From Egibacter rhizosphaerae (GTDB lineage Bacteria; Actinomycetota; Nitriliruptoria; Euzebyales; Egibacteraceae), in the NCBI RefSeq assembly GCF_004322855.1, contig NZ_CP036402.1, positions 2,294,001-2,358,000 on the forward strand: DNA of 64,000 nt. Reading direction: 5' to 3'. Under the pieces are notes generated by a model that saw only the letters and a list, made by a program, of their open reading frames with translations, searched no databases and had not been told where the DNA came from. Positions 1 through 64,000 of this stretch are shown here, piece after piece; within the stretch, counting starts at the first letter, position 1; every line of letters begins with the position of its first letter. The translations under genes were made by a program, and so were the position numbers.

Positions 1-2
1 CA

Positions 3-152
3 CTGCTGGAGCGCGCGTGGGCCCTACGGGACAACGTCGCCGCACGCGACGCCATCTACGTCGCGTGCGCTGAGTTGCTCGGCGCCACCCTACTCACCCT
101 CGACCACAAGCTCGCACGCAGCTCACCGGTTGACGTCGAACATCTGCCATGA
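3..152 (+). CDS. PIN-domain (VapC-like) toxin, C-terminal end only
   Basis: The window opens inside this gene; the last 49 codons are readable and stop with TGA at 150-152. The visible peptide has the pattern of a PIN-domain C-terminus: ARDAIYVACAELLGATLLTLD, in which the Asp after Ala-Arg and the final Asp match acidic metal-binding positions of VapC ribonucleases. VapC toxins cleave tRNA or rRNA and are normally paired with an upstream VapB antitoxin, which would lie outside the window to the left. The family call rests on the C-terminal third alone, so the target and activity cannot be judged. Confidence 0.7.
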   Translation: MLERAWALRDNVAARDAIYVACAELLGATLLTLDHKLARSSPVDVEHLP

Positions 153-210
153 ACGTCAGCGGCCGGGAGTGGTCGATCGCCTCACCGACGGTGTGAGTAT
201 GGGCCACCCG

Positions 211-279
211 CTATCGGAGCAGTGGGCCTGAGGGGACAGCTCTCGAACCTTCGATGGAACGACGACGGCACCCCGAACC
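211..279 (+). repeat. 69-bp direct repeat, copy 1
   Basis: This segment reappears at 2632-2700 in the same orientation with about nine mismatches. The most conserved part is CAGTGGGCCTGAGGGGACAG followed by CTCTC, then ATGGAACGACGACGG. It lies in the spacer between the PIN-domain gene and the next gene on the minus strand and has no obvious coding sense. The two copies bracket about 2.4 kb holding two pairs of unknown genes. Confidence 0.85.
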
Positions 280-333
280 CAACCCGGAGACCAGAGGGAC
301 CCGGCGGTGACATACCCGATCACCCGGCGCGCG

Positions 334-1014
334 CTACTCGCCGGTGCCGCCCTCGACAGACTGGGCGGCGAGCTCAATGGCCTCATTGAGTTCACCCGGT
401 CCCGTTCTGGGGTCGTCCCTGATGACGTCGCGGATGGCAGCCTTGACTTGGAGCCGCCGCCACCGTTTTCGTCCCTCTTCGATGCGGTGGGCGTAGCCGT
501 GCTTCCTGTCGACGTTGAACTCAGCAATCGCGAACTCGATGACGTCCTCGAGCGACGGCCGGAATCGCCGGCCACCGACGGGGAGGTGGAGCCGCCAGGT
601 CTCGGAGGCCTTGCCCGCGTGGGCGCGAAGGAAGCCGACTGCCGAGGACTCTGCGTGGAGCTGCACATGCGCTGATGCCCATGCACGTTCGCGGACGTAG
701 TCGAATCGAACCACCGGGTGCCGGACCGTGGGCACGATCAACGCGAACTCGGACTGGTCGATCGCCAGGAATGATCCGGTGAAGTCGAACGTGCACCGGA
801 ACGAGGCGCGCAGGTCGAGTCGGTGCTCGCCCTGGATCGCCAGCGGCATGTCGACCGTGTTGCCATCATCGTCGAACGCACCCACTACAACACGGTCGTC
901 CGCCACCTGGGCGCCGATAGGCGGTTCATCGACCACCGTCCGGTCCAGCAGGTCGCTGACCTCGGCCGCGAACTCGCTGGCGGTCTCGATGAGTGCCGGA
1001 TCAGCCTCCGTCAT
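334..1014 (-). CDS. Unknown protein, second gene of an overlapping pair
   Basis: A 226-residue protein not recognised as a member of any family. It is acidic at the N-terminus (a run of Asp/Glu and the segment VVDEPPIG) and basic in the last third (EEGRKRWRRLQVKA), with no signal peptide or membrane segment, so it is probably a soluble cytoplasmic protein. The ATG at 1012-1014 is preferred because it overlaps the end of the upstream 65-residue gene by 14 bp, which suggests translational coupling. A TTG at 1036-1038 would add eight residues but has no well-placed ribosome binding site. A small gene followed by a larger partner with overlapping ends is common in toxin-antitoxin modules, but nothing in the sequence proves that here. 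Confidence 0.65.
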   Translation of the reverse strand: MTEADPALIETASEFAAEVSDLLDRTVVDEPPIGAQVADDRVVVGAFDDDGNTVDMPLAIQGEHRLDLRASFRCTFDFTGSFLAIDQSEFALIVPTVRHPVVRFDYVRERAWASAHVQLHAESSAVGFLRAHAGKASETWRLHLPVGGRRFRPSLEDVIEFAIAEFNVDRKHGYAHRIEEGRKRWRRLQVKAAIRDVIRDDPRTGPGELNEAIELAAQSVEGGTGE

Positions 1015-1198
1015 CGTCTGTGCCGAGGAGGAACTCAATCGAGCGGATGTCCTCCAGCAGCCAGTACTGCTCGCCGGTCAGTGCTCCCGAGTCCGCTGCA
1101 CGGTCGAGTTCGTCCCGGCTCATCGCGAGGCGAGCAAGAAGGCGCGCGCGCCGAGCCTCAAGCTCCGCGCGGCTCGGCTGCAGGACACGTGGTGACAT
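1001..1198 (-). CDS. Small helical unknown protein, first gene of the pair
   Basis: 65 residues, starting with ATG at 1196-1198 behind a purine-rich AGGGGGA site. The composition is that of a short coiled or helical protein (AELEARRARLLARLAMSRDE, then an acidic end DDDGG). The stop codon lies inside the start of the following 226-residue gene, so the two are almost certainly co-transcribed. Such small charged proteins often act as antitoxins or adaptors, but no DNA-binding motif is visible and the role is unknown. A longer upstream reading is possible but looks non-coding (rich in Ser, Arg and Thr). Confidence 0.55.
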   Translation of the reverse strand: MSPRVLQPSRAELEARRARLLARLAMSRDELDRAADSGALTGEQYWLLEDIRSIEFLLGTDDDGG

Positions 1199-1465
1199 CG
1201 GAATCCCCCTGGCAGCGGTTGTCGTCAGCGTACGAGATTGTGGCAGCCGGGTGAGACATCCCCTTGGACTGTAGCCCCCACACGGGCAGCTACGCTGCTG
1301 GCTCGAGGAGCTCGTGACCATGCCGCAGCGAACCGTGGCCGTCCGAGGCGACGCGGCGGTTGCGGGCGTGTGGGCCAAGTCGAGGCATCCTCCGACCTCG
1401 CGCTGCTCATCGAGGTGGCGCGTCGAGCTGCCGACTCGCTCGTAGGTCCCTCGCCACGCGAGATC

Positions 1466-1774
1466 CTACCTGACCTGCCGCCGGACGATCTCCGTCGCGC
1501 TGCGGTCGATAGCGTTCCAGAACCGTGGGGTCTCGCCACGGGCGGAACTGCCCGAACCACGGCAGAGTCCGCCGCCATCCGAGCCCGAAGGTTTTAGGCG
1601 ACCGAGTGCCTGCCGAATCCCTGGAGCGGGGACCGAGAGGTCTCCGAACAACTGCTCAACCTGCTGGACAGCAAAGGCCCCTTCGTTTCGAGCAGAGACC
1701 AAGACGGACGCAACCAGCACCTTCTTCCGGGCTGATGGGAGCATCTGCAGCCGAAGCGCGAACGGCTCACTCAT
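1466..1774 (-). CDS. Unknown protein with possible winged-helix N-terminus; C-terminus may be frameshifted
   Basis: Begins with ATG at 1772-1774, overlapping the end of the preceding gene in the arrangement ATGAGTGA, so the two are translationally coupled. The first 60 residues look like genuine protein (VLVASVLVSARNEGAF, then VEQLFGDLSVP, IRQALGRLK) and resemble a small helix-turn-helix fold in which a recognition helix follows a short turn. From about residue 62 the composition changes to Gly/Ser/Arg-rich, as though the original frame were lost. The gene may therefore be truncated by a frameshift. The function is unknown; its partner is the gene at 1767-2318. Confidence 0.45.
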   Translation of the reverse strand: MSEPFALRLQMLPSARKKVLVASVLVSARNEGAFAVQQVEQLFGDLSVPAPGIRQALGRLKPSGSDGGGLCRGSGSSARGETPRFWNAIDRSATEIVRRQVR

Positions 1775-2318
1775 GCAGTACGCCCATCCGCTTTCGTGCT
1801 TCATCCTTCGTCGACGGCTTAGTCTTGAAGGTCCGACTCACCCCGCTACCGCTCGGGATGACCCACTTAGAAATGCCGTTGAGTTGCGTCGAGAAGTTCT
1901 TGGCGTCGTAGATTCCCAACCGTTCGCACTCAGCCTTCAAGGTGTCGTACGTCGTCCCGTCTCGGTCATATCCACCCACCTTGCGTGCGAAGACGAGCGT
2001 GATGGCCAGCGCCCGGACACGGTCAGCGTTGTTGTTGCCAAACTTCTCGGGGTCGTTGGTGAAGATAAGCTCTCCGTACTCATTCTCAGCGAAATAGTCT
2101 TCGATGGCCTCTGCCGGGATGCTCAACCCCTCGGCAACCTGGGCAAGGCTGTCGCCAACGTCTGCGGCACCCTGCTTTCCAGGGCCTCCCTGACCTCCCG
2201 AGCCGCGATCACCGCCACCATCGCGACATGTACGCGGGAAACATGACTCCTGAGACCAATGGGAAGAAGGGTGTGGCGAATGAATGCTTCCGGTGTTTGC
2301 TCGTGTCCGTATGCACAC
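1767..2318 (-). CDS. Unknown soluble protein, first gene of a coupled pair; start uncertain
   Basis: The C-terminal 125 codons are convincing: a mixed alpha/beta protein with segments such as AIEDYFAENEYGELIF, ALAITLVFARKVGGYDRD and FSTQLNGISKWVIPSGSG, ending in a basic tail. The first 55 codons from the ATG at 2316-2318 are rich in Ser, Pro, Arg and Gly and are probably not coding. A TTG near 2126 is an alternative start, giving a protein of about 119 residues. A different minus-strand frame (2123-2428) also reads protein-like, so an ancestral longer gene may have been frameshifted here. The downstream gene overlaps it by eight bases. No family is recognised. Confidence 0.5.
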   Translation of the reverse strand: MCIRTRANTGSIHSPHPSSHWSQESCFPRTCRDGGGDRGSGGQGGPGKQGAADVGDSLAQVAEGLSIPAEAIEDYFAENEYGELIFTNDPEKFGNNNADRVRALAITLVFARKVGGYDRDGTTYDTLKAECERLGIYDAKNFSTQLNGISKWVIPSGSGVSRTFKTKPSTKDEARKRMGVLHE

Positions 2319-2428
2319 TCTTCGCCGTCCGGCCAGGCGACGGGCGTCGACTCCTCATAGATCCGCAGCCCCCAATAGGTCGTCGAGGTCACGACGTACT
2401 GCACACTGTCTGGCTGCACCAACTTCAA

Positions 2429-2909
2429 GACGTCGGTGACGCTGCCTTTCGATTAGTTCGTGCGTCTCCACGGGCGCGAGCGGCTCTTGCCCCCCTGTTA
2501 CACGGTGGCAATCGGCACGTCGGAGGGCCAGCAGCTCGGACCGCGCCTGCCACTGCAGAGAGCTACGAGCTGTGCCATGCAGCCGCGCCGGTGACCATGA
2601 GGGGCGCTCGGCTCGAGAACGGAACAAGCCCCTACCGGAGCAGTGGGCCTGAGGGGACAGCTCTCAAGCCTCGGATGGAACGACGACGGGATCCCGAATC
2701 CGCTCGGCAAGCCAGGCCGACCGTAGCGTAGGCCACTCCGTCGCTACCGCCGGCAATCGACAGGCCCTGTGACCGACGAGGTGAGCAACGAGCGCCTTAC
2801 GTCGGAGCGCCGATCACAGGCGCGAGAGCGTGGCTGGGCGAAGCCGCTGCCTCGCCGTGCACGGAAGTCACCGTTGCGAGCCCCTCCGCCGAAGCGGTGG
2901 CGGCGCCAT
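2429..2909. other. Gene-poor spacer holding repeat copy 2
   Basis: About 480 bp without a supportable gene. The open frames here are Arg/Pro/Ser-rich and lack ribosome binding sites. The only structure seen is the second copy of the 69-bp direct repeat at 2632-2700. Confidence 0.5.
2632..2700 (+). repeat. 69-bp direct repeat, copy 2
   Basis: Second copy of the repeat at 211-279, at an offset of 2421 bp. It keeps the core CAGTGGGCCTGAGGGGACAG and CTCTC and the block ATGGAACGACGACGG; the differences cluster in the middle and at the right end. Divergence of roughly 13 percent means it is not a fresh duplication. Confidence 0.85.
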
Positions 2910-3323
2910 TCAGTCCGTAACCGTGTGGCTGGCGTGGATCGTTCGAACCGCGCACCAGAACCACCGGAATGGCGGCGCTTGGCCAATCTCGGGGCCCTGA
3001 GCCGTATGCTTGTCACAGGCTCGTGGTTCCATCGGGCTACTGAGTCGGCCACGGAAGGGGGCGTGGCAATGCTGCACATCCGCTTCGGGGATCTTGCTGG
3101 CTTGAGCGGGGTCGGGGCCGGAGCCGCGGAACCGCTGTAGGGCTTCGCGTGATGTCCACCGCTCGTAGACGTAGATGCGGTCCGACGACATCGGGTCGGC
3201 GGTCAGGGCGAAGTCAAGGCAACCCTCGGCGCGTAGCGCCGCCTTCACGACCTCCCTGCAGCCGGCGATGTAGTCCTCGCGGCCGGCGGCTTGGACTCGC
3301 AAGCATCCAGCGACGATGAGCAC
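2910..3323 (-). CDS. Antibiotic-biosynthesis-monooxygenase-fold (YgiN-like) protein with aberrant C-terminus
   Basis: Starts at GTG 3321-3323 behind a good GGAGG site. The first 80 residues are typical of the ABM dimeric ferredoxin-like fold: LIVAGCLRV strand, EDYIAGCREVVKAAL helix, GCLDFALTADP, then IYVYERWTSREALQRF. ABM proteins act on quinols, haem or polyketide-like substrates without a metal. The family normally ends shortly after a motif like SGPDPAQASKIPEADVQ. Here the frame runs on for about 50 further residues of unusual composition, which suggests a frameshift just after that motif. The gene follows the reductase gene after a 13-bp gap and shares its operon. Substrate unknown. Confidence 0.75.
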   Translation of the reverse strand: MLIVAGCLRVQAAGREDYIAGCREVVKAALRAEGCLDFALTADPMSSDRIYVYERWTSREALQRFRGSGPDPAQASKIPEADVQHCHAPFRGRLSSPMEPRACDKHTAQGPEIGQAPPFRWFWCAVRTIHASHTVTD

Positions 3324-3336
3324 GCTCGATCCTCCA

Positions 3337-3876
3337 TCAGGCAGGTTGGTAGCACAAGCAGATGGTCCCGGAGGCGAACACGTCGGTCCGCGCGAGTCGC
3401 AGCGGGATGCGCTTGGCGAGTCTGGGCAGGACGGGCCTCCCTTTACCGAGCAGGACGGGGTTGACGATGATGCGGTACTCGTCGACGAGGCCGGCATCGG
3501 CCAGCGTCGCAGCGAGTGTGGAGCTGGCGAACAACGCGAGGTCGGATCCTTCCATGGCCTTCAGGCGGCGCACCTCGCCCACGGGATCCTCGGTGACGAT
3601 GCGGCTATTGGACCAGGCGGCCTGTCGCAGCGTGGATGAGAAGACGAACTTTGGGAGGGCGTTCATGAGCGCCGCTTCGGGCTCGCGGGCGTCGGGCCAG
3701 TATCCAGCGAGCCCCTCGTAGGTGCGCCGGCCGAGCAGGATCGCGTCGATCGAGCGCAGCATCCGGTCGACGTAGGCGCTGAAGTCCCAATCGACGATGT
3801 GCCAATCCAGCTTGCCTCCGGGACCCGCCATCGATCCGTCGGCGGTCACCAGCATTTGGAACAAGAGCCTACGCAT
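3337..3876 (-). CDS. Dihydrofolate reductase family protein (RibD C-terminal-like)
   Basis: 179 residues with the pattern of the stand-alone RibD-C/DHFR-like reductases (YwjB/YyaP type): MRRLLFQMLVTADGSMAGPG at the start, ILLGRRTYEGLAGYWP with the nucleotide-contacting Gly-Arg-Arg-Thr-Tyr, and YRIIVNPVLLGKGRP near the end. These proteins bind NADPH and reduce a poorly defined substrate in the cytosol; most are not true folate enzymes. A GGAAAGGA site precedes the ATG. It is the first gene of a two-gene unit with the ABM-fold protein. The family call is secure, the substrate is not known. Confidence 0.88.
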   Translation of the reverse strand: MRRLLFQMLVTADGSMAGPGGKLDWHIVDWDFSAYVDRMLRSIDAILLGRRTYEGLAGYWPDAREPEAALMNALPKFVFSSTLRQAAWSNSRIVTEDPVGEVRRLKAMEGSDLALFASSTLAATLADAGLVDEYRIIVNPVLLGKGRPVLPRLAKRIPLRLARTDVFASGTICLCYQPA

Positions 3877-4374
3877 CAGACATCCTTTCCCGGTTACGTG
3901 AGAGGAGCGGTCCGCTGGATAGACGGTCCTACACCGCGGAGTTCATCGGTGCCATCCGGTGACCGGGAGGCGAACCTGCCCAGGTCTGGCAGGCCCACCT
4001 ACCCGGCGGGTTCCGAAGGCTATGTGCGGATGGATTCGCCGCTCGAGGCATTCGTCTGCGCGGCCATGAGGTCCTAGGTTCGCGGGGTCATACTCCGAGT
4101 GGTGCATGAGGCCCTTCATCGACTGGGCCCTCGCTGGGCGCCACCCGGCTGAACACACCACCGCAATATCCGCTACTTCCCCCTGCCCGCGGCCTTCCAC
4201 CGTCCTCTCTACCAGCGCCGCCGCGGCCGCCACACGCCGCACCCAGACCTGACTGCCTTGTTAATGTCCTACCCCGCCATGCCCCCCGACAGAGCGCCGA
4301 CAACCGCTGGCACGATCGTCTCACCTCATCTATTGGCGTACGCCTCAAACCTCTTGTGTGGCGCCGCTCAGTGG
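3877..4374. other. Spacer without recognised features
   Basis: Roughly 500 bp upstream of the reductase gene and downstream of the hydrolase gene. A minus-strand frame at 3943-4242 contains a stretch reading MHHSEYDPANLGPHGR that could be a gene remnant, but no start, ribosome binding site or family supports it. I see no RNA gene or clear repeat. Confidence 0.4.
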
Positions 4375-4953
4375 TCAGGCCTCGGCGTCCAGGAAGCTGA
4401 GGACACGGTCGAGAAGCAGTTGGGCTGCGGCTTGGTCGTAGGACGACAGCCCGTTGTCGGCGAACAGGTGACGGTTTCCGGCGTACAGAAACAGTTCGGC
4501 GTCCTCCACCCTCGTCACGAGTTCGCGGGCGGCGTCAACATCGCCCTCGTCGGCGAACAGCTCGTCAGCGTCCATGCCGTGCACCTGCAACGGCACCCCT
4601 GGCGGCCATGGGCTGCCGAACTCGTGGGCAGGCACGCAGGCTTCCAGCAGCACGGCCCCGGTGGCGCCTGCTCGGGTCTGAGCGAGCTTCTGAGCGGGCA
4701 GCACCCCGAGAGACCAGCCGACATAGACGAGCGCGGGCGGCAAGCCCTCGGCGGCGAGCACGCCGCGGTCGACGATGGTGCCGAAACCGACCTGCTCGGC
4801 GTAGCCGACGCCGTCCTCCAGTCGCTCGAACGTCTGCCCCTCGAAGAGATCGGGCACGTGGACGGAATGCCCGGCCTGCCTGAGCTCGTCGGCGAACGCG
4901 AGGACTCCCGACGTGCGTCCGTGGGCATGGTGGAACAGCGCGATCTCGGCCAT
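4375..4953 (-). CDS. Dienelactone hydrolase family alpha/beta hydrolase
   Basis: 192 residues from the ATG at 4951-4953, which follows the site AAGAAGGG; an upstream ATG adds 16 poorly conserved residues. The order of elements fits a small dienelactone-hydrolase-like alpha/beta hydrolase: MAEIALFHHAHGRTSG strand and oxyanion region, a HVPDLFEGQTF segment, the nucleophile elbow GWSLGV (Ser where classical enzymes have Cys), an acidic residue in HGMDADELF and the catalytic His in NRHLFAD. It should hydrolyse an ester or lactone in the cytoplasm; the substrate cannot be read from sequence. It lies 44 bp after the membrane protein at 4998-5633 and may share its transcript. Confidence 0.85.
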   Translation of the reverse strand: MAEIALFHHAHGRTSGVLAFADELRQAGHSVHVPDLFEGQTFERLEDGVGYAEQVGFGTIVDRGVLAAEGLPPALVYVGWSLGVLPAQKLAQTRAGATGAVLLEACVPAHEFGSPWPPGVPLQVHGMDADELFADEGDVDAARELVTRVEDAELFLYAGNRHLFADNGLSSYDQAAAQLLLDRVLSFLDAEA

Positions 4954-4997
4954 ATGCAGTCCCTTCTTCGGGGGTGCGCCCGGCGGCGTCTCGATCC

Positions 4998-5633
4998 TCA
5001 CTCCTCGTCGTCGATGGCGTAGACGTAGGTGAGCTCCGCGTCGCGGTAGGTCGCGGTGACACGCCAGCAGCCCGGGTCAGTGGGGGTCATCCCGGCGATC
5101 ATGAACCAGCCGCGTCTGTACTCGTACGCGTTCGTGCCCGGAGGTCCGAGCACCACTGGGTCGGCGCCGGGGGCATCGAGGCGCTCGTAGGCCACCTCGA
5201 TGTCGGGTTCGGGCTCGTCGGCGCCGCCCTCGAAGTCCGCGCTCCACCACACGCTCTTGAGCCCGCCGCTGGCGTCATCGACCAGCACGGTCCACAACTC
5301 GGCGGTGCCGTACCACATCCCGTCGTCGACGGGCGGCTCGGCAGGGTAGGGATCGGGCGGGGAGAACCGGGCTTCCTCGAGCTCGGTCACCGGGCAGCCC
5401 TCGCCCGACGAGCCCCCGGCGAGCCGGACGGTCGCGTCGTCGCCGACCCATGGGCCGGCGACCATCGGCACGACGGCCACCACCGCGGCCACCAGCGCCG
5501 TGACTGAGCCACCAAGAGCGGCCTGTCGCCGGCGGCGACGGCGACGCCCCGAGGCCCACAGCAAGTCGAAAGCCGCGGGGCCGGTCGGCTCGGCTGCGGC
5601 GTCGTGCAACCATCGGCGCGGATCGTCAGGCAT
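4998..5633 (-). CDS. Single-pass membrane protein, probable regulator partner of the ECF sigma factor
   Basis: 211 residues. The ATG at 5631-5633 overlaps the last codons of the sigma-factor gene, so the two are coupled. After a cytoplasmic segment of about 27 residues comes a run of nine basic residues, then one membrane helix (GGSVTALVAAVVAVVPMVAG) and an outer domain of about 150 residues with two Cys (EGCPVTELE and PTDPGCWRVTATY) that could form a disulfide. Position and topology fit an anti-sigma-like or signal-sensing partner, but no zinc-binding anti-sigma motif (HxxxCxxC) is visible, so this is inference. Confidence 0.7.
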   Translation of the reverse strand: MPDDPRRWLHDAAAEPTGPAAFDLLWASGRRRRRRRQAALGGSVTALVAAVVAVVPMVAGPWVGDDATVRLAGGSSGEGCPVTELEEARFSPPDPYPAEPPVDDGMWYGTAELWTVLVDDASGGLKSVWWSADFEGGADEPEPDIEVAYERLDAPGADPVVLGPPGTNAYEYRRGWFMIAGMTPTDPGCWRVTATYRDAELTYVYAIDDEE

Positions 5634-6171
5634 CACAGGCCTCCGTATCGACAGGGACACCCGGACCGTCGGTGGGCACGTCGTCGCCGAACGACACGCG
5701 CAACGCCGCAACCGCCCGCTTGGTGAGCGACCGCACGGCGTTCTCGGACACCCCCATGTGCGTCGCGGCCTCGGCCACGGGCAAGTCGAGATAGAACCGC
5801 AGAACAATGACCGTTCGCTGGCGCTTGGGGAGCCTGGCGACCGCGTGTCGAATCGCGATCCGGGTGCTGCCGTCCGTGGCGCTGCTTTCGCCTGACGGGG
5901 GGCCACCAGCAAGACGCTGGCTGGCGCGCCGCTCGGCGGCGCGCCGCCGGAACGTGCTGTTGGCCAGGTTCAACGCCACCCGCCATGTCCACCCCGCGGG
6001 ATTGTCCAGCCCGCGGACGTGCTCCCACCGGGCGAACGCGCGCAGCAGCGCCTCCTGGGCCACCTCTTCGGCGAGCCGCCGGTCACCCAGATGCAGCGAC
6101 AGGCCACCAACGAGCCTCGGGAACTGCGCGGAGCAGAACCCCTCCGCCTCGTCTCGTCCTGTCTCGTCCAT
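5626..6171 (-). CDS. ECF-type RNA polymerase sigma factor
   Basis: 181 residues from ATG 6169-6171; a longer version starting at 6210 is possible but has a weaker site. Region 2 is visible as LAEEVAQEALLRAFARWEHV followed by NPAGWTWRVALNLAN, and region 4 as the block beginning LPKRQRTVIVLRFYLDLPVAE with its helix-turn-helix MGVSENAVRSLTKRAVAAL. This is the SigE/SigL-like arrangement common in actinobacteria, where the factor directs polymerase to a small regulon in response to an envelope or stress cue. The downstream membrane protein, whose start overlaps this gene, is the likely partner. Confidence 0.92.
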   Translation of the reverse strand: MDETGRDEAEGFCSAQFPRLVGGLSLHLGDRRLAEEVAQEALLRAFARWEHVRGLDNPAGWTWRVALNLANSTFRRRAAERRASQRLAGGPPSGESSATDGSTRIAIRHAVARLPKRQRTVIVLRFYLDLPVAEAATHMGVSENAVRSLTKRAVAALRVSFGDDVPTDGPGVPVDTEACDA

Positions 6172-6346
6172 GCCGTCCCGCTCGCCGTCTCGCCTGCTCC
6201 CCACATACACGCATGAACCCTTCCGAGTGTGTCACCCGCCACGATTACGAGACGCTCGCGTCCTCCAGCACGGGGTCGCCTTCCCCGGGGGCTGCCCCCG
6301 GTTCGGTTGACATCCGTGATGTGAGCGAGACTGCGCTCACGGAAGG

Positions 6347-6514
6347 ATGTCGACACGACCAAGCACTACCCACTGGAGTTCAAGGCTGACGTGGTGGCCA
6401 TGGCGCTCAAGGGCGAGGTGCCCAAACGGCGGATCGCCGAGGACGTCGGGATCTCCGAGACCACGCTGCACCGCTGGATCAACCAGGCGGAGCGAACGCT
6501 CCGCAGCACCGAAG
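6347..6514 (+). pseudogene. IS3-type transposase OrfA N-terminus, truncated and frameshifted
   Basis: Downstream of an ATG at 6347-6349 the conserved N-terminal peptide of an IS3-family OrfA can be read (KHYPLEFKADVVAMALKG, then a helix-turn-helix GISETTLHRWINQAE). It lies in a different frame from that ATG: two extra bases near 6353 break the expected Met-Ser-Thr-Thr start. After about 45 codons the homology ends and a different protein remnant continues in the same frame. No OrfB catalytic domain is present, so it cannot transpose. Confidence 0.7.
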
Positions 6515-6800
6515 GCCGAGCCGAGCAGATTGAGGCCAACCTTGACCGCACCCTGGCGATGCTCCCCGACATCCAGACCGCCTACATCGAGGGCTCGGAG
6601 AGCGTGCGCCGGCAGTACAACCAGGCCTTCTTCACGCGCATCGAGATCGACGACGAGTACACCGTTACATCCGAGCTGGCCGGTCCCTGGGACATCTACT
6701 TCGAGCCCAACGTTCGCCGCCGTGCCCTCGAGCTCTCCGAACAGGAGCCCGACCCCCAGAACGCAGACCGGCCGCAACCCTTACTCGGAGTCACCGCCGG
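6515..6800 (+). pseudogene. Large serine recombinase, C-terminal remnant
   Basis: In the same frame as the OrfA fragment the peptide changes to IEANLDRTLAMLPDIQTAYI, then ESVRRQYNQAFFTRIEIDDE and VTSELAGPWDIYF. This matches the last part of phage-type serine integrases: a coiled-coil exit, the R(R/K)xxNQAxFxxIxVDD-like motif and the closing beta hairpin. The catalytic N-terminal domain is absent. The remnant lies next to tRNA-Leu, and the open frame runs on into the tRNA. It probably marks an old integrated element. Confidence 0.65.
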
Positions 6801-6844
6801 AACGGACCCTGTCTCGTCTGGCCAGGGTTTGAATATGGACTGGT

Positions 6845-6931
6845 TGGTGGGCGAGGGGGGACTTGAACCCCCACGGGCCGAAGCCCACAGACACCTGAAG
6901 CCTGCGCGTCTACCAATTCCGCCACTCGCCC
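6845..6931 (-). tRNA. tRNA-Leu (anticodon CAG)
   Basis: Read on the minus strand: a perfect 7-bp acceptor stem GGGCGAG/CTCGCCC, discriminator A and an encoded CCA end, with the long variable arm expected of a class II tRNA. The anticodon loop TTCAGGT is closed by a 5-bp stem with one G-T pair, which gives the anticodon CAG, reading CUG codons. Total length is 87 bases. The placement beside fhaA is the same as leuT in mycobacteria. Confidence 0.95.
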
Positions 6932-7102
6932 GAGGGCGCTGACAGCGAGGTCAGCAAGCGGAGATTCTAGCAACAGGCCCACACCGACGCCGTGGACGGC
7001 GGCCGTCCGTACCCCTGGGGACAACGACAAGGCTCGCACCAGCCCCCTGCAACCCCATTAAACTCGGTGCACAACGTCTCCGTGAGAGGACCCCCGTACG
7101 GC

Positions 7103-7897
7103 ATGGGCATCTTGCGCGACTTCGAGCAGCGACTCGAGGGCGCCGTCGAAGGCTTCTTCGCGCGCGCCTTCCGGTCCGGCCTGCAGCCTGTCGAGCTCGC
7201 GAAGGCGGTGCAGCGGTACGCGAGCAACCACCGGCAGGTGGGCGTCGACGGCGTCTTCGTGCCCAACGCGTACCGCGTCCAGCTCGCCCCGACCGACCTC
7301 GAGCGCTTCAGCGGCTACGGCGACACCCTGAAGCACGAGCTCGCTGGCGTGGTGCAGCGCACCGCCCGTGAGCGTGGATGGCAGCTCAAGGGCCCTCCGC
7401 GGGTGGAGCTCGTGCCCGACGAGGCGATCCGGGTCGGCACCTACGAGCTGCGCGGACGTGTGGAGGCTCCCCGGCGCCAGCAGGCATCCGCCCCCCCTCC
7501 ACGGTCCCAGCCACCCTCCCCTGCGCCCTCCGCGTCCGCGGCCCCGGGCAGCAGCGCAGCTGCGGCCACGGTCATGCTCGGCGACAGTCAGCAGGCCACC
7601 CTCGAGATCTCACGACCCGACCACCCACCCGAGACGCGGACGATCGCCGGGGGTTCGGTCATCGGTCGCCTCGCCGAGTGCGATGTCACCATCGAGGATC
7701 CCAGCGTGAGCCGCCGCCACGCACGGATCGACCACGACGGGGCGAGCTGGCGCATCCAGGATCTCGGCTCCACGAACGGCCTCAGCGTCAACGGCCAGCG
7801 GATCGGCGACGGTCCGCTCCAGGACGGCGACGAGGTCAAGCTCGGCAGCGTGCGCCTTCGCTTCCGGGCTGCGGCGGGCGGAGGCTCCGCGCGATGA
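7103..7897 (+). CDS. fhaA: FhaA, DUF3662 plus FHA domain phosphothreonine reader
   Basis: 264 residues from the ATG at 7103-7105. Residues 1 to about 118 are the DUF3662 domain (GILRDFEQRLEGAVEGFFAR, FVPNAYRVQLAP, RGWQLKGPPRVEL). A Pro/Ala/Ser-rich linker follows, then a C-terminal FHA domain with the phosphothreonine-binding signature: GSVIGRLAECDV, SVSRRHARI, DLGSTNGLSVNG. In mycobacteria FhaA binds phosphorylated partners, including MurJ-associated kinase domains and CwlM, and restrains peptidoglycan synthesis at the pole. It is the first gene of a six-gene run that continues to pknB. The tRNA-Leu gene lies divergently upstream. Confidence 0.95.
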   Translation: MGILRDFEQRLEGAVEGFFARAFRSGLQPVELAKAVQRYASNHRQVGVDGVFVPNAYRVQLAPTDLERFSGYGDTLKHELAGVVQRTARERGWQLKGPPRVELVPDEAIRVGTYELRGRVEAPRRQQASAPPPRSQPPSPAPSASAAPGSSAAAATVMLGDSQQATLEISRPDHPPETRTIAGGSVIGRLAECDVTIEDPSVSRRHARIDHDGASWRIQDLGSTNGLSVNGQRIGDGPLQDGDEVKLGSVRLRFRAAAGGGSAR

Positions 7898-7950
7898 CCG
7901 CCCGCGCCGGGTCTCGTATGCCGTTCTCGCCCACGGGGGGAAACTAGCTC

Positions 7951-8493
7951 ATGCCGCAGGTCGTGCTCACCCTCCTGCAGGGCGTCTTCCTGCTCTTCTT
8001 CTACCTGTTCGTTTGGCGAGCGATGCGCGCCATCCTGCGCGATGTCAACCAGGCAACCCGGCAGCAGGCGCGCCAGGCGACGGGAGGGGCGCAACAGAGC
8101 TCGGCCCGCCCGGCCGCGGCGCCGTCGGGGCGGCGCGCCCCGGCCGGTCAGACCGCCTCCGGTGGCCAACCCGCGCCCCGAGGCCGGCAGGCGTCGGGAA
8201 CACCCCCGCGCGAGCTCGTCGTCCACCGCCCCGACGCCGCACCCGCCGTCGTTCCGCTGAACGGCCGCGAGCTGACGTTCGGGCGGGGCGAGCACGCGAC
8301 CGTCCGGATCGTCGACTCCTACGCGAGCGACCGACACGCCCGTCTGGCCCACGACGGGCAGGCGTGGGTCCTGCAGGATCTCGGCTCGACGAACGGTACG
8401 TTCGTGAACCGTCAGAAGATCGCCCAGCCGACGCCGATCTATGCCGGGGACCAGCTCGGCATCGGCCGCACGGTCGTCGAAGTGCGCAAGTGA
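7951..8493 (+). CDS. fhaB: FhaB (FipA), membrane-anchored FHA protein
   Basis: 180 residues. An N-terminal membrane helix (VVLTLLQGVFLLFFYLFVW, residues 4-22) is followed by a Gln/Arg/Ala-rich linker and a C-terminal FHA domain with the motifs LTFGRGEHATVRI, SDRHARL and DLGSTNGTFVN. In mycobacteria FhaB (FipA) is phosphorylated by PknA/PknB and connects to FtsZ and FtsQ during division under stress. Length and order within the operon (fhaA, fhaB, pstP) match the family. No unusual feature is seen. Confidence 0.95.
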   Translation: MPQVVLTLLQGVFLLFFYLFVWRAMRAILRDVNQATRQQARQATGGAQQSSARPAAAPSGRRAPAGQTASGGQPAPRGRQASGTPPRELVVHRPDAAPAVVPLNGRELTFGRGEHATVRIVDSYASDRHARLAHDGQAWVLQDLGSTNGTFVNRQKIAQPTPIYAGDQLGIGRTVVEVRK

Positions 8494-8507
8494 TAGTGAG
8501 GCGGAGG

Positions 8508-9971
8508 ATGCAGATCGAAGCGCACGGCCAGTCCGACATCGGCCAGGTCCGGGCAGGCAACGAGGACGACTATTTCGTCGGCCGCACGGTGTTCGCGGTC
8601 GCCGACGGGATGGGTGGCCACGTCGCCGGCGAGGTCGCGGCCCAGACCGCTCTCGAGCCGATCGCCGCGCTCGACCAGCGAGAGTTCGCCAGCGACGACG
8701 AGGCGGAGGAGGCACTCGCCGAGGCCCTGCAGGAGGCCAATCGGCAGGTCGTCGAGAAGGCCGAGGCCGAGCCCAGCTACCGGGGTATGGGCACGACGCT
8801 GACCGCCGCGCTGTGGCGGGAGGACCGGTTGCACGTCGCGCACGTCGGCGACAGCCGCGCCTACCTCCTCCGCGGTCAGGAGCCCATCACCCAGCTCACC
8901 ACCGACCACACCCTGGTCGAGCGGCTCATCCGCGAGGGGCGCCTGACCCGCGAGGAGGCCGAGACCCATCCCCAGCGCAACGTGATCACCCGCGCGATCG
9001 GCAACGAGGTCGAGGTCATCGTCGACACGCTCCCGCCGCTGCACCTCGAGGACGGCGACCAGATCCTGCTGTGCTCCGACGGACTGACCGGTCCGGTGCA
9101 CGATGCCGAGATCGCCGGCGCCCTCGAGGGCCTCAGCGACGCGCGGGAGGCGGTCGCCACCCTCATCCAGCGCGCCAACGAGGCCGGGGGGCCCGACAAC
9201 ATCACCGTGGTGCTGCTGCGGGCCCACGGGACGCCGGACGGGTCGGCCGCACCGGTGGCCGCGAGTGCCGTGGGCGACACGAGCGATCCCGACGCGACCG
9301 ACACCGGGACCGCTCTCGCGACCCACGGGGTCGACGCCAGCACGGACACCGCGCGGATGCCGGTGCGCCAGATCTCGACGCGCACCGAGTCCGGCAGCGA
9401 CTGGGCCTCGTCCATGGGCCGGCTCGGCGCGCCCCAGGGCCGCGGGCAGCGCGCTACCGGCGACATCGATTCCCGCAAGGCCCGCTCCGGGCGCCGCGGA
9501 CGGGTCGGTGTCGTGGGCGCGTGGATCCTCGGCATCATCGTCCTCGCGGCCGTCATCGGCGGAGGCGCGTGGCTGTTCATCGGCACCTCCTACTTCGTCA
9601 GCGACCACGAGGGCGAGGTGGCGATCTTCCAAGGGGTCGACACCGAGATCGCCGGGCAGCCGTTGTTCCGGGTCGTCGAGGACGAGGACAGCGAGCGGGT
9701 GCCCATGGACGCGTTGCCGGCCTGGCGCCAGCGCGAGGTGGAGGCAGGACTGCACGCCCGCGACCTCGCCGACGCGCGCGACATCCTCGCCAATCTCGAG
9801 ACCGAGCGCGTCGACGGGGACGACGGCGATGACGAGGCCGGGGACGACGCCGACGACGGTGCGGACGACACCCAGGAGGGCGACGACGCGAACGCCGACA
9901 CCCGGCACGTGGTGTTCGGCACCTCGTCGCTCGACGCGACGGCGAGACCGAGCCGCATCGAGCAACCATGA
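8508..9971 (+). CDS. pstP: PstP, membrane PP2C-type Ser/Thr phosphatase
   Basis: 487 residues from ATG 8508-8510; a GTG four codons upstream is possible. The cytoplasmic PP2C domain fills residues 1 to about 235, with the metal-binding motifs GQVRAGNEDDYF, VADGMGGHVAGE, HVGDSRAYL, CSDGLTG and GGPDNITVVLL. A linker leads to a membrane helix (VGVVGAWILGIIVLAAVIGG, near residue 335) and an outer domain of about 130 residues ending in a highly acidic Asp-rich stretch. PstP removes phosphate from PknB and its substrates and so sets the wall-growth signal. The stop codon overlaps the ftsW start (ATGA). Confidence 0.95.
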   Translation: MQIEAHGQSDIGQVRAGNEDDYFVGRTVFAVADGMGGHVAGEVAAQTALEPIAALDQREFASDDEAEEALAEALQEANRQVVEKAEAEPSYRGMGTTLTAALWREDRLHVAHVGDSRAYLLRGQEPITQLTTDHTLVERLIREGRLTREEAETHPQRNVITRAIGNEVEVIVDTLPPLHLEDGDQILLCSDGLTGPVHDAEIAGALEGLSDAREAVATLIQRANEAGGPDNITVVLLRAHGTPDGSAAPVAASAVGDTSDPDATDTGTALATHGVDASTDTARMPVRQISTRTESGSDWASSMGRLGAPQGRGQRATGDIDSRKARSGRRGRVGVVGAWILGIIVLAAVIGGGAWLFIGTSYFVSDHEGEVAIFQGVDTEIAGQPLFRVVEDEDSERVPMDALPAWRQREVEAGLHARDLADARDILANLETERVDGDDGDDEAGDDADDGADDTQEGDDANADTRHVVFGTSSLDATARPSRIEQP

Positions 9972-11608
9972 CCCCCGCGGGTCGCCGCGCGAACACCGAG
10001 CTGGGGCTGCTGCTCATCGCGCTGCTCGTGACCGCGCTCGCGGCGGTGCTCGTCGAGCTCGTCGTGGACCCCGACCTCCCGCCCGGGCGCTTCCTCTACC
10101 TCGCGCCCCTGCCGGTCCTCGCGGCGGGGGTCCACCTGCTGAAGCGCCGCCTCGCCCCCGGTTCCGACCCGGTCCTGATCCCCGTCACGCTTCTGCTGAA
10201 CGGGCTCGGGCTGGTCATGATGCGACGCATCGACCTCGCCGAGCTCGCCCAGGACGCCGACGCTGCGCAGCTCGCGCCGACCCAGGGCGTGTGGACGACG
10301 GTTGCGGTGCTGGCGTTCGCGGGGACGCTCGTCGTGCTGCGCGACTACGGGACCCTCGACGGCTACCGCTACGTGATCGGGCTCGGCGCGGTGGTCCTGC
10401 TGCTCACCCCACTGCTGCCGGGGCTCGGGCAGGAGATCAGCGGCGCGCGGATCTGGCTGCAGATCGGCGGCATGACGATCCAGCCGGTCGAGGTCGCCAA
10501 ACTCGGCTTCGTCGTCTTCTTCGCGAGCTACCTCGCCGAGAAGCGCGACCTCTTGTCGTTCGCCACGAGCCGCCTCGGCCCGCTCATGTCCCCTCCGCCA
10601 CGCGCGTTCGCCCCGCTGCTGATCCTGTGGGCGCTGGGCATGGCGGTACAGGGCTTGCAGAACGACCTCGGCCCGTCGCTGCTGCTGTTCGGCGTCTTCA
10701 TCGTGATGATCTACGTCGCGACCGGGCGTGCGATCTACCCGATCGCGAGCCTGCTCTTGGCGGCCCTCGGCGGTTGGTTCGCCTATACCCAGTTCGCCCA
10801 CGTGTCGTCGCGCGTCGCGATCTGGTTCGACCCGCGCGGCGACGAGTTCGGTGCGGGGCAGCTGCTCGAGTCCCTGTTCGCCTTCGGGACCGGCGGGATC
10901 TTCGGCGTGGGCCTCGGCCAGGGGCAGCCGGACTTCATCCCGGCGGTGCGCACGGACTTCGTGTTCGCCGCGATCGGCGAGGAGATGGGCCTGCTCGGCG
11001 CGACCGCGGTCCTGTTGTGCTTCGTGCTGCTCGCCGGCCGCGGCTTCCGGATCGCGCTGGGCGCCCGCGACGAGTTCGGCACGCTGCTCGCCCTCGGCCT
11101 CACCACGATCTTCGCGCTGCAGGTGTTCATCATCGTCGCTGGGGTGACCCGTCTCATTCCCCTCACCGGGATCACGTTGCCGTTCGTCTCGTACGGCGGC
11201 TCGTCGCTGTTGGCCAACTGGGTGCTGATCGCGCTCCTCGTGCGGGTGAGCGCGCCCATCACCCCGCGCCGCACCCGCGAACGCACCGACGACGAGTTCC
11301 CCGAGGACGCCCAGACCGCCCACGTCCCAGCGGCCGCGTCTGCCGCGGAGGCCGCACCGGCGGGCACTCCGACGCGTGAGCCCGAGGCGGCTGGGGCTGG
11401 CGAGCAGCCGGGCGGAACCGGCGTCGACCAGCCGACCGGCGCCATGGACCCCGTCGACCTGCCCGACCCCGAGGCCAGCGGGAGCCCGGCGGACACGGGG
11501 TCCCCGCCCGGGGCCTCCCATGCGGAGGCCGATGACGGGGAAGAGCCCGGCAGCGAGGACGACGAAGAGGATTGGGGCCCGCCCGATCGGGGTGGGGGCC
11601 GGCGATGA
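9968..11608 (+). CDS. SEDS-family peptidoglycan polymerase (RodA/FtsW)
   Basis: 546 residues with about ten to twelve membrane helices. SEDS signatures are visible: GARIWLQIGGMTIQPVEVAK, the NDLGPSLLLFGVF segment containing the catalytic-type Asp, GEEMGLLGA, and the closing motif ITLPFVSYGGSSLLANW. The last 110 residues form a cytoplasmic tail rich in Ala, Pro, Glu and Asp. The enzyme polymerises lipid II into glycan strands together with the class B PBP encoded immediately downstream; both start/stop junctions overlap by four bases. By gene order it is the RodA of the mycobacterial cluster, but FtsW function cannot be excluded. Confidence 0.95.
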   Translation: MTPAGRRANTELGLLLIALLVTALAAVLVELVVDPDLPPGRFLYLAPLPVLAAGVHLLKRRLAPGSDPVLIPVTLLLNGLGLVMMRRIDLAELAQDADAAQLAPTQGVWTTVAVLAFAGTLVVLRDYGTLDGYRYVIGLGAVVLLLTPLLPGLGQEISGARIWLQIGGMTIQPVEVAKLGFVVFFASYLAEKRDLLSFATSRLGPLMSPPPRAFAPLLILWALGMAVQGLQNDLGPSLLLFGVFIVMIYVATGRAIYPIASLLLAALGGWFAYTQFAHVSSRVAIWFDPRGDEFGAGQLLESLFAFGTGGIFGVGLGQGQPDFIPAVRTDFVFAAIGEEMGLLGATAVLLCFVLLAGRGFRIALGARDEFGTLLALGLTTIFALQVFIIVAGVTRLIPLTGITLPFVSYGGSSLLANWVLIALLVRVSAPITPRRTRERTDDEFPEDAQTAHVPAAASAAEAAPAGTPTREPEAAGAGEQPGGTGVDQPTGAMDPVDLPDPEASGSPADTGSPPGASHAEADDGEEPGSEDDEEDWGPPDRGGGRR

Positions 11609-13092
11609 TGGCCACCCAGATCCGCCGGGTCGCGATCGTGTTCATGGTGCTGTTCGCGGCCGTCTTCGTGAACCTCAACGTCCTGGCGGTCGTCCAGGGC
11701 AGCTCCCTGCGGGAGGACCCGGAGAACACGCGCGGCCTCATCCGCGAGTACGCGGAGCCTCGCGGACTCATGATCGCCGGCGACGGCGAAGAGGCGATCT
11801 CGGTCGCCCGCAGCGAGGAGAGCGAGGGCGGCAGGCTGCGGTACCTGCGCCGGTATCCCGAGGGCGCGGCCTACGCGCACATCACCGGGTACCACTCGTT
11901 CATCTACGGGCGCTCCGAGCTCGAGAGCGCCTATACGGACGAGCTGTCCGGTCGCGGCGCGGACGCGTTCGCCCGCAACCTCGCGGACCTGCTCGCCGGA
12001 CAGGATCCGGTTGGTGACACGCTGCGCCTCGAGATCGAACCCTCGGTACAGGACGCGGCGATCGCCGGGCTCGAGGGGAACACCGGCGCCATCGTCGCGC
12101 TGGAGCCCGATACCGGGGCCGTGCTCGCGCTCGCCAGCTCTCCCTGGTACGACCCGAACCCGCTCGCCAGCCACGACGTCGAGGAAGTCACCAACGCGTG
12201 GGAGGAGTTGGAGGCCGACGAGTCGAACCCCGCGCTCAACCGGGCGGTGCGAGAGACCTACGCGCCGGGCTCCACGTTCAAGCTCGTGACCTCCGCCGCC
12301 GCGCTCGAGAACGGCTACAGCCTCTCGAGCACCTTCGACGATCCCACCGAGCTGGCCCTGCCACAGACCACGGCCACGATCTCGAACTTCGATGGCGGTC
12401 CCTGCGCCGACGGAAGTCAGATCACGCTCGAGGACGCCTTCGCCCAGTCCTGCAACACGACCTTCGGACAGCTGGGCCTCGATCTCGGCGGCGACACGCT
12501 GGTCGACACGGCCGAGGCGTTCGGCGTCGCGGGCGAACTCGACTTCGACCTGCCGGGGGTCGCGCCGAGCGCGTTCCCGCGCGAGGATCTGGACGAGCCG
12601 GGCGCGGCGCAGAGCGCGATCGGCCAACGTGACGTTCGGATGACCCCCTTGCAGATGGCGCTGATCTCGTCGGCCGCGGCGAACGACGGGGAGCTCATGC
12701 AGCCCCGTCTCGTGCGCCACGTCGAGGACGCCTCCGGCCGCGTCGTCGCCTCGCATGACCCCGAGCCCCTGCGGGTCGGCGGTCTCGTGGGCGGGAGCGC
12801 CCACCCGATCTCCTCCCAGACGGCGCGCGGCCTGCGCGCGATGATGGTCGCAGCGGTCGAGGACGGCACCGGCACCTCCGCGCAGATCGAGGGGGTCGAG
12901 GTGGGCGGCAAGACCGGCACGGCCGAGGGGGTGGAGGGCCGCGACCCGATCGCGTGGTTCACCGGCTTCGCCACCTCGGAGGACACCGACGTGGTGGTCG
13001 CGGTGGTGATCACCGACGGCGGTGCCGACGCCAGCGGTGGCACGGTCGCGGCCCCGGTCGCCCGGTCGGTGCTGGAAGCGGCCCTGCCCTAG
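11605..13092 (+). CDS. pbpA: PbpA, class B penicillin-binding protein (transpeptidase)
   Basis: 495 residues; two consecutive ATG codons (11605 and 11608) are possible starts, the first overlapping the ftsW stop. One N-terminal membrane helix (VAIVFMVLFAAVFVNLNVL) anchors an outer dimerisation domain and a transpeptidase domain with the three expected motifs: STFK (APGSTFKLVTS), SCN (AQSCNTTFG) and KTGT (GGKTGTAEG). It cross-links peptidoglycan made by the SEDS partner. In mycobacteria PbpA is itself a PknB substrate. Length is normal and nothing appears broken. Confidence 0.95.
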   Translation: MMATQIRRVAIVFMVLFAAVFVNLNVLAVVQGSSLREDPENTRGLIREYAEPRGLMIAGDGEEAISVARSEESEGGRLRYLRRYPEGAAYAHITGYHSFIYGRSELESAYTDELSGRGADAFARNLADLLAGQDPVGDTLRLEIEPSVQDAAIAGLEGNTGAIVALEPDTGAVLALASSPWYDPNPLASHDVEEVTNAWEELEADESNPALNRAVRETYAPGSTFKLVTSAAALENGYSLSSTFDDPTELALPQTTATISNFDGGPCADGSQITLEDAFAQSCNTTFGQLGLDLGGDTLVDTAEAFGVAGELDFDLPGVAPSAFPREDLDEPGAAQSAIGQRDVRMTPLQMALISSAAANDGELMQPRLVRHVEDASGRVVASHDPEPLRVGGLVGGSAHPISSQTARGLRAMMVAAVEDGTGTSAQIEGVEVGGKTGTAEGVEGRDPIAWFTGFATSEDTDVVVAVVITDGGADASGGTVAAPVARSVLEAALP

Positions 13093-13117
13093 GCGCTCGG
13101 GCACGAGCGAGGAGCAC

Positions 13118-15190
13118 ATGGACGACACGACGCGGGTGGATAGCGGCGGCACCGGCTTGTTGGGTGGCCGCTACGAGGTGCGCGGTCGGCTCGGTCACGG
13201 GGGGATGGCCGACGTCGTGCGCGCGCTCGACACCCAGCTCGACCGCGAGGTCGCCGTCAAGATCCTGCACGCGCGCTACGCCGAGGACCCCTCGTTCCTG
13301 GAACGTTTCCGACGGGAGGCGCAGGCCGCCGCCAGCCTCTCCCACCCGAACGTCGTCGCCGTCTACGACGCGGGGGAGCACGACTCCCGCCCTTTCATCG
13401 TCATGGAACTCGTGGAGGGCGAGAGCCTCTCGGCCATGCTGAACCACGAGCAGCCGTCGCTGGAGCGCGCCCTGCAGATCGGCGGTGACGCGGCCCTCGG
13501 CATCCACTACGCGCACGAGCGCGGCCTCATCCATCGCGACGTGAAGCCCGGCAACATCCTCGTGTCCGAGGACGGGCAGGTGAAGGTGACCGACTTCGGC
13601 ATCGCCCGCGCGGTGAATGCCGAGACCGTCACCCAGACCGCCAGCGTCTTCGGCACTGCCGCCTACATCGCGCCCGAGCAGGCCCAGGGCGGCCACGTCG
13701 ACCGCCGCACCGACGTCTACGCCATGGGCTGCGTGCTCTACGAGTTGCTGACGGGCCGACAGCCCTTCCTGGGCGACAGCGCCGTCTCGCTCGCCTACAT
13801 GCACGTCACCGCCGACCCGCCGTTGCCGTCCGAGGTGGCCCCCCACCTGCCCGAGGCGCTCGACACGGTGCTGCTGACCGCGCTCGCGAAGGACCCTGCC
13901 CAGCGTTACGCCACGGTGCGGGACCTGCACAGCGATCTGCAGCGCGTTGCCGCGGGCCTCCCGGTTGCCGCGATCCCGGAGGGCGGCGCGTGGGACGACG
14001 GCGGCACGACCGTGCTCCCTCCCGGCCCACCGGCGACGTACGAAGCGGAGCCCCCTCCCGACGACCCCCCGCCCCGCCGTGGTCTCGCGACCGCGATGAT
14101 CGTCCTGCTGATCCTCGCGGTCTTCGCGCTCGGGGCGGTGTTGCTCACGAACCTGCTCGCGGGCGGCGAGGACACCGTCATCGTGCCCGATGTGCTCGGC
14201 GAGGATCCCGAGTTCGCCGAGGAGACCCTCGAGAACGCCGGCTTCGAGGTCTCCCGCGAGCCCGACCGGATGACCAGCGAGGAGTACGAGGAGGGGACGG
14301 TTGCCGAGACCGACCCCGCGCCGCTCGACGAGGTAGCCGAGGGCACCGAGGTCATCCTCGTGATCTCCGCCGGGCCGGAGACCGCGGCCGTCCCCGAGAT
14401 CATCGGGGTCGAGGAGGAGGTCGCGGTCGACGCGATCGAGGACGCCGGGTTCACGGTTGGCGAGCGTACCGAGCGCGACGTCGAGGACGCCGAGGAGGGG
14501 GAGGTCGTCGACGCCCGTCCCGAGCCGGGCGAGGAGCACCGGCTCGGGGAGCCGGTCGACTACTGGGTCGCGGTGGGGCCCGATGTCGTCGCGGTCCCGA
14601 TGGTCGTCAACACCCCCGAGGACGAGGCCCGCGAGATGCTCGAGGGGGCCTGCGAGCCCGAGCCGTGCTTCACGGTCGAGGTCGAGTACGAACCCGACAA
14701 CCTCGTCGACGAGGACGACGTCATCCGCCAGAACCCCAGCGGCGGCACCGAGGCCGAGCCCGGCTCGACCGTCGAGATCGTCGTCTCCGAGGGTCCGGAC
14801 ACCGTCGAGCTCCCGGATGTGGAGAACCAGCCCGAGGCCCAGGCGATCGAGCGGCTCGAGGACGCCTGCGACCGCGACCCGTGCGTCGAGGTGGCCGTCA
14901 GCCGTGAGTTCTCGGCCAACACCGCGGAGGGTCGCGTAATCGAGCAGGATCCGCGTCCCAACAACTCGGTCGACATCGGCTCGGAGGTCTCGATCGTCGT
15001 GTCCCGCGGGGCCGAGGAGGAAGAGGACGACACCGAACCGGACGACAACAACGATACCGAACCGGACGACGAACCTGGCACGGATCCCGACGACGGTGAC
15101 GGGGACGACGGGGACGACGGGGACGACGGGGACGACGGGGACAACGAGAACAACGGGGATGGCGACGAGGAGGACGAGGAGGAGGGCTAA
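13118..15190 (+). CDS. pknB: PknB, PASTA-domain receptor Ser/Thr kinase
   Basis: 690 residues from the ATG after GAGGAG. The kinase domain has the glycine loop GHGGMAD, Lys48 in VAVKIL, HRDVKPGN with Asp141, DFG Asp159 and an activation loop ending GTAAYIAPEQ. A membrane helix (MIVLLILAVFALGAVLLTNL) leads to four outer PASTA repeats that should sense muropeptides or lipid II. Repeats 3 and 4 each carry a Cys pair (EGACEPEPC and EDACDRDPC) that may form disulfides. The protein ends in an acidic low-complexity tail of Asp-Gly and Glu. No pknA precedes it, unlike in Mycobacterium. Confidence 0.97.
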   Translation: MDDTTRVDSGGTGLLGGRYEVRGRLGHGGMADVVRALDTQLDREVAVKILHARYAEDPSFLERFRREAQAAASLSHPNVVAVYDAGEHDSRPFIVMELVEGESLSAMLNHEQPSLERALQIGGDAALGIHYAHERGLIHRDVKPGNILVSEDGQVKVTDFGIARAVNAETVTQTASVFGTAAYIAPEQAQGGHVDRRTDVYAMGCVLYELLTGRQPFLGDSAVSLAYMHVTADPPLPSEVAPHLPEALDTVLLTALAKDPAQRYATVRDLHSDLQRVAAGLPVAAIPEGGAWDDGGTTVLPPGPPATYEAEPPPDDPPPRRGLATAMIVLLILAVFALGAVLLTNLLAGGEDTVIVPDVLGEDPEFAEETLENAGFEVSREPDRMTSEEYEEGTVAETDPAPLDEVAEGTEVILVISAGPETAAVPEIIGVEEEVAVDAIEDAGFTVGERTERDVEDAEEGEVVDARPEPGEEHRLGEPVDYWVAVGPDVVAVPMVVNTPEDEAREMLEGACEPEPCFTVEVEYEPDNLVDEDDVIRQNPSGGTEAEPGSTVEIVVSEGPDTVELPDVENQPEAQAIERLEDACDRDPCVEVAVSREFSANTAEGRVIEQDPRPNNSVDIGSEVSIVVSRGAEEEEDDTEPDDNNDTEPDDEPGTDPDDGDGDDGDDGDDGDDGDNENNGDGDEEDEEEG
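15101..15145 (+). repeat. 9-bp tandem repeat encoding the PknB acidic tail
   Basis: The unit GGGGACGAC occurs four times exactly and a fifth time as GGGGACAAC. It encodes a Gly-Asp-Asp repeat at the outer C-terminus of PknB. Replication slippage would change the length in steps of three residues without breaking the frame. Confidence 0.85.
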
Positions 15191-15209
15191 CGCCCCATCC
15201 ACCCGGCCG

Positions 15210-15812
15210 TCACGCGGGGACCGGCGGCGAGGGCTCGAGACTGTCGAGGAAGTTGCCGAGCAGGGACATCCCCGCGCCGGTCAGGATCGACTCGGGGTGG
15301 AACTGGACCCCCTCGACCGCGAGGCGGCGGTGCCGTAGTCCCATCACCACGCCGCTGTCGTCGTCGGTCGTGGCGGTCACCTCGAGCTCGTCGGGCATCG
15401 TCGCCGGATCGATGACGAGCGAGTGGTAGCGGGTGGCCTCGAACGGTTGCGGCAGGCCGGCGAAGACGCCGCGTCCGTCGTGGCGGATGTGGGACGTCTT
15501 GCCGTGGAAGAGTGCGGGCGCGCGCACCACCGGTCCGCCGTAGACCTGCCCGATGCACTGGTGTCCGAGGCACACGCCCAGCAGCGGCACGCGTCCGGCG
15601 AAGACGCGGATCGTCTCGTTGGAGAGCCCGGCGTCGTCGGGGGTGCCCGGACCGGGCGAGATGACGATGCCGTCCGGCGGATCGGCCTCCAGGTCGGCGA
15701 GGGCGAACGCATCGTGGCGGGCCACCTCGACCTCGGCGCCGAGCTCGCCGAGCTCCTGCGCGAGGTTGTAGGTGAAGCTGTCGTAGTTGTCGATCAAAAA
15801 GACCCGCGCCAT
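15210..15812 (-). CDS. pabA: Aminodeoxychorismate/anthranilate synthase amidotransferase subunit
   Basis: 200 residues of the class I glutamine amidotransferase family. The N-terminus FLIDNYDSFTYNLAQELG, the oxyanion motif ISPGPGTPDDAG, the nucleophile Cys in GVCLGHQC and the His-Glu pair in GVQFHPESI are all present. The subunit releases ammonia from glutamine for a PabB- or TrpE-type chorismate-binding subunit, in folate or tryptophan synthesis. In actinobacteria a gene of this type lies next to pknB, and TrpG and PabA are often interchangeable, so the symbol is provisional. It is convergent with pknB, with 19 bp between the stop codons. Confidence 0.93.
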   Translation of the reverse strand: MARVFLIDNYDSFTYNLAQELGELGAEVEVARHDAFALADLEADPPDGIVISPGPGTPDDAGLSNETIRVFAGRVPLLGVCLGHQCIGQVYGGPVVRAPALFHGKTSHIRHDGRGVFAGLPQPFEATRYHSLVIDPATMPDELEVTATTDDDSGVVMGLRHRRLAVEGVQFHPESILTGAGMSLLGNFLDSLEPSPPVPA

Positions 15813-15821
15813 GCCGACATT

Positions 15822-17198
15822 CTAGGCGGTCGCGGGTGGGGGCGCCGGCCAGAGGAACCCCTCGGCGTCGCGGACGGCCCATCGACCCGTCCGCAACCAG
15901 CCGTCCCGCAGTACCGCCCGAGTCTGCTCGGGCCGGCCCCAGTATCCACGCAGCAGCTGGGGGCCGGCCACCTCGAGTCGGCCCGTCGCCCCGTCCGCGG
16001 CCGGTCGCTCGTCCTCGTCGACGACGCGCGCGGCGACGTCGGGCAAAGGGAGCCCGTACGAACCCGCCCGCGCGCGACCGTACACCGGGTCGGCGATGGC
16101 GAGGCCGGCGAGCTCCGGTAGGGCGAGGCCGCCGCGCAGCCGGACCCCGCCCCGCGAGTGCGCGCGCTCGACCGCGGCGGGCGCGACCGGCCCATCGACC
16201 AGCGCGACCCGCAGGGAGGTGAGCTCGGCGCGGCCACCCAGACCCGCGTCCGCCGCGGGTGGGTCGTGGTCGCCGCGGTCGCCCGCCAGTCGCGCCACGC
16301 CGCCCACGGCGAGGGTTGCCTGCTGGTCACCGACGTCACGGTCGATGCGGGTCGCCTCGGCGGACGGGAAACCCATGCGGGCGGCGGAGAGCAGCGAGAG
16401 GCCGAGGCCCCCGGACAACCAGAACCCGCTCCATGGGTCGGCGGCCAGCAGCACCCGTTCGCGGCCGGCCTGCACGTCGGGGATCCACAGGCGGGCTTGG
16501 AAGCTCGCCACCACGGCCGCATCGTGGGTGAGCGCGACCCCCCGGTCCCACGCGCTGACCGGCACCCGGTCCGCGGTCGTTCCCGCGCCCCACGTGCCCA
16601 CCACGGCCAGCAGGTCGCCGGCGGGATCCACCGGTGCCTGGCGAGCGGCCGGTGGGCTCCGGCGGATCAGTTCCTTGAGGCCGACAGCGCCGTCACGCCG
16701 GGCCTGCCGCGGCAAGCGGCCCCGCAACGTACGGGGGAAGGCGGCGTAGGCGACCGGGCTGGTCACGAGCAGATGGACGAGGGTCGGCAGCCGCCCCTTG
16801 AGCTGCGCGACGGTGGCGTAGGCCCGATCCTCGCACACGAGGGCCCGGCACCCCGTGTCGGTCACGGCGTGCGCGATTGGTTCGGGTGAGATATCGAAGG
16901 GCAATGGCACCAGCACCGCTCCGAGGCGCGCGGCGGCGAGGGTGACGATGACCACCTGTGGGCTCGGCGAGAGGAGCGAGGCCAAGCGGTCGCCCTGCGT
17001 GATCCCCAGGTCCGCGAGCCCGGCGGCGCAGCGGTCCACCTGGTCCAGCAGCTCGCGGTACGTCAGCGTGTGGCCGCGGAACGCCACTGCCTCGTGGCTC
17101 GGGAAGTCGTGTGCGGCGTCGTCGAGCAGCCGGGTGAACGGCACCGCCGGGTACGGATAGGTGGCCGGGACACCGGTCGGTCGGGCCGAGGGGCTCAC
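15822..17198 (-). CDS. Degenerate AMP-binding (acyl-CoA synthetase-like) protein, probably inactive as an adenylase
   Basis: 458 residues from GTG 17196-17198, which overlaps the stop of the small membrane gene (GTGA). The N-terminal fold is clearly that of an acyl-CoA/fatty-acid ligase (FTRLLDDAAHDFPSHEAVAF, LTYRELLDQVDRCAAGLADL, LAAARLGAVLVPLPFDISP). Key adenylation motifs are altered. The ATP loop, normally TSGTTGxPKG, reads GTWGAGTTADRVPVSAWDRG at about residues 201-220; no YGxTE motif is found; TGD near the end reads TGR (TGRWAVRDAEGFLW). The protein then stops, lacking the roughly 100-residue C-terminal lid with the catalytic Lys. Ligand binding without catalysis is the likeliest role. 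It forms a coupled unit with the sortase. Confidence 0.8.
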   Translation of the reverse strand: MSPSARPTGVPATYPYPAVPFTRLLDDAAHDFPSHEAVAFRGHTLTYRELLDQVDRCAAGLADLGITQGDRLASLLSPSPQVVIVTLAAARLGAVLVPLPFDISPEPIAHAVTDTGCRALVCEDRAYATVAQLKGRLPTLVHLLVTSPVAYAAFPRTLRGRLPRQARRDGAVGLKELIRRSPPAARQAPVDPAGDLLAVVGTWGAGTTADRVPVSAWDRGVALTHDAAVVASFQARLWIPDVQAGRERVLLAADPWSGFWLSGGLGLSLLSAARMGFPSAEATRIDRDVGDQQATLAVGGVARLAGDRGDHDPPAADAGLGGRAELTSLRVALVDGPVAPAAVERAHSRGGVRLRGGLALPELAGLAIADPVYGRARAGSYGLPLPDVAARVVDEDERPAADGATGRLEVAGPQLLRGYWGRPEQTRAVLRDGWLRTGRWAVRDAEGFLWPAPPPATA

Positions 17199-17350
17199 CA
17201 GCGGTACAGCGCCCCGCCGACGCCGGCGAGCCCGAGGACGGGGTCGTCGATCAAGGTGCGATCGACCCACGGGAACACGACGGTGAACAACACCCAGACC
17301 GCCACCGACACGACGAGCAGTCCGACGAGCACCCGCACGATCCGGCTCAC
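17195..17350 (-). CDS. 51-residue single-helix membrane protein between sortase and AMP-binding gene
   Basis: Starts at GTG 17348-17350 inside the sortase stop (GTGA) and ends with TGA inside the next GTG start. Both junctions are four-base overlaps, which strongly supports translation. The peptide begins with a basic residue pair, then one membrane helix (VLVGLLVVSVAVWVLFTVVF), then a short outer or inner tail with WVDRTLIDDPVLGLAGVGG. No family is recognised. The strict overlap with a sortase and a degenerate AMP-binding protein suggests the three products act together or must be made in equal amounts. Confidence 0.75.
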   Translation of the reverse strand: MSRIVRVLVGLLVVSVAVWVLFTVVFPWVDRTLIDDPVLGLAGVGGALYRW

Positions 17351-18141
17351 GGGACCAGCTCACCGAAGGTCACGAGGCGTTCACGGTCGGAGTACACCGG
17401 GTGGCAGGTCGTCAACGTGATGGTGCCCGCGCCGAGGCCGACCGGGTCGTCGTCGAGCACCCACGTCTCGGTGGGGAGCACGATCCGTGATTCGCTGAAC
17501 TCGTACTCATGGCGCTCTCCGTCGAGGTCCCACACGTGAATGCGGTCGCCCTCCCGCAGTTCGTCGAGGCGGCGGAAGGGCGCGCTGTAGGTCACACGGT
17601 GACCGGCGACGGCGAAGTTGCTGTCGTCGCCGGGGTCGGCGGTGCTGGGATAGTGCCCCGGCCCGTTGCGGAGGTCGGCGACGGTGACGTCACCGAGGAC
17701 CGCGACCGGTTCGTCGAGGACCGGCGGCTCGTCGCTGCCGGGTCGCTCGAACGCGATGACCGCGACGGCGCTGGCGCCACCGGCGACGTCGGGCGCCTCG
17801 ACCTCCCCACCTGCCTCAGCGACGGTCGGCGGGTCGCGGTCGCCAGCCTCCTCGGCGCTGTCCCCGTCGGTCGTGGCATCGTCCCCGCCGCTGTCGCCGG
17901 TACCCGAGGACCCCTCTGGATCGAGGGCGCCGACGCCGGCTTCCCACTGCTCCAACAGATCGGTCTGGGCCCGGTCGGTCTCGAGACCGGTGAACCACAG
18001 GGCGTACACGACGTAGAGCAGGATCACCGCCCCGGCGATCGTGAGGGTCCACCCGATGCCCCGCAACGCGAGCAAGGGCCATGACCTCCTGTGGCGCGGA
18101 GCCGGCACCGAGCGGGCCTCGGGGGCCGCGGTCGCGGTCAT
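17347..18141 (-). CDS. srtE: Class E sortase
   Basis: 264 residues from the ATG at 18139-18141; an open frame continues upstream but is Arg/Ser-rich. A basic N-terminus and one membrane helix (residues 28-50) precede an Asp/Gly/Ser-rich linker and a sortase domain. The catalytic His is in FAVAGHRVTYS, the Cys in TLTTCHPVYS (about residue 246), and an Arg follows in SDRERLV; TLTTCHP is typical of class E. These enzymes attach proteins bearing a LAXTG-type signal to the wall of high-GC Gram-positives, so its substrates lie elsewhere in the genome. It shares overlapping ends with the small membrane gene downstream. Confidence 0.93.
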   Translation of the reverse strand: MTATAAPEARSVPAPRHRRSWPLLALRGIGWTLTIAGAVILLYVVYALWFTGLETDRAQTDLLEQWEAGVGALDPEGSSGTGDSGGDDATTDGDSAEEAGDRDPPTVAEAGGEVEAPDVAGGASAVAVIAFERPGSDEPPVLDEPVAVLGDVTVADLRNGPGHYPSTADPGDDSNFAVAGHRVTYSAPFRRLDELREGDRIHVWDLDGERHEYEFSESRIVLPTETWVLDDDPVGLGAGTITLTTCHPVYSDRERLVTFGELVP

Positions 18142-18320
18142 CGTCGTGCTCCGTACGCTGGGCCATCCAGACCCGTTGCCATCACCGCTCCTGTCTGTGG
18201 CATGGCTGCCTGCTGATCCGCGACCGCGGCGACGGTAGCCACCGGCGCCGCTGGGTAGTCTCCATTGTGCCCCAGGCCGGGTCGCCGTGATCCGACACGC
18301 CGCCGTACGAGGGGGTCGCC

Positions 18321-18545
18321 GTGCCGAAATCACGCTCCCGCCGCACACGCTCGCAACCACCGCCACGACGCAAGCCCCCGCGCAGCCCGAAGTGGGTGCC
18401 GCGCCTGGGGCTCGGCCTCATCTTCGGGGGCGTCGCGCTGATCGTCGTCAGCTTCGTGTTCGAGCTGCCGGGCGGAGGCATCGACCTGCTGCTGGGGTTC
18501 GCCCTCATGGCCGGTGGGCTGATCGCGCTGAGCTACTACCGCTGA
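18321..18545 (+). CDS. crgA: CrgA, cell-division inhibitor/divisome membrane protein
   Basis: 74 residues from GTG 18321-18323, behind a GAGGGGG site. A highly basic N-terminus (MPKSRSRRTRSQPPPRRKPP) precedes two membrane helices (GLGLIFGGVALIVVSFVF and GIDLLLGFALMAGGLIAL) ending in SYYR, the layout of the CrgA family, although family members are usually a little longer. CrgA binds FtsZ, FtsI and FtsQ in actinobacteria and times septum formation. It is divergent from the sortase gene, as in related genomes. Confidence 0.92.
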   Translation: MPKSRSRRTRSQPPPRRKPPRSPKWVPRLGLGLIFGGVALIVVSFVFELPGGGIDLLLGFALMAGGLIALSYYR

Positions 18546-18905
18546 CACGCCTCCCCTGACCGGCGACCTCCGACCGGCCGCCGCTGGCCGGCGACGGTCC
18601 CGTCGGGACATCCGCGGGACACGGCCGGGGGTCCCGCCTCCGACGGGTTTTCCCCAAGGCTTTCCACAACTGTGGATGCGGACGGGCAATCATTACACGG
18701 GCGTCGTCCAGGCCCCAGGAGTTCGCGTGACAACGTTGGGGTTTCCCACAACGAAGCCCACAACTGGGGACGAGTGCGGCGGTCACCAAGCCCTGTCACG
18801 GCGCTGAATCACACGACGGGAGCTTCGTCCCCAAGATCGTCCACACCTGGGGACAAGGATCACATCGTACGGCTTCAGGGTCCAGATCAACGGTCAGAGT
18901 TCCGA
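18546..18905. other. Intergenic region with repeated DnaA-box-like motifs
   Basis: About 360 bp without a gene. It holds several ACA-containing motifs related to DnaA boxes: TTTCCACAA at 18661-18669, TTCCCACAA at 18743-18751, GCCCACAAC at 18757-18765 and CGTCCACAC at 18839-18847. A longer pattern TCCCCAAG-N4-TCCACA-N-CTG occurs twice (18651-18672 and 18828-18849). Small inverted repeats such as CCACAACTGTGG accompany them. The origin candidates near 30.6 and 32.5 kb carry similar motifs. Possible roles are a secondary DnaA-binding locus or a protein-binding array. Confidence 0.5.
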
Positions 18906-19250
18906 TCACGCCGAGGGATCCGAGGCATCTCGAGGTATTTCGCGATGTTCGGTCATGCGCTCCCCACAGTGTCGCGGGGGGCTCTGCGATCCGCGCACGA
19001 GGAGCAGCACCTCGGCCCCGCACGGCTGGCAGGAGTACACGGTTCTCTCCATCGCCTGGTCCACCGGCTGGGGATCCTCGTCGACCGGGACGGTGGCACC
19101 CAGCTGCCCGAACGTGGCGAACCCCACCCGCAGGATCGCCAACCCGAGCAGCGGTCCGAGCACGTAGGCCGCCGGAACGTCCGTCGCGAGCGCCACCACC
19201 GCCGCCAACGCGACGACGCCCCACAGAACGACCCTGCCCCGGACGGCCAT
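18906..19250 (-). CDS. Small membrane protein with zinc-ribbon-like Cys motif
   Basis: 114 residues from ATG 19248-19250, four bases after the thiolase stop codon. Two hydrophobic helices (VVLWGVVALAAVVALATDVP and AAYVLGPLLGLAILRVGF) are followed by a soluble tail with CQPCGAEVLLLVRG and HCGERM, a spacing that could bind one zinc ion through three Cys and a His. The product is presumably a membrane-bound zinc-ribbon protein of unknown role. Its closeness to the thiolase gene implies co-transcription, but no functional link is evident. Confidence 0.7.
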   Translation of the reverse strand: MAVRGRVVLWGVVALAAVVALATDVPAAYVLGPLLGLAILRVGFATFGQLGATVPVDEDPQPVDQAMERTVYSCQPCGAEVLLLVRGSQSPPRHCGERMTEHREIPRDASDPSA

Positions 19251-19254
19251 GGGC

Positions 19255-20445
19255 TCAGCCGAGCCGTTCGATGATCGTGGCGTTGGCCATGCCCCCGCCC
19301 TCGCACATCGTCTGGAGTCCGTAGCGACCCCCGCCCTGCTCGAGACCATGGCAGAGGGTCGTGAGCAGCCGCGCGCCACTCGCGCCCAATGGATGTCCCA
19401 GCGCGATGGCGCCACCCCGCGGGTTGACGCGCCCGGGATCGACGTCCAACTCGCGCTGCCACGCCAGCACGACGCTGGCGAACGCCTCGTTCACCTCGAT
19501 CTGCTCCATCTCGTCGATGTCCAGGCCGCTGCGCTCCAGGACCCGGCGGGTCGAGGGGATCGGCCCGGACAACATGGTGACCGGGTCGACACCCGCGAGC
19601 GCGAACGTGTGGAAGCGCCAGCGCGGCACGAACCCGAGTCGCTCCGCGGTCTCGCGCTCCATGATCAGCGCCGCCGCGGCGCCGTCGGAGATCTGGCTCG
19701 CGTTCCCGGCGGTCACGATCCACGGGAGGCCGGGGTGCGCAGCCGCGACCCGCTCCTCGTAGAAGGCGGGCTCGAGCTCGGCCAGGGCCTCGAGCGAGGT
19801 CTCGCGACGGATCCCCTCGTCTGCCCTGACCTCGCGGACCTGGCCATCCGCACCGGTGACCTTGACCGGCAGGATCTCGTCGTCGAAGTGTCCGCCGTCG
19901 GCGGCGGCCGCGGCCAGCTGGTGCGAGCGCAGCGCGTACTCATCGGCCTCCTCGCGCGTGACACCCCAACGTTGCGCCACGATCTCGGCGCTGATGCCCT
20001 GGTGGACGAGGCCGCCGTCATAGCGGGCACTCATCTGCTCGCCGTACGGGTTCGCGCCCGCGACGTTGCTCATCATCGGCACGCGGGTCATCGACTCCAC
20101 GCCGCAGGCGATCGTGATGTCGTACACGCCGGCGAGCACGCCCTGAGCAGCGAAGTGCGCGGCCTGCTGGGACGAGCCACACTGCCGATCGACCGTGGTC
20201 GCCGGCACCGACTCCGGCAGACCCGCGCCGAGCCACCCGTGACGGGTCACGTTGAGCGACTGCTCGCCCGCCTGGCCGACGCAGCCGCCGATGACGTCAT
20301 CGACGCGCTCGGGCTCCAAGCCGGTCCGCTCGACCAGCTGCCCGAGGACCTGCGCGAGCAGGTCGGCGGGGTGCTCGCTCACGAGGGCGCCCTTGCGCCG
20401 ACCGGTGGGAACGCGCAGGGCCTCGACGATGACCGCATCCCGCAT
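19255..20445 (-). CDS. Acetyl-CoA acetyltransferase (thiolase)
   Basis: 396 residues from ATG 20443-20445 behind GGAGAAGGAGG. It has the full set of thiolase motifs: the acyl-accepting Cys in VDRQCGSSQQAA, the NEAFASVVLAW motif, the His in GGAIALGHPLGASGAR, and the second catalytic Cys in TMCEGGGMANA. Thiolases either condense two acetyl-CoA molecules or cleave 3-ketoacyl-CoA in beta-oxidation. Sequence alone does not separate the two, although the N-terminus (DAVIVEALRVPTGRRKGAL) resembles fatty-acid-degradation types. The soluble enzyme is followed directly by the small zinc-ribbon membrane gene. Confidence 0.94.
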   Translation of the reverse strand: MRDAVIVEALRVPTGRRKGALVSEHPADLLAQVLGQLVERTGLEPERVDDVIGGCVGQAGEQSLNVTRHGWLGAGLPESVPATTVDRQCGSSQQAAHFAAQGVLAGVYDITIACGVESMTRVPMMSNVAGANPYGEQMSARYDGGLVHQGISAEIVAQRWGVTREEADEYALRSHQLAAAAADGGHFDDEILPVKVTGADGQVREVRADEGIRRETSLEALAELEPAFYEERVAAAHPGLPWIVTAGNASQISDGAAAALIMERETAERLGFVPRWRFHTFALAGVDPVTMLSGPIPSTRRVLERSGLDIDEMEQIEVNEAFASVVLAWQRELDVDPGRVNPRGGAIALGHPLGASGARLLTTLCHGLEQGGGRYGLQTMCEGGGMANATIIERLG

Positions 20446-20683
20446 GGTGGCCTCCTTCTCCGCGCTCGGCGGGCTCGCCAAGGGACGGGGGGTCACCAGG
20501 GTACGTGGCGCGGCCGATCAACGGGAACCCACCCCGGGGGAACCCGCCGCTCATGGGGTCAGCCTCGGTCCGCCCCGTCGGTGGCTCACCCGTCGCGGTC
20601 CCGCCGATCCGCGACTCGGAGCCGGCTCGGCCCGTACCGAGGGTGTCACGCGCACGGGCCGGCCGGAGGCTCCAACCCGGGCG

Positions 20684-21568
20684 CTACCCGCCGGCGACTG
20701 CGGGACCCGGCCGCGGTTGGGGCGCGGGCGGTGTCGCCACGCCGCGCGCGGCACCGAACGCCAGCATCTCGAACCGCACGACCGCTGCGGCGCTGAGCAC
20801 GAGCACGCCGAGCGCCGCCCACAGCGGAAGTGCCGACGCTTGTCCCGGCATGACCAGCGAGGCCACTCCGAGGTAGGCAGCAGCCATCGCTCCCAGCCAC
20901 AACGGCAACCGCCCCCCGGGCAGCCTGGCCGCGCCGAGTGCGACACCGAACGCCGCCAGCAGCCCCGTCAGGGCCATCAATGTCCAGTGAGCCAACTGGG
21001 TGTGCGGGTCGGTGGCGCTCAGCTGCAGCCAGATCACCGACTGTTGGACCGCATAGAGCACCGCCAAGAGCACCCCAGCGCTGCCGATTCCGCCCAGGAT
21101 CGGATCGAGTCGCCCCATTGGCCGGAACGCCCCTCGCAGTCCCGGAACCAGTGCGAGCAGCGCGATCGTGAGGACGCCCGCGACGACCAACGGCCCGGGC
21201 CCGGCGTCCGCGAGGATCACCGGGCTGGCCAGCACCCTCAGCACCCCGGCGGCGACCACCGCGGCCACGAAGACGGCCACCGCCGGGCGGGGAGCCGGAC
21301 GGTAGAGCAACGCCAGGAGCGGCACGTACAACATGACGACCCACACTCCGTTGAACAGCCCGTGCAGCTGATGGATCGCCTCCGGACCCTCCACCGTCCA
21401 CGCTGTGACCAACATTGGACCCTGGAACAGCGCCGGTGGAACGTGCGCCAGCCCCAGCGCGACGATCACGACCACCAACGCGACCGCTCGTGCCACCGCG
21501 CCTTTCGACGCGGGTCGATCGCCCAGCCAACCGCCAAACCGCGTTCCCGCGGTCGGTTCGTTCATCAC
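20684..21568 (-). CDS. Polytopic membrane protein of unknown function
   Basis: 294 residues with about eight predicted helices, for example AVALVVVIVALGLAHVPPAL, GVWVVMLYVPLLALLY, VAVFVAAVVAAGVLRVLA and LPLWAALGVLVLSAAAVVRF. Conserved-looking polar loops include EAIHQLHGLFNGVW, with two His that could ligate haem or metal. Two adjacent ATG codons (21566-21568 and 21563-21565) are possible starts behind GAGAGGA. No family is recognised with confidence. It stands alone between the thiolase and the tRNA-Ala gene. Confidence 0.7.
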   Translation of the reverse strand: MMNEPTAGTRFGGWLGDRPASKGAVARAVALVVVIVALGLAHVPPALFQGPMLVTAWTVEGPEAIHQLHGLFNGVWVVMLYVPLLALLYRPAPRPAVAVFVAAVVAAGVLRVLASPVILADAGPGPLVVAGVLTIALLALVPGLRGAFRPMGRLDPILGGIGSAGVLLAVLYAVQQSVIWLQLSATDPHTQLAHWTLMALTGLLAAFGVALGAARLPGGRLPLWLGAMAAAYLGVASLVMPGQASALPLWAALGVLVLSAAAVVRFEMLAFGAARGVATPPAPQPRPGPAVAGG

Positions 21569-21865
21569 GTGTTCCTCTCACGACGCGGCGCGAGGACATC
21601 GCCTCCGCTCCGAGGACCTCGGCCCAATGGCCGAACCGGTCCGGGGCCGCGGAGCCAGCGAATGCCGCCGTCCTCCGCGTCGGAGCCTGCCCCGCCCAGA
21701 CTCGGGCCCCGAGAATTCCATGTACTGCGCGGCACTGAGCCGTGTCAAGGCCTTTGGGCCAGGGTCCCGGCCCGCGGACCCGATGACGGCCACCGCAGCG
21801 CGGAGAACGCCCGATGTGGGGGCTCGGCAGCGCTCGACACCCCGCGCGATCGAGGACGGAGATGG

Positions 21866-21941
21866 TGGTGGAGCCGACCGGATTCGAACCGGCGACCTCC
21901 TGCATGCAAGGCAGGTGCTCTCCCAGCTGAGCTACGGCCCC
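21866..21941 (-). tRNA. tRNA-Ala (anticodon TGC)
   Basis: On the minus strand: acceptor stem GGGGCCG pairing with CGGCTCC (one G-T), D-arm TAGCTCAGCTGGGAGAGC, anticodon loop with TGC, T-arm GGTTCGAATCC, discriminator A and an encoded CCA. Length 76 bases. It lies downstream of gyrA together with tRNA-Ile, a conserved actinobacterial arrangement. Confidence 0.96.
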
Positions 21942-21987
21942 CTGGCGGTGGAGTGACGCGTGGCGGCGCGCGACGCGCGCCGACCGC

Positions 21988-22110
21988 TCACGCGCTGGGA
22001 GGTCCCGTGGGCTCCTCCCAAATGGCTTCGCTCAACTCGCGTTCGCGCTGCTTCTTCAGTGCGAACGCCACACCGGCCGCGGTGGCAGCAAGGATCAGGA
22101 GCTTGCGCAA
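21988..22110 (-). CDS. DLW-39 family short protein
   Basis: 40 residues starting at TTG 22108-22110, five bases after a perfect GGAGG. The peptide MRKLLILAATAAGVAFALKK is a short membrane-like helix ending in basic residues, followed by QRERELSEAIWEE. The motif with an acidic/Leu stretch and a Trp in the tail is the hallmark of the DLW-39 family, whose genes lie beside gyrA and tRNA-Ala/Ile in many actinobacteria. The function is unknown in the family. It is too short for most gene finders, and TTG starts are easily missed. Confidence 0.8.
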   Translation of the reverse strand: MRKLLILAATAAGVAFALKKQRERELSEAIWEEPTGPPSA

Positions 22111-22187
22111 TGGAACCTCCACCGTCGGAGCGGGCCGTGACACCCGGCCGACATACCGGCGTAGCGGCGGGTCGAGCGGCCGGAGCG

Positions 22188-22261
<74 letters not shown>

Positions 22262-22352
22262 CAATCATGTCGACAGTCTAGTCGGCGACCGCGCGATGCG
22301 CACTGCGCGGACGTCCGCCGAGGGCGGGACAGCCGGTCGCGATGCAGGCCGC

Positions 22353-22790
22353 CTACCGGTCGTCGGTGAGGGTGAGCTTGAGCCCGCCCAGGAGATCGGC
22401 AACGAGGTTGTAGAGCAGCGCCGCGAAGACGTTGATGCCGCTCCAGAGGACGACGTTGAGCAGTCCGACGAGGAACACCCCGCTGGCCAGCGCACCCCCG
22501 TCGATCTCGAAGGGCAGCCCGACCTCTGCGGCGAGCCCCAGGACGGTGTCGATGACGCCCATGCGGACCAGCACTGCCCAGAAGGCGATTAGCCCCAGCA
22601 TCACCACGAGCAGGAAGGCGAAGTAGAACACCAGCGAGAGCTTGAGCACGCTCCAGGGATGCACCTTACGGACCTGCAGGACCCGGCGGCCGCTGCGCGC
22701 CGGCTGACGCGTCTGCGGGCGGGCCGGTGGCACGGGCTGTTGCGGCGCGGTCGGTTGGGTCGCCGACCCGGGGTTCTGCGCGGTCATCAC
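22353..22790 (-). CDS. DUF3566 transmembrane protein
   Basis: 145 residues; it starts at one of two adjacent ATG codons (22788-22790 or 22785-22787). A Pro/Gln/Ala-rich cytoplasmic N-terminus is followed by RRVLQVRKVHPWSVLKLSLV, the usual entry motif of DUF3566, then two membrane helices (FYFAFLLVVMLGLIAFWAVL and ALASGVFLVGLLNVVLWSG). The family lies directly downstream of gyrA across actinobacteria, here 17 bp after its stop, and is thought to act in envelope or division processes, but no activity has been fixed. Co-transcription with gyrBA is likely. Confidence 0.9.
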   Translation of the reverse strand: MMTAQNPGSATQPTAPQQPVPPARPQTRQPARSGRRVLQVRKVHPWSVLKLSLVFYFAFLLVVMLGLIAFWAVLVRMGVIDTVLGLAAEVGLPFEIDGGALASGVFLVGLLNVVLWSGINVFAALLYNLVADLLGGLKLTLTDDR

Positions 22791-22807
22791 GACACCTCGG
22801 CGGGAAC

Positions 22808-25366
22808 TTAGGAGCCCTCTTCGGGCTCGTCGGGCTCGACCACCGGCGCGACAGACGCCACGTGCGCACCGTCGGTGGGCGTCATGACGCGGACCCCCTG
22901 GGTCGCACGCCCCGTCGGCCGGATGTCCTTCACATCCATGCGGATGATCGTCCCCTGATCGGTCACGATGAAGATCTCTTGCTCGTACGCTGCCACGAGT
23001 GCGCCGACGAGGCCGCCCCGCGCGTCGGTCAGCTGCGCGGTCTTGACGCCCTTGCCCCCGCGGCGTTGCAGCGGGTACCGCTCGAGCGGGGTTCGCTTGC
23101 CGTACCCCTCCTCGGTGACGACGAGCAACTGCCCGTCGTCCACGGCCTTCGTCAGGGCGAGGACCTCGTCGTTCGCCGACAGCTCCACGCCGCGGACCCC
23201 GGTCGTGTCACGGCCCATCGGGCGCGCATCGCTCTCGTGGAACCGGATGGCCATCCCGCGTCGGGACACCAGGACGAGTTCGTCGTTCCCCTCGGTCACC
23301 TGCACCCCGACGAGCTCGTCCCCCTCACGCAGGTTGATGGCGATCAGTACCTGCCGCGGGGAATCGTACTCCGCGAGCCGCGTGCGCTTCACCATCCCTT
23401 GACGCGTGGTGAAGACGAGGTAGCGCTCGTCCTGGGTGGACAGTTCCGGAAGATCGACCACCCGGGCGATCTCCTCCCCGGGCTCGAGCGCGAGGCCCTC
23501 GACGTTCGCGACGTGCGTCCCCCGCGCGGTCCGGGACTTCTCGGGGATCCGCCACGTCTTCACCCGGTAGACGCGTCCCTGGCTGGTGAAGAACAGCAGC
23601 CAGTTGTGCGTCGAGGTGATGAGCACGTCGCTGACGATGTCGTCGGCTTTGAGGCTCGTGCCCGCCACACCCTTGCCCCCGCGACGCTGAGTGCGGTACT
23701 CGCTGGCTCGGGTCCGCTTGACGTAGCCCACATCGGTGAGGGTGACGACGACCTCCTCGACCGGCACGAGATCCTCGTCGTCGAGGTCCCCGCCCCCGGG
23801 CACGATGCGCGTGCGCCGGGGGTCGGCGTAGTCGCTCCGGATCTCGCCGAGCTCGGTGCGGATGATCTCCTTGATTCGCTCGGGGCGCGCGAGGATGTCG
23901 CGCAGGTCGGCGATGCGCGCCTGCAGCTCCTCGTACTCGTCGATGATCCGCTGGCGTTCCAGTTGGGCGAGTCGCCGCAGCTGCATGTCGAGGATCGCGC
24001 GCGCCTGCACCTCGCTGAGCTCGTAGGTCTCCTGCAACTGGGTGAGGGCGGCATCGGCGCTGGCCGCGTTGCGGATCAGCTCGATCACGTCGTCGAGGTT
24101 GTCGAGGGCGACCATGAGGCCCTCGAGGACGTGCGCCCGCTCCTCGGCCTTGCGCAGTCGGTACTCGGTGCGCCGGCGGATGATCTCGAGCTGGTGATCG
24201 ATGTAGGCCTGGATCGTGTCCTTCAGCGACAGCGTCCGCGGCACGTCGTCGACCAGCGCGAGGTTGATGACCCCGAAGCTCTCCTGCAGCTGGGTCATCT
24301 TGAAGAGCTGGTTCAGTACCACCTGCGGGTTGGCGTCGCGCTTCAACTCGATGACCAGCCGGATGTCGCGCTTGGACTCGTCGCGCAGGTCACGGATGCC
24401 GGGAATGCGCTTGTCCCGCACCAGGTCGGCGATCTTCATCGCGAGGTTGGCCTTGTTGACCTGGTAGGGCAGCTCCGTCACGACGATCCGTGTGCCCGGG
24501 TTCTTGGCGTTCGGGCCGTCCTCCTCGATCTCGGTCACCGCGCGCATCCGGATCGTGCCGCGGCCGGTCTCGTAGGCCTGGCGGATCCCGGCGGTGCCGA
24601 GGATGTAGGCACCGGTCGGGAAGTCGGGCCCGGACACGTACTGCATGAGCCCATCCAGGTCGATCTCCGGGTCGTCGAGCTGGGCGATGACCGCATCGAC
24701 CACCTCACCCAGGTTGTGCGGCGGCGTGTTCGTCGCCATGCCGACCGCGATGCCCGCCGAGCCGTTGACGAGCAGGTTCGGGAACCGGCTCGGCAGGACG
24801 ACCGGTTCCTCCTCCTCCCCGTCGTAGTTGTCGATGAAGTCGACGGTCTCCTCGTCGATGTCGCGCAGGAGCTCCATCGCGATCGGCGCGAGCCGTGCCT
24901 CCGTGTAGCGCATCGCCGCGGGGGGATCGCCGTCGATCGAGCCGAAGTTCCCGTGCCCGTCGATCAGGGGGTAGCGGATCGCCCAGGGCTGTCCCATGCG
25001 CACGAGCGCGTCGTAGATCGCCGAGTCCCCGTGGGGGTGGTACTTCTTCATCACGTCGCCGACCGCCGACGCGGCCTTGCGATGCTGCGTGCCCGCGCGC
25101 AGCCCGCCCTCGTACATCGAGTAGAGGATGCGTCGATGCACGGGCTTGAGGCCGTCACGCACGCTCGGGAGCGCACGCCCGACGATGACGCTCATCGCGT
25201 AGTCGAGGTACGAGCGGCTGAGCTCGTCCTCGATCTCGACCGGTTCCACGTGTAACGCCACGCCGTCACCCGCGGACTCGGCCGTGGCCGGGCTCGCGGT
25301 CACCGGCTCCGCCCCGTCGGGGGGCGGGGTCGGCTCGTCGTCGGTGGGGGGATGTTCGTCGCTCAC
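22808..25366 (-). CDS. gyrA: DNA gyrase subunit A
   Basis: 852 residues from GTG 25364-25366. The breakage-reunion domain carries the catalytic Tyr in [10 protein letters not shown] and the quinolone-resistance region [14 protein letters not shown]. That region has Ser and Asp at the positions usually mutated in resistance, so it reads as a sensitive-type sequence. The C-terminal wrapping domain contains the GyrA box [10 protein letters not shown] plus a second QRRGGKGV copy near the start of the domain. With GyrB it introduces negative supercoils. The gene follows gyrB by 87 bp on the same strand. Positions 25243-25256 resemble a parS site with one mismatch. Confidence 0.98.
25243..25256. 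promoter_or_regulatory. parS-like palindrome with one mismatch, inside gyrA
   Basis: GTTCCACGTGTAAC differs by one base from the perfect parS-type palindrome GTTCCACGTGGAAC found at 36377, 36532 and 39965. It could be a weak ParB site or a chance match. It lies within about 11 kb of the perfect sites, as parS clusters often do. Confidence 0.35.
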
Positions 25367-25453
25367 GGTCTCACGTCCCGGTCGAGAAGGAAGCGGTCAC
25401 TGACGGCAGCGGAGCGCGCGGCGACGACCGTGGCGGTCGTCGACCGAGCCCCC

Positions 25454-27484
<2,031 letters not shown>

Positions 27485-27760
27485 TCAGCGTGCTCCTCTC
27501 GGTGGGCATCGCACCGGCAGGGGCCGGTGGGCAGGCGGCGCGCGCGCCGCTCGACCGGGTGGGAAAGGGTGGCAGCCGCGCGCGGTAGGGCTGCGCGGCC
27601 GTTCCCAGGGCGCGGGAATCGCAGCGACCCTGGCCACCCCACCAGACTACCACAGCGTCACTTCGGCCGGCTCGTGGCTCCACAGCGCGTTTGTGCAGGT
27701 CAAGGAGCTACGCGATGCACTGGGGTGACCTGCCCGATACGCCGGAACGTCACGAATCGG

Positions 27761-28162
27761 TCATCGGCGGCGCGACCGCTCGTCCCCGAGGACGGTGACG
27801 TGCACCTTGGTGACCAGCTCAGCGCCCAATGCCGTGTTCAGTCGCTGGGTGAGATCGCCGGTGAGATAGCGCACTTGCGTGGCCCAGACGGCCGAGTCCG
27901 CCTGCAGCACGAGCACGCCGCCGTGCAACCGCAACGGCTGCACGTGGCGCGCGAGATCGCCACCCACCGTGGTCTCCCACACGTCGTGCACGCGCGCGCC
28001 CTGGAGACGCTCGCTCCAACCGTGGTCGCGCACCACCTGCTCCAGGGCGTCCGCCAATGCCCCCGGGAGCCGGCGGCGACCCGCCTCCGGATCGGCGTCG
28101 TCGCCGAGCCGGTCACGCCCGAGATGGTCCCGATGGCGGCGAGGCCGGTCGCCGGTGCTCAC
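27761..28162 (-). CDS. dciA: DciA-like DUF721 protein (helicase loader candidate)
   Basis: 133 residues with a basic N-terminus and a C-terminal DUF721 domain of KH-like fold: WSERLQGARVHDVWETTVGG, VQPLRLHGGVLVLQADSAVW, ATQVRYLTGDLTQRLNTALG. DciA proteins load the replicative helicase DnaB in bacteria that lack DnaC or DnaI. The position between recF and gyrB is standard for actinobacteria. The ATG at 28160-28162 overlaps the recF stop codon by four bases, so it is coupled to recF. Confidence 0.88.
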   Translation of the reverse strand: MSTGDRPRRHRDHLGRDRLGDDADPEAGRRRLPGALADALEQVVRDHGWSERLQGARVHDVWETTVGGDLARHVQPLRLHGGVLVLQADSAVWATQVRYLTGDLTQRLNTALGAELVTKVHVTVLGDERSRRR

Positions 28163-29364
28163 CCGGCCTCCCGGTTCACCGTCGAGGGAGCGGCGGCGCC
28201 GTCGGGAGCCTGCACCGTGCCACCCCGGACCCGGAACCTCGGCCCCGAGACGGGCACGTCCTCGTCCACGGCAGCGGTGATGAGCACCTGGCCGAAGGTG
28301 TGGCAGCGGGCTGCCAGCCGCGCGCGCCGTAACGCGTCGAGTTCGGCGAACACGTCGTCGAGGAGCACCACCGGCTCATCACCGATCTCGCGGAGCACCT
28401 CGTGGCTCGCGAGCCGGAGTGCGAGAGCGAGGGACCACGCCTCCCCGTGACTCGCGTAGCCCTTCGCCGGGAGGTCCCCGACCGCGAGGCGCAACTCGTC
28501 CCGGTGGGGGCCAGCCAGGGTCGTGCCTCGCTCCCGTTCCTCCTCGACGCGAGCTGCGAGTCCCTGGGCGAGCTCGTCCGCGAGCTCGCTGGGATCGGGG
28601 ACACCCGCCTCGGGGACCCCCGTGATTCGCCGACCCGTGGACAGCTCGTACTCGAGCGTGATCTCACTCGCCGCGTCCACCGGGGCATCGTCGGCCGGGT
28701 CGTCGGGAGCGACCAGGGCGCGATAGGCCTCGGCGGTCGGGCGGGCGAGCGCGTGCACCACCGCGATGCGCGCAGCGAGGAGCGCGGAGGCGGATCGGGC
28801 GAGCGCGTCCGTCCACGCATCGAACGAGGGGTCCAGCCCCGCACCGCGGCGGCGGCTGTCCTTGAGGAGTGCGTTGCGCTGCCGCAGGGAGCGCTCGAAG
28901 TCCTGGCGAGCCGCGAGGTACGCGGGACGCCGTTGAGCGAGCAGGTCGTCCAAGAAGCGCCGACGGTCGGAAGGGTCCCCTCGCACGAACGAGAGGTCCT
29001 CGGGAGCGAACAACACCGCTCGGACGACCCCGACCGCGTCGCGCACCCGGGGTTGGCCCTGACCGTCGACCTGGACCCGATTGCGGCCCCGTGGCCGCAG
29101 CTCGAGCTCGACGGTTCGCTCCCTCGCATCGTCGCCGACCACGCGCGCGCGGATCACGGCCGCGGAAGCGCCTTCCCGAACCAGCGGCCCGTCGTTGCTC
29201 ACCCGGTGGCTTCCGCCCGTGGCCAGGTAATGGACCGCCTCGAGGAGGTTCGTCTTGCCCTGGGCGTTCGGGCCGACGAGCACGGACGGCCCCTGCTCGA
29301 AGGAAGCCTCCGCCTGCTCGTAGTTGCGGAAGTCGGAGAGATGCAGCCAGGAAAGCCGCGCCAC
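28159..29364 (-). CDS. recF: DNA replication and repair protein RecF
   Basis: 401 residues. An SMC-like ATPase: the Walker A motif is GPNAQGKTNLLEAVHYLATG, the ABC-type signature region lies in the last third (SHGEAWSLALALRLASHEVL), and the Walker B motif is VVLLDDVFAELDALRRARL. RecF with RecO and RecR loads RecA at gaps and helps restart forks. It begins 5 bp after dnaN on the same strand and overlaps dciA at its end. Length and motifs are normal. Confidence 0.97.
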   Translation of the reverse strand: MARLSWLHLSDFRNYEQAEASFEQGPSVLVGPNAQGKTNLLEAVHYLATGGSHRVSNDGPLVREGASAAVIRARVVGDDARERTVELELRPRGRNRVQVDGQGQPRVRDAVGVVRAVLFAPEDLSFVRGDPSDRRRFLDDLLAQRRPAYLAARQDFERSLRQRNALLKDSRRRGAGLDPSFDAWTDALARSASALLAARIAVVHALARPTAEAYRALVAPDDPADDAPVDAASEITLEYELSTGRRITGVPEAGVPDPSELADELAQGLAARVEEERERGTTLAGPHRDELRLAVGDLPAKGYASHGEAWSLALALRLASHEVLREIGDEPVVLLDDVFAELDALRRARLAARCHTFGQVLITAAVDEDVPVSGPRFRVRGGTVQAPDGAAAPSTVNREAG

Positions 29365-29369
29365 CGGGA

Positions 29370-30497
29370 CTACACCCGCACGGGCATCAGCAGGTACAGC
29401 AGATCCCCGTCGCGGCTGTCGTCGTCGTCCTGGTCCTCACCGGCGGGCCGGAGGACCGCGGGCTTGAGCTCGTCCCGGAACTCCAACTGAACCCGATCGG
29501 ACCGGAACGCGTCGAGCCCGTCGGTCAAGTACCGCGGGTTGAAGGCGATCTGCAACGGCTCCCCTTCGAGCTCTCCGGACAACGACTCCTCGGCCTCGCC
29601 GACCTCGCCGGACCCCGCGGTGACCCGCACGGTGTCCTCACTCAAGTGCAGTTGCACGGGGGTGGCCGTGGTGTTCGCGTCCCCGACCACGGCGACACGT
29701 CGCACGACCTCGGTCAAGGCGGCGCGATCAACCAACAACCGCCGATCGAATCCTTCGGGCAGCAACTGCCGGTAGTCCGGGAACTTGCCCTCGATGAGGC
29801 GGGTCGTCAGCCGTCGATCGCCCAGCGAGAACGTCACTTGCGACGGCTCGACGATGACGCGCACCTCGCCTCCCAAGCTCTCCGCGCTGCGTCGGGCCTC
29901 CTCAAGCGCGCGCCGGGGGACCAGCACGGTGCCGTCGGTCGCTTCCTCCCAGGGCAACGTGCGAACCGCCAGCCGATACGAGTCCGTGGCCGCGGCGATG
30001 ATTGTCCCGTCGCTCGCCTCGAGGTACACGCCGGTGAGCACCGGCCGCGCATCGTCGCTGCTCGCCGCCCGCGCGACCTGGCTGACCATGGCGGCGAAGT
30101 CGTCGGCCTTCATCACCGCAGGGGTGACGTCCTCGCTCGGTGCGGCGAGCGGGGGGTAGTCCTCGACGGGCATGAGGCGCAGCTCGAACCTGGCGCGACC
30201 GCATTCGAGCCGCAAGCGGTCGGAATCGACCTCGGCGCTGACTGCGGCATGCGGCAACGTGCGCACGACGTCCCCGAGAAGCCGTCCCGGGACGAGGGCA
30301 ACCCCCTCCCGTTCGGCCTGCACCGGGATCGACAACTCGCTGGAGATCTCGAGGTCGGTCGAGGCGAACTGCAAGCGGTCGCCGGTCACCTCCAGACGCA
30401 CCCCGGACAAGGCGGGCAGCGTCGCGCGTGCGCCGACGGTGCGCAGTGCCCAGCTGGATGCCTCGGCGAACTCGGCTCGCTCGGCTCGAAACTTCAT
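29370..30497 (-). CDS. dnaN: DNA polymerase III sliding clamp (beta subunit)
   Basis: 375 residues from ATG 30495-30497 behind GGGAGGC; a start at 30533 would add 12 residues and is not preferred. Three beta-clamp repeats can be followed (MKFRAERAEFAEASSWALRT at the start; RPVLTGVYLEASDGTIIAAA in the middle; QIAFNPRYLTDGLDAFRSDR near the end). A loop of Asp and Glu (PAGEDQDDDDSRDGD) replaces the short turn before the closing LLYLLMPVRV, which is the clamp partner-binding edge. The clamp tethers the polymerase and recruits repair enzymes. Confidence 0.97.
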   Translation of the reverse strand: MKFRAERAEFAEASSWALRTVGARATLPALSGVRLEVTGDRLQFASTDLEISSELSIPVQAEREGVALVPGRLLGDVVRTLPHAAVSAEVDSDRLRLECGRARFELRLMPVEDYPPLAAPSEDVTPAVMKADDFAAMVSQVARAASSDDARPVLTGVYLEASDGTIIAAATDSYRLAVRTLPWEEATDGTVLVPRRALEEARRSAESLGGEVRVIVEPSQVTFSLGDRRLTTRLIEGKFPDYRQLLPEGFDRRLLVDRAALTEVVRRVAVVGDANTTATPVQLHLSEDTVRVTAGSGEVGEAEESLSGELEGEPLQIAFNPRYLTDGLDAFRSDRVQLEFRDELKPAVLRPAGEDQDDDDSRDGDLLYLLMPVRV

Positions 30498-30797
30498 GGG
30501 GCCTCCCTGGGTGGGGCCGGGATGGTTGTCCACCGCTCGGCACCGGACCGGTCTCTACTCTTTGGAGGAATACATAAGACCGACGCCGTCGTCGGGGTCC
30601 GATCTTCCTGCGGATAACGGTCGTTTGTGCAGCGTAGAGGGATGGTGGCTTGTGGAAACGCTGCGGGCAAGTTTGTGGGCCTCCTGTGGGCTCGACCCGG
30701 TGGAGTTCCCATGACAACCTTGTGATTCTTGCTGGATGGGCAGTGTCCCCACAGCTGTCCACCCGTCGTCCGCCGTTCGTCCCCCGAATGTCCACAG
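30498..30797. other. Candidate oriC between dnaA and dnaN, with DnaA-box-like sites
   Basis: 300 bp without a gene in the position where actinobacterial origins usually lie. Sites resembling the TTGTCCACA box are TTGTCCACC at 30526-30534, TTGTGGAAA (the TTTCCACAA box reversed) at 30650-30658, CTGTCCACC at 30755-30763 and ATGTCCACA at 30788-30796, plus two TGTGGG cores near 30674 and 30685. The stretch at about 30551-30582 (CTCTTTGGAGGAATACATAA) is AT-rich for this genome and could serve as the unwinding element. Many sites differ by one base from the consensus. Confidence 0.6.
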
Positions 30798-32255
30798 CTA
30801 TCCCGCCGACTGCGCGCTGGTCTTGATGCGGCTGGTGAGCTCCTGGACCTGATCGTAGAGCGCGTGCCGCTCCTTCATCAGCCCGGCGACCTTGCGGTTG
30901 GCGTGCATGACGGTGGAGTGGTCGCGTCCGCCGAAGGCGTCACCGATCTTGGGCAGCGAGAGGTCGGTGAGCTCACGCGCGAGGTACATGGCCACCTGGC
31001 GGGCGTTGACCAGCTGGCGGGTGCGGCTGCTGGAGCAGAGCTCCTCGACGGTCATGCCGAAGTAGCGCGCGGTCTCGGACATGATCAGGCTGACGCTCAC
31101 CTCGTTGGTGCTGGTCTCCGGGAAGAGATCCTTCAGCACGGTCTGAGCGAGACCGAGCGTGGGTTCGGTCCCCTGCAGGGATGCGAAGGCGGTCACGCGG
31201 ATGAGCGCCCCCTCGAGCTCGCGGATGTTCGAACTGATCCGGTTCGCGATGAGCTCGAGGACCTCGGGGGGCACGTGGAGGTGCTCCTGGGCCGACTTCT
31301 TGCGAAGGATCGCCAGGCGCGTCTCGAGGTCGGGGGGCTGGATGTCGGTGATCAACCCCCACTCGAAGCGGGTGCGCAGCCGTTCCTCGAGCTGGCCCAT
31401 CTGCTTGGGCGGGCGGTCCGAGGAGATGACGATCTGCTTCTCCGCGTTGTGTAGGGCGTTGAACGTGTGGAAGAACTCCTCCTGGGTCCGTTCCCGCGTC
31501 GCGAGGAACTGCACGTCGTCGATGAGGAGGACCTCGACGTCGCGGTACCGCCGCTGGAAGGGCACTTGGCGGCCGTTGGAGATCGCGTCGATGAACTCGT
31601 TCGTGAACTGTTCGCTCGTGACGTAGCGCACCCGCAGGCGGGGATAGAGGTTGACCGCGTAGTGCCCCACGGCCTGGAGCAGGTGCGTCTTGCCCAGGCC
31701 GGCCCCGCCGTAGACGAACAGGGGGTTGTAGGCCTTGGCGGGAGCTTCCGCGACCGCGAAGGCCGCCGCGTGGGCGAAGCGATTGCTGGCCCCGATCACG
31801 AAGCGGTCGAACGTGTACTTGTCGTTGAGGGGCGGACCGGCCGTCTGTTGAGAGGGGAACGCCTCCGGACCGGGTTCGCTCCCCTGCTCGGACCGCGCGG
31901 CCCTGGGTTCCAGGGCGGGGCCGTCGGCCGGGGAGCGATCGGCGTCCGACGGGGCGCTGGCGTCTGGCGACTGGGACGCCTCGGGTGCGGGAGCGGCGCG
32001 CACCGTGATGACGACCTCGACCGACTCACCGGCCGCGTGCGACAGCGCGGAGCGCAGCGTGTCGCCGTACCGCAGGTCGAGTTGCTCCCGGGCGAAGGGA
32101 TGCGGAGCGGCGAGGTAGACCGTGCCGTGGCTGAAGCCCACGGGCTCGGTCTCGGCGAGCCAGGTGCGCTGGGCGGCGCCGGTCAGCTCGTGCTGGAGAT
32201 GCTCCAGCGAACGGCGCCACAGGTCAGCGAGGTCGATCACGGCAGCATCAGACAT
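30798..32255 (-). CDS. dnaA: Chromosomal replication initiator DnaA
   Basis: 485 residues from ATG 32253-32255, behind GAGAGGA. Domain I (residues 1 to about 85) has [20 protein letters not shown], and a Pro/Ala/Asp-rich linker follows. The AAA+ domain carries Walker [12 protein letters not shown], Walker [10 protein letters not shown], and the arginine-finger region with [14 protein letters not shown]. Domain IV ends with the DnaA-box-binding signature [15 protein letters not shown]. DnaA unwinds oriC and is probably autoregulated by boxes both upstream (32462) and downstream (30526-30796) of its gene. Confidence 0.98.
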
Positions 32256-32461
32256 TGACGGTCCTCTCGTCCGGCCGCGGAGCGCGCCGCGTGCAGGGGG
32301 GCGGGCGGTCGAACGCGAGCCCCGAGGGCTCGGTGGGTTGCGTGCGGGTGAGGTGTGCGGAGTGGGAGGCGGTCGAGACGGATCGCGAGGGTGCCACCGA
32401 CGATCCGGCGACCGGTGTGGTGGCGAGGGAGGCGGTGTTGGAGGCCAGCAACGCGAGAAGG

Positions 32462-32482
32462 TTGTCCACAAGCTGATCCACA
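32462..32482 (+). promoter_or_regulatory. Pair of DnaA boxes upstream of dnaA
   Basis: TTGTCCACA followed three bases later by TGATCCACA. The first is a perfect match to the actinobacterial consensus, the only one I find in the window. Placed about 210 bp before the dnaA start codon, it may serve in initiation or autorepression. Confidence 0.7.
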
Positions 32483-32825
32483 CATGTGGAAGGGCGCTCC
32501 TCATTCGCGGTGGTCTCGTCGCTACCGGTGCACCGGTGTGCGGCGGCTCCGTACCGCCGTGGCACCAGGGAAGCGGGCACCACCGGGCCCCAGCCCGGAT
32601 CGTCGCTCGGAGCACCGTCGGGACGCAGCAAGCTGCATCACGCACGAGGCGTGGATCCCGCCGGCGTGCTCGATCGTTGCGTCGTGACCGAACCGTGACC
32701 GAGCGACCGGGACCTGCGCAGGAAGGCGGAGTATAGGAAGGCGCTTCGAGCGGGCGCAACCGGTTGAGGGCATTCGGTTGGGGATCGTGTGGCCTGGCTC
32801 TTTCGACCCTCGGAGTCCGTGCAGG

Positions 32826-32855
32826 TTGACGGTCCCGCCCGCGGGTGCGTACGAT
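32826..32855 (+). promoter_or_regulatory. Promoter of the rpmH-rnpA operon
   Basis: TTGACG (32826-32831) and TACGAT (32850-32855) are separated by 18 bp, close to the housekeeping sigma-70 consensus. The likely start site is about 120 bp before rpmH, leaving a leader of that length. Confidence 0.6.
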
Positions 32856-32980
32856 GGCTGCTTGGTGCGCGCGCCCTTTGATCAACCAGCGCCACCGAAG
32901 TCCACATGGGTCGACCGGTAGGCTCCGGGGTTGCGGCACCGGTCGATCCGCGCCGTTGCCCGTCTTGAAGCGAGCTAACC

Positions 32981-33115
32981 ATGAAACGCACGTATCAGCC
33001 GAAGGTCCGCCGTCGCAAGCGGCGCCACGGATTCCGCGCCCGTATGCGGACCCGCGAGGGCCGAGATACGATCCGTCGCCGGCGGGCCAAGGGTCGCCAG
33101 CGCCTGACGGCGTAG
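32981..33115 (+). CDS. rpmH: 50S ribosomal protein L34
   Basis: 44 residues, the canonical L34: [20 protein letters not shown], then a very basic tail ending in RQRLTA. It joins the large ribosomal subunit near the 23S rRNA core. Too short for long-ORF scans, but the sequence and its place between dnaA and rnpA are diagnostic. It is followed by rnpA after five bases. Confidence 0.98.
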
Positions 33116-33120
33116 GCGCC

Positions 33121-33522
33121 ATGACTGCGGGGGAGGCCGGCCAAGGTGCCGGGGCGGGGGCAGTGATCGGGGCTCGGGCGCGCCACGCGCCCGCACGCCT
33201 CCGCCGGAGCGGCGAGGTTCGTGCGGTTCTTGCACGTCGGCAGCGGCGAACCGGGCGCTACATGGTCGTTCATGGACACGACCGGGGTGACAGTGCACCT
33301 CCGCGTGCCACGGTGGTGGCGGGCCGCAGAGTGGGGCGAGCGGTGGATCGCAACCGAGCGAAACGACGACTGCGGGCCGGGCTGCGCGAGGTCGGGGTGG
33401 AACCCGGGCACGACGTGGTGGTGGTCGCGCGACCCCGTGCGGTGACGGCACCCTTCAAGGGACTGTGCAGCGAGTTGGCTGCGCTCTTGCCAGGCGGACG
33501 AGATGGCGCACCAGACGATTGA
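33121..33522 (+). CDS. rnpA: Ribonuclease P protein component
   Basis: 133 residues from ATG 33121-33123. The conserved RNR motif is present as [20 protein letters not shown], preceded by the basic [20 protein letters not shown]. With the RNase P RNA (not in this window) it matures the 5' ends of tRNAs. The start is followed by a Gly/Ala-rich extension of about 15 residues not found in shorter homologues. The gene end overlaps the yidD start by 20 bases. Confidence 0.95.
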
Positions 33523-33763
33523 CGAGCTTGGGCGCCCGCGCCCGTCGGCTCCCGCTCGCGTACTGCGTGGCGTGGTGCGCGTCTACCAGTTGATCCCGCG
33601 GGGCATGCCACGCTGTCGATTCGCGCCCACCTGTTCGGACTACGCGATGGAGGCGCTGGCCACGCACGGTGCCCGGCGCGGTTCGAGCCTGGTCGCGCGT
33701 CGCTTGGCGCGGTGTCACCCTTTCCATCCCGGCGGCATCGACCACGTCCCACCTCGCCGGTAG
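33503..33763 (+). CDS. yidD: Membrane protein insertion efficiency factor YidD
   Basis: 86 residues with the YidD signature: [34 protein letters not shown], then [14 protein letters not shown]. The Cys/Pro pattern and the closing CHPFxxGGxDxVP motif are invariant in the family. The protein is thought to help YidC or tRNA maturation at the membrane face. It overlaps rnpA by 20 bases and precedes yidC by 30 bp. Confidence 0.96.
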
Positions 33764-33793
33764 CCGCCCCCTCCACTCCGTAAGGAGACCGCA

Positions 33794-34555
33794 GTGCAGA
33801 TCTGGATCAGCCTCCTGGAAGGACTCGAGTCGGTCCTGCGGTTCTTCCAGAGCGTCATCGAGCCGGTGCTCCCTGCCTACTCGTGGGCGGTGGCGATCGT
33901 GCTGCTGACGGTGGCTGTGCGGGTCCTATTGTTGCCGCTGGCGGTCAAGCAGATCCGGTCGATGCGGGCCATGCAGCAGTTGCAGCCCGAGATGAAGAAG
34001 ATCCAGGAGAAGTACAAGGTCGACCGGTCCCTCATGAAGACGGACCCGGAGAAGTACAAGGCGAAGCGCCAGAAGCAGCAGGAAGCGATGATGGCGCTGT
34101 ACAAGGAGCACAACGTCAACCCCATGGCGGGGTGCTTGCCGCTCCTCCCTCAGATCCCCATCTTCATCGCGCTGTTCTGGGTCCTCGATTCCCGGAGCGC
34201 CCAGGTGCAGGTCGAGGAACTGGAAACGAGTGGGTTCATCCTTGTCGAGAGCCTCTCGGCGCGGGCCGCGGACGGCAACGGTATCGGAGCCCTCGTCCTG
34301 GTGGCGTTGATGGGCATCACGATGTTCCTGACACAGAAGACGATGATGGCGATGAACCCGCAGGCGGGGCAAAACCCGCAGCAGAAGATCCTGATGTACG
34401 TGTTGCCCCCGATGCTGACGATCTTCGCGTTCAACTTTCCGTCAGGTGTCGTGCTTTACTGGGTCACGACGAACCTATGGCAGATGGCGCAACAGTGGCT
34501 GATGCTTCGCAACGTCGGTCCACCCCCCGCCCAAGCGACCACGAAGCCGGCGTGA
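33794..34555 (+). CDS. yidC: Membrane protein insertase YidC
   Basis: 253 residues from GTG 33794-33796. Five membrane segments can be traced, starting with VLPAYSWAVAIVLLTVAVRV and including the conserved NPMAGCLPLLPQIPIFIALF loop region. The third helix is followed by a cytoplasmic Lys-rich hairpin (KKIQEKYKVDRSLMKTDPEK), expected for the insertase. It integrates small membrane proteins alone or with SecYEG. The last codons overlap the next gene's GTG start (GTGA). Confidence 0.95.
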   Translation: MQIWISLLEGLESVLRFFQSVIEPVLPAYSWAVAIVLLTVAVRVLLLPLAVKQIRSMRAMQQLQPEMKKIQEKYKVDRSLMKTDPEKYKAKRQKQQEAMMALYKEHNVNPMAGCLPLLPQIPIFIALFWVLDSRSAQVQVEELETSGFILVESLSARAADGNGIGALVLVALMGITMFLTQKTMMAMNPQAGQNPQQKILMYVLPPMLTIFAFNFPSGVVLYWVTTNLWQMAQQWLMLRNVGPPPAQATTKPA

Positions 34556-35436
34556 CCAACGAGCGAGCACGCTCGACCGAAGCGACGGGGCCGACCATCG
34601 AGGAGGCCGTCGCCGAGGCGTCAGTCGTCCTGGGCGCGGCCCCCCACGCGCTCGAGGTCGTGGTGCTGGAGCGGCCCACCAGAGGCTGGCTGCGGAGACG
34701 GCCGGCGCGCGTGTATGCGACGCGGCGCGACACCGAGAGCACGCTCCGCCACGAACCGCCCGGACCACAGCCCGAAGCACCTGCGGCCGACACAGACCAC
34801 GTGGCCGCGCAACGAGGCGAGGAGCCTACCGTGAGCGACACCACCGAACCCGACGCGATGGCCGACGGACAGGATCACGAGGCCTCGGAGTCGACCGATG
34901 AGGCGCCTGTTGACGAAGAGTTCGAGGGCGACGACACCGCCGAGGCGAGCGAGCTGACCCCGGAGCAGCGCATCGAGCAGCTCGACGAGGAGGCCGAGAT
35001 CGCGGCCGACTTCATCGAGGGGCTGCTCGATCAACTCGGCCTGCCGGGGGACATCGAGATCGTCGTCCGCGAGGAGCAGGCCCTGGTGAACATCTCGGAC
35101 GTGGGCACCGGCCTGCTCATCGGGCGCCGAGGCGCGACGCTAGAGGCCCTCCAAGAGCTCGTGCGCTGCGCGACGCAGCGGCGCACGGAGCGTCGAGCGC
35201 ACGTGCGCGTCGATATCGAGGGGTACCGAGAGCGTCAGGTCGAGAAGCTGCGCGACAAGTGCCGGGATGCGATCGCCCTCGCGAGGGAGAGCGGGGAACC
35301 CCAGCGGCTCGAGCCGATGGATCCCTACGAGCGCAAGATGATGCACGACATCATCGCCAAGGCGGGTGGAGTGACGTCGACGAGCGAGGGGGCGGAGCCC
35401 CGGCGCCGTGTGGTCATCCATCCCCTCGAGCAGTAG
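34552..35436 (+). CDS. khpB: KhpB/Jag RNA-binding protein (Jag-N, KH, R3H)
   Basis: 294 residues from GTG 34552-34554 in a four-base overlap with yidC. The N-terminal Jag domain (TIEEAVAEASVVLGAAPHAL, ERPTRGWLRRRPARV) is followed by an acidic linker of about 75 residues. Then come a KH domain (GTGLLIGRRGATLEALQELV, with the GxxG loop) and an R3H domain (MDPYERKMMHDIIAK, SEGAEPRRRVVIHP). KhpB binds small RNAs and mRNAs and in Firmicutes affects cell elongation. The linker, rich in Asp, Glu and Thr, is a possible phosphorylation target of PknB, by inference only. Confidence 0.93.
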   Translation: MTNERARSTEATGPTIEEAVAEASVVLGAAPHALEVVVLERPTRGWLRRRPARVYATRRDTESTLRHEPPGPQPEAPAADTDHVAAQRGEEPTVSDTTEPDAMADGQDHEASESTDEAPVDEEFEGDDTAEASELTPEQRIEQLDEEAEIAADFIEGLLDQLGLPGDIEIVVREEQALVNISDVGTGLLIGRRGATLEALQELVRCATQRRTERRAHVRVDIEGYRERQVEKLRDKCRDAIALARESGEPQRLEPMDPYERKMMHDIIAKAGGVTSTSEGAEPRRRVVIHPLEQ

Positions 35437-35583
35437 CTTCGTCGGGTCCCGGGTCGGTGGGAGCGAGGATCGCACCACCGGCCGCGCCGTCCGTGTGCGA
35501 GCGACGTGTCCGGCCGAGCGGATCGTCGGGTCCGACGACTGGGACGGCGCTGGGAGCGTCCGAGCCGTGAGGGTGGGGCGAGT

Positions 35584-36240
35584 GTGACGGAGGAGGCCGA
35601 GGAACGGCTCGACCGGTATGCGGAGCTCCTGCGGGACAGCCCCATCAATCTGGTCTCACGGGGTGCGCGGGCGTCCGTGCGCGAGCGACACATCGTGGAG
35701 AGCCGCGCTGTCGTCGAGCATCTCAATCCTCGCCCGGATAGCTCGTGGCTCGACCTCGGGACGGGTGGCGGGCTCCCCGGCATCGTGTTGGCGATCGAAC
35801 GTCCTGACGTCGAGGTGGTGCTCGCGGACGCCCGCGCGAAGAAGGTCCGCGAGGTGGAGCGCTTCTGCGCAGTGCTCGGTGTCGCGAACGCGGCTGTGCG
35901 GTGTGGACGGGCGGAGCAGTTAGCCCGCGATCCAGAGTTGCGCGGCAGGTTCGACGGGGTTCTCGTTCGCGCGCTGGGGACACTTCCGGTGGTCGCGGAA
36001 CTCGCCCGCGGCTTTGTGGGTCCCGGGGGCGAGATCGTGGCGGTGAAGGGTCCCGGGGTGGATGCCGAGCTTGAGGCTGGCCGCTCCGCCGCCGACATGC
36101 TCGGGCTTGACATCGAGTCCGTGGAGGAGGTGGCCGACGCCGCGACCGTGGTGCGGTTGGTGCGCTTCCGAGCAGTGGGCGCGCCTCCGGCTACGACACC
36201 ACGGGCTGACGGCGTCCCGCAGCGCCACCCCCTGGCCTGA
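35584..36240 (+). CDS. rsmG: 16S rRNA (guanine-N7) methyltransferase RsmG
   Basis: 218 residues from GTG 35584-35586; an upstream in-frame ATG at 35506 reads as Arg-rich and is less likely. The SAM-binding motif LDLGTGGGLPGIVLAIERPD and the Asp in VVLADARAKK are clear, and the SPINLVSRGARASVRERHIV region matches the GidB/RsmG N-terminus. It methylates G527 of 16S rRNA; loss gives low-level streptomycin resistance in many bacteria. It lies between khpB and parA, the standard origin-proximal order. Confidence 0.94.
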   Translation: MTEEAEERLDRYAELLRDSPINLVSRGARASVRERHIVESRAVVEHLNPRPDSSWLDLGTGGGLPGIVLAIERPDVEVVLADARAKKVREVERFCAVLGVANAAVRCGRAEQLARDPELRGRFDGVLVRALGTLPVVAELARGFVGPGGEIVAVKGPGVDAELEAGRSAADMLGLDIESVEEVADAATVVRLVRFRAVGAPPATTPRADGVPQRHPLA

Positions 36241-36376
36241 TCGGCGAAAGCCGACCGTGACGTGAGCGGGAGTGACAGGCTCGGACACGGGGGCGTCGGG
36301 AGCGATAGCCCGCGGTGACCTCTGTCGCGGTGGGCGCTGCCGAAGCCGCACGCTGGTCGCTGGCGGTGGGCACGGT

Positions 36377-36390
36377 GTTCCACGTGGAAC
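36377..36390. promoter_or_regulatory. parS site 1
   Basis: GTTCCACGTGGAAC, a perfect 14-bp palindrome and the GC-rich variant of the ParB-binding parS consensus (GTTTCACGTGAAAC). It lies about 520 bp upstream of parA. Confidence 0.85.
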
Positions 36391-36531
36391 GACGCGGCCT
36401 GGAGGCCGTGGCGGCCGGATCGCACGGATCGATCCAGGGGCGGAAGCCCGGAGGACAGCGAGGCCGTTTGACGGTGACCGCGGCGGCCGTCCGTAGTAGC
36501 CGGAGAACTGCCCGTCGCTGTTCCACCCCTG

Positions 36532-36545
36532 GTTCCACGTGGAAC
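36532..36545. promoter_or_regulatory. parS site 2
   Basis: A second identical palindrome, GTTCCACGTGGAAC, 155 bp from the first. It is preceded at 36520 by TTCCACCCC, a partial half-site. Confidence 0.85.
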
Positions 36546-36628
36546 GAACTCCCGGGCACCGGTTGGTCGGTCCGAGGAGCGAGGGATGGCGTGTCAGCCT
36601 GACTCGCCCGTTCGCTGACTGGCCGGCC

Positions 36629-36672
36629 GCGCGGTGCTGGAGTGGCCGATCGCGCGGTGCTGGAGTGGCCGA
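36629..36672 (+). repeat. Tandem duplication of 21 bp
   Basis: GCGCGGTGCTGGAGTGGCCGA occurs twice exactly, 23 bp apart, in the parA leader region. It may be a duplicated protein-binding site or simple slippage. Confidence 0.8.
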
Positions 36673-36900
36673 CCCCGCTGCTGGAACCGTGGGGCAAGCC
36701 AGCGCCTGACTCCGGGGGCCGCCTGGGCTCGTTCGGGCGCTATGCTCGCCGTGCCCGCCCTGACGTTGCAGCCGGGTCGGTGAGACTGGGACGCGTACCG
36801 TGCTGCGTCCGAGGTCGCCCCGTTGTGGATGTCTGGTGGCTCGGTGCCGGTGAGCGGGCACCATGGTCCCGGCTCTCCGCCCAGAGGAAGGAGCGAGCCC

Positions 36901-37737
36901 GTGAGCGCTTCGGCAGAGGTGGAAGCCCCCTCGGGGCGCGTGATCGCGGTCGCGAACCAGAAGGGTGGGGTGGGCAAGACAACCACTGCGGTGAACCTGG
37001 CAGCAGCACTGGCCGAGCAAGGGCACCGGGTGCTTCTGGCCGACCTCGATCCCCAGGGGAATGCGACCTCGGGGGTCGGCATGCGGGGCGCACAGGACAC
37101 GGCCACGATCTACGAGATGCTCCTCGGGGACGCCACCTTCGCGGACGGTGAACAGGCCACGGCCTGGAGCAACCTCTCCCTCATCGCCTCAACCATCGAC
37201 TTGGCGGGAGCGGAGATCGAGCTGGTCAGTGCGTTCAGCCGGGAGCAGAAGCTGCGCCGTGCGCTCGAGCCGGCGCGGGAGGTCTACGACCTCATCGTGA
37301 TCGACTGCCCACCCAGTCTCGGCTTGCTGACCGTCAACGCGCTCACCGCCGCTGATGGGGTGCTGGTCCCGATCCAGTGCGAGTACTACGCCCTCGAGGG
37401 TCTCGGCGCCCTCCAGCGAAACGTGGAGCTGGTCCGGACGAACCTGAACCCGGGCCTGGAGATCATCGGCTACGTGCTCACGATGCACGATGGGCGAACC
37501 CGGCTGAGCCAGCAGGTGTCGGCAGAGGTGACGGGACACTTCGGTGAGCGCGTCTGCAAGACCCGAGTCCCACGGTCCGTACGCCTGGCGGAAGCGCCCT
37601 CGTACGCACAGCCGATCACGGTCTTCGACCCGGCCTCCCGGGGAGCGATCGCGTACCACCGGTTGGCTCGTGAGCTCGTGGAGCGACTCGCCTCACTCGG
37701 TACCCCTGCCCCGATTGCCGGAGGACCACGCGCATGA
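36901..37737 (+). CDS. parA: Chromosome-partitioning ATPase ParA
   Basis: 278 residues from GTG 36901-36903, after GGAAGGAGCG. The deviant Walker A motif is QKGGVGKTTTAVNLAAALAE; the A' motif DLDPQGNATSGVG and Walker B VIDCPPSLGLLTVNAL follow. ParA forms ATP-dependent gradients on DNA that pull ParB-parS complexes apart; in actinobacteria it also links to polar growth. The stop overlaps the parB start (ATGA). Length is typical. Confidence 0.97.
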   Translation: MSASAEVEAPSGRVIAVANQKGGVGKTTTAVNLAAALAEQGHRVLLADLDPQGNATSGVGMRGAQDTATIYEMLLGDATFADGEQATAWSNLSLIASTIDLAGAEIELVSAFSREQKLRRALEPAREVYDLIVIDCPPSLGLLTVNALTAADGVLVPIQCEYYALEGLGALQRNVELVRTNLNPGLEIIGYVLTMHDGRTRLSQQVSAEVTGHFGERVCKTRVPRSVRLAEAPSYAQPITVFDPASRGAIAYHRLARELVERLASLGTPAPIAGGPRA

Positions 37738-38675
37738 GTCGCCAAGGGGGTCTCGGCCGCGGACTCGACGCTCTCATCCCGACGGCCACGGAGGGGCGGA
37801 GCGGCCTGCTCACGCTGCGCCTGGGCGCGATCGTGCCGAATCGGCGACAGCCGCGGGAGGACTTCGACGAACAGGGCCTGGAGGAGTTGGCGCAGTCGTT
37901 GCGGCAGCTCGGCATGCTCCAGCCGGTCCTGGTGCGGCCGGTCGAGGACGGCAAGTACGAGCTGATCGCCGGGGAGCGTCGGTATCGCGCCGCCCAGATC
38001 GCGGGACTCGAGGAGATCCCGGCGCTGGTGCGGGCCACCGACGACAGCGACCTGCTGACCGAGGCGCTGGTCGAGAACATCCATCGCGTCGACCTGAACC
38101 CGCTCGAGGAGGCCGCGGGGATGCAACAGCTTCTCGACGACTTCGGGTTGACCCACGACGAGCTCGCCGATCGCATCGGGAAATCCCGGCCGTCGATCAC
38201 GAACACCCTGCGGCTCCTCTCGCTGGGGCCGGAGCTGCAGAAGCGGGTCGCGACGGGTGCACTGCGGCCCGGTCACGCGCGGGCGTTGCTGGCGATCAAG
38301 GACGAGAACGAGCAGGAGCGCATCGCCCAGCGGGTCGTCGCTGAAGGGCTGTCCGTTCGAGCGACCGAAGAACTCGCGCGCAAGGGCGCCGCCGGGTCCG
38401 CTCGCACGAAACCGGACAGTGGAGACGGCACGGGGGAACGATCGGGAGGCCGCGGATCGGATGAGGCGAACCGGCGCGGCGGGAGCCGTGGGCGGTCCTC
38501 ACTCCCCCACCTCGAGGAGGCGCTGAGCGACGCGCTCGCAACGCAGGTGCGGATCGAGGGAAGCGCCGACCGGGGTCGGATCGTCGTGGACTATGCAGGC
38601 TCCGAAGACCTGGAGCGGCTGCTGGCGATCCTTGGTGCACGAACTGGCGAGGAGCTCGGCCACGAGCAGCCATAA
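37734..38675 (+). CDS. parB: Chromosome-partitioning protein ParB
   Basis: 313 residues. The CTP-binding N-domain shows RRQPREDFDEQGLEELAQSL and GERRYRAAQIAGL; the central helix-turn-helix is in TEALVENIHRVDLNPLEEAA and LADRIGKSRPSITNTLRLLS; and the C-terminal dimer domain is in HLEEALSDALATQVRIEGSA. It loads at parS sites (36377, 36532 and 39965) and spreads as a CTP clamp. A Gly/Ser/Arg-rich linker separates the last two parts. Confidence 0.97.
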   Translation: MSRQGGLGRGLDALIPTATEGRSGLLTLRLGAIVPNRRQPREDFDEQGLEELAQSLRQLGMLQPVLVRPVEDGKYELIAGERRYRAAQIAGLEEIPALVRATDDSDLLTEALVENIHRVDLNPLEEAAGMQQLLDDFGLTHDELADRIGKSRPSITNTLRLLSLGPELQKRVATGALRPGHARALLAIKDENEQERIAQRVVAEGLSVRATEELARKGAAGSARTKPDSGDGTGERSGGRGSDEANRRGGSRGRSSLPHLEEALSDALATQVRIEGSADRGRIVVDYAGSEDLERLLAILGARTGEELGHEQP

Positions 38676-38780
38676 CGCGACGAGTTCGTGCTTCTGGCCG
38701 CTGTCAGCGCACCCTTCGACGAATCTCTTGCGGTTCGGGTTCCACGCCCGGGAGATCGGCACTCGTGGCGTCGTCGCAGG

Positions 38781-39707
38781 TCAGCGGCGAAGTGCGAGCT
38801 GCACCAAGCGCTCACACAGCTCGTCGAAACCGATGCCGGCCGCCTCGGCGGCCATGGGCACCAGCGACGTCTCGGTCATGCCCGGGCAGGTGTCCAACTC
38901 GAGCAGCCATGGTTGGCCATCGGCGTCAACGATCAGGTCCGCCCGAGTGATGTCCCGGCAACCGGCGAGCTCCCATGCGCGCAGTGCGACCTGCTCGGCC
39001 TCCCCCCGCGTCCGGTCGTCGAGCCGTGCCGGCGCGTAGAAGTCCGCGGCGCCGTGGGTGTACCGGGCGGAGAAGTCGTACTGACCCGTCTTGGGGACGA
39101 TCTCCACGGCCGGCAGGGCCTCCCCGTCGAGGATGGCGATGGCAACCTCGGACCCTCGGACGAAGCGTTCCGCCAGAGCGACGTCGTAGTAGCTCAGCGC
39201 GCTGACGAGGCCCGCGCGGAGATCGTCGTCCCCATCGACCACGCGCACCCCCATGAAAGCACCGCCCTGCGCTGGCTTGACCACCAGCGGCGAGCCCAGC
39301 CGCTCGATGATGCGGGGCAGCGCGGACGCGGCGCCGAGGTCCCGGATGGCCTCGCTGCTCACCGGTACCCAGTCGGGCGTCGGGATCCCGTGGCGCGCGG
39401 AGAGGCCCTTGAACACGCCCTTGTCCCACGCGATCGCGGAAGCCGTCGCGTCGGGCCCGGTGTACGGGATCCCCATGAGGTCCAGCAGCGCTTGGACGGT
39501 TCCGTCCTCCCCCGACTTGCCGTGCAACGCCAGAAAGACCACGTCGAAGGTCTTCTCGGACAACCGCTCGACCAGGGCGCTATCGAGGTCGAGGAGCTCA
39601 ACCTCGTGTCCGCGGTCGGTCAGGGCATCGGCGACCCGGCCCCCCGAGCGGAGGCTGACATCCCGTTCGAGGCTCAGACCGCCCGCAACCACCGCGACGC
39701 CCGTCAA
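38781..39707 (-). CDS. ddl: D-alanine--D-alanine ligase
   Basis: 308 residues from TTG 39705-39707, which overlaps the aminotransferase stop (TTGA) and has GGAGAG upstream; it is the natural start since the protein then begins TGVAVVAGGLSLERDVSLRS. The ATP-grasp fold shows HGKSGEDGTVQALLDLMGIP, KPAQGGAFMGVRVV, EVAIAILDGEALPAVEI and the metal-binding ELDTCPGMTETSLVP. It makes the D-Ala-D-Ala end of the peptidoglycan precursor in the cytoplasm. The end is convergent with parB. Being slightly short is normal for this subgroup. Confidence 0.93.
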   Translation of the reverse strand: MTGVAVVAGGLSLERDVSLRSGGRVADALTDRGHEVELLDLDSALVERLSEKTFDVVFLALHGKSGEDGTVQALLDLMGIPYTGPDATASAIAWDKGVFKGLSARHGIPTPDWVPVSSEAIRDLGAASALPRIIERLGSPLVVKPAQGGAFMGVRVVDGDDDLRAGLVSALSYYDVALAERFVRGSEVAIAILDGEALPAVEIVPKTGQYDFSARYTHGAADFYAPARLDDRTRGEAEQVALRAWELAGCRDITRADLIVDADGQPWLLELDTCPGMTETSLVPMAAEAAGIGFDELCERLVQLALRR

Positions 39708-40951
39708 TGGTGCTCTCCGTACATCGCGTCGCGGAGTTCGGCTTCGGTGCGGACGACACTGCCGAGTCGTCGGACGCCTTCGCGGATGCGGTCGGGCGTC
39801 GGGTAACAGTAGCTGAGCCGCATGTGCTCTCCCCCGCTGCCGTCGGCGAAGAACGCAGCACCCGGTACGTATGCCACGCGCGCGTTGAGCGCCTTGGGGA
39901 GCAGCTCCCGCGCGTCCATGCCCGGCGGCAGGGAGAGCCACACGAAGAATCCCCCAGCCGGGATGTTCCACGTGGAACCCTCGGGCATCTCAGCGGTGAG
40001 CTCGCTCAGCATCGCGTCGGACCGTTCGCGATGCCCGTCCCGGAACGCCTCGATCAGTCCCTGCCAGTCCTGGGTCGAGAGCCAGCGGTTCGCCAGAAGC
40101 TGCGTGAGGTTGGACTGACAAAGATCCGCGGCCTCCTTGAGCAGCACGAACTTCTCCCGGAGCGGACCCGGCGCGGCGATCCAGCCGACACGGATGCCCG
40201 GGGAGAAGATCTTCGACAGTGTGCCGATGTAGATCGTTCGCTCGGGCACCAGGCTACGCAGCGCCGTGCGCATCTCCCCCTTGAAATCGAGGAGCCCGTA
40301 GGGGTTGTCCTCGACGATCAGCAGGTCCTCCCGCGCCGCGATCTCGGCCAGTTGCTGCCGGCGCCCCTCGGAAAGGGACACTCCAGCGGGATTCTGATGG
40401 TTGGGCACGGTGTACAAGAACTTGGGTCGGCGGCCACTCGCCCGGATCCGGCCCAGCCGCTCGGCGAGGACATCCGGGGCGATGCCGTCGCCATCCATCG
40501 GCACGTGCATGACCTCGGCCTCGTAGGCGGAGAAGGCGCTGAGGGCGCCGACGTAGGACGGACCCTCGGCGAGGACGACGTCCCCGGGGTTGCACAACAG
40601 CTTCGCGGTCAGATCGAGCGCCTGCTGGCCCCCGGTGGTCACGACGAGCTCATCGGCATGGGCCGGGACGCCCTCGTGGTCCATCACGTGGGCGAGTTGT
40701 TCACGCAGTGGCGCGTGCCCCTGGCCTCCGCCGTACTGGAGCGCGACGGATCCCTCTTCGGCGATCACCTGCCGTGCCAGGTCGCCCACCGCGTCGAGGT
40801 CCAATGCCGACAGGAAGGGCATCCCACCGGCCAGCGACACCACCTCGGGGCGATTCGCCACCGCGAACAGCGCTCGGATCTCGCTTGCCGCCATACCGCG
40901 TGTGCGGGCAGCGAAGTGCGCCTCGTAGCTGTCCAGGCGGATCTCGCTCAC
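39704..40951 (-). CDS. PLP-dependent aminotransferase (class I/II, LysN/MocR-like)
   Basis: 415 residues from GTG 40949-40951 behind GAGGAG. Fold type I features: ALQYGGGQGHAPLREQLAHV, TTGGQQALDLTAKLLCNPGD, YTVPNHQNPAGVSLSEGRRQ, the PLP Lys in IGTLSKIFSPGIRVGW, and AGGFFVWLSLPPGMD. The segment resembles 2-aminoadipate or valine-pyruvate aminotransferases more than AspC. The substrate is not clear; the overlap with ddl suggests it may supply or recycle an amino acid for the wall, an inference. A perfect parS palindrome lies inside (39965-39978). Confidence 0.9.
   Translation of the reverse strand: MSEIRLDSYEAHFAARTRGMAASEIRALFAVANRPEVVSLAGGMPFLSALDLDAVGDLARQVIAEEGSVALQYGGGQGHAPLREQLAHVMDHEGVPAHADELVVTTGGQQALDLTAKLLCNPGDVVLAEGPSYVGALSAFSAYEAEVMHVPMDGDGIAPDVLAERLGRIRASGRRPKFLYTVPNHQNPAGVSLSEGRRQQLAEIAAREDLLIVEDNPYGLLDFKGEMRTALRSLVPERTIYIGTLSKIFSPGIRVGWIAAPGPLREKFVLLKEAADLCQSNLTQLLANRWLSTQDWQGLIEAFRDGHRERSDAMLSELTAEMPEGSTWNIPAGGFFVWLSLPPGMDARELLPKALNARVAYVPGAAFFADGSGGEHMRLSYCYPTPDRIREGVRRLGSVVRTEAELRDAMYGEHH
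39965..39978. promoter_or_regulatory. parS site 3, inside the aminotransferase gene
   Basis: GTTCCACGTGGAAC within the coding sequence, reading as part of ..GSTWNIP.. on the minus strand. It is about 3.4 kb from the two intergenic sites, consistent with a parS cluster around parAB. Confidence 0.8.
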
Positions 40952-41065
40952 CGTGTGCTCCTCGCCGTGGGTGACCGCTGCAGAGTAGCGTTGCAGGCAC
41001 CGGGGAACCTGGGACCATCCACGCCACGCCCGGTCCGGACGTTCGAGCGATCGAGGAGGAGAAGC

Positions 41066-41308
41066 GTGAGGGCTCCACGAAACCGCTCCGAAGGAGCGCA
41101 TCGTGCCGCTCGCGTGAGCCACCCGAGCGTCGTCGCGCTGGCGCTGGCCCCGCAGGCAGTGGCGGCTCGCGAGGACGGCCCCCGCGCCGGGCGCACGATC
41201 GTTCGTGCCGTCGTGGGCTTGCTGATGGGCGTGGGGCTGGGGTTCGTGATCGCTGCGGCACTGCCCCGTCGCCGCGCTTGGGAGACGGGCCCGGGTGGCG
41301 CTCCCTGA
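41066..41308 (+). CDS. Small single-helix membrane protein
   Basis: 80 residues starting at GTG 41066-41068 behind an excellent GAGGAGGAG site. A basic N-terminus and a middle segment (HPSVVALALAPQAVAAREDG) lead to one membrane helix (VRAVVGLLMGVGLGFVIAAA) and a basic end. The gene lies in the 406-bp space between divergent neighbours. No family is recognised; the strong ribosome site is the main support. Confidence 0.5.
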   Translation: MRAPRNRSEGAHRAARVSHPSVVALALAPQAVAAREDGPRAGRTIVRAVVGLLMGVGLGFVIAAALPRRRAWETGPGGAP

Positions 41309-41357
41309 CCCGGCGTGGCCTCACGGCCCCGGTGCAGCGATCGGGCGCCCGACGAGC

Positions 41358-42503
41358 TCAGTGGGTGGACGCTCCGACGTGCTCGATGATCGACTCGCCC
41401 GCTGAGGCACCGTAGCCCGACGTCGAGAAGAAGCGCGCGAGGGAGCTGGCCAAGGCGTCGGCCAGGGAGTCCTGCCATTGAGGGTCGACCAGGCGAGCCG
41501 CGTCACGCGGCGACGTCAAGAAGCCCGGCTCGGTGATGACAGCCGGCATGCGCGTCTCGCGCAGGAGGGTCCAGGTGACGGGGTGCACCCGGCAATCGGG
41601 CAGCCATCCGGCGCTGGCGACTCCCGCATGGATGTGCTCGGCCAGACGCCTCCCGGCTTCCGAAGTGGCGTGCAGAGAACCGAAGTAGTAGCTCGCCGTA
41701 CCGGCGGCGCGGGGGTTGTGGTGGGCGTTGACCCCGATTCCGAGGACGACGTCGCTACCCAGTTCGTTGGCGAGACGCGCGCGCTCGCTCGGGGGCGGGT
41801 CCGTGTCCGGTCCGCGGCTCAAGGTGGCCTCGGCGCCGAGCGCGGCCAGGCGCCCGACGAGGCGTGTGGCGACCTCCCAGGTGACGACATGGCCAGGCGC
41901 ACCGTCCGGGCTCGTCGGCCCCGAGTGGCCGACGCCGAACCCCGGATCGACGAGGATACGGGTGCCGGGTAGCCCGCGGCCGGCGAGGCGCCGCAGCGCC
42001 TCACGTTCGCGGACTCGTGTGCTGACACCGGGCGACTGGTGGTCGCGTTGCAAGCGCATGAGGGCTCGGATCGTCGCGTCGCCAGCGACACCGTCGACGG
42101 CCAACCCCGTGTTGCGCTGGAACTCCTCGACGGCGGCGCGCGTCAGCCGCCCGAAGATGGCGTCCTCCGGGCCGGCGTCGAAGCCCAACTGCCCGAGTCG
42201 GCGTTGTAGCTCGAGCACGTCGTCGCCGCGCATCGGTGTGCGCGAGTGCCACAGGAGCCGGTCGCCCAGGGTGTAGCTGGCCTCGACCAGCGCCTCCCAG
42301 GTCTCCTGGCCGATGACGCCGTTCGCGGGCAGGCCGCGTCGCCGCTGGAACGCCCGGACGGCCGCGAGCGTCGCGGCGCCGAAGTGCCCGTCGAGGGGAA
42401 GGGATGGGTCGACGATGCGCGCGAGTCGCTCCTGGACGTCGCGCACGGCGGGCCCTTCGTCACCCGCGACGATGCGGGGCGGGGCCTGCTCGTCCCTGAC
42501 CAT
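41358..42503 (-). CDS. cwlM: CwlM-like protein: two peptidoglycan-binding domains plus degenerate amidase domain
   Basis: 381 residues with no signal peptide, so presumably cytoplasmic. Two PG_binding_1 domains (GPAVRDVQERLARIVDPSLP and ..FQRRRGLPANGVIGQETW.., then LELQRRLGQLGFDAGPEDAI and ..FQRNTGLAVDGVAG..) precede an Amidase_3 fold. In active enzymes the metal His residues lie in DPGHGG and SIHAN. Here these read DPGFGVG and GIGVNA, so both are lost; the Glu in ITEPGFLTS remains. Mycobacterial CwlM in the same position is a PknB substrate that activates MurA and binds MurJ and FhaA. The sequence fits such a regulatory role. Confidence 0.88.
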   Translation of the reverse strand: MVRDEQAPPRIVAGDEGPAVRDVQERLARIVDPSLPLDGHFGAATLAAVRAFQRRRGLPANGVIGQETWEALVEASYTLGDRLLWHSRTPMRGDDVLELQRRLGQLGFDAGPEDAIFGRLTRAAVEEFQRNTGLAVDGVAGDATIRALMRLQRDHQSPGVSTRVREREALRRLAGRGLPGTRILVDPGFGVGHSGPTSPDGAPGHVVTWEVATRLVGRLAALGAEATLSRGPDTDPPPSERARLANELGSDVVLGIGVNAHHNPRAAGTASYYFGSLHATSEAGRRLAEHIHAGVASAGWLPDCRVHPVTWTLLRETRMPAVITEPGFLTSPRDAARLVDPQWQDSLADALASSLARFFSTSGYGASAGESIIEHVGASTH

Positions 42504-42556
42504 CGAAGCCGCTGTCCCTTCGCCGGGCGATAGCTTAGCCGATCGCCGGGCCGTGG

Positions 42557-42880
42557 CTAGCCAACGACCTCGTCCACGTCGGCGAGGAGTTCGTTCTTGC
42601 CCTTCGCACCGACGATGCGCTTGGCCTCCTCGCCCTCCTTGAGGAGCAGAAGCGTCGGGATCGACATGACGCGGTACCGGCGCGCGACGTCAGGGTTCTC
42701 GTCCACGTTCAGCTTGAGGACCTTCAGGTCGTCGCTGCGTTCGCTCGCGATCTCGTCGACGATCGGGCTCACGATGCGGCACGGGCCGCACCATTCCGCC
42801 CAGAAGTCGACGAGGACCGGCTTCTCGGCCCCCTCGACCTCCGCCTTCCACTCCTGGTCCGTCACGGGTTGTGCGCTCAT
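42557..42880 (-). CDS. trxA: Thioredoxin
   Basis: 107 residues with the active site [20 protein letters not shown], the cis-Pro in [13 protein letters not shown] and a normal length. It reduces disulfides in the cytosol and is itself reduced by TrxB encoded upstream on the same strand. A 456-bp spacer with a strong terminator-like hairpin (43078-43113) lies between the two genes, so trxA likely has its own promoter. Confidence 0.97.
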
Positions 42881-43336
42881 CGTCTTGCGCCTCCGAAATG
42901 GTGGTCTGATCGGATCGCGGTCGCTCGTTCACCGCGCGGATACTGGGCGGTAAACGCCCCGCGATCGACGGCTATTCCGGCCGCGGGGAAGCGACGCGGG
43001 CGGTCGGTGGGACCGTACCGCTGCGAGGGTCCGGCAACACTCGGCCCTGTCGGTACATCCTGCGTGGGCCGCTGGCGGAAAATGAGGCGAGGGGCGCCGG
43101 AGCGCCCCTCGCCAGCGGCTCGGATGACGGGGGGACAGCCGAACCGCGTCCGATTGCCGCGCCTGCGGCAGACCGGGAACCGACATCGCGTGTTCGGGGA
43201 GTCTACCCGCAATCTCTCGCCTTACCCAAGTATTCGGGCCCTTGTGTCTACTGGAGCGGGCCCGGGGATCGGTCAGGCGCGGACCATCTCCCGCCGGTCG
43301 CCGGAAGGGCCCGCGGACCACCAGTCCCCGCTCCAG
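42881..43336. other. trxB-trxA intergenic region
   Basis: 456 bp without a gene. Besides the terminator at 43078-43113 it contains paired inverted segments near the trxB end: ACTGGAGCGGG (43250-43260) with CCCGCTCCAGT (43327-43337), and GCGGGCCC (43256-43263) with GGGCCCGC (43308-43315). These could fold as a long imperfect hairpin just after the trxB stop. The trxA promoter should lie between 42881 and 43077. Confidence 0.6.
43078..43113 (-). terminator. Intrinsic terminator after trxB
   Basis: On the minus strand a perfect 12-bp stem GGCGAGGGGCGC / GCGCCCCTCGCC with a 4-base loop is followed by TCATTTTCC. A second possible stem (43068-43077 with 43110-43119, 10 bp) shares four bases with the first, so the two structures exclude each other in part. 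Confidence 0.7.
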
Positions 43337-44278
43337 TCACTGGACGAGCCCGCGGGCCGCGAGCCACCGCTCCACGTCGATCGCCGCCTTACAGCCCATA
43401 CCGGCGGCGGTGACCGCTTGGCGATACGTCTTGTCGACGACGTCACCCGCCGCGAAGACCCCCTCGGCACTGGTGGCGGTCGTCGGCTCGTCGACGAGCA
43501 CGTAGCCCTCCTCGTCGAGCTCGAGCTGGCCCTGCAGCAGCTGCGTGGCGGGGTCGTGGCCTATCGCGAGGAACAGGCCGTCGGTGCGGTGCTCCCACTG
43601 CTCGCCCGTTCGGGTGTCCTCGAGCACGACCCCGGTGACCAACTCCTCGCCGAGCACGTCGGCCACGCGAGTGTTCCACGCGAAGTCGATCTTGTCGTTC
43701 TTGAACGCCCGCTCCTGCATGATCTTCGAGGCCCGCAGCTCGTCCCGGCGGTGTGCCACGACGACCCGGGAGGCGAACTTCGTGAGGAACGTGGCCTCCT
43801 CCATGGCGGAGTCGCCGCCACCGACCACCACGAGCTCACGGTCCCGGAAGAAGAAGCCGTCGCAGGTCGCGCAGCTGGACACGCCCTTGCCGATCAGGCG
43901 CTGCTCGCTCGGGAGCTCGAGCCACCGAGCGCTCGCGCCGGTCGAGACGATCACGGCGTGGGCGCGGATCTCGTCGGTCCCCACCCGGACCACGAACGGC
44001 GACCCGTGCTCGAGGTCCATCGATTGGACGTCCGAGGTGAGCATACGGGCGCCGAAGCGCTCGGCCTGCTTGCGCATGTCGGCCATGAGGGTGGGGCCGA
44101 GGATCCCGTCGGGGAAGCCGGGATAGTTCTCGACGTCCGTGGTCAGCATCAGCTGGCCGCCGGCCTCGCTGCCCTCGATGACGAGCGGCTCGAGCTCCGC
44201 GCGGGCGGCATAGAGCGCGGCGGTGTAGCCCGCCGGCCCGGAGCCGACGATGACGACGTTCTCGATGCGGTCTGTCAT
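43337..44278 (-). CDS. trxB: Thioredoxin-disulfide reductase
   Basis: 313 residues from ATG 44276-44278. FAD-binding [20 protein letters not shown], the redox motif [11 protein letters not shown] (CATC), NADPH-binding [15 protein letters not shown], and the closing FAD motif [20 protein letters not shown] are all intact. It uses NADPH to reduce thioredoxin. In mycobacteria the pair trxB2-trxC lies in the same place between rsmA and cwlM. Confidence 0.97.
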
Positions 44279-44433
44279 GGTACGGGTTCCTTCTGTCTGT
44301 CCCACCATCCGGGGGCGTTCCCGCGATGCAACGCAGCGCCGGGACGTACCCTTCCCGAGATCGGCGCGGGGCGAGTCGGGACCGCCGAGAGTCGGGAGCG
44401 GCAAGCGCGCCCCCGACCGTACACTGCCGAGCG

Positions 44434-44907
44434 ATGGAACCCGAGCCCTGCGTGAATCACCCGGAGACCACCACGCGGTTGGCGTGTTCAGCCTGCGAAC
44501 GGCCGATCTGCCCGCAGTGCGTCCGTCGCAGCAGCGTCGGTCAACGGTGCCCGGATTGCTCGGGCCCCCCGCCGGGCGCCCAGGGTCCCAGCAATGCCGG
44601 CCGCATGATCCGCGCCGCCGGCCCCAGCGCTCTCCTCGCGCTCGGGGGCGGGATCCTCGTGGCCCAGATCGGGTTCGGCTCGATCATCCTGGGGGCGATC
44701 GTGGGGTTCGGTATCGGCAAGCTGACCGCGTGGGGCAGCGACGGGCGGACCGACCCGCCGTTCCCGTATCTCGCCGTGGGCATCGCGCTGGGCGGGTTGA
44801 TGGTCGGCTCGTTGATCGTGAACGCGAGCCTCGTCCCACCACAGGCCTTCGGCGTTCTGGCGTACCCCGCTGCCGGGTACTTCGCTTGGCGGGGGCTGCA
44901 GATGTGA
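44434..44907 (+). CDS. B-box-type zinc-finger membrane protein
   Basis: 157 residues from ATG 44434-44436. The N-terminus carries a zinc finger of the B-box type: [20 protein letters not shown] then [17 protein letters not shown], with regularly spaced Cys and His ligands. Three membrane helices follow ([53 protein letters not shown]). Such proteins are widespread in actinobacteria and sometimes precede rhomboid proteases; here no protease domain follows. Function unknown. It is divergent from trxB. Confidence 0.85.
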
Positions 44908-44979
44908 GGCGTGCCCCCGACCGGGCCGGCGCGAGGGGTGCGGCGGTGCCCGAGGCCGCGAGATCGCTCGTTGCCGGGT

Positions 44980-45996
44980 TCAGGACGTGGGGTCGGTACG
45001 CGCGGTGACCTCGCACCCATCGATGGTCACGAGCAGTGCCACGCGTTCGCCGTCTCCGGTCAATGCGAGCACGGCGATCCCTGGGCTGCCGTCGAGGGTG
45101 CCCTCGGCGATCTCCAGTACCGCGGCGTCGGGCCCGAGCTCGTCCTCGATCGTCCCGGCGCACTCCTCGGCGCCCAGCTCCTCCAGCGCCGCGTGAACCT
45201 CGCGCCATCGAGCGTCGATGGCCGCGGGGTCCGCAGGACCCGTCTGCGGGCCCGCATCGTCCCGGTAGCGCTCGGCGAGCGCCTCCTCGTGGGTCGGGGC
45301 GTCGTCCAGCGGTCCGGCGCTCTCCTGGATGCGTAGAGGGGCCAGCCCGGTCCCGTCATCGGCCGGTGCGTCGTCCGCCGGCGCGTCCGCGTCGGGCTCC
45401 TCCATCGGTTCCACGTCCCGGGACTCGGCGTCGAGCGCGTCCTCGTCGGGCGCGTCCTCGGCGGGCGCGCCCTCGTCGAGTGCCTCCTCGTCGGGCGCCG
45501 CCTCCTCGGCGACATCGGCGTCGTCGGTCGTGGCGTCGTCGGTCGGCCCGATGTTCAACAGGGTGGGCAGAGCGACCGCCGCGAGCGCGATCGCGGCGGC
45601 GATGCCCAGCGGCCCCTTCCACGCACGTCGCGACCGACCCACCGCCGCCGGTGTGACCTCGCCGGCCGAGGCGTCACTGGCCGCCGACGTGTCACCGGTC
45701 GGCGTGGCGATCGCTGCGGCGGATCCCCGTGTCCGGTCCCAGGCCGCGTCCAGGTGGCCGGCGAGGCGCTCGCGGTACCCGGCCGGCGGCGTCACGGCGT
45801 CGATGTCGCGCAGCTCGACGCGCGCCGCGGCGAGCGTGTCGAGGCGACGGGCGATCTCGGGATCCGTTGCGATCCGTGCTTCCAGCCGTGCCACGTCCCG
45901 CTCGTCGAGCTCGCCCTCCAGGTAGGCGGCCAGCTCCTCGTCGCCGGGCCCGTCGGCCTCGGCTCCGGCATGGTGGGGGTCGCGGTGGTCGGTCAT
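44980..45996 (-). CDS. Probable anti-sigma factor (RsmA-like) with acidic outer domain
   Basis: 338 residues from ATG 45994-45996, overlapping the sigma-factor stop (ATGA). The cytoplasmic part has DEELAAYLEGELDERDVARL and IARRLDTLAAARVELRDIDA, a zf-anti-sigma-like helical layout, although clear zinc ligands are not seen. One membrane helix (GPLGIAAAIALAAVALPTLL) follows. An outer Asp/Glu/Ala-rich repetitive segment of about 80 residues and a folded end (ECAGTIEDELGPDAAVLEIA, TIDGCEVTARTD; two Cys) complete it. Position matches rsmA, partner of SigM in mycobacteria. Binding and release are inferred. Confidence 0.82.
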   Translation of the reverse strand: MTDHRDPHHAGAEADGPGDEELAAYLEGELDERDVARLEARIATDPEIARRLDTLAAARVELRDIDAVTPPAGYRERLAGHLDAAWDRTRGSAAAIATPTGDTSAASDASAGEVTPAAVGRSRRAWKGPLGIAAAIALAAVALPTLLNIGPTDDATTDDADVAEEAAPDEEALDEGAPAEDAPDEDALDAESRDVEPMEEPDADAPADDAPADDGTGLAPLRIQESAGPLDDAPTHEEALAERYRDDAGPQTGPADPAAIDARWREVHAALEELGAEECAGTIEDELGPDAAVLEIAEGTLDGSPGIAVLALTGDGERVALLVTIDGCEVTARTDPTS

Positions 45997-46598
45997 CGTC
46001 CCGTTGGAGGTCGGGAATCGGTGGAGGGTTCCACCTCGTCGGCGGATCGGTCGGTCAGAAGCTGCGCGAGCCGTGCGTGCCCACGATGCACGCGTGATTT
46101 CACGGTGCCCACCGCGACGCCCGCACGCTCGGCGATGTCGCGCTGCGGCCATCCGAGCACGTCGTGCAGGACGACGGCCTCGCGCTGCTCGTCGTCCAGC
46201 TCGGCGAGGGCGCGGCGCAGCTCGTCGTTGAGTTCCCGGCGCGACAGCGCGTCCTCGACCTCGGGGTCCGGGCCGGCGTGGCGGTCCTCGAGCGGCACGG
46301 TGGCCGGCCGCCGGCTCCGCTTGCGGGCCAGGTCGTTGCAGACGTTGGTCGCGACGCGGTACAGCCACGTCGAGAACTTGGCCTGGCCGCGGAACGTGTC
46401 CGCGCGGCGCATGACCACGACGAAGGTCTCCTGGGCCGCGTCCTCGGCGTCGTCGGCGTCCCTGAAGTAGCGGTAGCAGATGCCGTAGACGCGATCGGCG
46501 TAGCGGTCGACCAGCTCGTCGAACGCTCCGCGGTCGCCTGCGGTGACACCCGCGACCAGTTCCTCGTCGGTCGCGGCCCTGGGGTCGCCGGCGCCCAT
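45993..46598 (-). CDS. sigM: ECF sigma factor, SigM-like
   Basis: 201 residues from ATG 46596-46598, overlapping the kinase stop by one base. Region 2 (AFDELVDRYADRVYGICYRY, DAEDAAQETFVVVMRRADTF, STWLYRVATNVCNDLARKRS) and region 4 (LDDEQREAVVLHDVLGWPQR, VAVGTVKSRVHRGHARLAQL) are complete. The order kinase-sigma-anti-sigma, all with overlapping ends, makes one transcription unit from murJ downward. The promoter set it controls cannot be seen here. Confidence 0.93.
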   Translation of the reverse strand: MGAGDPRAATDEELVAGVTAGDRGAFDELVDRYADRVYGICYRYFRDADDAEDAAQETFVVVMRRADTFRGQAKFSTWLYRVATNVCNDLARKRSRRPATVPLEDRHAGPDPEVEDALSRRELNDELRRALAELDDEQREAVVLHDVLGWPQRDIAERAGVAVGTVKSRVHRGHARLAQLLTDRSADEVEPSTDSRPPTGR

Positions 46599-48259
46599 CA
46601 GGGGGGCTCCCCCCGGATGTCGAGGACGCTGAAGGCCGCGGCGTACTGCCCGTCGTCGCCGTCGAAGTCCGGTTCCACCAGCGGGGGCACGACGTAGACC
46701 AGCACGTACCGCGCTTCGACGCCGTCGCCCTCGATGACCTCGACGGAGTCGGCGCCGCTGACCTCGTCGAGCGTTTCCCAGTCGTCGACGTCGTCGCTGG
46801 GTTCGTCGGCGACTCGCACCTCGAACGAGATGCCGTCGCTCGGGGTGTGCAGGGTGATCTCCGCGAGCTCGTGCGCCTCCCCGAGGTCCGCGGTGAAGCC
46901 GACACCGGGCTTCTGGCCCTCGAACTCCGCGTCTTCGTACAGCTCGGTGCGCCAGAACGTGGACGCGTCCGCGTCGAGGAGATTCGGCAGCTGCTCGTCC
47001 CGCTCCACGTTGTTGCCACCGGGGTAGTCCTCCACCTCGGGAGGGTCGAAGGCGGTGAGATCGCCGGCCCCGATCTCGACGGGCGTTTCCTCGTCGGCCT
47101 CGTCGTCGCCCTCGACGACCTCCGCCACGAGCCGGGGGATGCGATCGACGTCGACGAGCCCGCTGGCGAGGCCCACGGCCGCCAATGTCGCAACCACCGC
47201 GAGCGAGGCCAGGACCGAGGCGAGCCATGCACCCTCGACACGCCGGAAGCGTCGGGGGCTCGCCTGCGCGTCGGCCGACTCGGCCGTGTCGTTCGTCGTC
47301 GAGGGAGGGGGCACCCCCTCGGGGGGCTCGGCCGGCGGCGAGGCCTCGGTGCTGTCGTCGGAGGACTCGGCGATGCGCTGCGCCCACGGGTGGAACGTCC
47401 ATCCGAGCTCGAGGACCGAGCGGTGCCGGTCGGCCGGGTCGACGGTGAGGGCGGTCGCCAATGCCGCCTCGATGGCCTCCGGGACGTCGGGTCGCAGGGA
47501 TCGTGCCGGCAGCGGGTCCTCCTGGAGCCGCATCGTGGCCGTCTCCATGGTCGAGTTCCCCAAGAAGGGCGGCGTTCCCGTGAGCGCCTCGTAGAGCACG
47601 CACGCGAAGGCGTACTGGTCGGCACGGCCGTCGAGCGGCTCACCCCGGACCTGTTCGGGCGCGATGTAGGTCGCGGTGCCCAGCAGCGTCCCGGTTTGTG
47701 TGAGGTCACGGCTGGACTGCGCGGCCTTGGCGATGCCGAAGTCGGCGACCTTCACGATCCCGTCGGGGGCCCAGAGGATGTTCGCCGGCTTGACGTCCCG
47801 GTGCACCAGTCCGTGCAAGTGCGCGTCGGCCAGGGCCGCCGCGACCTGCTCGGCCAGGCTCGCAACGTCCTCCAGGGGAAGGGGACCCTCCTCGGCCACG
47901 CGCTCCTTGAGGGTCACACCCTCCACGTACTCCATGACGAGGTAGGTCCAGCCCGCGTCGTCCCCGGTGTCGAAGATGGCCACGACCCCGGGGTGCCCGA
48001 GCTTGGCGGCTGCGACCGCCTCGCGTCGGAAGCGCTCGCGGAAGGCGTCGTCTGCCGAGAGGTGTTCGTGGAGGATCTTGACGGCCACCGTGCGCGCCAG
48101 CGTCCGATCGTGGGCCCGCCACACCTCCGCCATGCCGCCCACGGCGATCCGCTCTTCGAGTACGTATCGGCGCGCGAGAACCTGCGGGACCGGCGGCCCC
48201 GACGTGGGGGTCGGCGTCGCTCCCGCTGGCAGCGCTGAGGTTCGATCTTCCTGAGTCAT
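46598..48259 (-). CDS. Membrane Ser/Thr kinase with discoidin-like outer domain, split partner of MurJ
   Basis: 553 residues from ATG 48257-48259 (GTG 48290-48292 is an alternative). The kinase domain keeps every catalytic residue: AVGGMAEVW, Lys61 in VAVKIL, HRDVKPAN with Asp155, DFG with Asp173, and GTATYIAPEQ. A membrane helix (VEGAWLASVLASLAVVATLA) leads to an outer domain with DADASTFWRTELYED and VGFTADLGEAHELAEITLHT, typical of a discoidin/galactose-binding fold. In Mycobacterium these parts are fused to the C-terminus of MviN/MurJ, where the kinase domain is inactive. Here they are separate and appear active. Confidence 0.9.
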   Translation of the reverse strand: MTQEDRTSALPAGATPTPTSGPPVPQVLARRYVLEERIAVGGMAEVWRAHDRTLARTVAVKILHEHLSADDAFRERFRREAVAAAKLGHPGVVAIFDTGDDAGWTYLVMEYVEGVTLKERVAEEGPLPLEDVASLAEQVAAALADAHLHGLVHRDVKPANILWAPDGIVKVADFGIAKAAQSSRDLTQTGTLLGTATYIAPEQVRGEPLDGRADQYAFACVLYEALTGTPPFLGNSTMETATMRLQEDPLPARSLRPDVPEAIEAALATALTVDPADRHRSVLELGWTFHPWAQRIAESSDDSTEASPPAEPPEGVPPPSTTNDTAESADAQASPRRFRRVEGAWLASVLASLAVVATLAAVGLASGLVDVDRIPRLVAEVVEGDDEADEETPVEIGAGDLTAFDPPEVEDYPGGNNVERDEQLPNLLDADASTFWRTELYEDAEFEGQKPGVGFTADLGEAHELAEITLHTPSDGISFEVRVADEPSDDVDDWETLDEVSGADSVEVIEGDGVEARYVLVYVVPPLVEPDFDGDDGQYAAAFSVLDIRGEPP

Positions 48260-48348
48260 CCATGTGGGCCGACGGATCGCGGTGGTCGACACCTGCCGGC
48301 AGTGTAGTCGAGCGTTACCGCCGTCCGGGCGGTGGGGCGTCCGTGACC

Positions 48349-48717
48349 TCAGTCACCGATGTCGGCGGTGGCCGCCCGCTCGGGGGAAGCGAGCGACAGC
48401 AGGGCGTCGATCCGGTGCAGCACGACCGTGTCCGGCGGCCGGCGGACGGTTGCCTCCACCTCGTCGGTGTGGCGCCGGAACCTTGTGACGACGGCGCCGT
48501 TCTCGTCCGCGGTGTCTCGAAGCAGCTCCCGGAGGCTCTCGTCGCTGGTGCCGCCGTCGACGGCGGCCGCGCCCGCCTGCGCGACGGACCGTGCGGTGGT
48601 CTCGGCCTGCATCGTGTTGACGACGACCGCGCCCGTCTCGAACAACAGGAGGCCAACGACGGCGAGCGCCACGATCAGCTTGAGCAGTCCGTCGACGATC
48701 ACGTCGCCGCGTTCCAC
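48349..48717 (-). CDS. Small membrane protein between murJ and the kinase
   Basis: 122 residues from GTG 48715-48717, eight bases after AGGGAGG. One membrane helix (LLKLIVALAVVGLLLFETGA) near the N-terminus is followed by TMQAETTARSVAQAGAAAVD and a soluble tail with no Cys. The layout recalls TadE-like pseudopilins but is not convincing. The start codon lies inside a near-perfect parS palindrome (48711-48724). It sits between murJ and the kinase on the same strand and is probably co-transcribed. Function unknown. Confidence 0.65.
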   Translation of the reverse strand: MERGDVIVDGLLKLIVALAVVGLLLFETGAVVVNTMQAETTARSVAQAGAAAVDGGTSDESLRELLRDTADENGAVVTRFRRHTDEVEATVRRPPDTVVLHRIDALLSLASPERAATADIGD

Positions 48718-48724
48718 GTGGACC
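48711..48724. promoter_or_regulatory. parS-like palindrome with one mismatch over a start codon
   Basis: GTTCCACGTGGACC differs from the perfect parS sites in this window at one position. The GTG start of the small membrane gene lies inside it, so ParB binding, if real, could affect expression of the murJ unit. Confidence 0.35.
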
Positions 48725-48826
48725 ACCTCCCTGACCCGTTGCCGACTCCCGGTCGCGAATCGGCCACCGGTCGGTCCGCAGGCGAGGTATCGGCCCCGAT
48801 GCGGGCGGCCTTGAGCCCGTGGGCGG

Positions 48827-50539
48827 TCAGCCGCGCGCACGCCGCCAGAGCGATCGGAGGGGCAGGGGGTCGTCGATGCGCAGGGTCGCCGCGGCGGCCA
48901 GGTAGGTCACGCCCGTCGTAACGATCGCGAGCGGGGTGCCCACGAGCGCGGGCAGGTCGCCGAGGAGCAGCACGGCGGCGACGGCGACGACGCCCGCGAC
49001 CGCCACCGCTGCCCAGGTGCGGGCCAGGCGCCCCCCACCGACCCGCACGTGGACACCGAGACGGCGGCGGACGGCGCGCCGCAGCAACCCGAACTCGAGC
49101 CACGCCGAGACGCCCGCGGCGATCGCGAGGCCGAGCGCGCCGAGGCGCGGCAGCGCGGGATCCTCGCGCAGACCGGCGTCGAGGGGGCCCAGAGCGGGCA
49201 GCTCACCCACGAGCGCGAGGTCGCCGTCGGGCATCAAGGCCACCCGGTCGAACTGGAGCATGAGCACCGCGCCGAGCGTGGCGGCGAGGAGCATCCGGAG
49301 CGCGGCATAGACCGCGGGCCGCCGTGTATCCCCGGCCGCGTAGAGCGTGTTCTGGAGGAGGCGCGACGACGTCGTCGCGAGCAGACCGACGCAGAACCCG
49401 ATGAGGATGAACCACACGAGCCGTGTGTCGCTCGCGTCGAACGCGAGCCGCTCGTAGAGCAACCTGATGATGAACTCGCCGAGCACGACGAACCCGAGGA
49501 TGCTCGGAGCGACGAAGAACGCGATCCGCGCGAGTCCGTCGCGCAGGCGCGTGGCCAGTGCATCCCGTGCCGCCTGCGTGTCGGCGTCGGCCGCGGCGCG
49601 CCCACGGGCGAGTTCGGGCAGCTCCGCGGCCGCGACGCTCATGCCGAACAACGCGATGGGGAGCATGTAGAGCGGTTGTGCGAGCATCATGGCCGAGACG
49701 GCGCCGGTGGCGAGCAGGGTGGCGAGTGCGAGCTCCACGTAGGTCATCAGCTGGACCACCCCGCGGCCGGCCACGATCGGCCCGAAGGCGCGAATCGCTT
49801 GCCGCACCGGGGGGAACCCCAGGTCGAGGCTGGGGCGTGGGATCCCGCCGAGCAGGCGGACGACCCGGGGGAGCTGCACGGCCAGCTGCGCGGCGCTGCC
49901 GACCAGGACGCCCCACGCGAGCGCCTGTGCGATGTTGGCGAGCCCGAGGCCGGCCAGACCGGCCGCTACGACCGCAGCGATCTGGGCGGCGCTCCAGAGC
50001 ACCGGCGCGACGTAGGAGAGGAAGAAGCGCCGGTGGCTGTTGAGGATCCCGAGGCACCACGCGGAGAGGACGAGCAGGCCGATCCCCGGGAACAGGATCC
50101 GCATGAACGTCACCGTGAGGTCGAACTGTGGGGTCCCGATCCACCCGAACGCGATGAGGCGCGCCAGGGGCTCGGCCAGCAACAGGCCGATGAGGGCGAA
50201 GCCCCCGGTCAGGAGCGCGAGGAGCGTGCCGACGACCCGCGCCATGTGAGCCGCGTCGCGCTCGCGCCCCTCGGCGAGCAGCTGGCTGAAACCCGGGATG
50301 AACGACGCCGAGAGGACGCCTTCTCCGAGCAGGTTCTGCAGGAGGTTCGGGATACGGAAGGCCGCTCGGAACGCGTCGGCCTGGGGCCCGGTGCCCAGGA
50401 ACGACGCCACCGCGGCCTCACGGGCGAGACCCGCGATGCGGGAGAGCCCGATCCCCGCGGCGACGAGGTAGGAACTGCGTTGGGAGGAGCCCTCGCGGGC
50501 GGGGTCACCGCCCTCCGGATCGGGCGCTGGATCGCTCAT
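48827..50539 (-). CDS. murJ: Lipid II flippase MurJ
   Basis: 570 residues from ATG 50537-50539. A MATE/MOP-fold transporter with about 14 helices: GIGLSRIAGLAREAAVASFL at the start of the first helix with the conserved Arg, AFRIPNLLQNLLGEGVLSAS, PGFSQLLAEGRERDAAHMAR, FLSYVAPVLWSAAQIAAVVA and LLQNTLYAAGDTRRPAVYAA. It moves lipid II across the membrane for the RodA and PonA enzymes encoded in this window. The protein ends after the membrane domain; the kinase-like C-terminus of the mycobacterial protein is encoded separately downstream. Confidence 0.96.
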   Translation of the reverse strand: MSDPAPDPEGGDPAREGSSQRSSYLVAAGIGLSRIAGLAREAAVASFLGTGPQADAFRAAFRIPNLLQNLLGEGVLSASFIPGFSQLLAEGRERDAAHMARVVGTLLALLTGGFALIGLLLAEPLARLIAFGWIGTPQFDLTVTFMRILFPGIGLLVLSAWCLGILNSHRRFFLSYVAPVLWSAAQIAAVVAAGLAGLGLANIAQALAWGVLVGSAAQLAVQLPRVVRLLGGIPRPSLDLGFPPVRQAIRAFGPIVAGRGVVQLMTYVELALATLLATGAVSAMMLAQPLYMLPIALFGMSVAAAELPELARGRAAADADTQAARDALATRLRDGLARIAFFVAPSILGFVVLGEFIIRLLYERLAFDASDTRLVWFILIGFCVGLLATTSSRLLQNTLYAAGDTRRPAVYAALRMLLAATLGAVLMLQFDRVALMPDGDLALVGELPALGPLDAGLREDPALPRLGALGLAIAAGVSAWLEFGLLRRAVRRRLGVHVRVGGGRLARTWAAVAVAGVVAVAAVLLLGDLPALVGTPLAIVTTGVTYLAAAATLRIDDPLPLRSLWRRARG

Positions 50540-50582
50540 CGACGCTCGGTCCCACCGTCGCCGGGGACGCGCGCGTGCGCGC

Positions 50583-51038
50583 TCACGTAGCGTCGGCGCG
50601 GCCGTGCTCCGGGACGGCCTTGCGGACGAGGTCCCGCTCGTTCGGGTGCGCCATGCACGCGAGCGCGTCGTCGATGGGCAGCCACCGCACCTCCTCGGCC
50701 TCGTCGTCGCGCGCGCTCGGGTCCCCACCCACCGCAGCCATGCGGTAGTAGTGCACGAACTTGTGGTACCGCACACGGTCGTCGCGCCAGACGAACCAGT
50801 AGTCGATGACGCCGAGCTTCTCCTCGATACGGCACTCGATGCCGGTCTCCTCGGCGACCTCGCGCAGCGCAGCCGTCTCGTGGTCCTCGTCGGGTTCGAG
50901 GCCGCCCTTCGGCAGCGTCCACTGCAACTCGCCAGCGGCGTTCCGGCGGGCGATCAGCAACACCCACCAGCCATCGGCACGTGGGTCCACGACGATCCCG
51001 CCGGCGGACACCGCACGCTTGGTGGGATAGCGGGGCAT
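50583..51038 (-). CDS. Nudix hydrolase
   Basis: 151 residues from ATG 51036-51038. The Nudix box is perfect: GGLEPDEDHETAALREVAEE followed by TGI, where the Glu residues bind the metal. The N-terminus KRAVSAGGIVVDPRADGWWV and the segment YWFVWRDDRVRYHKFVHYYR suit a MutT-like or dinucleotide-polyphosphate hydrolase. Starts at 51050 or 51086 are also open. In mycobacteria a Nudix gene (mutT4) lies at the same place between pcnA and murJ. Substrate undetermined. Confidence 0.93.
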   Translation of the reverse strand: MPRYPTKRAVSAGGIVVDPRADGWWVLLIARRNAAGELQWTLPKGGLEPDEDHETAALREVAEETGIECRIEEKLGVIDYWFVWRDDRVRYHKFVHYYRMAAVGGDPSARDDEAEEVRWLPIDDALACMAHPNERDLVRKAVPEHGRADAT

Positions 51039-51200
51039 GCCGCGGAGCATAGACGGTCGAGCCCGTTCTCGGCTCGGTGCGGTCACCGTTGACGAGTCAA
51101 GTCGGGCCGCCGAGACGCCGAGGGAGGTGATGAGGGCCCTTACGGGTGGAGCGGCGCGCGCGGACGGTCACAGGCGCGTGCCCGATCGCAGGAGGCTGCA

Positions 51201-52280
51201 GTGCCGGACGTCCACGACTATCTCCGCTTGCTCGCCGAGAAGGACGGCAGCGACCTGCACGTGAAGGCCGCCGGGCCCGCGCACATCCGCATCGACGGAG
51301 ACCTGTCCGAGGTCGGCGAGCTGCCCGAGCTGTCGCCGCAGGACACCGCTGACTTCGCGCGCCAGTTGCTCGACGAGCACACCGCGGCGCGGCTCGAGCG
51401 TGGTGAGGAGATCGACCTCGCCTACTCGATGCCGGGCGTCGGACGGTTCCGCGTGGCGGTCTTCACCCAGCGTGGTTCCGTCGGGCTGGTCTTCCGCCGG
51501 GTCCTGCAAGGGGCGCAGGACTTCGATGCCCTCGGGCTGCCCGCGGCGGTGCGCAAGCTCGCCGAGGAGCAGCGGGGCCTCGTCCTCGTGACCGGGCCGA
51601 CCGGTTCCGGGAAGACGACGACGAGCGCGGCGATGATCAGCCACATCAACAAGAACCGTCGTTGCCACATCGTCAGCGTCGAGGACCCGATCGAGATCCT
51701 GCACCGCGACGAGCGGGCGATCGTCGATCAACGGGAGGTCGGGATCGACACGCGGGACTTCACCACCGCGCTGCGCTCGGTGGCCCGCATGGATCCCGAC
51801 GTGATCTTCGTCGGCGAGATGCGTGACCTCGAGACCGTGCGCGCGGCGCTGCAGGCGGCGGAGACCGGGCATCTCGTGCTCTCCACGCTGCACACCCAGA
51901 GCGCGGCCGAAACGATCAATCGCGTCATCGACCTCTTTCCCCCGCACCAGCAGCAACAGACGCGGCTGGCGCTGGCGAACACCCTGAAGGGGATCGTGAG
52001 CCAGCGGCTCCTGCCGCGCGTCCAGGGTGGTCGCATCGCGGCGATCGAGGTGCTCGTGATGACCACGCGCCTGTACGACTTCGTCGTGGATCCGGACAAG
52101 TCGGAGATGCTCGAGGACGCCATCGCCGAGGGCGAGTACTACGGGATGCAGACCTTCGACCAGCACCTCTTGGCCCTCTACCGCGACGGGGTGGTCACGT
52201 TGCGCGACGCGCTGGGAACGGCGACGAGCCCGCACGACTTCCGGGTGGCGGTGCGGGCGGCCGGCCTCGCCACCGCCTGA
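51201..52280 (+). CDS. PilT-type twitching ATPase, solitary
   Basis: 359 residues from GTG 51201-51203 behind GGAGG. The N-terminal PAS-like domain (LRLLAEKDGSDLHVKAAGPA) and the ATPase domain are complete: Walker A VTGPTGSGKTTTSAAM, an Asp box VEDPIEILHRDERAIVDQRE, Walker B MDPDVIFVGEMRDLETVRAA, and the His box TGHLVLSTLHTQSAAETINR. PilT powers pilus retraction in type IV pilus systems. No pilB, pilC, prepilin or peptidase gene lies beside it, so its partner system is elsewhere, or it serves another motor role. Confidence 0.93.
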   Translation: MPDVHDYLRLLAEKDGSDLHVKAAGPAHIRIDGDLSEVGELPELSPQDTADFARQLLDEHTAARLERGEEIDLAYSMPGVGRFRVAVFTQRGSVGLVFRRVLQGAQDFDALGLPAAVRKLAEEQRGLVLVTGPTGSGKTTTSAAMISHINKNRRCHIVSVEDPIEILHRDERAIVDQREVGIDTRDFTTALRSVARMDPDVIFVGEMRDLETVRAALQAAETGHLVLSTLHTQSAAETINRVIDLFPPHQQQQTRLALANTLKGIVSQRLLPRVQGGRIAAIEVLVMTTRLYDFVVDPDKSEMLEDAIAEGEYYGMQTFDQHLLALYRDGVVTLRDALGTATSPHDFRVAVRAAGLATA

Positions 52281-52402
52281 ACCGGCTCGGACGACCTCGC
52301 CTGCCGCTGCGGGCCCGCTGCGCGCCGCGCGCGTCGACGGGGCGGACGGGACGGGCTCCGAGGCGCCGTGCGGGTGAGTGGACGCACTAGCATGGCGCGG
52401 CG

Positions 52403-53824
52403 ATGACCGCCGAAGTGGCCGACTCCCAGCAACGTCAGCTCGCGACCATGGTCGCGGTGTACCCGCTCGCCGACGAGCTCGGCGAATGGTTCGCCGCCGC
52501 CGGTCACGAGCTCTACCTCGTGGGCGGCACCGTGCGCGACACGCTGCTCCACGGGCCGGGGGCGCAGGACCTCGACTTCGCGACGAGCGCGCGCCCGGAG
52601 GAGACCGAGCGGCTGCTGAACGGTTGGGCGGACCACGTGTGGACCACCGGCGCGCGGTTCGGGACGATCAGCGCGTGGCGCGACGACACGGTCGTCGAGA
52701 TCACCACGTTCCGCGCCGACCGCTACGAGCCGGGCTCGCGTCACCCCGAGGTCGTGTACGGCGAGCGCATCGAGGAGGACCTCGCCCGGCGCGACTTCAC
52801 GATCAACGCGATGGCGGTGCAGGTCCCCGAACCGCGATTCGTCGACCCGTTCGGGGGGCTGCAGGACCTGCGGGATTCCCGGTTGCGGACTCCGCAGGTT
52901 CCCGAGGTGAGCTTCGGGGACGATCCGCTGCGCATGGTGCGGCTCGCCCGCTTCGTCGGCGTGCTGGACGCCGAGCCCGACGAGCCCGCCCGCGCGGCGG
53001 CCGAGCGGATGGCCGTCGAGCTCGACACGGTCAGCCGCGAGCGCTTGCGCGACGAGCTGGACAAGCTGGTCGTGACCCCGGCCGCGGCGAAGGGCATCGA
53101 CGTGCTCTGCGACACCGGGCTCGCCGACCGTTTCGTTCCCGAGGTCAGCGACCTGCGGATGGAGCGGGATCCCATTCATCACCACAAGGACGTGTACACC
53201 CACAGCCTCGCGGTGATGGAGCGCTGCCCGCGCGACGATCGCATCCTGCGCCTCGCCGCGCTGCTGCACGACATCGGCAAGCCGCCCACCCGCGAGTTCC
53301 ATGCCGGCGGCAAGGTCACGTTCCACCACCACGAGGTCGTGGGCGCGCGAATGGCGCGGCAGCGGTTGAAGGAACTGCGCTATCCCGGCGACGAGGTCGA
53401 GAAGATCTGCCAGCTGATCGCGATGCACCTGCGCTTCCACGGGTACGCGGACCAGCCGTGGAGCGACTCGGGGGTGCGCCGCTACGTCCGCGACTGCGGC
53501 AGCGACGAGCAGCTGTGGCGCCTCAACCAGCTCACCCGTGCCGACATCACAACCCAGAACAAGAAGAAGGCGCGGTGGCTGGAGAGGTCGGTCGACCATC
53601 TCGAGGCGCGGATCGAGCAGCTCAAGGAGGAGGAGGAGCTCTCGAGGATCCGTCCGGCGCTCGACGGGAACGAGATCATGCGCTACCTCGACCTCCAGCC
53701 CGGGCCGCTCGTCGGTGAGGCACGCGAGATGCTGCTCGATGCCCGTCTCGACCAGGGCCCGATGAGCGAGGAGGAGGCCTACGCGCTCCTCGACCAGTGG
53801 GCGCAGGAGCGCGGGCTGCGCTAG
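52403..53824 (+). CDS. CCA tRNA nucleotidyltransferase
   Basis: 473 residues from ATG 52403-52405. The polymerase-beta-like head shows ELYLVGGTVRDTLLHG and the metal pair in AQDLDFATSARPEE, followed by EITTFRADRYEPGS and RRDFTINAMAVQ. The C-terminal HD domain has LAALLHDIGKPPTREFHAGG and AMHLRFHGYADQPW. It adds or repairs the CCA end of tRNAs, needed at least for the tRNA-Ile gene of this window, which lacks CCA. It is the pcnA homologue of the mycobacterial origin region. Confidence 0.94.
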   Translation: MTAEVADSQQRQLATMVAVYPLADELGEWFAAAGHELYLVGGTVRDTLLHGPGAQDLDFATSARPEETERLLNGWADHVWTTGARFGTISAWRDDTVVEITTFRADRYEPGSRHPEVVYGERIEEDLARRDFTINAMAVQVPEPRFVDPFGGLQDLRDSRLRTPQVPEVSFGDDPLRMVRLARFVGVLDAEPDEPARAAAERMAVELDTVSRERLRDELDKLVVTPAAAKGIDVLCDTGLADRFVPEVSDLRMERDPIHHHKDVYTHSLAVMERCPRDDRILRLAALLHDIGKPPTREFHAGGKVTFHHHEVVGARMARQRLKELRYPGDEVEKICQLIAMHLRFHGYADQPWSDSGVRRYVRDCGSDEQLWRLNQLTRADITTQNKKKARWLERSVDHLEARIEQLKEEEELSRIRPALDGNEIMRYLDLQPGPLVGEAREMLLDARLDQGPMSEEEAYALLDQWAQERGLR

Positions 53825-53912
53825 CGGCGCTCCCCCACCCTCGACCGGAACGCTCGATCTCCCCTCGGCCGATGGCGCCTCCGCCCGGCGCAGGACGGCG
53901 TAGGCTGCGTCC

Positions 53913-54737
53913 ATGAGCTACCGCGAGTGGGCTCCCGGGGAGCGTCTGCGCGAGCACGTGCTGTGCGCGTGGGCCAGGCACTTCCCGGACGGGTCCGACG
54001 CCGGCGCGGCGGTGGTACCCGACGCCTGCATGGACGTGGTCTGGACCGGGCGGACCCTGCTCGTGGCAGGCCCCGACACGCGACCCGCACCGGTCGTGGC
54101 CGGCCCGGGCAGCGGCTTCGTGGGGCTCCGCTTCCGCACCGGTCGTGCGCCGGACGTGCTCGGCGTGCCATCGTCGGTGCTCCGCGACCGACGGGTACCG
54201 GCAGCGGACGTCTGGGGCGCGCCCGCGCAGCGGCTCACCCAGCGGCTCGGCGAGGCCGGGACCGCAGTCGCGCAGGTGCAGCTGATCGAGGCGTTCGTCG
54301 CCGCTCGGCTCGACCGGGACGCGACGTCCGCGCGCGGCTCGGTCGATGCGGCCCTGACCCAGGGGCTGGTCGGTGAGCTGCTCCGCGCGCCGCAGCGCCG
54401 AGTGGGGGAGCTGGCGGGCGACCTCGGGGTCGGGGAGCGTCGGCTGCGCCGCCACTGTGAGGCAGCGGTCGGGTACGGCCCCAAGACCCTCCAGCGTGTG
54501 GTCCGCTTCCGCCGCTTCCTGCACCTCGCGGAGCGGTGTCCCGGGGCCGGTCTCGCCGAGCTCGCCCTGGCCGCCGGCTATGCGGACCAGGCGCACCTCA
54601 CCCGCGAGGCACGCGCGCTGGGGGGTGCGGCACCCACCGTGCTGGTGGGCTCCCCCGATCCCGTCGTCGCCTCGCCGGTGTCCGAATCGTTCAAGACGGG
54701 CGCGTGGACCCCCGGGCAGCCTGCCGGCCATGGATGA
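53913..54737 (+). CDS. AraC-family transcriptional regulator with DUF6597-type N-domain
   Basis: 274 residues. The N-terminal half (WAPGERLREHVLCAWARHFP, VVPDACMDVVWTGRTLLVAG, GLRFRTGRAPDVLGVPSSVL) is the DUF6597-type ligand or sensor domain. The C-terminal half has two helix-turn-helix units (RRVGELAGDLGVGERRLRRH and LAELALAAGYADQAHLTREA) like AraC/XylS proteins. The tail overlaps the start of the next gene by eight bases, so the regulator and its neighbour are made together. The signal it reads is unknown. Confidence 0.9.
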   Translation: MSYREWAPGERLREHVLCAWARHFPDGSDAGAAVVPDACMDVVWTGRTLLVAGPDTRPAPVVAGPGSGFVGLRFRTGRAPDVLGVPSSVLRDRRVPAADVWGAPAQRLTQRLGEAGTAVAQVQLIEAFVAARLDRDATSARGSVDAALTQGLVGELLRAPQRRVGELAGDLGVGERRLRRHCEAAVGYGPKTLQRVVRFRRFLHLAERCPGAGLAELALAAGYADQAHLTREARALGGAAPTVLVGSPDPVVASPVSESFKTGAWTPGQPAGHG

Positions 54738-55590
54738 CACACGACGCACCGCCGCCCGCACCTTCCTGTATCGCAACGGCCGCGTGCTCGAGCGGCGCCT
54801 GTTCGCGGCGCTGTTCGAGGGCGCCGACCCGGCCGGGGTCGTCGAGGCCCTCCGCGGCTACCAGAATCCCGACGGTGGCTTCGGCCACGGGCTCGAGCCC
54901 GACAAGCGCTGCCCGCACAGCATCCCCGCCGACGTCGAGGTCGCGCTCGGGACGCTGGCCGCCGCCGGAACGGTCGACGAACCGATGGTCAGCCGCGCGT
55001 GCGACTGGCTCGTGTCGATCGCTGACCCTTCCGGGGCGGTGCCGCTCGGGTTCCCGGTGATCGAGGGCTACCCGCGCGCCGACCACTGGGCCGAGTGGAC
55101 CTATGAACTGAGCCTCTTTCCCACCGCCGGGCTGGTGGGGCTGCTGCACCGGCTCGGTGTCGTGCACCCGTGGCGCGACCGCGCCGAGGCGTGGTGCTGG
55201 ACGACCATGGAGGCGGAGATCCCCCGGGAGGCGCACGCCATCGCGGACTGCCTCTGCTTCCTCGAGCACGTACCCGACCGGCCCCGCGCTGAGAAGGTCG
55301 CCGCCGGCGTCGCGGACGCCCTGGCCGAGGCGAGCTTCTACCGGGGGGATCCCGACAGCGAGGAGTACGGCGTCACGCCCCTGTACCTGGCCCCCACCGC
55401 GGCATCGCCGTGGCGGGAGTTGTTCTCCGACGAGCTCATCGCCGCCCACCTCGATCGGCTGGAGGCCGATCAGCAGGACGATGGCGGCTGGCCGATCCAG
55501 TGGGACCCGCCGAGCGAGGCGTCGATCCTGGAGTGGCGCGGCATCGAGACGCTCCGGGCGCGACGGGTCCTGGACGCCTATGGCCGCTGA
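54730..55590 (+). CDS. Alpha/alpha-toroid (prenyltransferase/squalene-cyclase-like) protein of unknown function
   Basis: 286 residues from ATG 54730-54732 inside the end of the AraC gene. Helical repeats with the QW-like pattern are visible: EALRGYQNPDGGFGHGLEPD, ACDWLVSIADPSGAVPLGFP, DRLEADQQDDGGWPIQWDPP. These are typical of the toroid shared by terpene cyclases, prenyltransferase beta subunits and complement-like proteins. The catalytic DxDD of squalene cyclases is not seen. It is probably the target of the overlapping AraC-type regulator. The substrate is unknown. Confidence 0.82.
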   Translation: MDDTRRTAARTFLYRNGRVLERRLFAALFEGADPAGVVEALRGYQNPDGGFGHGLEPDKRCPHSIPADVEVALGTLAAAGTVDEPMVSRACDWLVSIADPSGAVPLGFPVIEGYPRADHWAEWTYELSLFPTAGLVGLLHRLGVVHPWRDRAEAWCWTTMEAEIPREAHAIADCLCFLEHVPDRPRAEKVAAGVADALAEASFYRGDPDSEEYGVTPLYLAPTAASPWRELFSDELIAAHLDRLEADQQDDGGWPIQWDPPSEASILEWRGIETLRARRVLDAYGR

Positions 55591-57803
55591 CCGGCCTCGG
55601 CGGCCTGCCTCCGAGCGGCCGCCACCGTCTCGATCAACCGCGAGGCGAACGGGTGGCTGGTCAGCTCGTCGAGCGTGATCGGGCGGGCGCCGCCCGGTTC
55701 GGGTGCCGCGATCGGGCGCCGCCAGTTCGGATAGTCGTCCACGGTGCCCGGCAGGTTGGGCTGGCGCAGATCCCCGACCGCGTCGTGGAGGCTCGCGGCC
55801 ACCAGCCGGGCGGGCGAACGGCCGAGGAACGCGTGCATCGCCAGCACCTGCTGTTGGACTTCGGCCGGGAGTCCGGGGGGCTCGTTCGGGACGTCCCCGA
55901 CGCGTTCGAGGTCGTCGACGAGCAGCTGTGCCATTTCGTCGCGCTCGGCCTGCCGCGCCGCGCGGGCGTCGACGGGATCGTGGCCCTCGCCGTGCAGCCC
56001 GAGCTCGTCGCGGAGGTCGACGTCGGCGAGCTCCCACCATCCCGCCGCGCTCGGCAGGTCGTGGGTCGTCACGCTCGCGAGCGCCTCGCGCGGGTAGTCG
56101 TCGGCGGAGCGGAGCTCGCCCTCGTCGTCGCGCTCGAAGTAGAGCACCGACGAGGAGAGGACGTGGCGGTCCGCGAGCGCGTCGCGAACGCCCTCCGGCA
56201 CGGTGCCGAGGTCCTCGCCCACGAGGACCGCTCCGGCCTCGTGGGCTTCCAGTGCGAGGATCCCGAGCATCTCGTCCGACGGGTAGTCCACGTACGTCCC
56301 GTCGGCGGCGTCGGCGCCCTCGGGGATCCAGAACAATCGGAACAGGCCGAGGATGTGGTCCACGCGGATCCCGCCCGCGTGGCGCAGCACCGCACGCAGC
56401 ATCGACCGGAACGGTGCGTAGCCGGACTCGGGCAGCCGATTCGGTAGGAGCGGGGGCTGCTGCCAGTCCTGACCCTGCTGGTTGAAGGCGTCGGGCGGCG
56501 CGCCGACGGTCACACCGAGGCCCAGCTCGTCCTGGAGCGCCCAGGCGTCGGCCCCACCCTTGTCGACCCCGACGGCGAGGTCGTGGACGATCCCAAGGCC
56601 GAGCCCGGCGTCAACGGCGGCGCGCTGCGAGTCGGCGAGCTGCTCGTCGCAGCACAGCTGCAGCCACTGGTGGTAGCGCACCCGCTCGGCGTGCGCGGCC
56701 CGGAAGGCCGCGACCTCGGCACGGTGGGGGTGGCGCAGCTCCGCGGGCCACTGCGAGAACGGCGTCCCGTAGCGCTCGGCGATCGCGCAGAAGGTCGCGA
56801 AGTCGGTCAGGTCGCGCCCCTCACGAGCGACGAACGATGCGAGGGCCTGTTCGCGCCCCGGGGATCGACCCGCGGCGAAGAGCCGTTCGAGGGCCGCCTG
56901 CTGGCGGGCGTGGACGGCGTCACGCTCGATACGGTCGGCCGTGTTGTCGCGGCGAGCACGTCGTGCGAGTGCGACCACTCGCTCGCGGTCCGCCGCGTCG
57001 AGCAGTTCGAACTCGGGCAGCGCGTCGACCCGCAGGTACATCGGGTTCGCGAACCGCCGACTCGAGGGGTAGTACGGCGACTCCTCCACCGGCACGCTCG
57101 GGTTCGCCGCGTGCAGCGGGTTCACCACGACGAAGTCGCCGCCGGCCCCGCCGGTCCAGCGCGCGAGTGCCGCCAGGTCGGCGAGGTCGCCGTGCCCCCA
57201 GCTGCTTTCCGACCGCAGGGCGTACAACTGCACCATCCAGCCCCATCCGAGGCCGACGTCATCGGGTCGGGGAGCGCGCGGGGGGGTGACGACGAGCGTG
57301 CTGTGGTGGGTCACGGTGCCTTCACGACCGGCGATCTCGAGGGTGAGCGCGTGGTCGCCCAGCGGGAGGTCGGTCGGCAGCGCGAGCGCGCCGGCCCGAT
57401 GCCGCCGCCCGTCGATCGTCGCGGTCGCGGCCTGTCCCCATTGGTCGGGTCCCGCCGCCTCGGCGAGCCGGCGCCTGCCCCCGGGCCCGGTGAGGTCCGC
57501 GGTCAGGCGTGCATCGTCGTCGAGCGCGAGGGGCACGGGGACGGGACGGTCGCCGGTGACCACGTGGGTGGCGGGTGCGGAACGGCGCCAGGGCGCCTCG
57601 TTCGCCTGCGTGAGGGCGGCCCGGATCGAGGTCTGGTCCTCGCACGGCACCCCCAGCACGCGCAAGGCGGCCCGCACCGTGTCCTCCGGTACGGGCCGCT
57701 CGCGTTCGTCGCTGTCGCGGTAGGCGGTGGCGACCCCGTGGGCGTGCGCGAGTCGTCCGAGCTCGGGGTTGGTGCCGGCCGGCTGCCGTCCCGTGTCGCC
57801 CAA
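55578..57803 (-). CDS. malQ: 4-alpha-glucanotransferase (amylomaltase)
   Basis: 741 residues. The frame starts at TTG 57801-57803, directly after the stop of the Ni-SOD gene. A GH77 enzyme with an N-terminal beta domain of the long bacterial type. The nucleophile Asp lies in GIRVDHILGLFRLFWIPEG, the acid/base Glu in VLVGEDLGTVPEGVRDAL and the third Asp in SVTTHDLPSAAGWW. It rearranges maltodextrins in the cytosol. No other glycogen gene is nearby. It is convergent with the toroid gene, overlapping it by 13 bases. Confidence 0.94.
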   Translation of the reverse strand: MGDTGRQPAGTNPELGRLAHAHGVATAYRDSDERERPVPEDTVRAALRVLGVPCEDQTSIRAALTQANEAPWRRSAPATHVVTGDRPVPVPLALDDDARLTADLTGPGGRRRLAEAAGPDQWGQAATATIDGRRHRAGALALPTDLPLGDHALTLEIAGREGTVTHHSTLVVTPPRAPRPDDVGLGWGWMVQLYALRSESSWGHGDLADLAALARWTGGAGGDFVVVNPLHAANPSVPVEESPYYPSSRRFANPMYLRVDALPEFELLDAADRERVVALARRARRDNTADRIERDAVHARQQAALERLFAAGRSPGREQALASFVAREGRDLTDFATFCAIAERYGTPFSQWPAELRHPHRAEVAAFRAAHAERVRYHQWLQLCCDEQLADSQRAAVDAGLGLGIVHDLAVGVDKGGADAWALQDELGLGVTVGAPPDAFNQQGQDWQQPPLLPNRLPESGYAPFRSMLRAVLRHAGGIRVDHILGLFRLFWIPEGADAADGTYVDYPSDEMLGILALEAHEAGAVLVGEDLGTVPEGVRDALADRHVLSSSVLYFERDDEGELRSADDYPREALASVTTHDLPSAAGWWELADVDLRDELGLHGEGHDPVDARAARQAERDEMAQLLVDDLERVGDVPNEPPGLPAEVQQQVLAMHAFLGRSPARLVAASLHDAVGDLRQPNLPGTVDDYPNWRRPIAAPEPGGARPITLDELTSHPFASRLIETVAAARRQAAEAGQRP

Positions 57804-58220
57804 CTAGCCCTGTTGGGTCTTCTGGAAGATGTCGTCGATCTCGTCGATGAGCTCCAGCAGCTTCCGCCCGACCTCGGGGTCCATCGACTTCTTCGCGTCG
57901 CCGGCCTGCTTCAGCGTCCGCCACACGAGGTCGTGCAGGTGCGGGAACTGCTCGACGTGTGGCGGCTTGAAGTAGTCGGCCCAGAGCACCATGACGTGGT
58001 GCTTGACGAGCTCCGCGCGCTGTTCCTTGATCATGATGGCGCGGTCCCGGAACACCGGGTCGTCGGAGTCCTGGTACTTCTCGGCGGACTTGACCACCGA
58101 CTGGGCCTCGATCCGTGCCTGGGCGGGGTCGTACACGCCGCACATGAGGTCGCAGTGGGCGTTGACCGGAGCGGGATCGCGGAGACGGTCTGCGAGCCCT
58201 GCGAGACGCGCTGCGAGCAT
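57804..58220 (-). CDS. sodN: Nickel superoxide dismutase with altered hook motif
   Basis: 138 residues from ATG 58218-58220 behind GGAGG. A 21-residue leader is followed by HCDLMCGVYDPAQARIEAQS. After cleavage before His22, the nickel ligands His1, Cys2 and Cys6 are kept, but position 5, normally Pro (HCDLPCGVY), is Met. The rest (KYQDSDDPVFRDRAIMIKEQ, HHVMVLWADYFKPPHVEQFP) is a normal four-helix bundle. It removes superoxide in the cytosol as a hexamer. The processing protease is encoded divergently, 61 bp away. Confidence 0.94.
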   Translation of the reverse strand: MLAARLAGLADRLRDPAPVNAHCDLMCGVYDPAQARIEAQSVVKSAEKYQDSDDPVFRDRAIMIKEQRAELVKHHVMVLWADYFKPPHVEQFPHLHDLVWRTLKQAGDAKKSMDPEVGRKLLELIDEIDDIFQKTQQG

Positions 58221-58281
58221 GGGTCCTCCTTGTTCCTCATCGATGGCGCGGACGTGGCTTCCGAGCCCGTAGCCTAACCAC

Positions 58282-58761
58282 ATGCGACGTGGATCAACCG
58301 GGCCGATGTCGTCGCACCGGCTCTCCGCGGCCAACGTCGGGGCCTCCTTCGCCCGCCTCGCCGCGATACTGGGCGGTCTCGTGGTCGCGGCGCTGGCGTG
58401 CGCCCATCGCCGAGTCGTCGTGCGGGGCGGGAGCATGCGTCCAACGCTCGAGCACGGCGATCGGCTGCTCGTCCGCCGGGGGGTGCGGGCCGTCACCGGC
58501 GATCTCGTGGTCGTGCGCCTGCCCGGGCGGGGGGAGGCCGTGAAGCGGGTCGTCGGCGTCGCCGGGGACACCGTCGAGCTCACGGGTCGCGCGACGCGGC
58601 TGGGAGCCGGCGAGGTGGCCGTCGCCGGCGACGCGTCTGCGGCGAGCACCGACAGCCGTCAACTCGGTCCGCTACCCCGGGGCGCCATCCGCGGGGTCGC
58701 GCGCAGCATCTACCACCCGCGGGAACGGGCGGGCCGGCTCACGCCGACCCGTCGCCGCTGA
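58282..58761 (+). CDS. sodX: Nickel-SOD maturation protease (S26 family)
   Basis: 159 residues with a membrane helix ([20 protein letters not shown]) and the serine-lysine dyad of signal-peptidase-like enzymes: Ser in [20 protein letters not shown] and Lys in [19 protein letters not shown]. The position opposite sodN marks it as the protease that removes the SOD leader. A second ATG at 58306 is possible. The end overlaps the ino1 gene on the other strand by 23 bases. Confidence 0.9.
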
Positions 58762-59848
58762 TGAACTCGTCCACCATCTCGCGGCAGACGTCGTCGTGGT
58801 ACTGCTCCGGGGGCGATTTCATGAAGTAGCTCGACGGGCCCAACAGCGGACCGCCGACGCCGCGCGCGCGGCCGAGGGCCGCGCACCGGATCGCGTCGAT
58901 CACCACCCCCGCGGAGTTGGGTGAATCATGAACCTCGAGCTTGAGCTCCAGGTTCAGCGGCACGTCCCCGAAGTTCCGCCCCTCGAGGCGGATGTAGGCC
59001 CACTTGCGGTCCTCGAGCCACGGCACGTGATCGCTCGGGCCCACGTGGATCGAGTCGTTCGACATCGGCTCGGACAGCTGGCTCGTGACCGATTGGGTTT
59101 TCGACTGCTTCTTCGACGAGAGGCGCTCACGCTCGAGCATGTTCATGAAGTCCATGTTCCCGCCGAAGTTCAGCTGGTAGGTGCGGTCGATGTGCACCCC
59201 GCGGTCCTCGAAGAGTCGCGCGAGCACGCGGTGCGCGATCGTGGCGCCGACCTGCGACTTGATGTCGTCCCCGATGATCGGCACGCCGGCTGACCGGAAC
59301 CGCTCGGCCCAGGCGGGATCGCTGGCGAGGAACACGGGTAGGCAGTTGACGAACGCGACGCCCGCCTCGAGCGCGGCCTCCGCGTAGTGCGCGGTCGCCT
59401 CCTCCGAACCGACCGGGAGGTAGCAGACGAGCACGTCCGCCTCGACCCGTCGCAGCTCCTCGGCGACGTCCACCGGGGCGGCGTCGCTCTCCTCGCCGAC
59501 CTCCCGGTAGTACTGCCCGAAGCCGTCCAGCGTGGGGCCTCGCTGGACCTCGATCCCCAGCGGCGCGACCTCGGCGAACCGCACCGTGTTGTTCGGTGCG
59601 GCGACCAGGGCCTCGGAGAGGTCGCGGCCGACCTTCTTCGCCTCGACGTCGAAGGCGGCGACGAACTCGAGGTCACGCACGTGCCAGCCACCGAGCTCGA
59701 CGTGCATGAGCCCGGGCACGACCGTGTCGGGATCGGCGTCCGCGTAGTAGGTCACGCCCTGGACGAGCGCGCTCGCGCAGTTGCCGACTCCAACGACCGC
59801 CACGCGGACGGGGCTCGGTCGTGCGTCGGGCTGAGGGGGGCGGTCCAT
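58739..59848 (-). CDS. ino1: Inositol-3-phosphate synthase
   Basis: 369 residues from ATG 59846-59848. NAD-binding [40 protein letters not shown], the [20 protein letters not shown] region and [20 protein letters not shown] are all intact. The enzyme converts glucose-6-phosphate to inositol-3-phosphate, the start of phosphatidylinositol and mycothiol synthesis in actinobacteria. It is the second gene of a padR-ino1 unit, as in mycobacteria. Confidence 0.96.
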
Positions 59849-59897
59849 CTGGTCTCCTTGAACGGGTGCGGTGGTGATGAATCGGTGAGGTGCGCGA

Positions 59898-60437
59898 TCA
59901 GGGGTGCGGGTCGGTGGGCGTGAATCCGGTGCGCTCGGCGGCGAGGAGATCGTCGAGCCAGGCGAGATCGTGCGCGGTGGTGCGCACGCCGTGACGGAGC
60001 AACGAGAGGGTGTAGGCGTCGGTGCCCGTCGACTCGGCGTGGGCGAGGGAGCGCTCGCGCTCGTCGAGTCGCTCGGCGAGCACCTCGCGGCGCCGCTCGA
60101 GGTGGCGCAGCCGCGACTCGGGCCCGAGGTGGCGGAAGAACGCGAGACGGAGCCGGAATCGCTCGTCGTCGGTGCCGCGGGAGCCCTCCTCCAGCAGTTC
60201 CAGGAAGCGGGCCCGCCCCTGCTCGGTGACCTGGTAGGCCTGCTTGCGGCGAGATCCGCGGTCTGCGGGGGCCAGTTTCTCGACGTCGCCTCGCCGCTCG
60301 AGCCGCGCGAGGGTCGGGTAGAGGCTGCCGAACGAGACGCTCCAGAACAGCCCCAGCCGTTGGCTGAGCTGCTTGCGCAGCTCGTAGCCGTGCAGGGGCC
60401 GCTCCAGGAGCAGCCCGAGGACGGCGAGCTCCAGCAC
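59898..60437 (-). CDS. PadR-family transcriptional regulator
   Basis: 179 residues from GTG 60435-60437 behind GAGGAG. The winged helix is [20 protein letters not shown], then [20 protein letters not shown] and [20 protein letters not shown]. The C-terminal coiled region ([20 protein letters not shown]-like, from [14 protein letters not shown]) dimerises it. It lies 49 bp before ino1 and is likely to control it and itself through the palindrome at 60531-60540. Confidence 0.93.
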
Positions 60438-60530
60438 GTCGACTCCTCGTCCCGTCTCGCGGTCACTGGCCCGCACCCGGCGGGTCGGTCGGCAGCGGGC
60501 ATCTGCCGGCACCTTCGCCGCCCATCGGCA

Positions 60531-60540
60531 CGATATATCG
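60531..60540. promoter_or_regulatory. AT-rich palindrome CGATATATCG, candidate PadR operator
   Basis: A perfect 10-bp palindrome followed by CCTCGATATG, giving a second half-site. It is one of the few AT-rich islands in the window and lies about 95 bp before the padR start and 90 bp before the divergent DUF5318 gene. Confidence 0.5.
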
Positions 60541-60629
60541 CCTCGATATGCCATGCGAGTCCGGGGCCTCGTCGCCGACGGTGGACGGTGCCGTCGCTCC
60601 TCGTCCGGTGGCTGCTTACACTCGGGCGC

Positions 60630-61046
60630 GTGCAAGGGTTCACCGACTACCGGATGGCCAAGCGCGCGCTGGTGCGCCAGGTCACGCACGGCACCGTGCC
60701 GGTGCGGGACGTGTGCGACGCGCACCCGGAGCTGTTGCGGGCGGCGCGCAACATCGGCACGGTCGTCGACCGCTCCTGCCCGATCTGCGATCTCGCCGAC
60801 GAGCGTGCGGCGGTCCCCGCCGACGACAGCGCGCCGGTGCGCACGGTCACGTACGTCTTCGGCGACGATCTCCGACGCCCGTCCGGCGCGGTGGTGTGGG
60901 ATCGCGCCGAACTGGCCGATCTCGCCGTGCGCTACCGCTCGCTGGTGGCCTACACGGTGGAGTGCTGCCTCGTGTGCGGGTGGAACCATCTGGTCGAGAG
61001 CTATCTGCTCGGCCGCGCGCACGCCGGCTCCGTCGACGCCGGGTGA
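60630..61046 (+). CDS. DUF5318 protein with two CxxC zinc-binding pairs
   Basis: 138 residues from GTG 60630-60632. The fragments [20 protein letters not shown] and [14 protein letters not shown], then [14 protein letters not shown] and [17 protein letters not shown], match the DUF5318 family, encoded immediately before ponA in actinobacteria. The CPIC and CLVC pairs probably bind zinc. The role is not known; its constant position suggests a link to wall growth. Confidence 0.9.
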
Positions 61047-61142
61047 CCCGCCGGGCGAGAGCGCGTCCGCGGGCCGCGCAGGACAGGCCGGCGGGCCGAC
61101 CGGCCAGCCACCACAGAACGTGGCATCCGGCATACTTGGTGT

Positions 61143-63410
61143 ATGCCCCAGAATCGAGGTGGTCGTCGCGCGCCTGCTCCCGGGCCGGCCCGCACCGCGG
61201 GTCGACCGCGGCGTCCCGGCGCGCCGCGGCGGGGCCGGTGGCGTCGCCGCCTCGCGTGGACCCTCGGCTCGCTGGTGGGGCTCGCCCTCGTCGGGTTGGG
61301 GGCCGCCACGACGGCGGCGGCCGTGCTCTGGGTGACGACCCCCGAGCTGTCCGTGGAGTTCGACATCGAACCGACCGTCGTGACCGACGTCAACGGCGAC
61401 CACATCGGCGAGCTTCAGGAGCACCCCGGCCGCGAGGACCTCGGGATCGACGAGCTGCCCCCGCACGTGGTCGACGCGGTCATCGCCGCGGAGGACGCGG
61501 GGTTCCGTGACCACGCCGGCGTGAGCGTGTCGGGGATCGCGCGGGCGACGTGGTCGAACCTGCGCCACGGGGAGGTCCGCCAGGGCGGGTCGACGATCAC
61601 GCAGCAGTACGTGAAGAACCTCACGGGCGACCAGGAGGAGACGCTCGCGCGCAAGCTCCGTGAGGCGGTGCTCGCCGTGCGCCTCGAGCGCGATCGGTCG
61701 AAGGACGAGATCCTCGAGGGTTACCTGAACTCGATCTACTTCGGTCGCGGCGCCTACGGCATCCAGGCCGCGGCCCGTGCCTACTTCGACGTGGACGCGC
61801 GCGACCTCACGGTGGACGAGGCCGCACAGCTCGCCGCCGTGGTCCCGGCTCCGAGCGCGCTCGACCCCGAGCGCGAGCCCGTGGCGTCCTCGCAGCGCTA
61901 TGCCTCGGTGATCGATCGCATGCACGCGGAGGGCATGCTCGACAGGGAGGAGGCCTCGGAGCTGCGCGAGGTGCCGCCGCTGGTGCGGCCCGGAGGGCAG
62001 GGTCTCGCCGCGCAGCGCGCCCCCCACTTCCTCGCCATGGTCGAGCAGCGGCTGGCTGACCTCGTCGGCCCGGCCGCCGTGCACCGGGGTCTCGAGGTGC
62101 GCACCTCCCTCGATCTCCGCGCCCAGGACGCCGCCGAGCGCGCGCACGCGGATGCGCTCGGGTCCCTGGACATCCCGGAGGGCGAGACGGCACCGGTGGC
62201 CGCGCTCGTTGCGATCGACCCGGCGACGGGAGGGATCCGTGCGCACGTCGCCGGGGCCGACTTCGGCACGGACCAGTACGACCTCGTCACGGGCGGGCCC
62301 GAGGGTCTCGGTCGCCAGCCGGGCTCGACGTTCAAGCCGTTCGCGCTGGCCGCCTTCGTCGAGGACGGCAACTCGCCGGACAGCATGGTCGACGCCCCGG
62401 CCACGGCGACGTTCGCCGCCGAGGATGCCCGGCTGGACAGCGACTGGACGGTCGGGAACTACGAGGGGCAGGAGCTCGGGAGCGTGACGCTGCGCGAGGC
62501 GACCTGGCGGTCGTCCAATACCGCATACGCCCAGCTGGCCATGGATCTCGGCCCGGAGCGGGTCCTCAACGCGGCGCGGAGGGCCGGGGTCGACGCACCC
62601 GGGAAGCTGCGGCCCGATCCCTCGCTGGTACTCGGCACCGGTGCGGTGACGCCGCTGGAGCTCGCGGGTGCGTACAGCACGTTCGCGGCCGAGGGCACGC
62701 GCCGGGCGCCGACCGCGGTGCTCGAGGTCGTCGATCACGAGGGTGAGCGGCAGTACCGTGCGAACACCGACGGCGACCGGGCGTTCGAGCCCGAGGTGGC
62801 CCACGCCGTGACCGATGTGCTGCGGGGCGTGATCACCAGTGGCACCGGAACCGCCGCCGCCATCGGCCGTCCCGCCGCCGGCAAGACCGGTACGACCAGC
62901 TCGCACGCGGACGCGTGGTTCGCCGGCTACACGCCCGACCTCGCGGCGGTCGCCTGGTTCGGGCATCGCGACGACAACGAGCCGATCCACGGCGCTCCGA
63001 CCGGCGGCGGGGCGCCGGCAGCCCTCTGGGCGGACTTCGTGGCCGAGGCGCTGGCCGATGTCGCGCCGAGCGAGTTCCCCCCGCCACCCGACGACCTGCC
63101 CCTGGCGGAGGACCTCGCCGACGCGCTCTGCGAGCCCGGCGACCCGGCGTGCGATGAGCCGGCCACGCCCGGACCGCCGGTCGGACCGGACGCCGACGGG
63201 GAGGCCGCGACCGATGCCCCGGGGGACGCGTCGACGGATGGTGCGTCGGATGGTGTGTCGAACGAGGCGCCGGACGGAGGGCCGTCGGGTCCGCCCGCGC
63301 CCTCGGATGACGCGACCGAGCCCTCGCGCGCGCCCGACGGGACACCCGCGACGACCCCCGGGGCCCCCGACCCCCCGGAAGGCGAGGGCGAGCCCCCCGC
63401 CGATGGTTGA
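61143..63410 (+). CDS. ponA: PonA, bifunctional class A penicillin-binding protein
   Basis: 755 residues. A basic N-terminus and one membrane helix (LGSLVGLALVGLGAATTAAA) precede the GT51 transglycosylase domain with its catalytic Glu in AAEDAGFRDHAGVSVSGIAR and QGGSTITQQYVKNL. The transpeptidase domain has STFK (GSTFKPFALAAF), SSN (WRSSNTAYAQLA) and KTGT (AGKTGTTSSHADAW). The last 110 residues are Pro-, Asp- and Ala-rich and disordered. It polymerises and cross-links peptidoglycan. In mycobacteria PonA1 is phosphorylated by PknB. Confidence 0.96.
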   Translation: MPQNRGGRRAPAPGPARTAGRPRRPGAPRRGRWRRRLAWTLGSLVGLALVGLGAATTAAAVLWVTTPELSVEFDIEPTVVTDVNGDHIGELQEHPGREDLGIDELPPHVVDAVIAAEDAGFRDHAGVSVSGIARATWSNLRHGEVRQGGSTITQQYVKNLTGDQEETLARKLREAVLAVRLERDRSKDEILEGYLNSIYFGRGAYGIQAAARAYFDVDARDLTVDEAAQLAAVVPAPSALDPEREPVASSQRYASVIDRMHAEGMLDREEASELREVPPLVRPGGQGLAAQRAPHFLAMVEQRLADLVGPAAVHRGLEVRTSLDLRAQDAAERAHADALGSLDIPEGETAPVAALVAIDPATGGIRAHVAGADFGTDQYDLVTGGPEGLGRQPGSTFKPFALAAFVEDGNSPDSMVDAPATATFAAEDARLDSDWTVGNYEGQELGSVTLREATWRSSNTAYAQLAMDLGPERVLNAARRAGVDAPGKLRPDPSLVLGTGAVTPLELAGAYSTFAAEGTRRAPTAVLEVVDHEGERQYRANTDGDRAFEPEVAHAVTDVLRGVITSGTGTAAAIGRPAAGKTGTTSSHADAWFAGYTPDLAAVAWFGHRDDNEPIHGAPTGGGAPAALWADFVAEALADVAPSEFPPPPDDLPLAEDLADALCEPGDPACDEPATPGPPVGPDADGEAATDAPGDASTDGASDGVSNEAPDGGPSGPPAPSDDATEPSRAPDGTPATTPGAPDPPEGEGEPPADG

Positions 63411-63531
63411 CCGACCCTGCTGAAAGGGGCTCGGCGAGGCCCGAGTTGTTCGCTTCGCATCGCTGGGTAATGCTGCCACCCTGCAGCCGACGTACCGGGA
63501 ACCGGACCGCGCCCCGAGGGGGAGTGCGCTG

Positions 63532-64000
63532 TTGAGTGATCTGGTGATCCGCCACCCCGACGTCGACGAGCTCGAGATCGTCGCGTCGCTGACCGTCGAT
63601 GCGTACGCCGAGTACGCCGCGCACATGTCGCCCGACGCCTGGTCGGCGTTCGCGCACGACATCGCCAACGTGGCCGGGCGCATGTCCGACGGGGAGGTCC
63701 TCGTGGCCGAGCGCGCCGGCGACCTGGTCGGCTCGCTGACGCGCTACCCGAACTGGCGCGGCGCACAGGAGGGCTCGTCGTCGCTGCGCATGCTCGCGGT
63801 CCCCCCGCACGAACGCGGGCAGGGCGTTGGGCGGGCGCTGATGCTGCGTGCCATCGAGCTGAGCCGCGCCGAGGGCAAGGACCGCGTGGTGATGACGGTC
63901 CCGCCGGAGATGACCACCGCGCGCGACCTCGTCACCTCGCTCGGCTTCGAGCGCGAATCCTCGCTCGACCACACCCCCGCGCCCGGCGTCCACGCTCAGG
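63532..64000 (+). CDS. GNAT-family N-acetyltransferase, 3' end outside the window
   Basis: 156 codons are visible from TTG 63532-63534, which follows GAGGGGGAG; a GTG at 63544 is an alternative. The N-terminus LVIRHPDVDELEIVASLTVD and the acetyl-CoA motif MLAVPPHERGQGVGRALMLR, followed by RDLVTSLGFERESSLDHT, are typical of GNAT acetyltransferases. The frame is still open at the window edge, with only a few residues probably missing. The substrate cannot be predicted. Confidence 0.88.
   Translation, partial: MSDLVIRHPDVDELEIVASLTVDAYAEYAAHMSPDAWSAFAHDIANVAGRMSDGEVLVAERAGDLVGSLTRYPNWRGAQEGSSSLRMLAVPPHERGQGVGRALMLRAIELSRAEGKDRVVMTVPPEMTTARDLVTSLGFERESSLDHTPAPGVHAQ

Follow-up and report, generated by a model that had tools for sequence, protein, structure and literature searches.

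A class E-type sortase gene with a membrane-microprotein neighbour and a ligase-derived pseudoenzyme gene downstream in Egibacter rhizosphaerae

Class E sortases are actinobacterial enzymes that tie proteins to the cell wall. In the complete 4.64-Mb genome of Egibacter rhizosphaerae, the gene for such an enzyme overlaps that of a 51-residue membrane protein, which in turn overlaps the gene of an acyl-CoA-ligase-like protein, raising the question of which of the three belong together and what a ligase-like protein does beside a sortase. The window analysed here is the whole 64,000-nucleotide stretch from position 2,294,001 to 2,358,000 of contig NZ_CP036402.1, to which all coordinates below refer unless a contig is named. 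Our preferred reading, held at a probability of about 0.6, is that SrtE and the small protein form a dedicated pair, accompanied by a ligase-derived pseudoenzyme with a non-catalytic role. The features of the locus are as follows.

13022 to 15190, plus strand: pknB, PknB-type PASTA kinase, convergent from the downstream side
15210 to 15812, minus strand: pabA/trpG-type glutamine amidotransferase, first gene downstream of the AMP-binding gene
15822 to 17198, minus strand: acyl-CoA-ligase-fold pseudoenzyme, 458 residues, N-terminal domain only (PF00501, structure model)
15882 to 15890, minus strand: TGD changed to TGR, residues 437-439; the protein stops 19 residues on, where the lid would start
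16458 to 16502, minus strand: retained element FQARLWIPDVQAGRE, residues 233-247, consensus FQxRLWxPDxxAGxE (retention analysis)
16527 to 16598, minus strand: degenerate ATP-binding P-loop (A3), residues 201-224, reading GTWGAGTTADRVPVSAWDRGVALTH against YTGGTTGxxKGxxLTH
17100 to 17174, minus strand: retained N-terminal segment, residues 9-33, GVPxTYxYPxVPxTRLLDDAAxDFP (retention analysis)
17195 to 17198, minus strand: GTGA, stop of the small protein and start of the AMP-binding protein (from the ORF ends)
17195 to 17350, minus strand: 51-residue single-pass membrane microprotein with the motif LF..VFPWVD...DDP (hydropathy scan, alignment)
17347 to 17350, minus strand: GTGA, stop of srtE and start of the small protein, a 4-nt overlap common to 18 of 33 relatives
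17347 to 18141, minus strand: srtE, class E-type sortase, 264 residues (ATG at 18141, TGA at 17347; PF04203, NF033747)
18321 to 18545, plus strand: crgA, divergent, upstream of srtE

On the minus strand the genes are read in the order srtE (18141-17347), small protein (17350-17195), AMP-binding gene (17198-15822) and pabA (15812-15210), and the two GTGA overlaps reported by the initial annotation are seen at 17350-17347 and 17198-17195. Its placement of the locus between pabA and crgA is also borne out, with pknB as a further flanking gene. Within the class, where the relatives with named contigs are Euzebyales and Nitriliruptorales MAGs and some loci are partly hidden by contig ends, the three members lie within about 3 kb in the same order; this order is found again in about 40 genomes belonging to five families or more and is therefore beyond chance. 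The C-terminus of PknB (15040-15190) is an acidic low-complexity tail (GDDGDDGDDGDDGDN...DEEDEEEG). Past crgA, at 18953-20796, long overlapping open frames occupy both strands, none of them with a Pfam match, and PADLOC returned no match.

SrtE, the sole sortase of this genome, carries a sortase domain (PF04203, 96 bits), and its best class model is that of class E (NF033747), matched at 136 bits, below the cut-off of 160. All three catalytic residues (His180, Cys245 and Arg254) are in place and do not vary across the alignment. The protein is built of one N-terminal transmembrane segment (residues 33-53), a disordered acidic linker and the catalytic domain; correspondingly, the predicted structure (pLDDT 77) begins with a long helix at the N-terminus, which a disordered linker connects to a domain made up mostly of beta structure. 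Among the solved chains nearest to it by profile are SrtE1 (5cuw) and 5go5/5go6. A scan of the genome for LPXTG-type signals gave one plausible sorting tail, the remainder being mostly hydrophobic chance matches. The protein in question (L102, G000:C1:2613598-2613690) looks secreted, is rich in Asp, Glu and Pro, and ends in IAQTG, a transmembrane segment and a basic tail; judged by these features, it is a candidate substrate of the only sortase. Its IAQTG is the one candidate in this genome for the LAxTG-type signal that class E enzymes recognise.

The small protein has a single transmembrane segment (residues 7-25) preceded by basic residues, so its FPWVD...DDP end probably faces outward; that is, by the positive-inside rule the topology is probably N-in, C-out. 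Residues L21, F22, F26, P27 and P37 are invariant in the alignment, and V25 and W28 nearly so. Profile searches found the protein in 47 of the 61 class genomes, as a single copy with one exception (a second copy on a different contig, G053:C132:3033-3146, the sole case seen). In alignment A1 (27 rows) the L067 and L069 rows have slightly altered N-termini, whose effect on profile scores was judged trivial. In relatives its gene lies directly 3' of srtE, with a gap that never exceeds 55 nt, and a sortase adjoins it in each of the 47 genomes with the small protein, despite one to seven sortases per genome. Of 44 srtE loci across the phylum that have pabA downstream, 41 hold a small-protein homolog between the two, so that the small protein proves a constant neighbour of srtE at both scales. 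These phylum-wide loci include Actinomadura, Herbidospora, a Frankiaceae MAG and Acidimicrobiia, and homologs also follow srtE in the sortase-pabA interval of genomes of one genus (g57, probably Streptomyces). The Actinomycetes homologs start with MYxWIWRxLPG, and the Acidimicrobiia form reads LPGP...YDWIG; the Acidimicrobiia matches come from a small ORF set and are weak (E between about 1e-5 and 0.005), and their identification is partly positional. Neither the window protein nor the Streptomyces-type proteins have a significant match in Pfam and NCBIfam, and a literature search found no paper describing SrtE with a small partner. A published table (PMC6273383) lists SCO3852, a hypothetical protein of 69 residues adjoining the glutamine amidotransferase SCO3851, which from its position and size is probably the Streptomyces version. 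SrtE and the small protein are thus an ancient pair.

The third gene is less firmly attached. The initial annotation described the three genes as one strictly overlapping unit; their order is conserved in the class, but many relatives have intervening genes and four genomes (G002, G013, G015 and G046) have the srtE-small-protein pair but no ligase there, so the strict unit exists only in the sublineage of the window. As to whether the genes stand apart in relatives, which the initial annotation had set against its own model, they do so in part. The genes found between small protein and ligase are an opposite-strand gene resembling polyprenyl diphosphate synthase (L049, L055, L059, L060 and L067) and a YihY/BrkB-like membrane-protein gene (L033, L034 and L046), both labelled by eye from translations without a profile search. 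The overlap between small-protein and AMP-binding genes is limited to the window and a few relatives; the AMP-binding gene is near the small protein in about a dozen of 34 loci, and within 250 nt of pabA in 30 of 38. In view of this loose linkage, we take the module to consist of srtE and the small protein, and regard the ligase as an adjoining gene whose product has a separate, non-catalytic role.

The same data bear on the model of a three-protein complex, in which the pseudoenzyme would bind lipid or acyl groups and position SrtE or its substrate at the membrane. The strict GTGA overlaps of the window, the order kept within about 3 kb across the class and the retention of specific segments after catalysis was lost are all in its favour. 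However, in family f4 an opposite-strand gene separates the srtE-small-protein pair from the AMP-binding gene, which means that the three are not one transcript there; the ligase is dispensed with in the four genomes named above while the pair is kept; in other parts of the phylum pabA is mostly preceded by the small-protein gene alone; and the partners are predicted to lie on opposite sides of the membrane. Given the predicted topology, all that a cytosolic AMP-binding protein could reach of SrtE and the small protein is their short tails on the cytosolic side. We regard such a complex as unlikely.

It is less likely still that the pseudoenzyme serves PabA, or a folate or anthranilate step, rather than the sortase. 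The AMP-pabA spacing is tighter than that between the AMP-binding gene and the small protein, and other families have an intact ligase adjoining pabA, but pabA is a general fixture of the locus, with or without the ligase, and to our knowledge no biochemical link connects the pseudoenzyme with PabA or the folate/anthranilate step.

That the third protein is a pseudoenzyme at all, on which the preferred reading of a dedicated pair with a non-catalytic companion depends, follows from its motifs. As initially annotated, the acyl-CoA-ligase fold is kept (PF00501, 155 bits) and the ATP loop, TGD and lid are lost, as seen in the P-loop GTWGAGTTADRVPVSAWDRGVALTH, the change to TGR and the early stop. 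The functional ANL P-loop [ST]GTTGxPKG is not found in the window protein, and neither is the lid with its catalytic lysine. The AlphaFold model (pLDDT 90.4, pTM 0.92) gives a confident ANL N-terminal domain, with TM scores of 0.74-0.80 by query length against most of the best ANL structures. Forty-one syntenic orthologs of the class, the window included, were read. Six (L032, L033, L035, L037, L040 and L041) are intact, with complete P-loop, TGD and GK lid motifs; in nearly all others the P-loop is gone (L034 keeps most of it), the catalytic lysine is kept in no readable copy, and in several, the window among them, the lid is entirely missing. Scored against the intact consensus over 30 degenerate rows, retention was 13% for the P-loop, 16% for the hinge, 16% for the catalytic-Lys motif, 22% for A4 and 33% for A5. 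Four orthologs of one genus (g20; L047, L048, L051 and L052) combine a degenerate ligase with a long Pro/Glu/Asp-rich N-terminal extension, in frames of 943-1156 residues. A literature search found no paper on a bacterial acyl-CoA-ligase pseudoenzyme. A residual activity, with a carboxylic acid activated through some altered mechanism, is very improbable: the fold is intact in the model, and TGD and lid persist in part of the class, but among the 30 degenerate rows the catalytic lysine itself is kept in 0% and the P-loop lysine in 3%, the lid is gone from the window protein and several others, and the genome has other acyl-CoA-ligase genes.

Two segments show the opposite pattern. Over the same 30 rows, the FQxRLWxPDxxAGxE element is retained at 84% and the N-terminal segment at 78%, and the R, L, W, P, D and E of RLWxPD...E are invariant in all 41 class orthologs, RLWxPD being present even in the strongly diverged copies L225 and L226. 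Six of 12 positions around RLW are invariant, a figure matched by 21 of 20,000 shuffles. Intact outgroup ligases are looser over this stretch (RAWFPDADPGRE, RLWLSDIQPGKE, RAWFSNIVEGED), so the constraint in the class exceeds what catalysis requires. The element may align with the arginine-rich loop of FadD13 and R218 of luciferase, which we treat as a lead only; a literature search found no paper on the FadD13 lid loop. Close pairs of degenerate genes gave dN/dS of 0.16-0.40, a range like that of srtE and intact ligases; these values come from other degenerate orthologs, the window gene having no close relative. Motif loss and dN/dS together uphold the assignment as a pseudoenzyme, now one under purifying selection, and since catalysis is lost and the sequence is selected, the protein probably does another job. 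Neutral decay of a former ligase gene held only by its position was already disfavoured and is the least credible explanation, for long branches in the ligase tree, several lineages without lid and four genomes without the gene are outweighed by reading frames that stay open over about 430-1150 codons in over 30 genomes, by the dN/dS values and by the invariance of RLWxPD...E, L225 and L226 included.

The pseudoenzyme descends from an intact ligase of FadD type; six relatives, as well as other families of the phylum, still have such a ligase in this position. An intact ligase adjoins pabA in families f14 and f17 and lies between pabA and the small protein in a Frankiaceae MAG, so an intact ligase is probably the ancestral condition of this locus. 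In the ligase's own tree, rooted on intact outgroups, 29 degenerate rows group together (99/99), as expected if there had been a single loss besides that in L034; this grouping may be caused by long branches or relaxed constraint. On the tree of the neighbouring genes, however, degenerate rows are scattered among intact ones, and a single degenerate clade is rejected (p-AU 2e-7; 2e-4 without L034), which points to repeated loss. We conclude from these trees that catalysis was lost several times, with horizontal exchange and long-branch effects as the alternatives.

According to the preferred reading of a pair plus a pseudoenzyme, SrtE and the 51-residue protein would be made by coupled translation, and the FPW-D...DP end of the latter would lie, by its predicted topology, at the outer membrane face beside the sortase domain. 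Within the membrane, the small protein most likely attaches to SrtE, stabilising it or adjusting its substrate access. Downstream, a once intact FadD-type ligase would have lost ATP binding and catalysis and kept its folded N-terminal domain with the N-terminal and FQxRLWxPDxxAGxE segments for a non-catalytic role, most likely the binding, on the cytosolic side of this division and cell-wall locus, of either a protein partner or a ligand of acyl or lipid type. Against the partner role, the retained segments could serve folding alone; against the pair, conserved synteny at a division locus can persist without functional coupling. A bolder version, in which class E sortases are two-part membrane enzymes with a microprotein subunit and the repeatedly inactivated Nitriliruptoria ligase, with its conservation concentrated in FQxRLWxPD and the N-terminus, is a lipid-sensing or scaffolding regulator of the locus, is tentative and less likely than not. 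Should the microprotein prove to be a subunit of the sortase, a partner of SrtE has so far been overlooked in work on Streptomyces and other actinobacteria; a gene this short can escape annotation. At this one locus the ligase ranges from intact enzyme to pseudoenzyme, a natural series with several catalytic losses and one sequence element kept, in which a second role for an ANL protein can be tested directly.

Compared with known systems, the window SrtE shares the sortase domain, the His/Cys/Arg residues and the N-terminal transmembrane segment with class E sortases (SrtE1, 5cuw; 5go5/5go6 closest by profile), and the pabA/pknB neighbourhood with the Streptomyces class E sortase. Unlike these, it scores 136 bits against a cut-off of 160, is the lone sortase of its genome and has an overlapping small partner of which the papers found make no mention. 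The Streptomyces proteins of SCO3852 type (62-69 residues) are likewise encoded next to pabA, and the homologs in the sortase-pabA interval of genus g57 share the LF..VFPW core, whereas the SCO3852 type differs from the window protein in the MYxWIWRxLPG extension at its N-terminus and in its C-terminus. With ANL long-chain acyl-CoA ligases (NCBIfam PRK06710/PRK05605-type FadD; FadD13 and FadD5 of Mtb; 1ult of T. thermophilus), the ligase-like protein has in common the PF00501 fold, the N-terminal YPxGVP segment and intact orthologs at the equivalent place; it differs from them in lacking a functional P-loop, the catalytic lysine and the C-terminal lid, and in reading TGR where they have TGD.

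Follow-up and report, generated by a model that had tools for sequence, protein, structure and literature searches.

The membrane Ser/Thr kinase encoded beside murJ in a 64,000-nucleotide stretch of Egibacter rhizosphaerae DNA (the window) is, in the reading we favour, a sensor kinase that corresponds to the kinase-plus-outer-domain module of mycobacterial MviN but is unfused and catalytically competent. The two proteins have in common a kinase fold, a membrane helix and a homologous outer domain, and both loci contain MurJ, SigM, TrxB, TrxA and CwlM. The window differs from Mycobacterium MviN (an ActPs3 pseudokinase; structures 3OTV, 3UQC and 3OUN) in that the kinase gene is separate, its catalytic set is intact, its MurJ appears to be of another lineage, and a small TadE-like gene lies between the two. 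To our knowledge, kinase-fold control of MurJ has been studied best in mycobacteria, whose domain is catalytically dead and joined to the flippase; with an active version that can be separated, one could ask what the enzyme's original job was, which signal the outer domain receives, and whether that function was kept in the scaffold step. We found no report of an active MurJ-linked kinase in a non-exhaustive search of the literature. The arrangement seen here, in which a ‘protein kinase family protein’ lies unfused downstream of mviN, is already in print for other Actinobacteria (PMC10166564, S6 Fig legend); the legend, on which this comparison is based, gives no activity state, outer domain or ancestry.

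The core genes form a single run on the minus strand: murJ (48827..50539), a small one-helix membrane protein (48349..48717), the kinase (46598..48259), a sigM-like ECF sigma factor (45993..46598) and a probable anti-sigma factor (44980..45888, start not fixed). A NUDIX gene (50583..51086, minus strand; Pfam, 90.8 bits) marks the upstream edge of the run, and beyond the anti-sigma gene, also on the minus strand, lie two genes that we take to be trxB (43337..44404, start uncertain) and trxA (42557..42880), named from the mycobacterial order and placed by their position in the conserved run, and a CwlM-like amidase (41358..42503) with two PG_binding_1 stretches and an Amidase_3 domain in Pfam. 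The order NUDIX, murJ, kinase, sigM, trxB, trxA, cwlM is common to the window and the fused MviN loci. The same 64 kb also encode, on the plus strand and by Pfam match, FhaA (6992..7897; FhaA_N and FHA domains), a possible partner of the kinase, and PknB with PASTA repeats (13022..15190), a possible upstream kinase. Open reading frames and Pfam matches thus bear out the preliminary description in treating murJ and the kinase as separate genes. Its further claim of one run with sigM and an anti-sigma gene stands for sigM, which adjoins the kinase, while the anti-sigma factor is only probable (NF052375, a weak match at E 2.6e-4).

The kinase looks catalytically intact from its sequence. The kinase domain (47426..48166, minus strand; Pfam Pkinase, 155 bits) retains, in 564-residue numbering, K72, E91, the HRD motif at 164–166 with D166, N171, and the DFG motif at 184–186 with D184, as had been claimed before this analysis, and both Thr residues of an LTxTG stretch in the activation loop are kept in all 12 aligned proteins of the window's class. 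The ActPs3/MviN pseudokinases are recognised by loss of canonical motifs; the window kinase retains these motifs and, unlike the MviN form, is not fused to the C-terminus of MurJ. The longest open frame (46598–48292) begins at GTG 48292, but the start is more likely the ATG at 48259, whose Met is nearly invariant among relatives. Between the kinase domain and the membrane the sequence varies among relatives, so that we rejected a conserved FHA docking site there; the sole conserved element is an FxRSEGxW-like motif just ahead of the helix, which the structure model predicts at residues 347–376 (47165..47254, minus strand).

Beyond the helix lies the outer domain (46610..47107, minus strand), for which the expected discoidin-like fold was recovered. 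In structure prediction the corresponding domain of a relative, L170, takes the form of a CBM32/discoidin sandwich (pLDDT 95.4), with a best Z of 17.0 against CBM32/discoidin structures (121 residues aligned, 2.0 Å), and a profile match to CBM32/F5-8C was obtained at E 4e-5. The strands follow a similar order in the window kinase's own model, which is less confident (pLDDT 71.4). By sequence comparison, the domain is homologous to the C-terminal outer domain of fused MviN: as sole query it found four of five fused proteins (E 9e-8, 5e-6, 4.5e-4 and 1.4e-3), and an iterated profile, which had taken in some fused proteins, covered all five (8e-37 to 1e-28). The domain probably senses a sugar of the cell wall or the envelope, a function that a fold by itself does not demonstrate. 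We rejected the idea that sharing this domain proves descent by itself, because L255 and L256, active-looking kinases of the family code that holds the fused proteins, carry the MviN-type outer domain while their kinase domains group with canonical kinases, an indication that the domain moves between kinases. A tree from outer domains only had a backbone without resolution.

Kinase-domain trees were built from 80 of 116 rows of relatives plus 20 canonical kinases, with further tests on 27 + 7 + 9 rows, all hand-chosen for spread. The check named in the preliminary description, whether a tree sets this kinase apart from the MviN kinase domains, did not separate them: a single clade of the 27 locus kinases was not rejected (p-AU 0.684). 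Rival groupings were likewise not rejected and the backbone had no resolution, so the kinase tree is no proof of a common clade with MviN. When ten unfused dead kinases from outside the fused family code were combined into a profile, its first matches were the M. tuberculosis MviN kinase structures 3otv, 3uqc and 3oun (E 3.9e-37, 132 bits), with PknB next at 121 bits; 3UQC and 3OUN are identified as MviN in published papers (PMC10166564; PMC12599244). With six dead kinases of the family codes f10, f13 and f11 as the profile, MviN was absent among the best 60 matches.

The relatives across the phylum point to an order of events. From 120 rows, removal of four duplicates left 116, and removal of L263, L286, L312 and L314 (truncated or misread frames) left 112 usable relatives, of which 76 are active-looking and 36 dead. 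The eight fused relatives are all dead and all fall within one family code, and the activity state changed at least five times on the kinase tree. Within family code f43, L272 (HGD) and L271 (HGN) differ at the catalytic Asp, and the unfused dead form also occurs in Streptomyces. L258, an unfused dead relative, is sister to the fused forms, and activity was therefore probably lost before fusion. The most economical order that the sequences suggest starts from separate, active kinases, passes through separate but dead ones (as in L258) and ends in fused, dead ones, and we infer that the active, separate state is the older one. To this extent the earlier proposal of an ancestral form is supported; for the pair of murJ and kinase as such it is not supported.

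In 36 of the 130 MurJ places examined (37 family codes), MurJ adjoins or is fused to a kinase of this family, a neighbourhood beyond chance, in a census slightly biased because a few loci were fetched for the kinase. The window's murJ, with its ATG at 50539, matches Pfam MurJ at 259 bits and the NCBIfam model murJ_mviN (TIGR01695) at 286 bits (cut-off 235.6), and its tree position places it in a class-specific MurJ lineage, ‘N’. In trees and AU tests on 44 of 149 MurJ rows, hand-picked for spread, MurJ of the window's class fell outside the MurJ clade that holds MviN (support 100/100), and forcing the two together was rejected (AU p 0.0026 and 0.0015). These comparisons suggest that the flippase beside the window kinase belongs to a different lineage than the mycobacterial MurJ. 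The class MurJ could still be an ordinary, fast-evolving orthologue of MviN's MurJ that the trees have misplaced, with no exchange of flippases; we consider this a serious possibility but the less probable one. Its branch is long (1.29 changes per column) and murJ occupies the canonical position, but plain similarity is also nearer to lineage A (median 135 bits) than to lineage B, which includes MviN (median 82 bits), in agreement with the full tree support and the AU rejection. A misplaced MurJ would concern the flippase alone and is compatible with our preferred explanation of the kinase. Since the class MurJ lies outside the MviN clade and many active relatives have sigM and no MurJ (in the window's class, 11 of the 24 loci with known neighbourhood have the kinase without an adjoining MurJ), the pair is not simply the ancestor of MviN.

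As a sensor, the protein would have its Ser/Thr kinase domain in the cytoplasm, joined by one membrane helix to a CBM32-fold domain outside. The outer domain would probably sense a cell-wall or envelope sugar, and most likely the kinase would phosphorylate itself in the activation loop and then act on products of its own run, either the SigM/anti-sigma pair or MurJ or its partners, with FhaA a further possible target. In several lineages catalysis would have been lost while fold, helix and outer domain were kept as a scaffold beside MurJ, and in one family code this scaffold would have been fused to MurJ to give MviN, phosphorylated by PknB and bound by FhaA. Phosphorylation of MviN by PknB and binding of FhaA are described in the literature (PMC10166564; PMC12599244).

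Alternatively, the kinase may serve the sigma factor, passing an envelope signal on by phosphorylating the anti-sigma factor or SigM, with MurJ a passenger gene. We give this reading a minority chance. Where the neighbourhood is known, MurJ is missing next to 47 of 67 active kinases, and 51 of 73 have an adjacent sigM, a proportion that reaches 36 of 38 among the active locus rows in the tree; in the window, the kinase stop and the sigM ATG share one base, at 46598; and there is a precedent, ECF sigma factors being known targets of some Hanks kinases (PMC13147305). However, two loci of family code f1 (L103 and L118) have an active kinase beside MurJ and no sigM detected between kinase and trxB, and of the 36 rows with a dead kinase, 33 have retained MurJ and 25 sigM. 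The window's sigma factor (best NCBIfam model SigM, 160.9 bits, under the cut-off of 190) also differs from the ECF43 group. The ECF43 pairs PknT-EcfP and PknS-EcfK similarly place a transmembrane Hanks kinase gene beside an ECF sigma gene, but there the acidic region 2.2 is replaced by uncharged and phosphorylatable residues (PMC13147305), whereas the window's sigma factor retains it (DADDAEDAAQE) and has a probable anti-sigma factor. ECF43-type control was therefore rejected, and direct activation of SigM by phosphorylation in that manner is unlikely.

The stable core of the locus seems to be kinase plus sigM, with MurJ as the part that can be exchanged. Going further than our preferred reading of the kinase, we tentatively propose that the module is a controller which is portable and has joined, at one genomic place, two MurJ lineages that are not orthologous, its catalysis used for SigM signalling and its scaffold for the flippase. 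Where MurJ was lost, the kinase would stay active by sigM; where catalysis was lost, the protein would stay by, or in, MurJ. If this is true, the renewed pairing of the module with another flippase would speak, on evolutionary grounds, for MurJ itself as its target. From the pattern of active kinase with sigM and dead kinase with MurJ, concrete predictions follow for a class of Actinomycetota that has been little studied, and also for the lineages that carry dead forms. We rejected ‘dead kinase goes with MurJ’ as a statistical law despite a Fisher p of 1.2e-6 (77 rows), because the starred branches hold only three independent pairs, far too few.

It is improbable that an ordinary PknB-like kinase landed beside murJ and that its likeness to MviN reflects a general fold and a mobile sugar-binding domain: PknB, of the same kinase class and with one membrane helix, is the nearest PDB sequence match, PknB_PASTA is the top NCBIfam model (362 bits, below that model's cut-off) and the outer domain can shuffle between kinases, but the window kinase lies at another locus than PknB, has a CBM32-fold outer domain (the fold taken from L170) and no Pfam match to PASTA repeats, and occupies the identical place in the same run across many family codes, with the series from active to dead to fused and the unrejected clade of locus kinases also against such a chance arrival.

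The small gene between murJ and the kinase encodes a weakly TadE-like protein. Its open frame spans 48349–48840, and comparison with relatives makes GTG 48717 the likely start. A sequence search of solved structures in the PDB gave nothing better than E 0.18, and TIGR03816 matched below its cut-off (E 3.5e-5); among 33 relatives, Tad and TadE matches were obtained for 9 and 6, respectively.

The arrangement at the murJ-kinase-sigM run is real, well conserved, and partly known already. A preliminary description had listed murJ, a small membrane protein, a membrane kinase, sigM and an anti-sigma factor as separate genes in one run, and this is borne out, with the anti-sigma gene a probable assignment. 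All of the genes lie on the minus strand: a NUDIX gene at the edge of the run before murJ (50583-51086), murJ (48827-50539), a small protein with one helix (open frame 48349-48840, probably starting at 48717), the kinase (46598-48292, probably starting at 48259) and sigM (45993-46598). The probable anti-sigma gene comes next, then trxB, trxA and the gene for a CwlM-like amidase; trxB and trxA are presumably the right names, after the mycobacterial gene order. The kinase stop and the sigM start have one base in common, and translation of the kinase is probably coupled to that of sigM. The genome (4.64 Mb, one contig) has one MurJ and 11 kinase-domain matches. The same 64 kb also holds fhaA, a second FHA gene, rodA, pbpA and pknB, on the plus strand at 6992-15190.

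The kinase had also been described as intact, and every catalytic residue checked is indeed present in the sequence (K72, E91, HRD 164-166, N171 and DFG 184-186); two activation-loop threonines are kept in 12 of 12 aligned proteins from the class, Nitriliruptoria. We read five catalytic columns in 116 proteins that carry the same outer domain as this kinase, scoring as active those with the Lys, the HRD Asp, the Asn and the DFG Asp all present, and left out four truncated or misread rows. By this reading 76 of the remaining 112 appear active and 36 do not, with at least five changes of activity on the tree. Active forms adjoin MurJ in families f1, f2, f3, f5, f43, f63 and f70 and on one contig named Acidimicrobiales; dead forms adjoin it in f2, f10, f11, f13, f16, f22, f28, f33, f37, f43, f57, f69 and f75. 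Some of the losses look recent: the f16 kinases (L135, L136) lack the catalytic Asp and still have the Lys and the DFG Asp, L101 lacks it while other members of its family are active, and L271 and L272, both f43, differ at this residue. The genome of the window itself encodes one more active-looking kinase that bears this outer domain (L236, approximately 4219600-4221550); it lies apart from murJ and sigM. Three loci titled as a Bifidobacterium breve MAG (L298, L309, L357) carry Acidimicrobiia-type kinases, with L298 among the Acidimicrobiia kinases in the tree; these titles are probably wrong.

The two neighbors of the kinase differ in how often they are found. Among active rows of known neighborhood, sigM directly follows the kinase in 51 of 73, whereas MurJ precedes it in 20 of 67; the corresponding numbers for dead rows are 25 and 33 of 36. 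Many contigs named Acidimicrobiia have an active kinase with sigM and trxB and no MurJ nearby. Mapped on the tree, the association of activity with MurJ comes down to three independent pairs and is not significant.

The flippase at the kinase locus looks exchangeable. In MurJ trees (149 sequences, and a careful tree of 44), the class MurJs form one group (100/100) outside a group (100/100) that holds the Streptomyces-like, f5, f10, f13, f16 and f43 MurJs and MviN, the mycobacterial fusion of MurJ with a dead kinase domain and an outer domain. Forcing the class MurJ into the kinase-linked part of the MviN-containing group is 58 log units worse (p 0.0026), and forcing it to the MviN side is 71 log units worse (p 0.0015). 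By plain similarity, the window MurJ has a median of 135 bits to lineage A versus 82 bits to lineage B, which contains MviN. The class MurJ may have evolved fast, since its branch is long. At the 24 class loci of known neighborhood, MurJ is beside the kinase in 13 and absent there in 11; in two members of the window's family (L099 in genome G163, L104 in G203), the sole MurJ is B-type and lies away from the kinase locus.

Kinship of the kinase itself with the MviN kinase domain rests mainly on shared place, gene order and outer domain. In AU tests on 27 locus kinases, seven paralogues and nine canonical kinases, the data do not reject the 27 as one clade (p-AU 0.684; the tree under this constraint scored 13 log units better than that of a short free search), nor do they reject the rival trees that leave the class out (p 0.86) or join it to the MviN side alone (p 0.739). 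A longer search still gave a deep backbone without a settled order.

The outer domain of one relative (L170), predicted at pLDDT 95.4, matched CBM32 modules as a model (best Z 17.0, 121 residues, 2.0 A), and an outer-domain profile had sequence matches to discoidin domains that bind chitosan (E 4e-5). A single-sequence search with the window outer domain matched four of five fused MviN-like proteins (E 9e-8, 5e-6, 4.5e-4 and 1.4e-3), and an iterated profile, already including some fused proteins, matched all five (8e-37 to 1e-28). With a 29-row profile, the domain was found in 210 of 396 Actinomycetota genomes. Shuffling of this domain is possible, since two active f28 kinases away from MviN in the genome (L255, L256) bear its MviN-type form; a dead f28 kinase elsewhere in the genome (L257) bears it too.

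Catalytic activity was probably gone before the fusion to MurJ. Every one of the eight fused proteins is dead, and all belong to one family, f28; fusion is one change on the MurJ tree (99). Their sister in this tree (100), L258 of f75, shows the same kind of catalytic loss without being fused, and therefore activity was probably lost first. When ten dead kinases that are not fused, none of them from f28, were made into a profile, its top match was the solved MviN kinase domain (E 3.9e-37, 132 bits versus 121 bits for PknB). The best 60 matches of another profile, built on six dead f10, f13 and f11 kinases, did not include MviN, which would fit separate losses of activity.

One study restricts the pseudokinase extension to organisms that have an arabinogalactan layer, and its S6 legend notes a ‘protein kinase family protein’ as frequent 3′ of unfused mviN (PMC10166564). 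MviN is among the ActPs3 pseudokinases, phosphorylated by PknB and bound by FhaA, according to another (PMC12599244). In a search mostly of journals outside subscription, we did not find any account of the active form, the outer domain in unfused forms, the two MurJ lineages, loss of activity ahead of fusion, or the pairing of this kinase with a MurJ of another lineage. With a predicted cytoplasmic kinase domain, single helix and outer sugar-binding fold, the kinase probably senses the wall and acts on SigM control and on the flippase complex.

The small protein may be a general MurJ partner. A relative directly follows MurJ at 30 of the 130 MurJ places, spread over 11 of 37 families, and the kinase is absent at 15 of these 30. 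It has a weak likeness to TadE-like proteins; relatives of the window frame (48349-48840) occur at L150, L153, L156, L157, L162, L167, L171 and L175. Two loci without MurJ (L114, L240) have a DUF6049 protein between the NUDIX and small genes.
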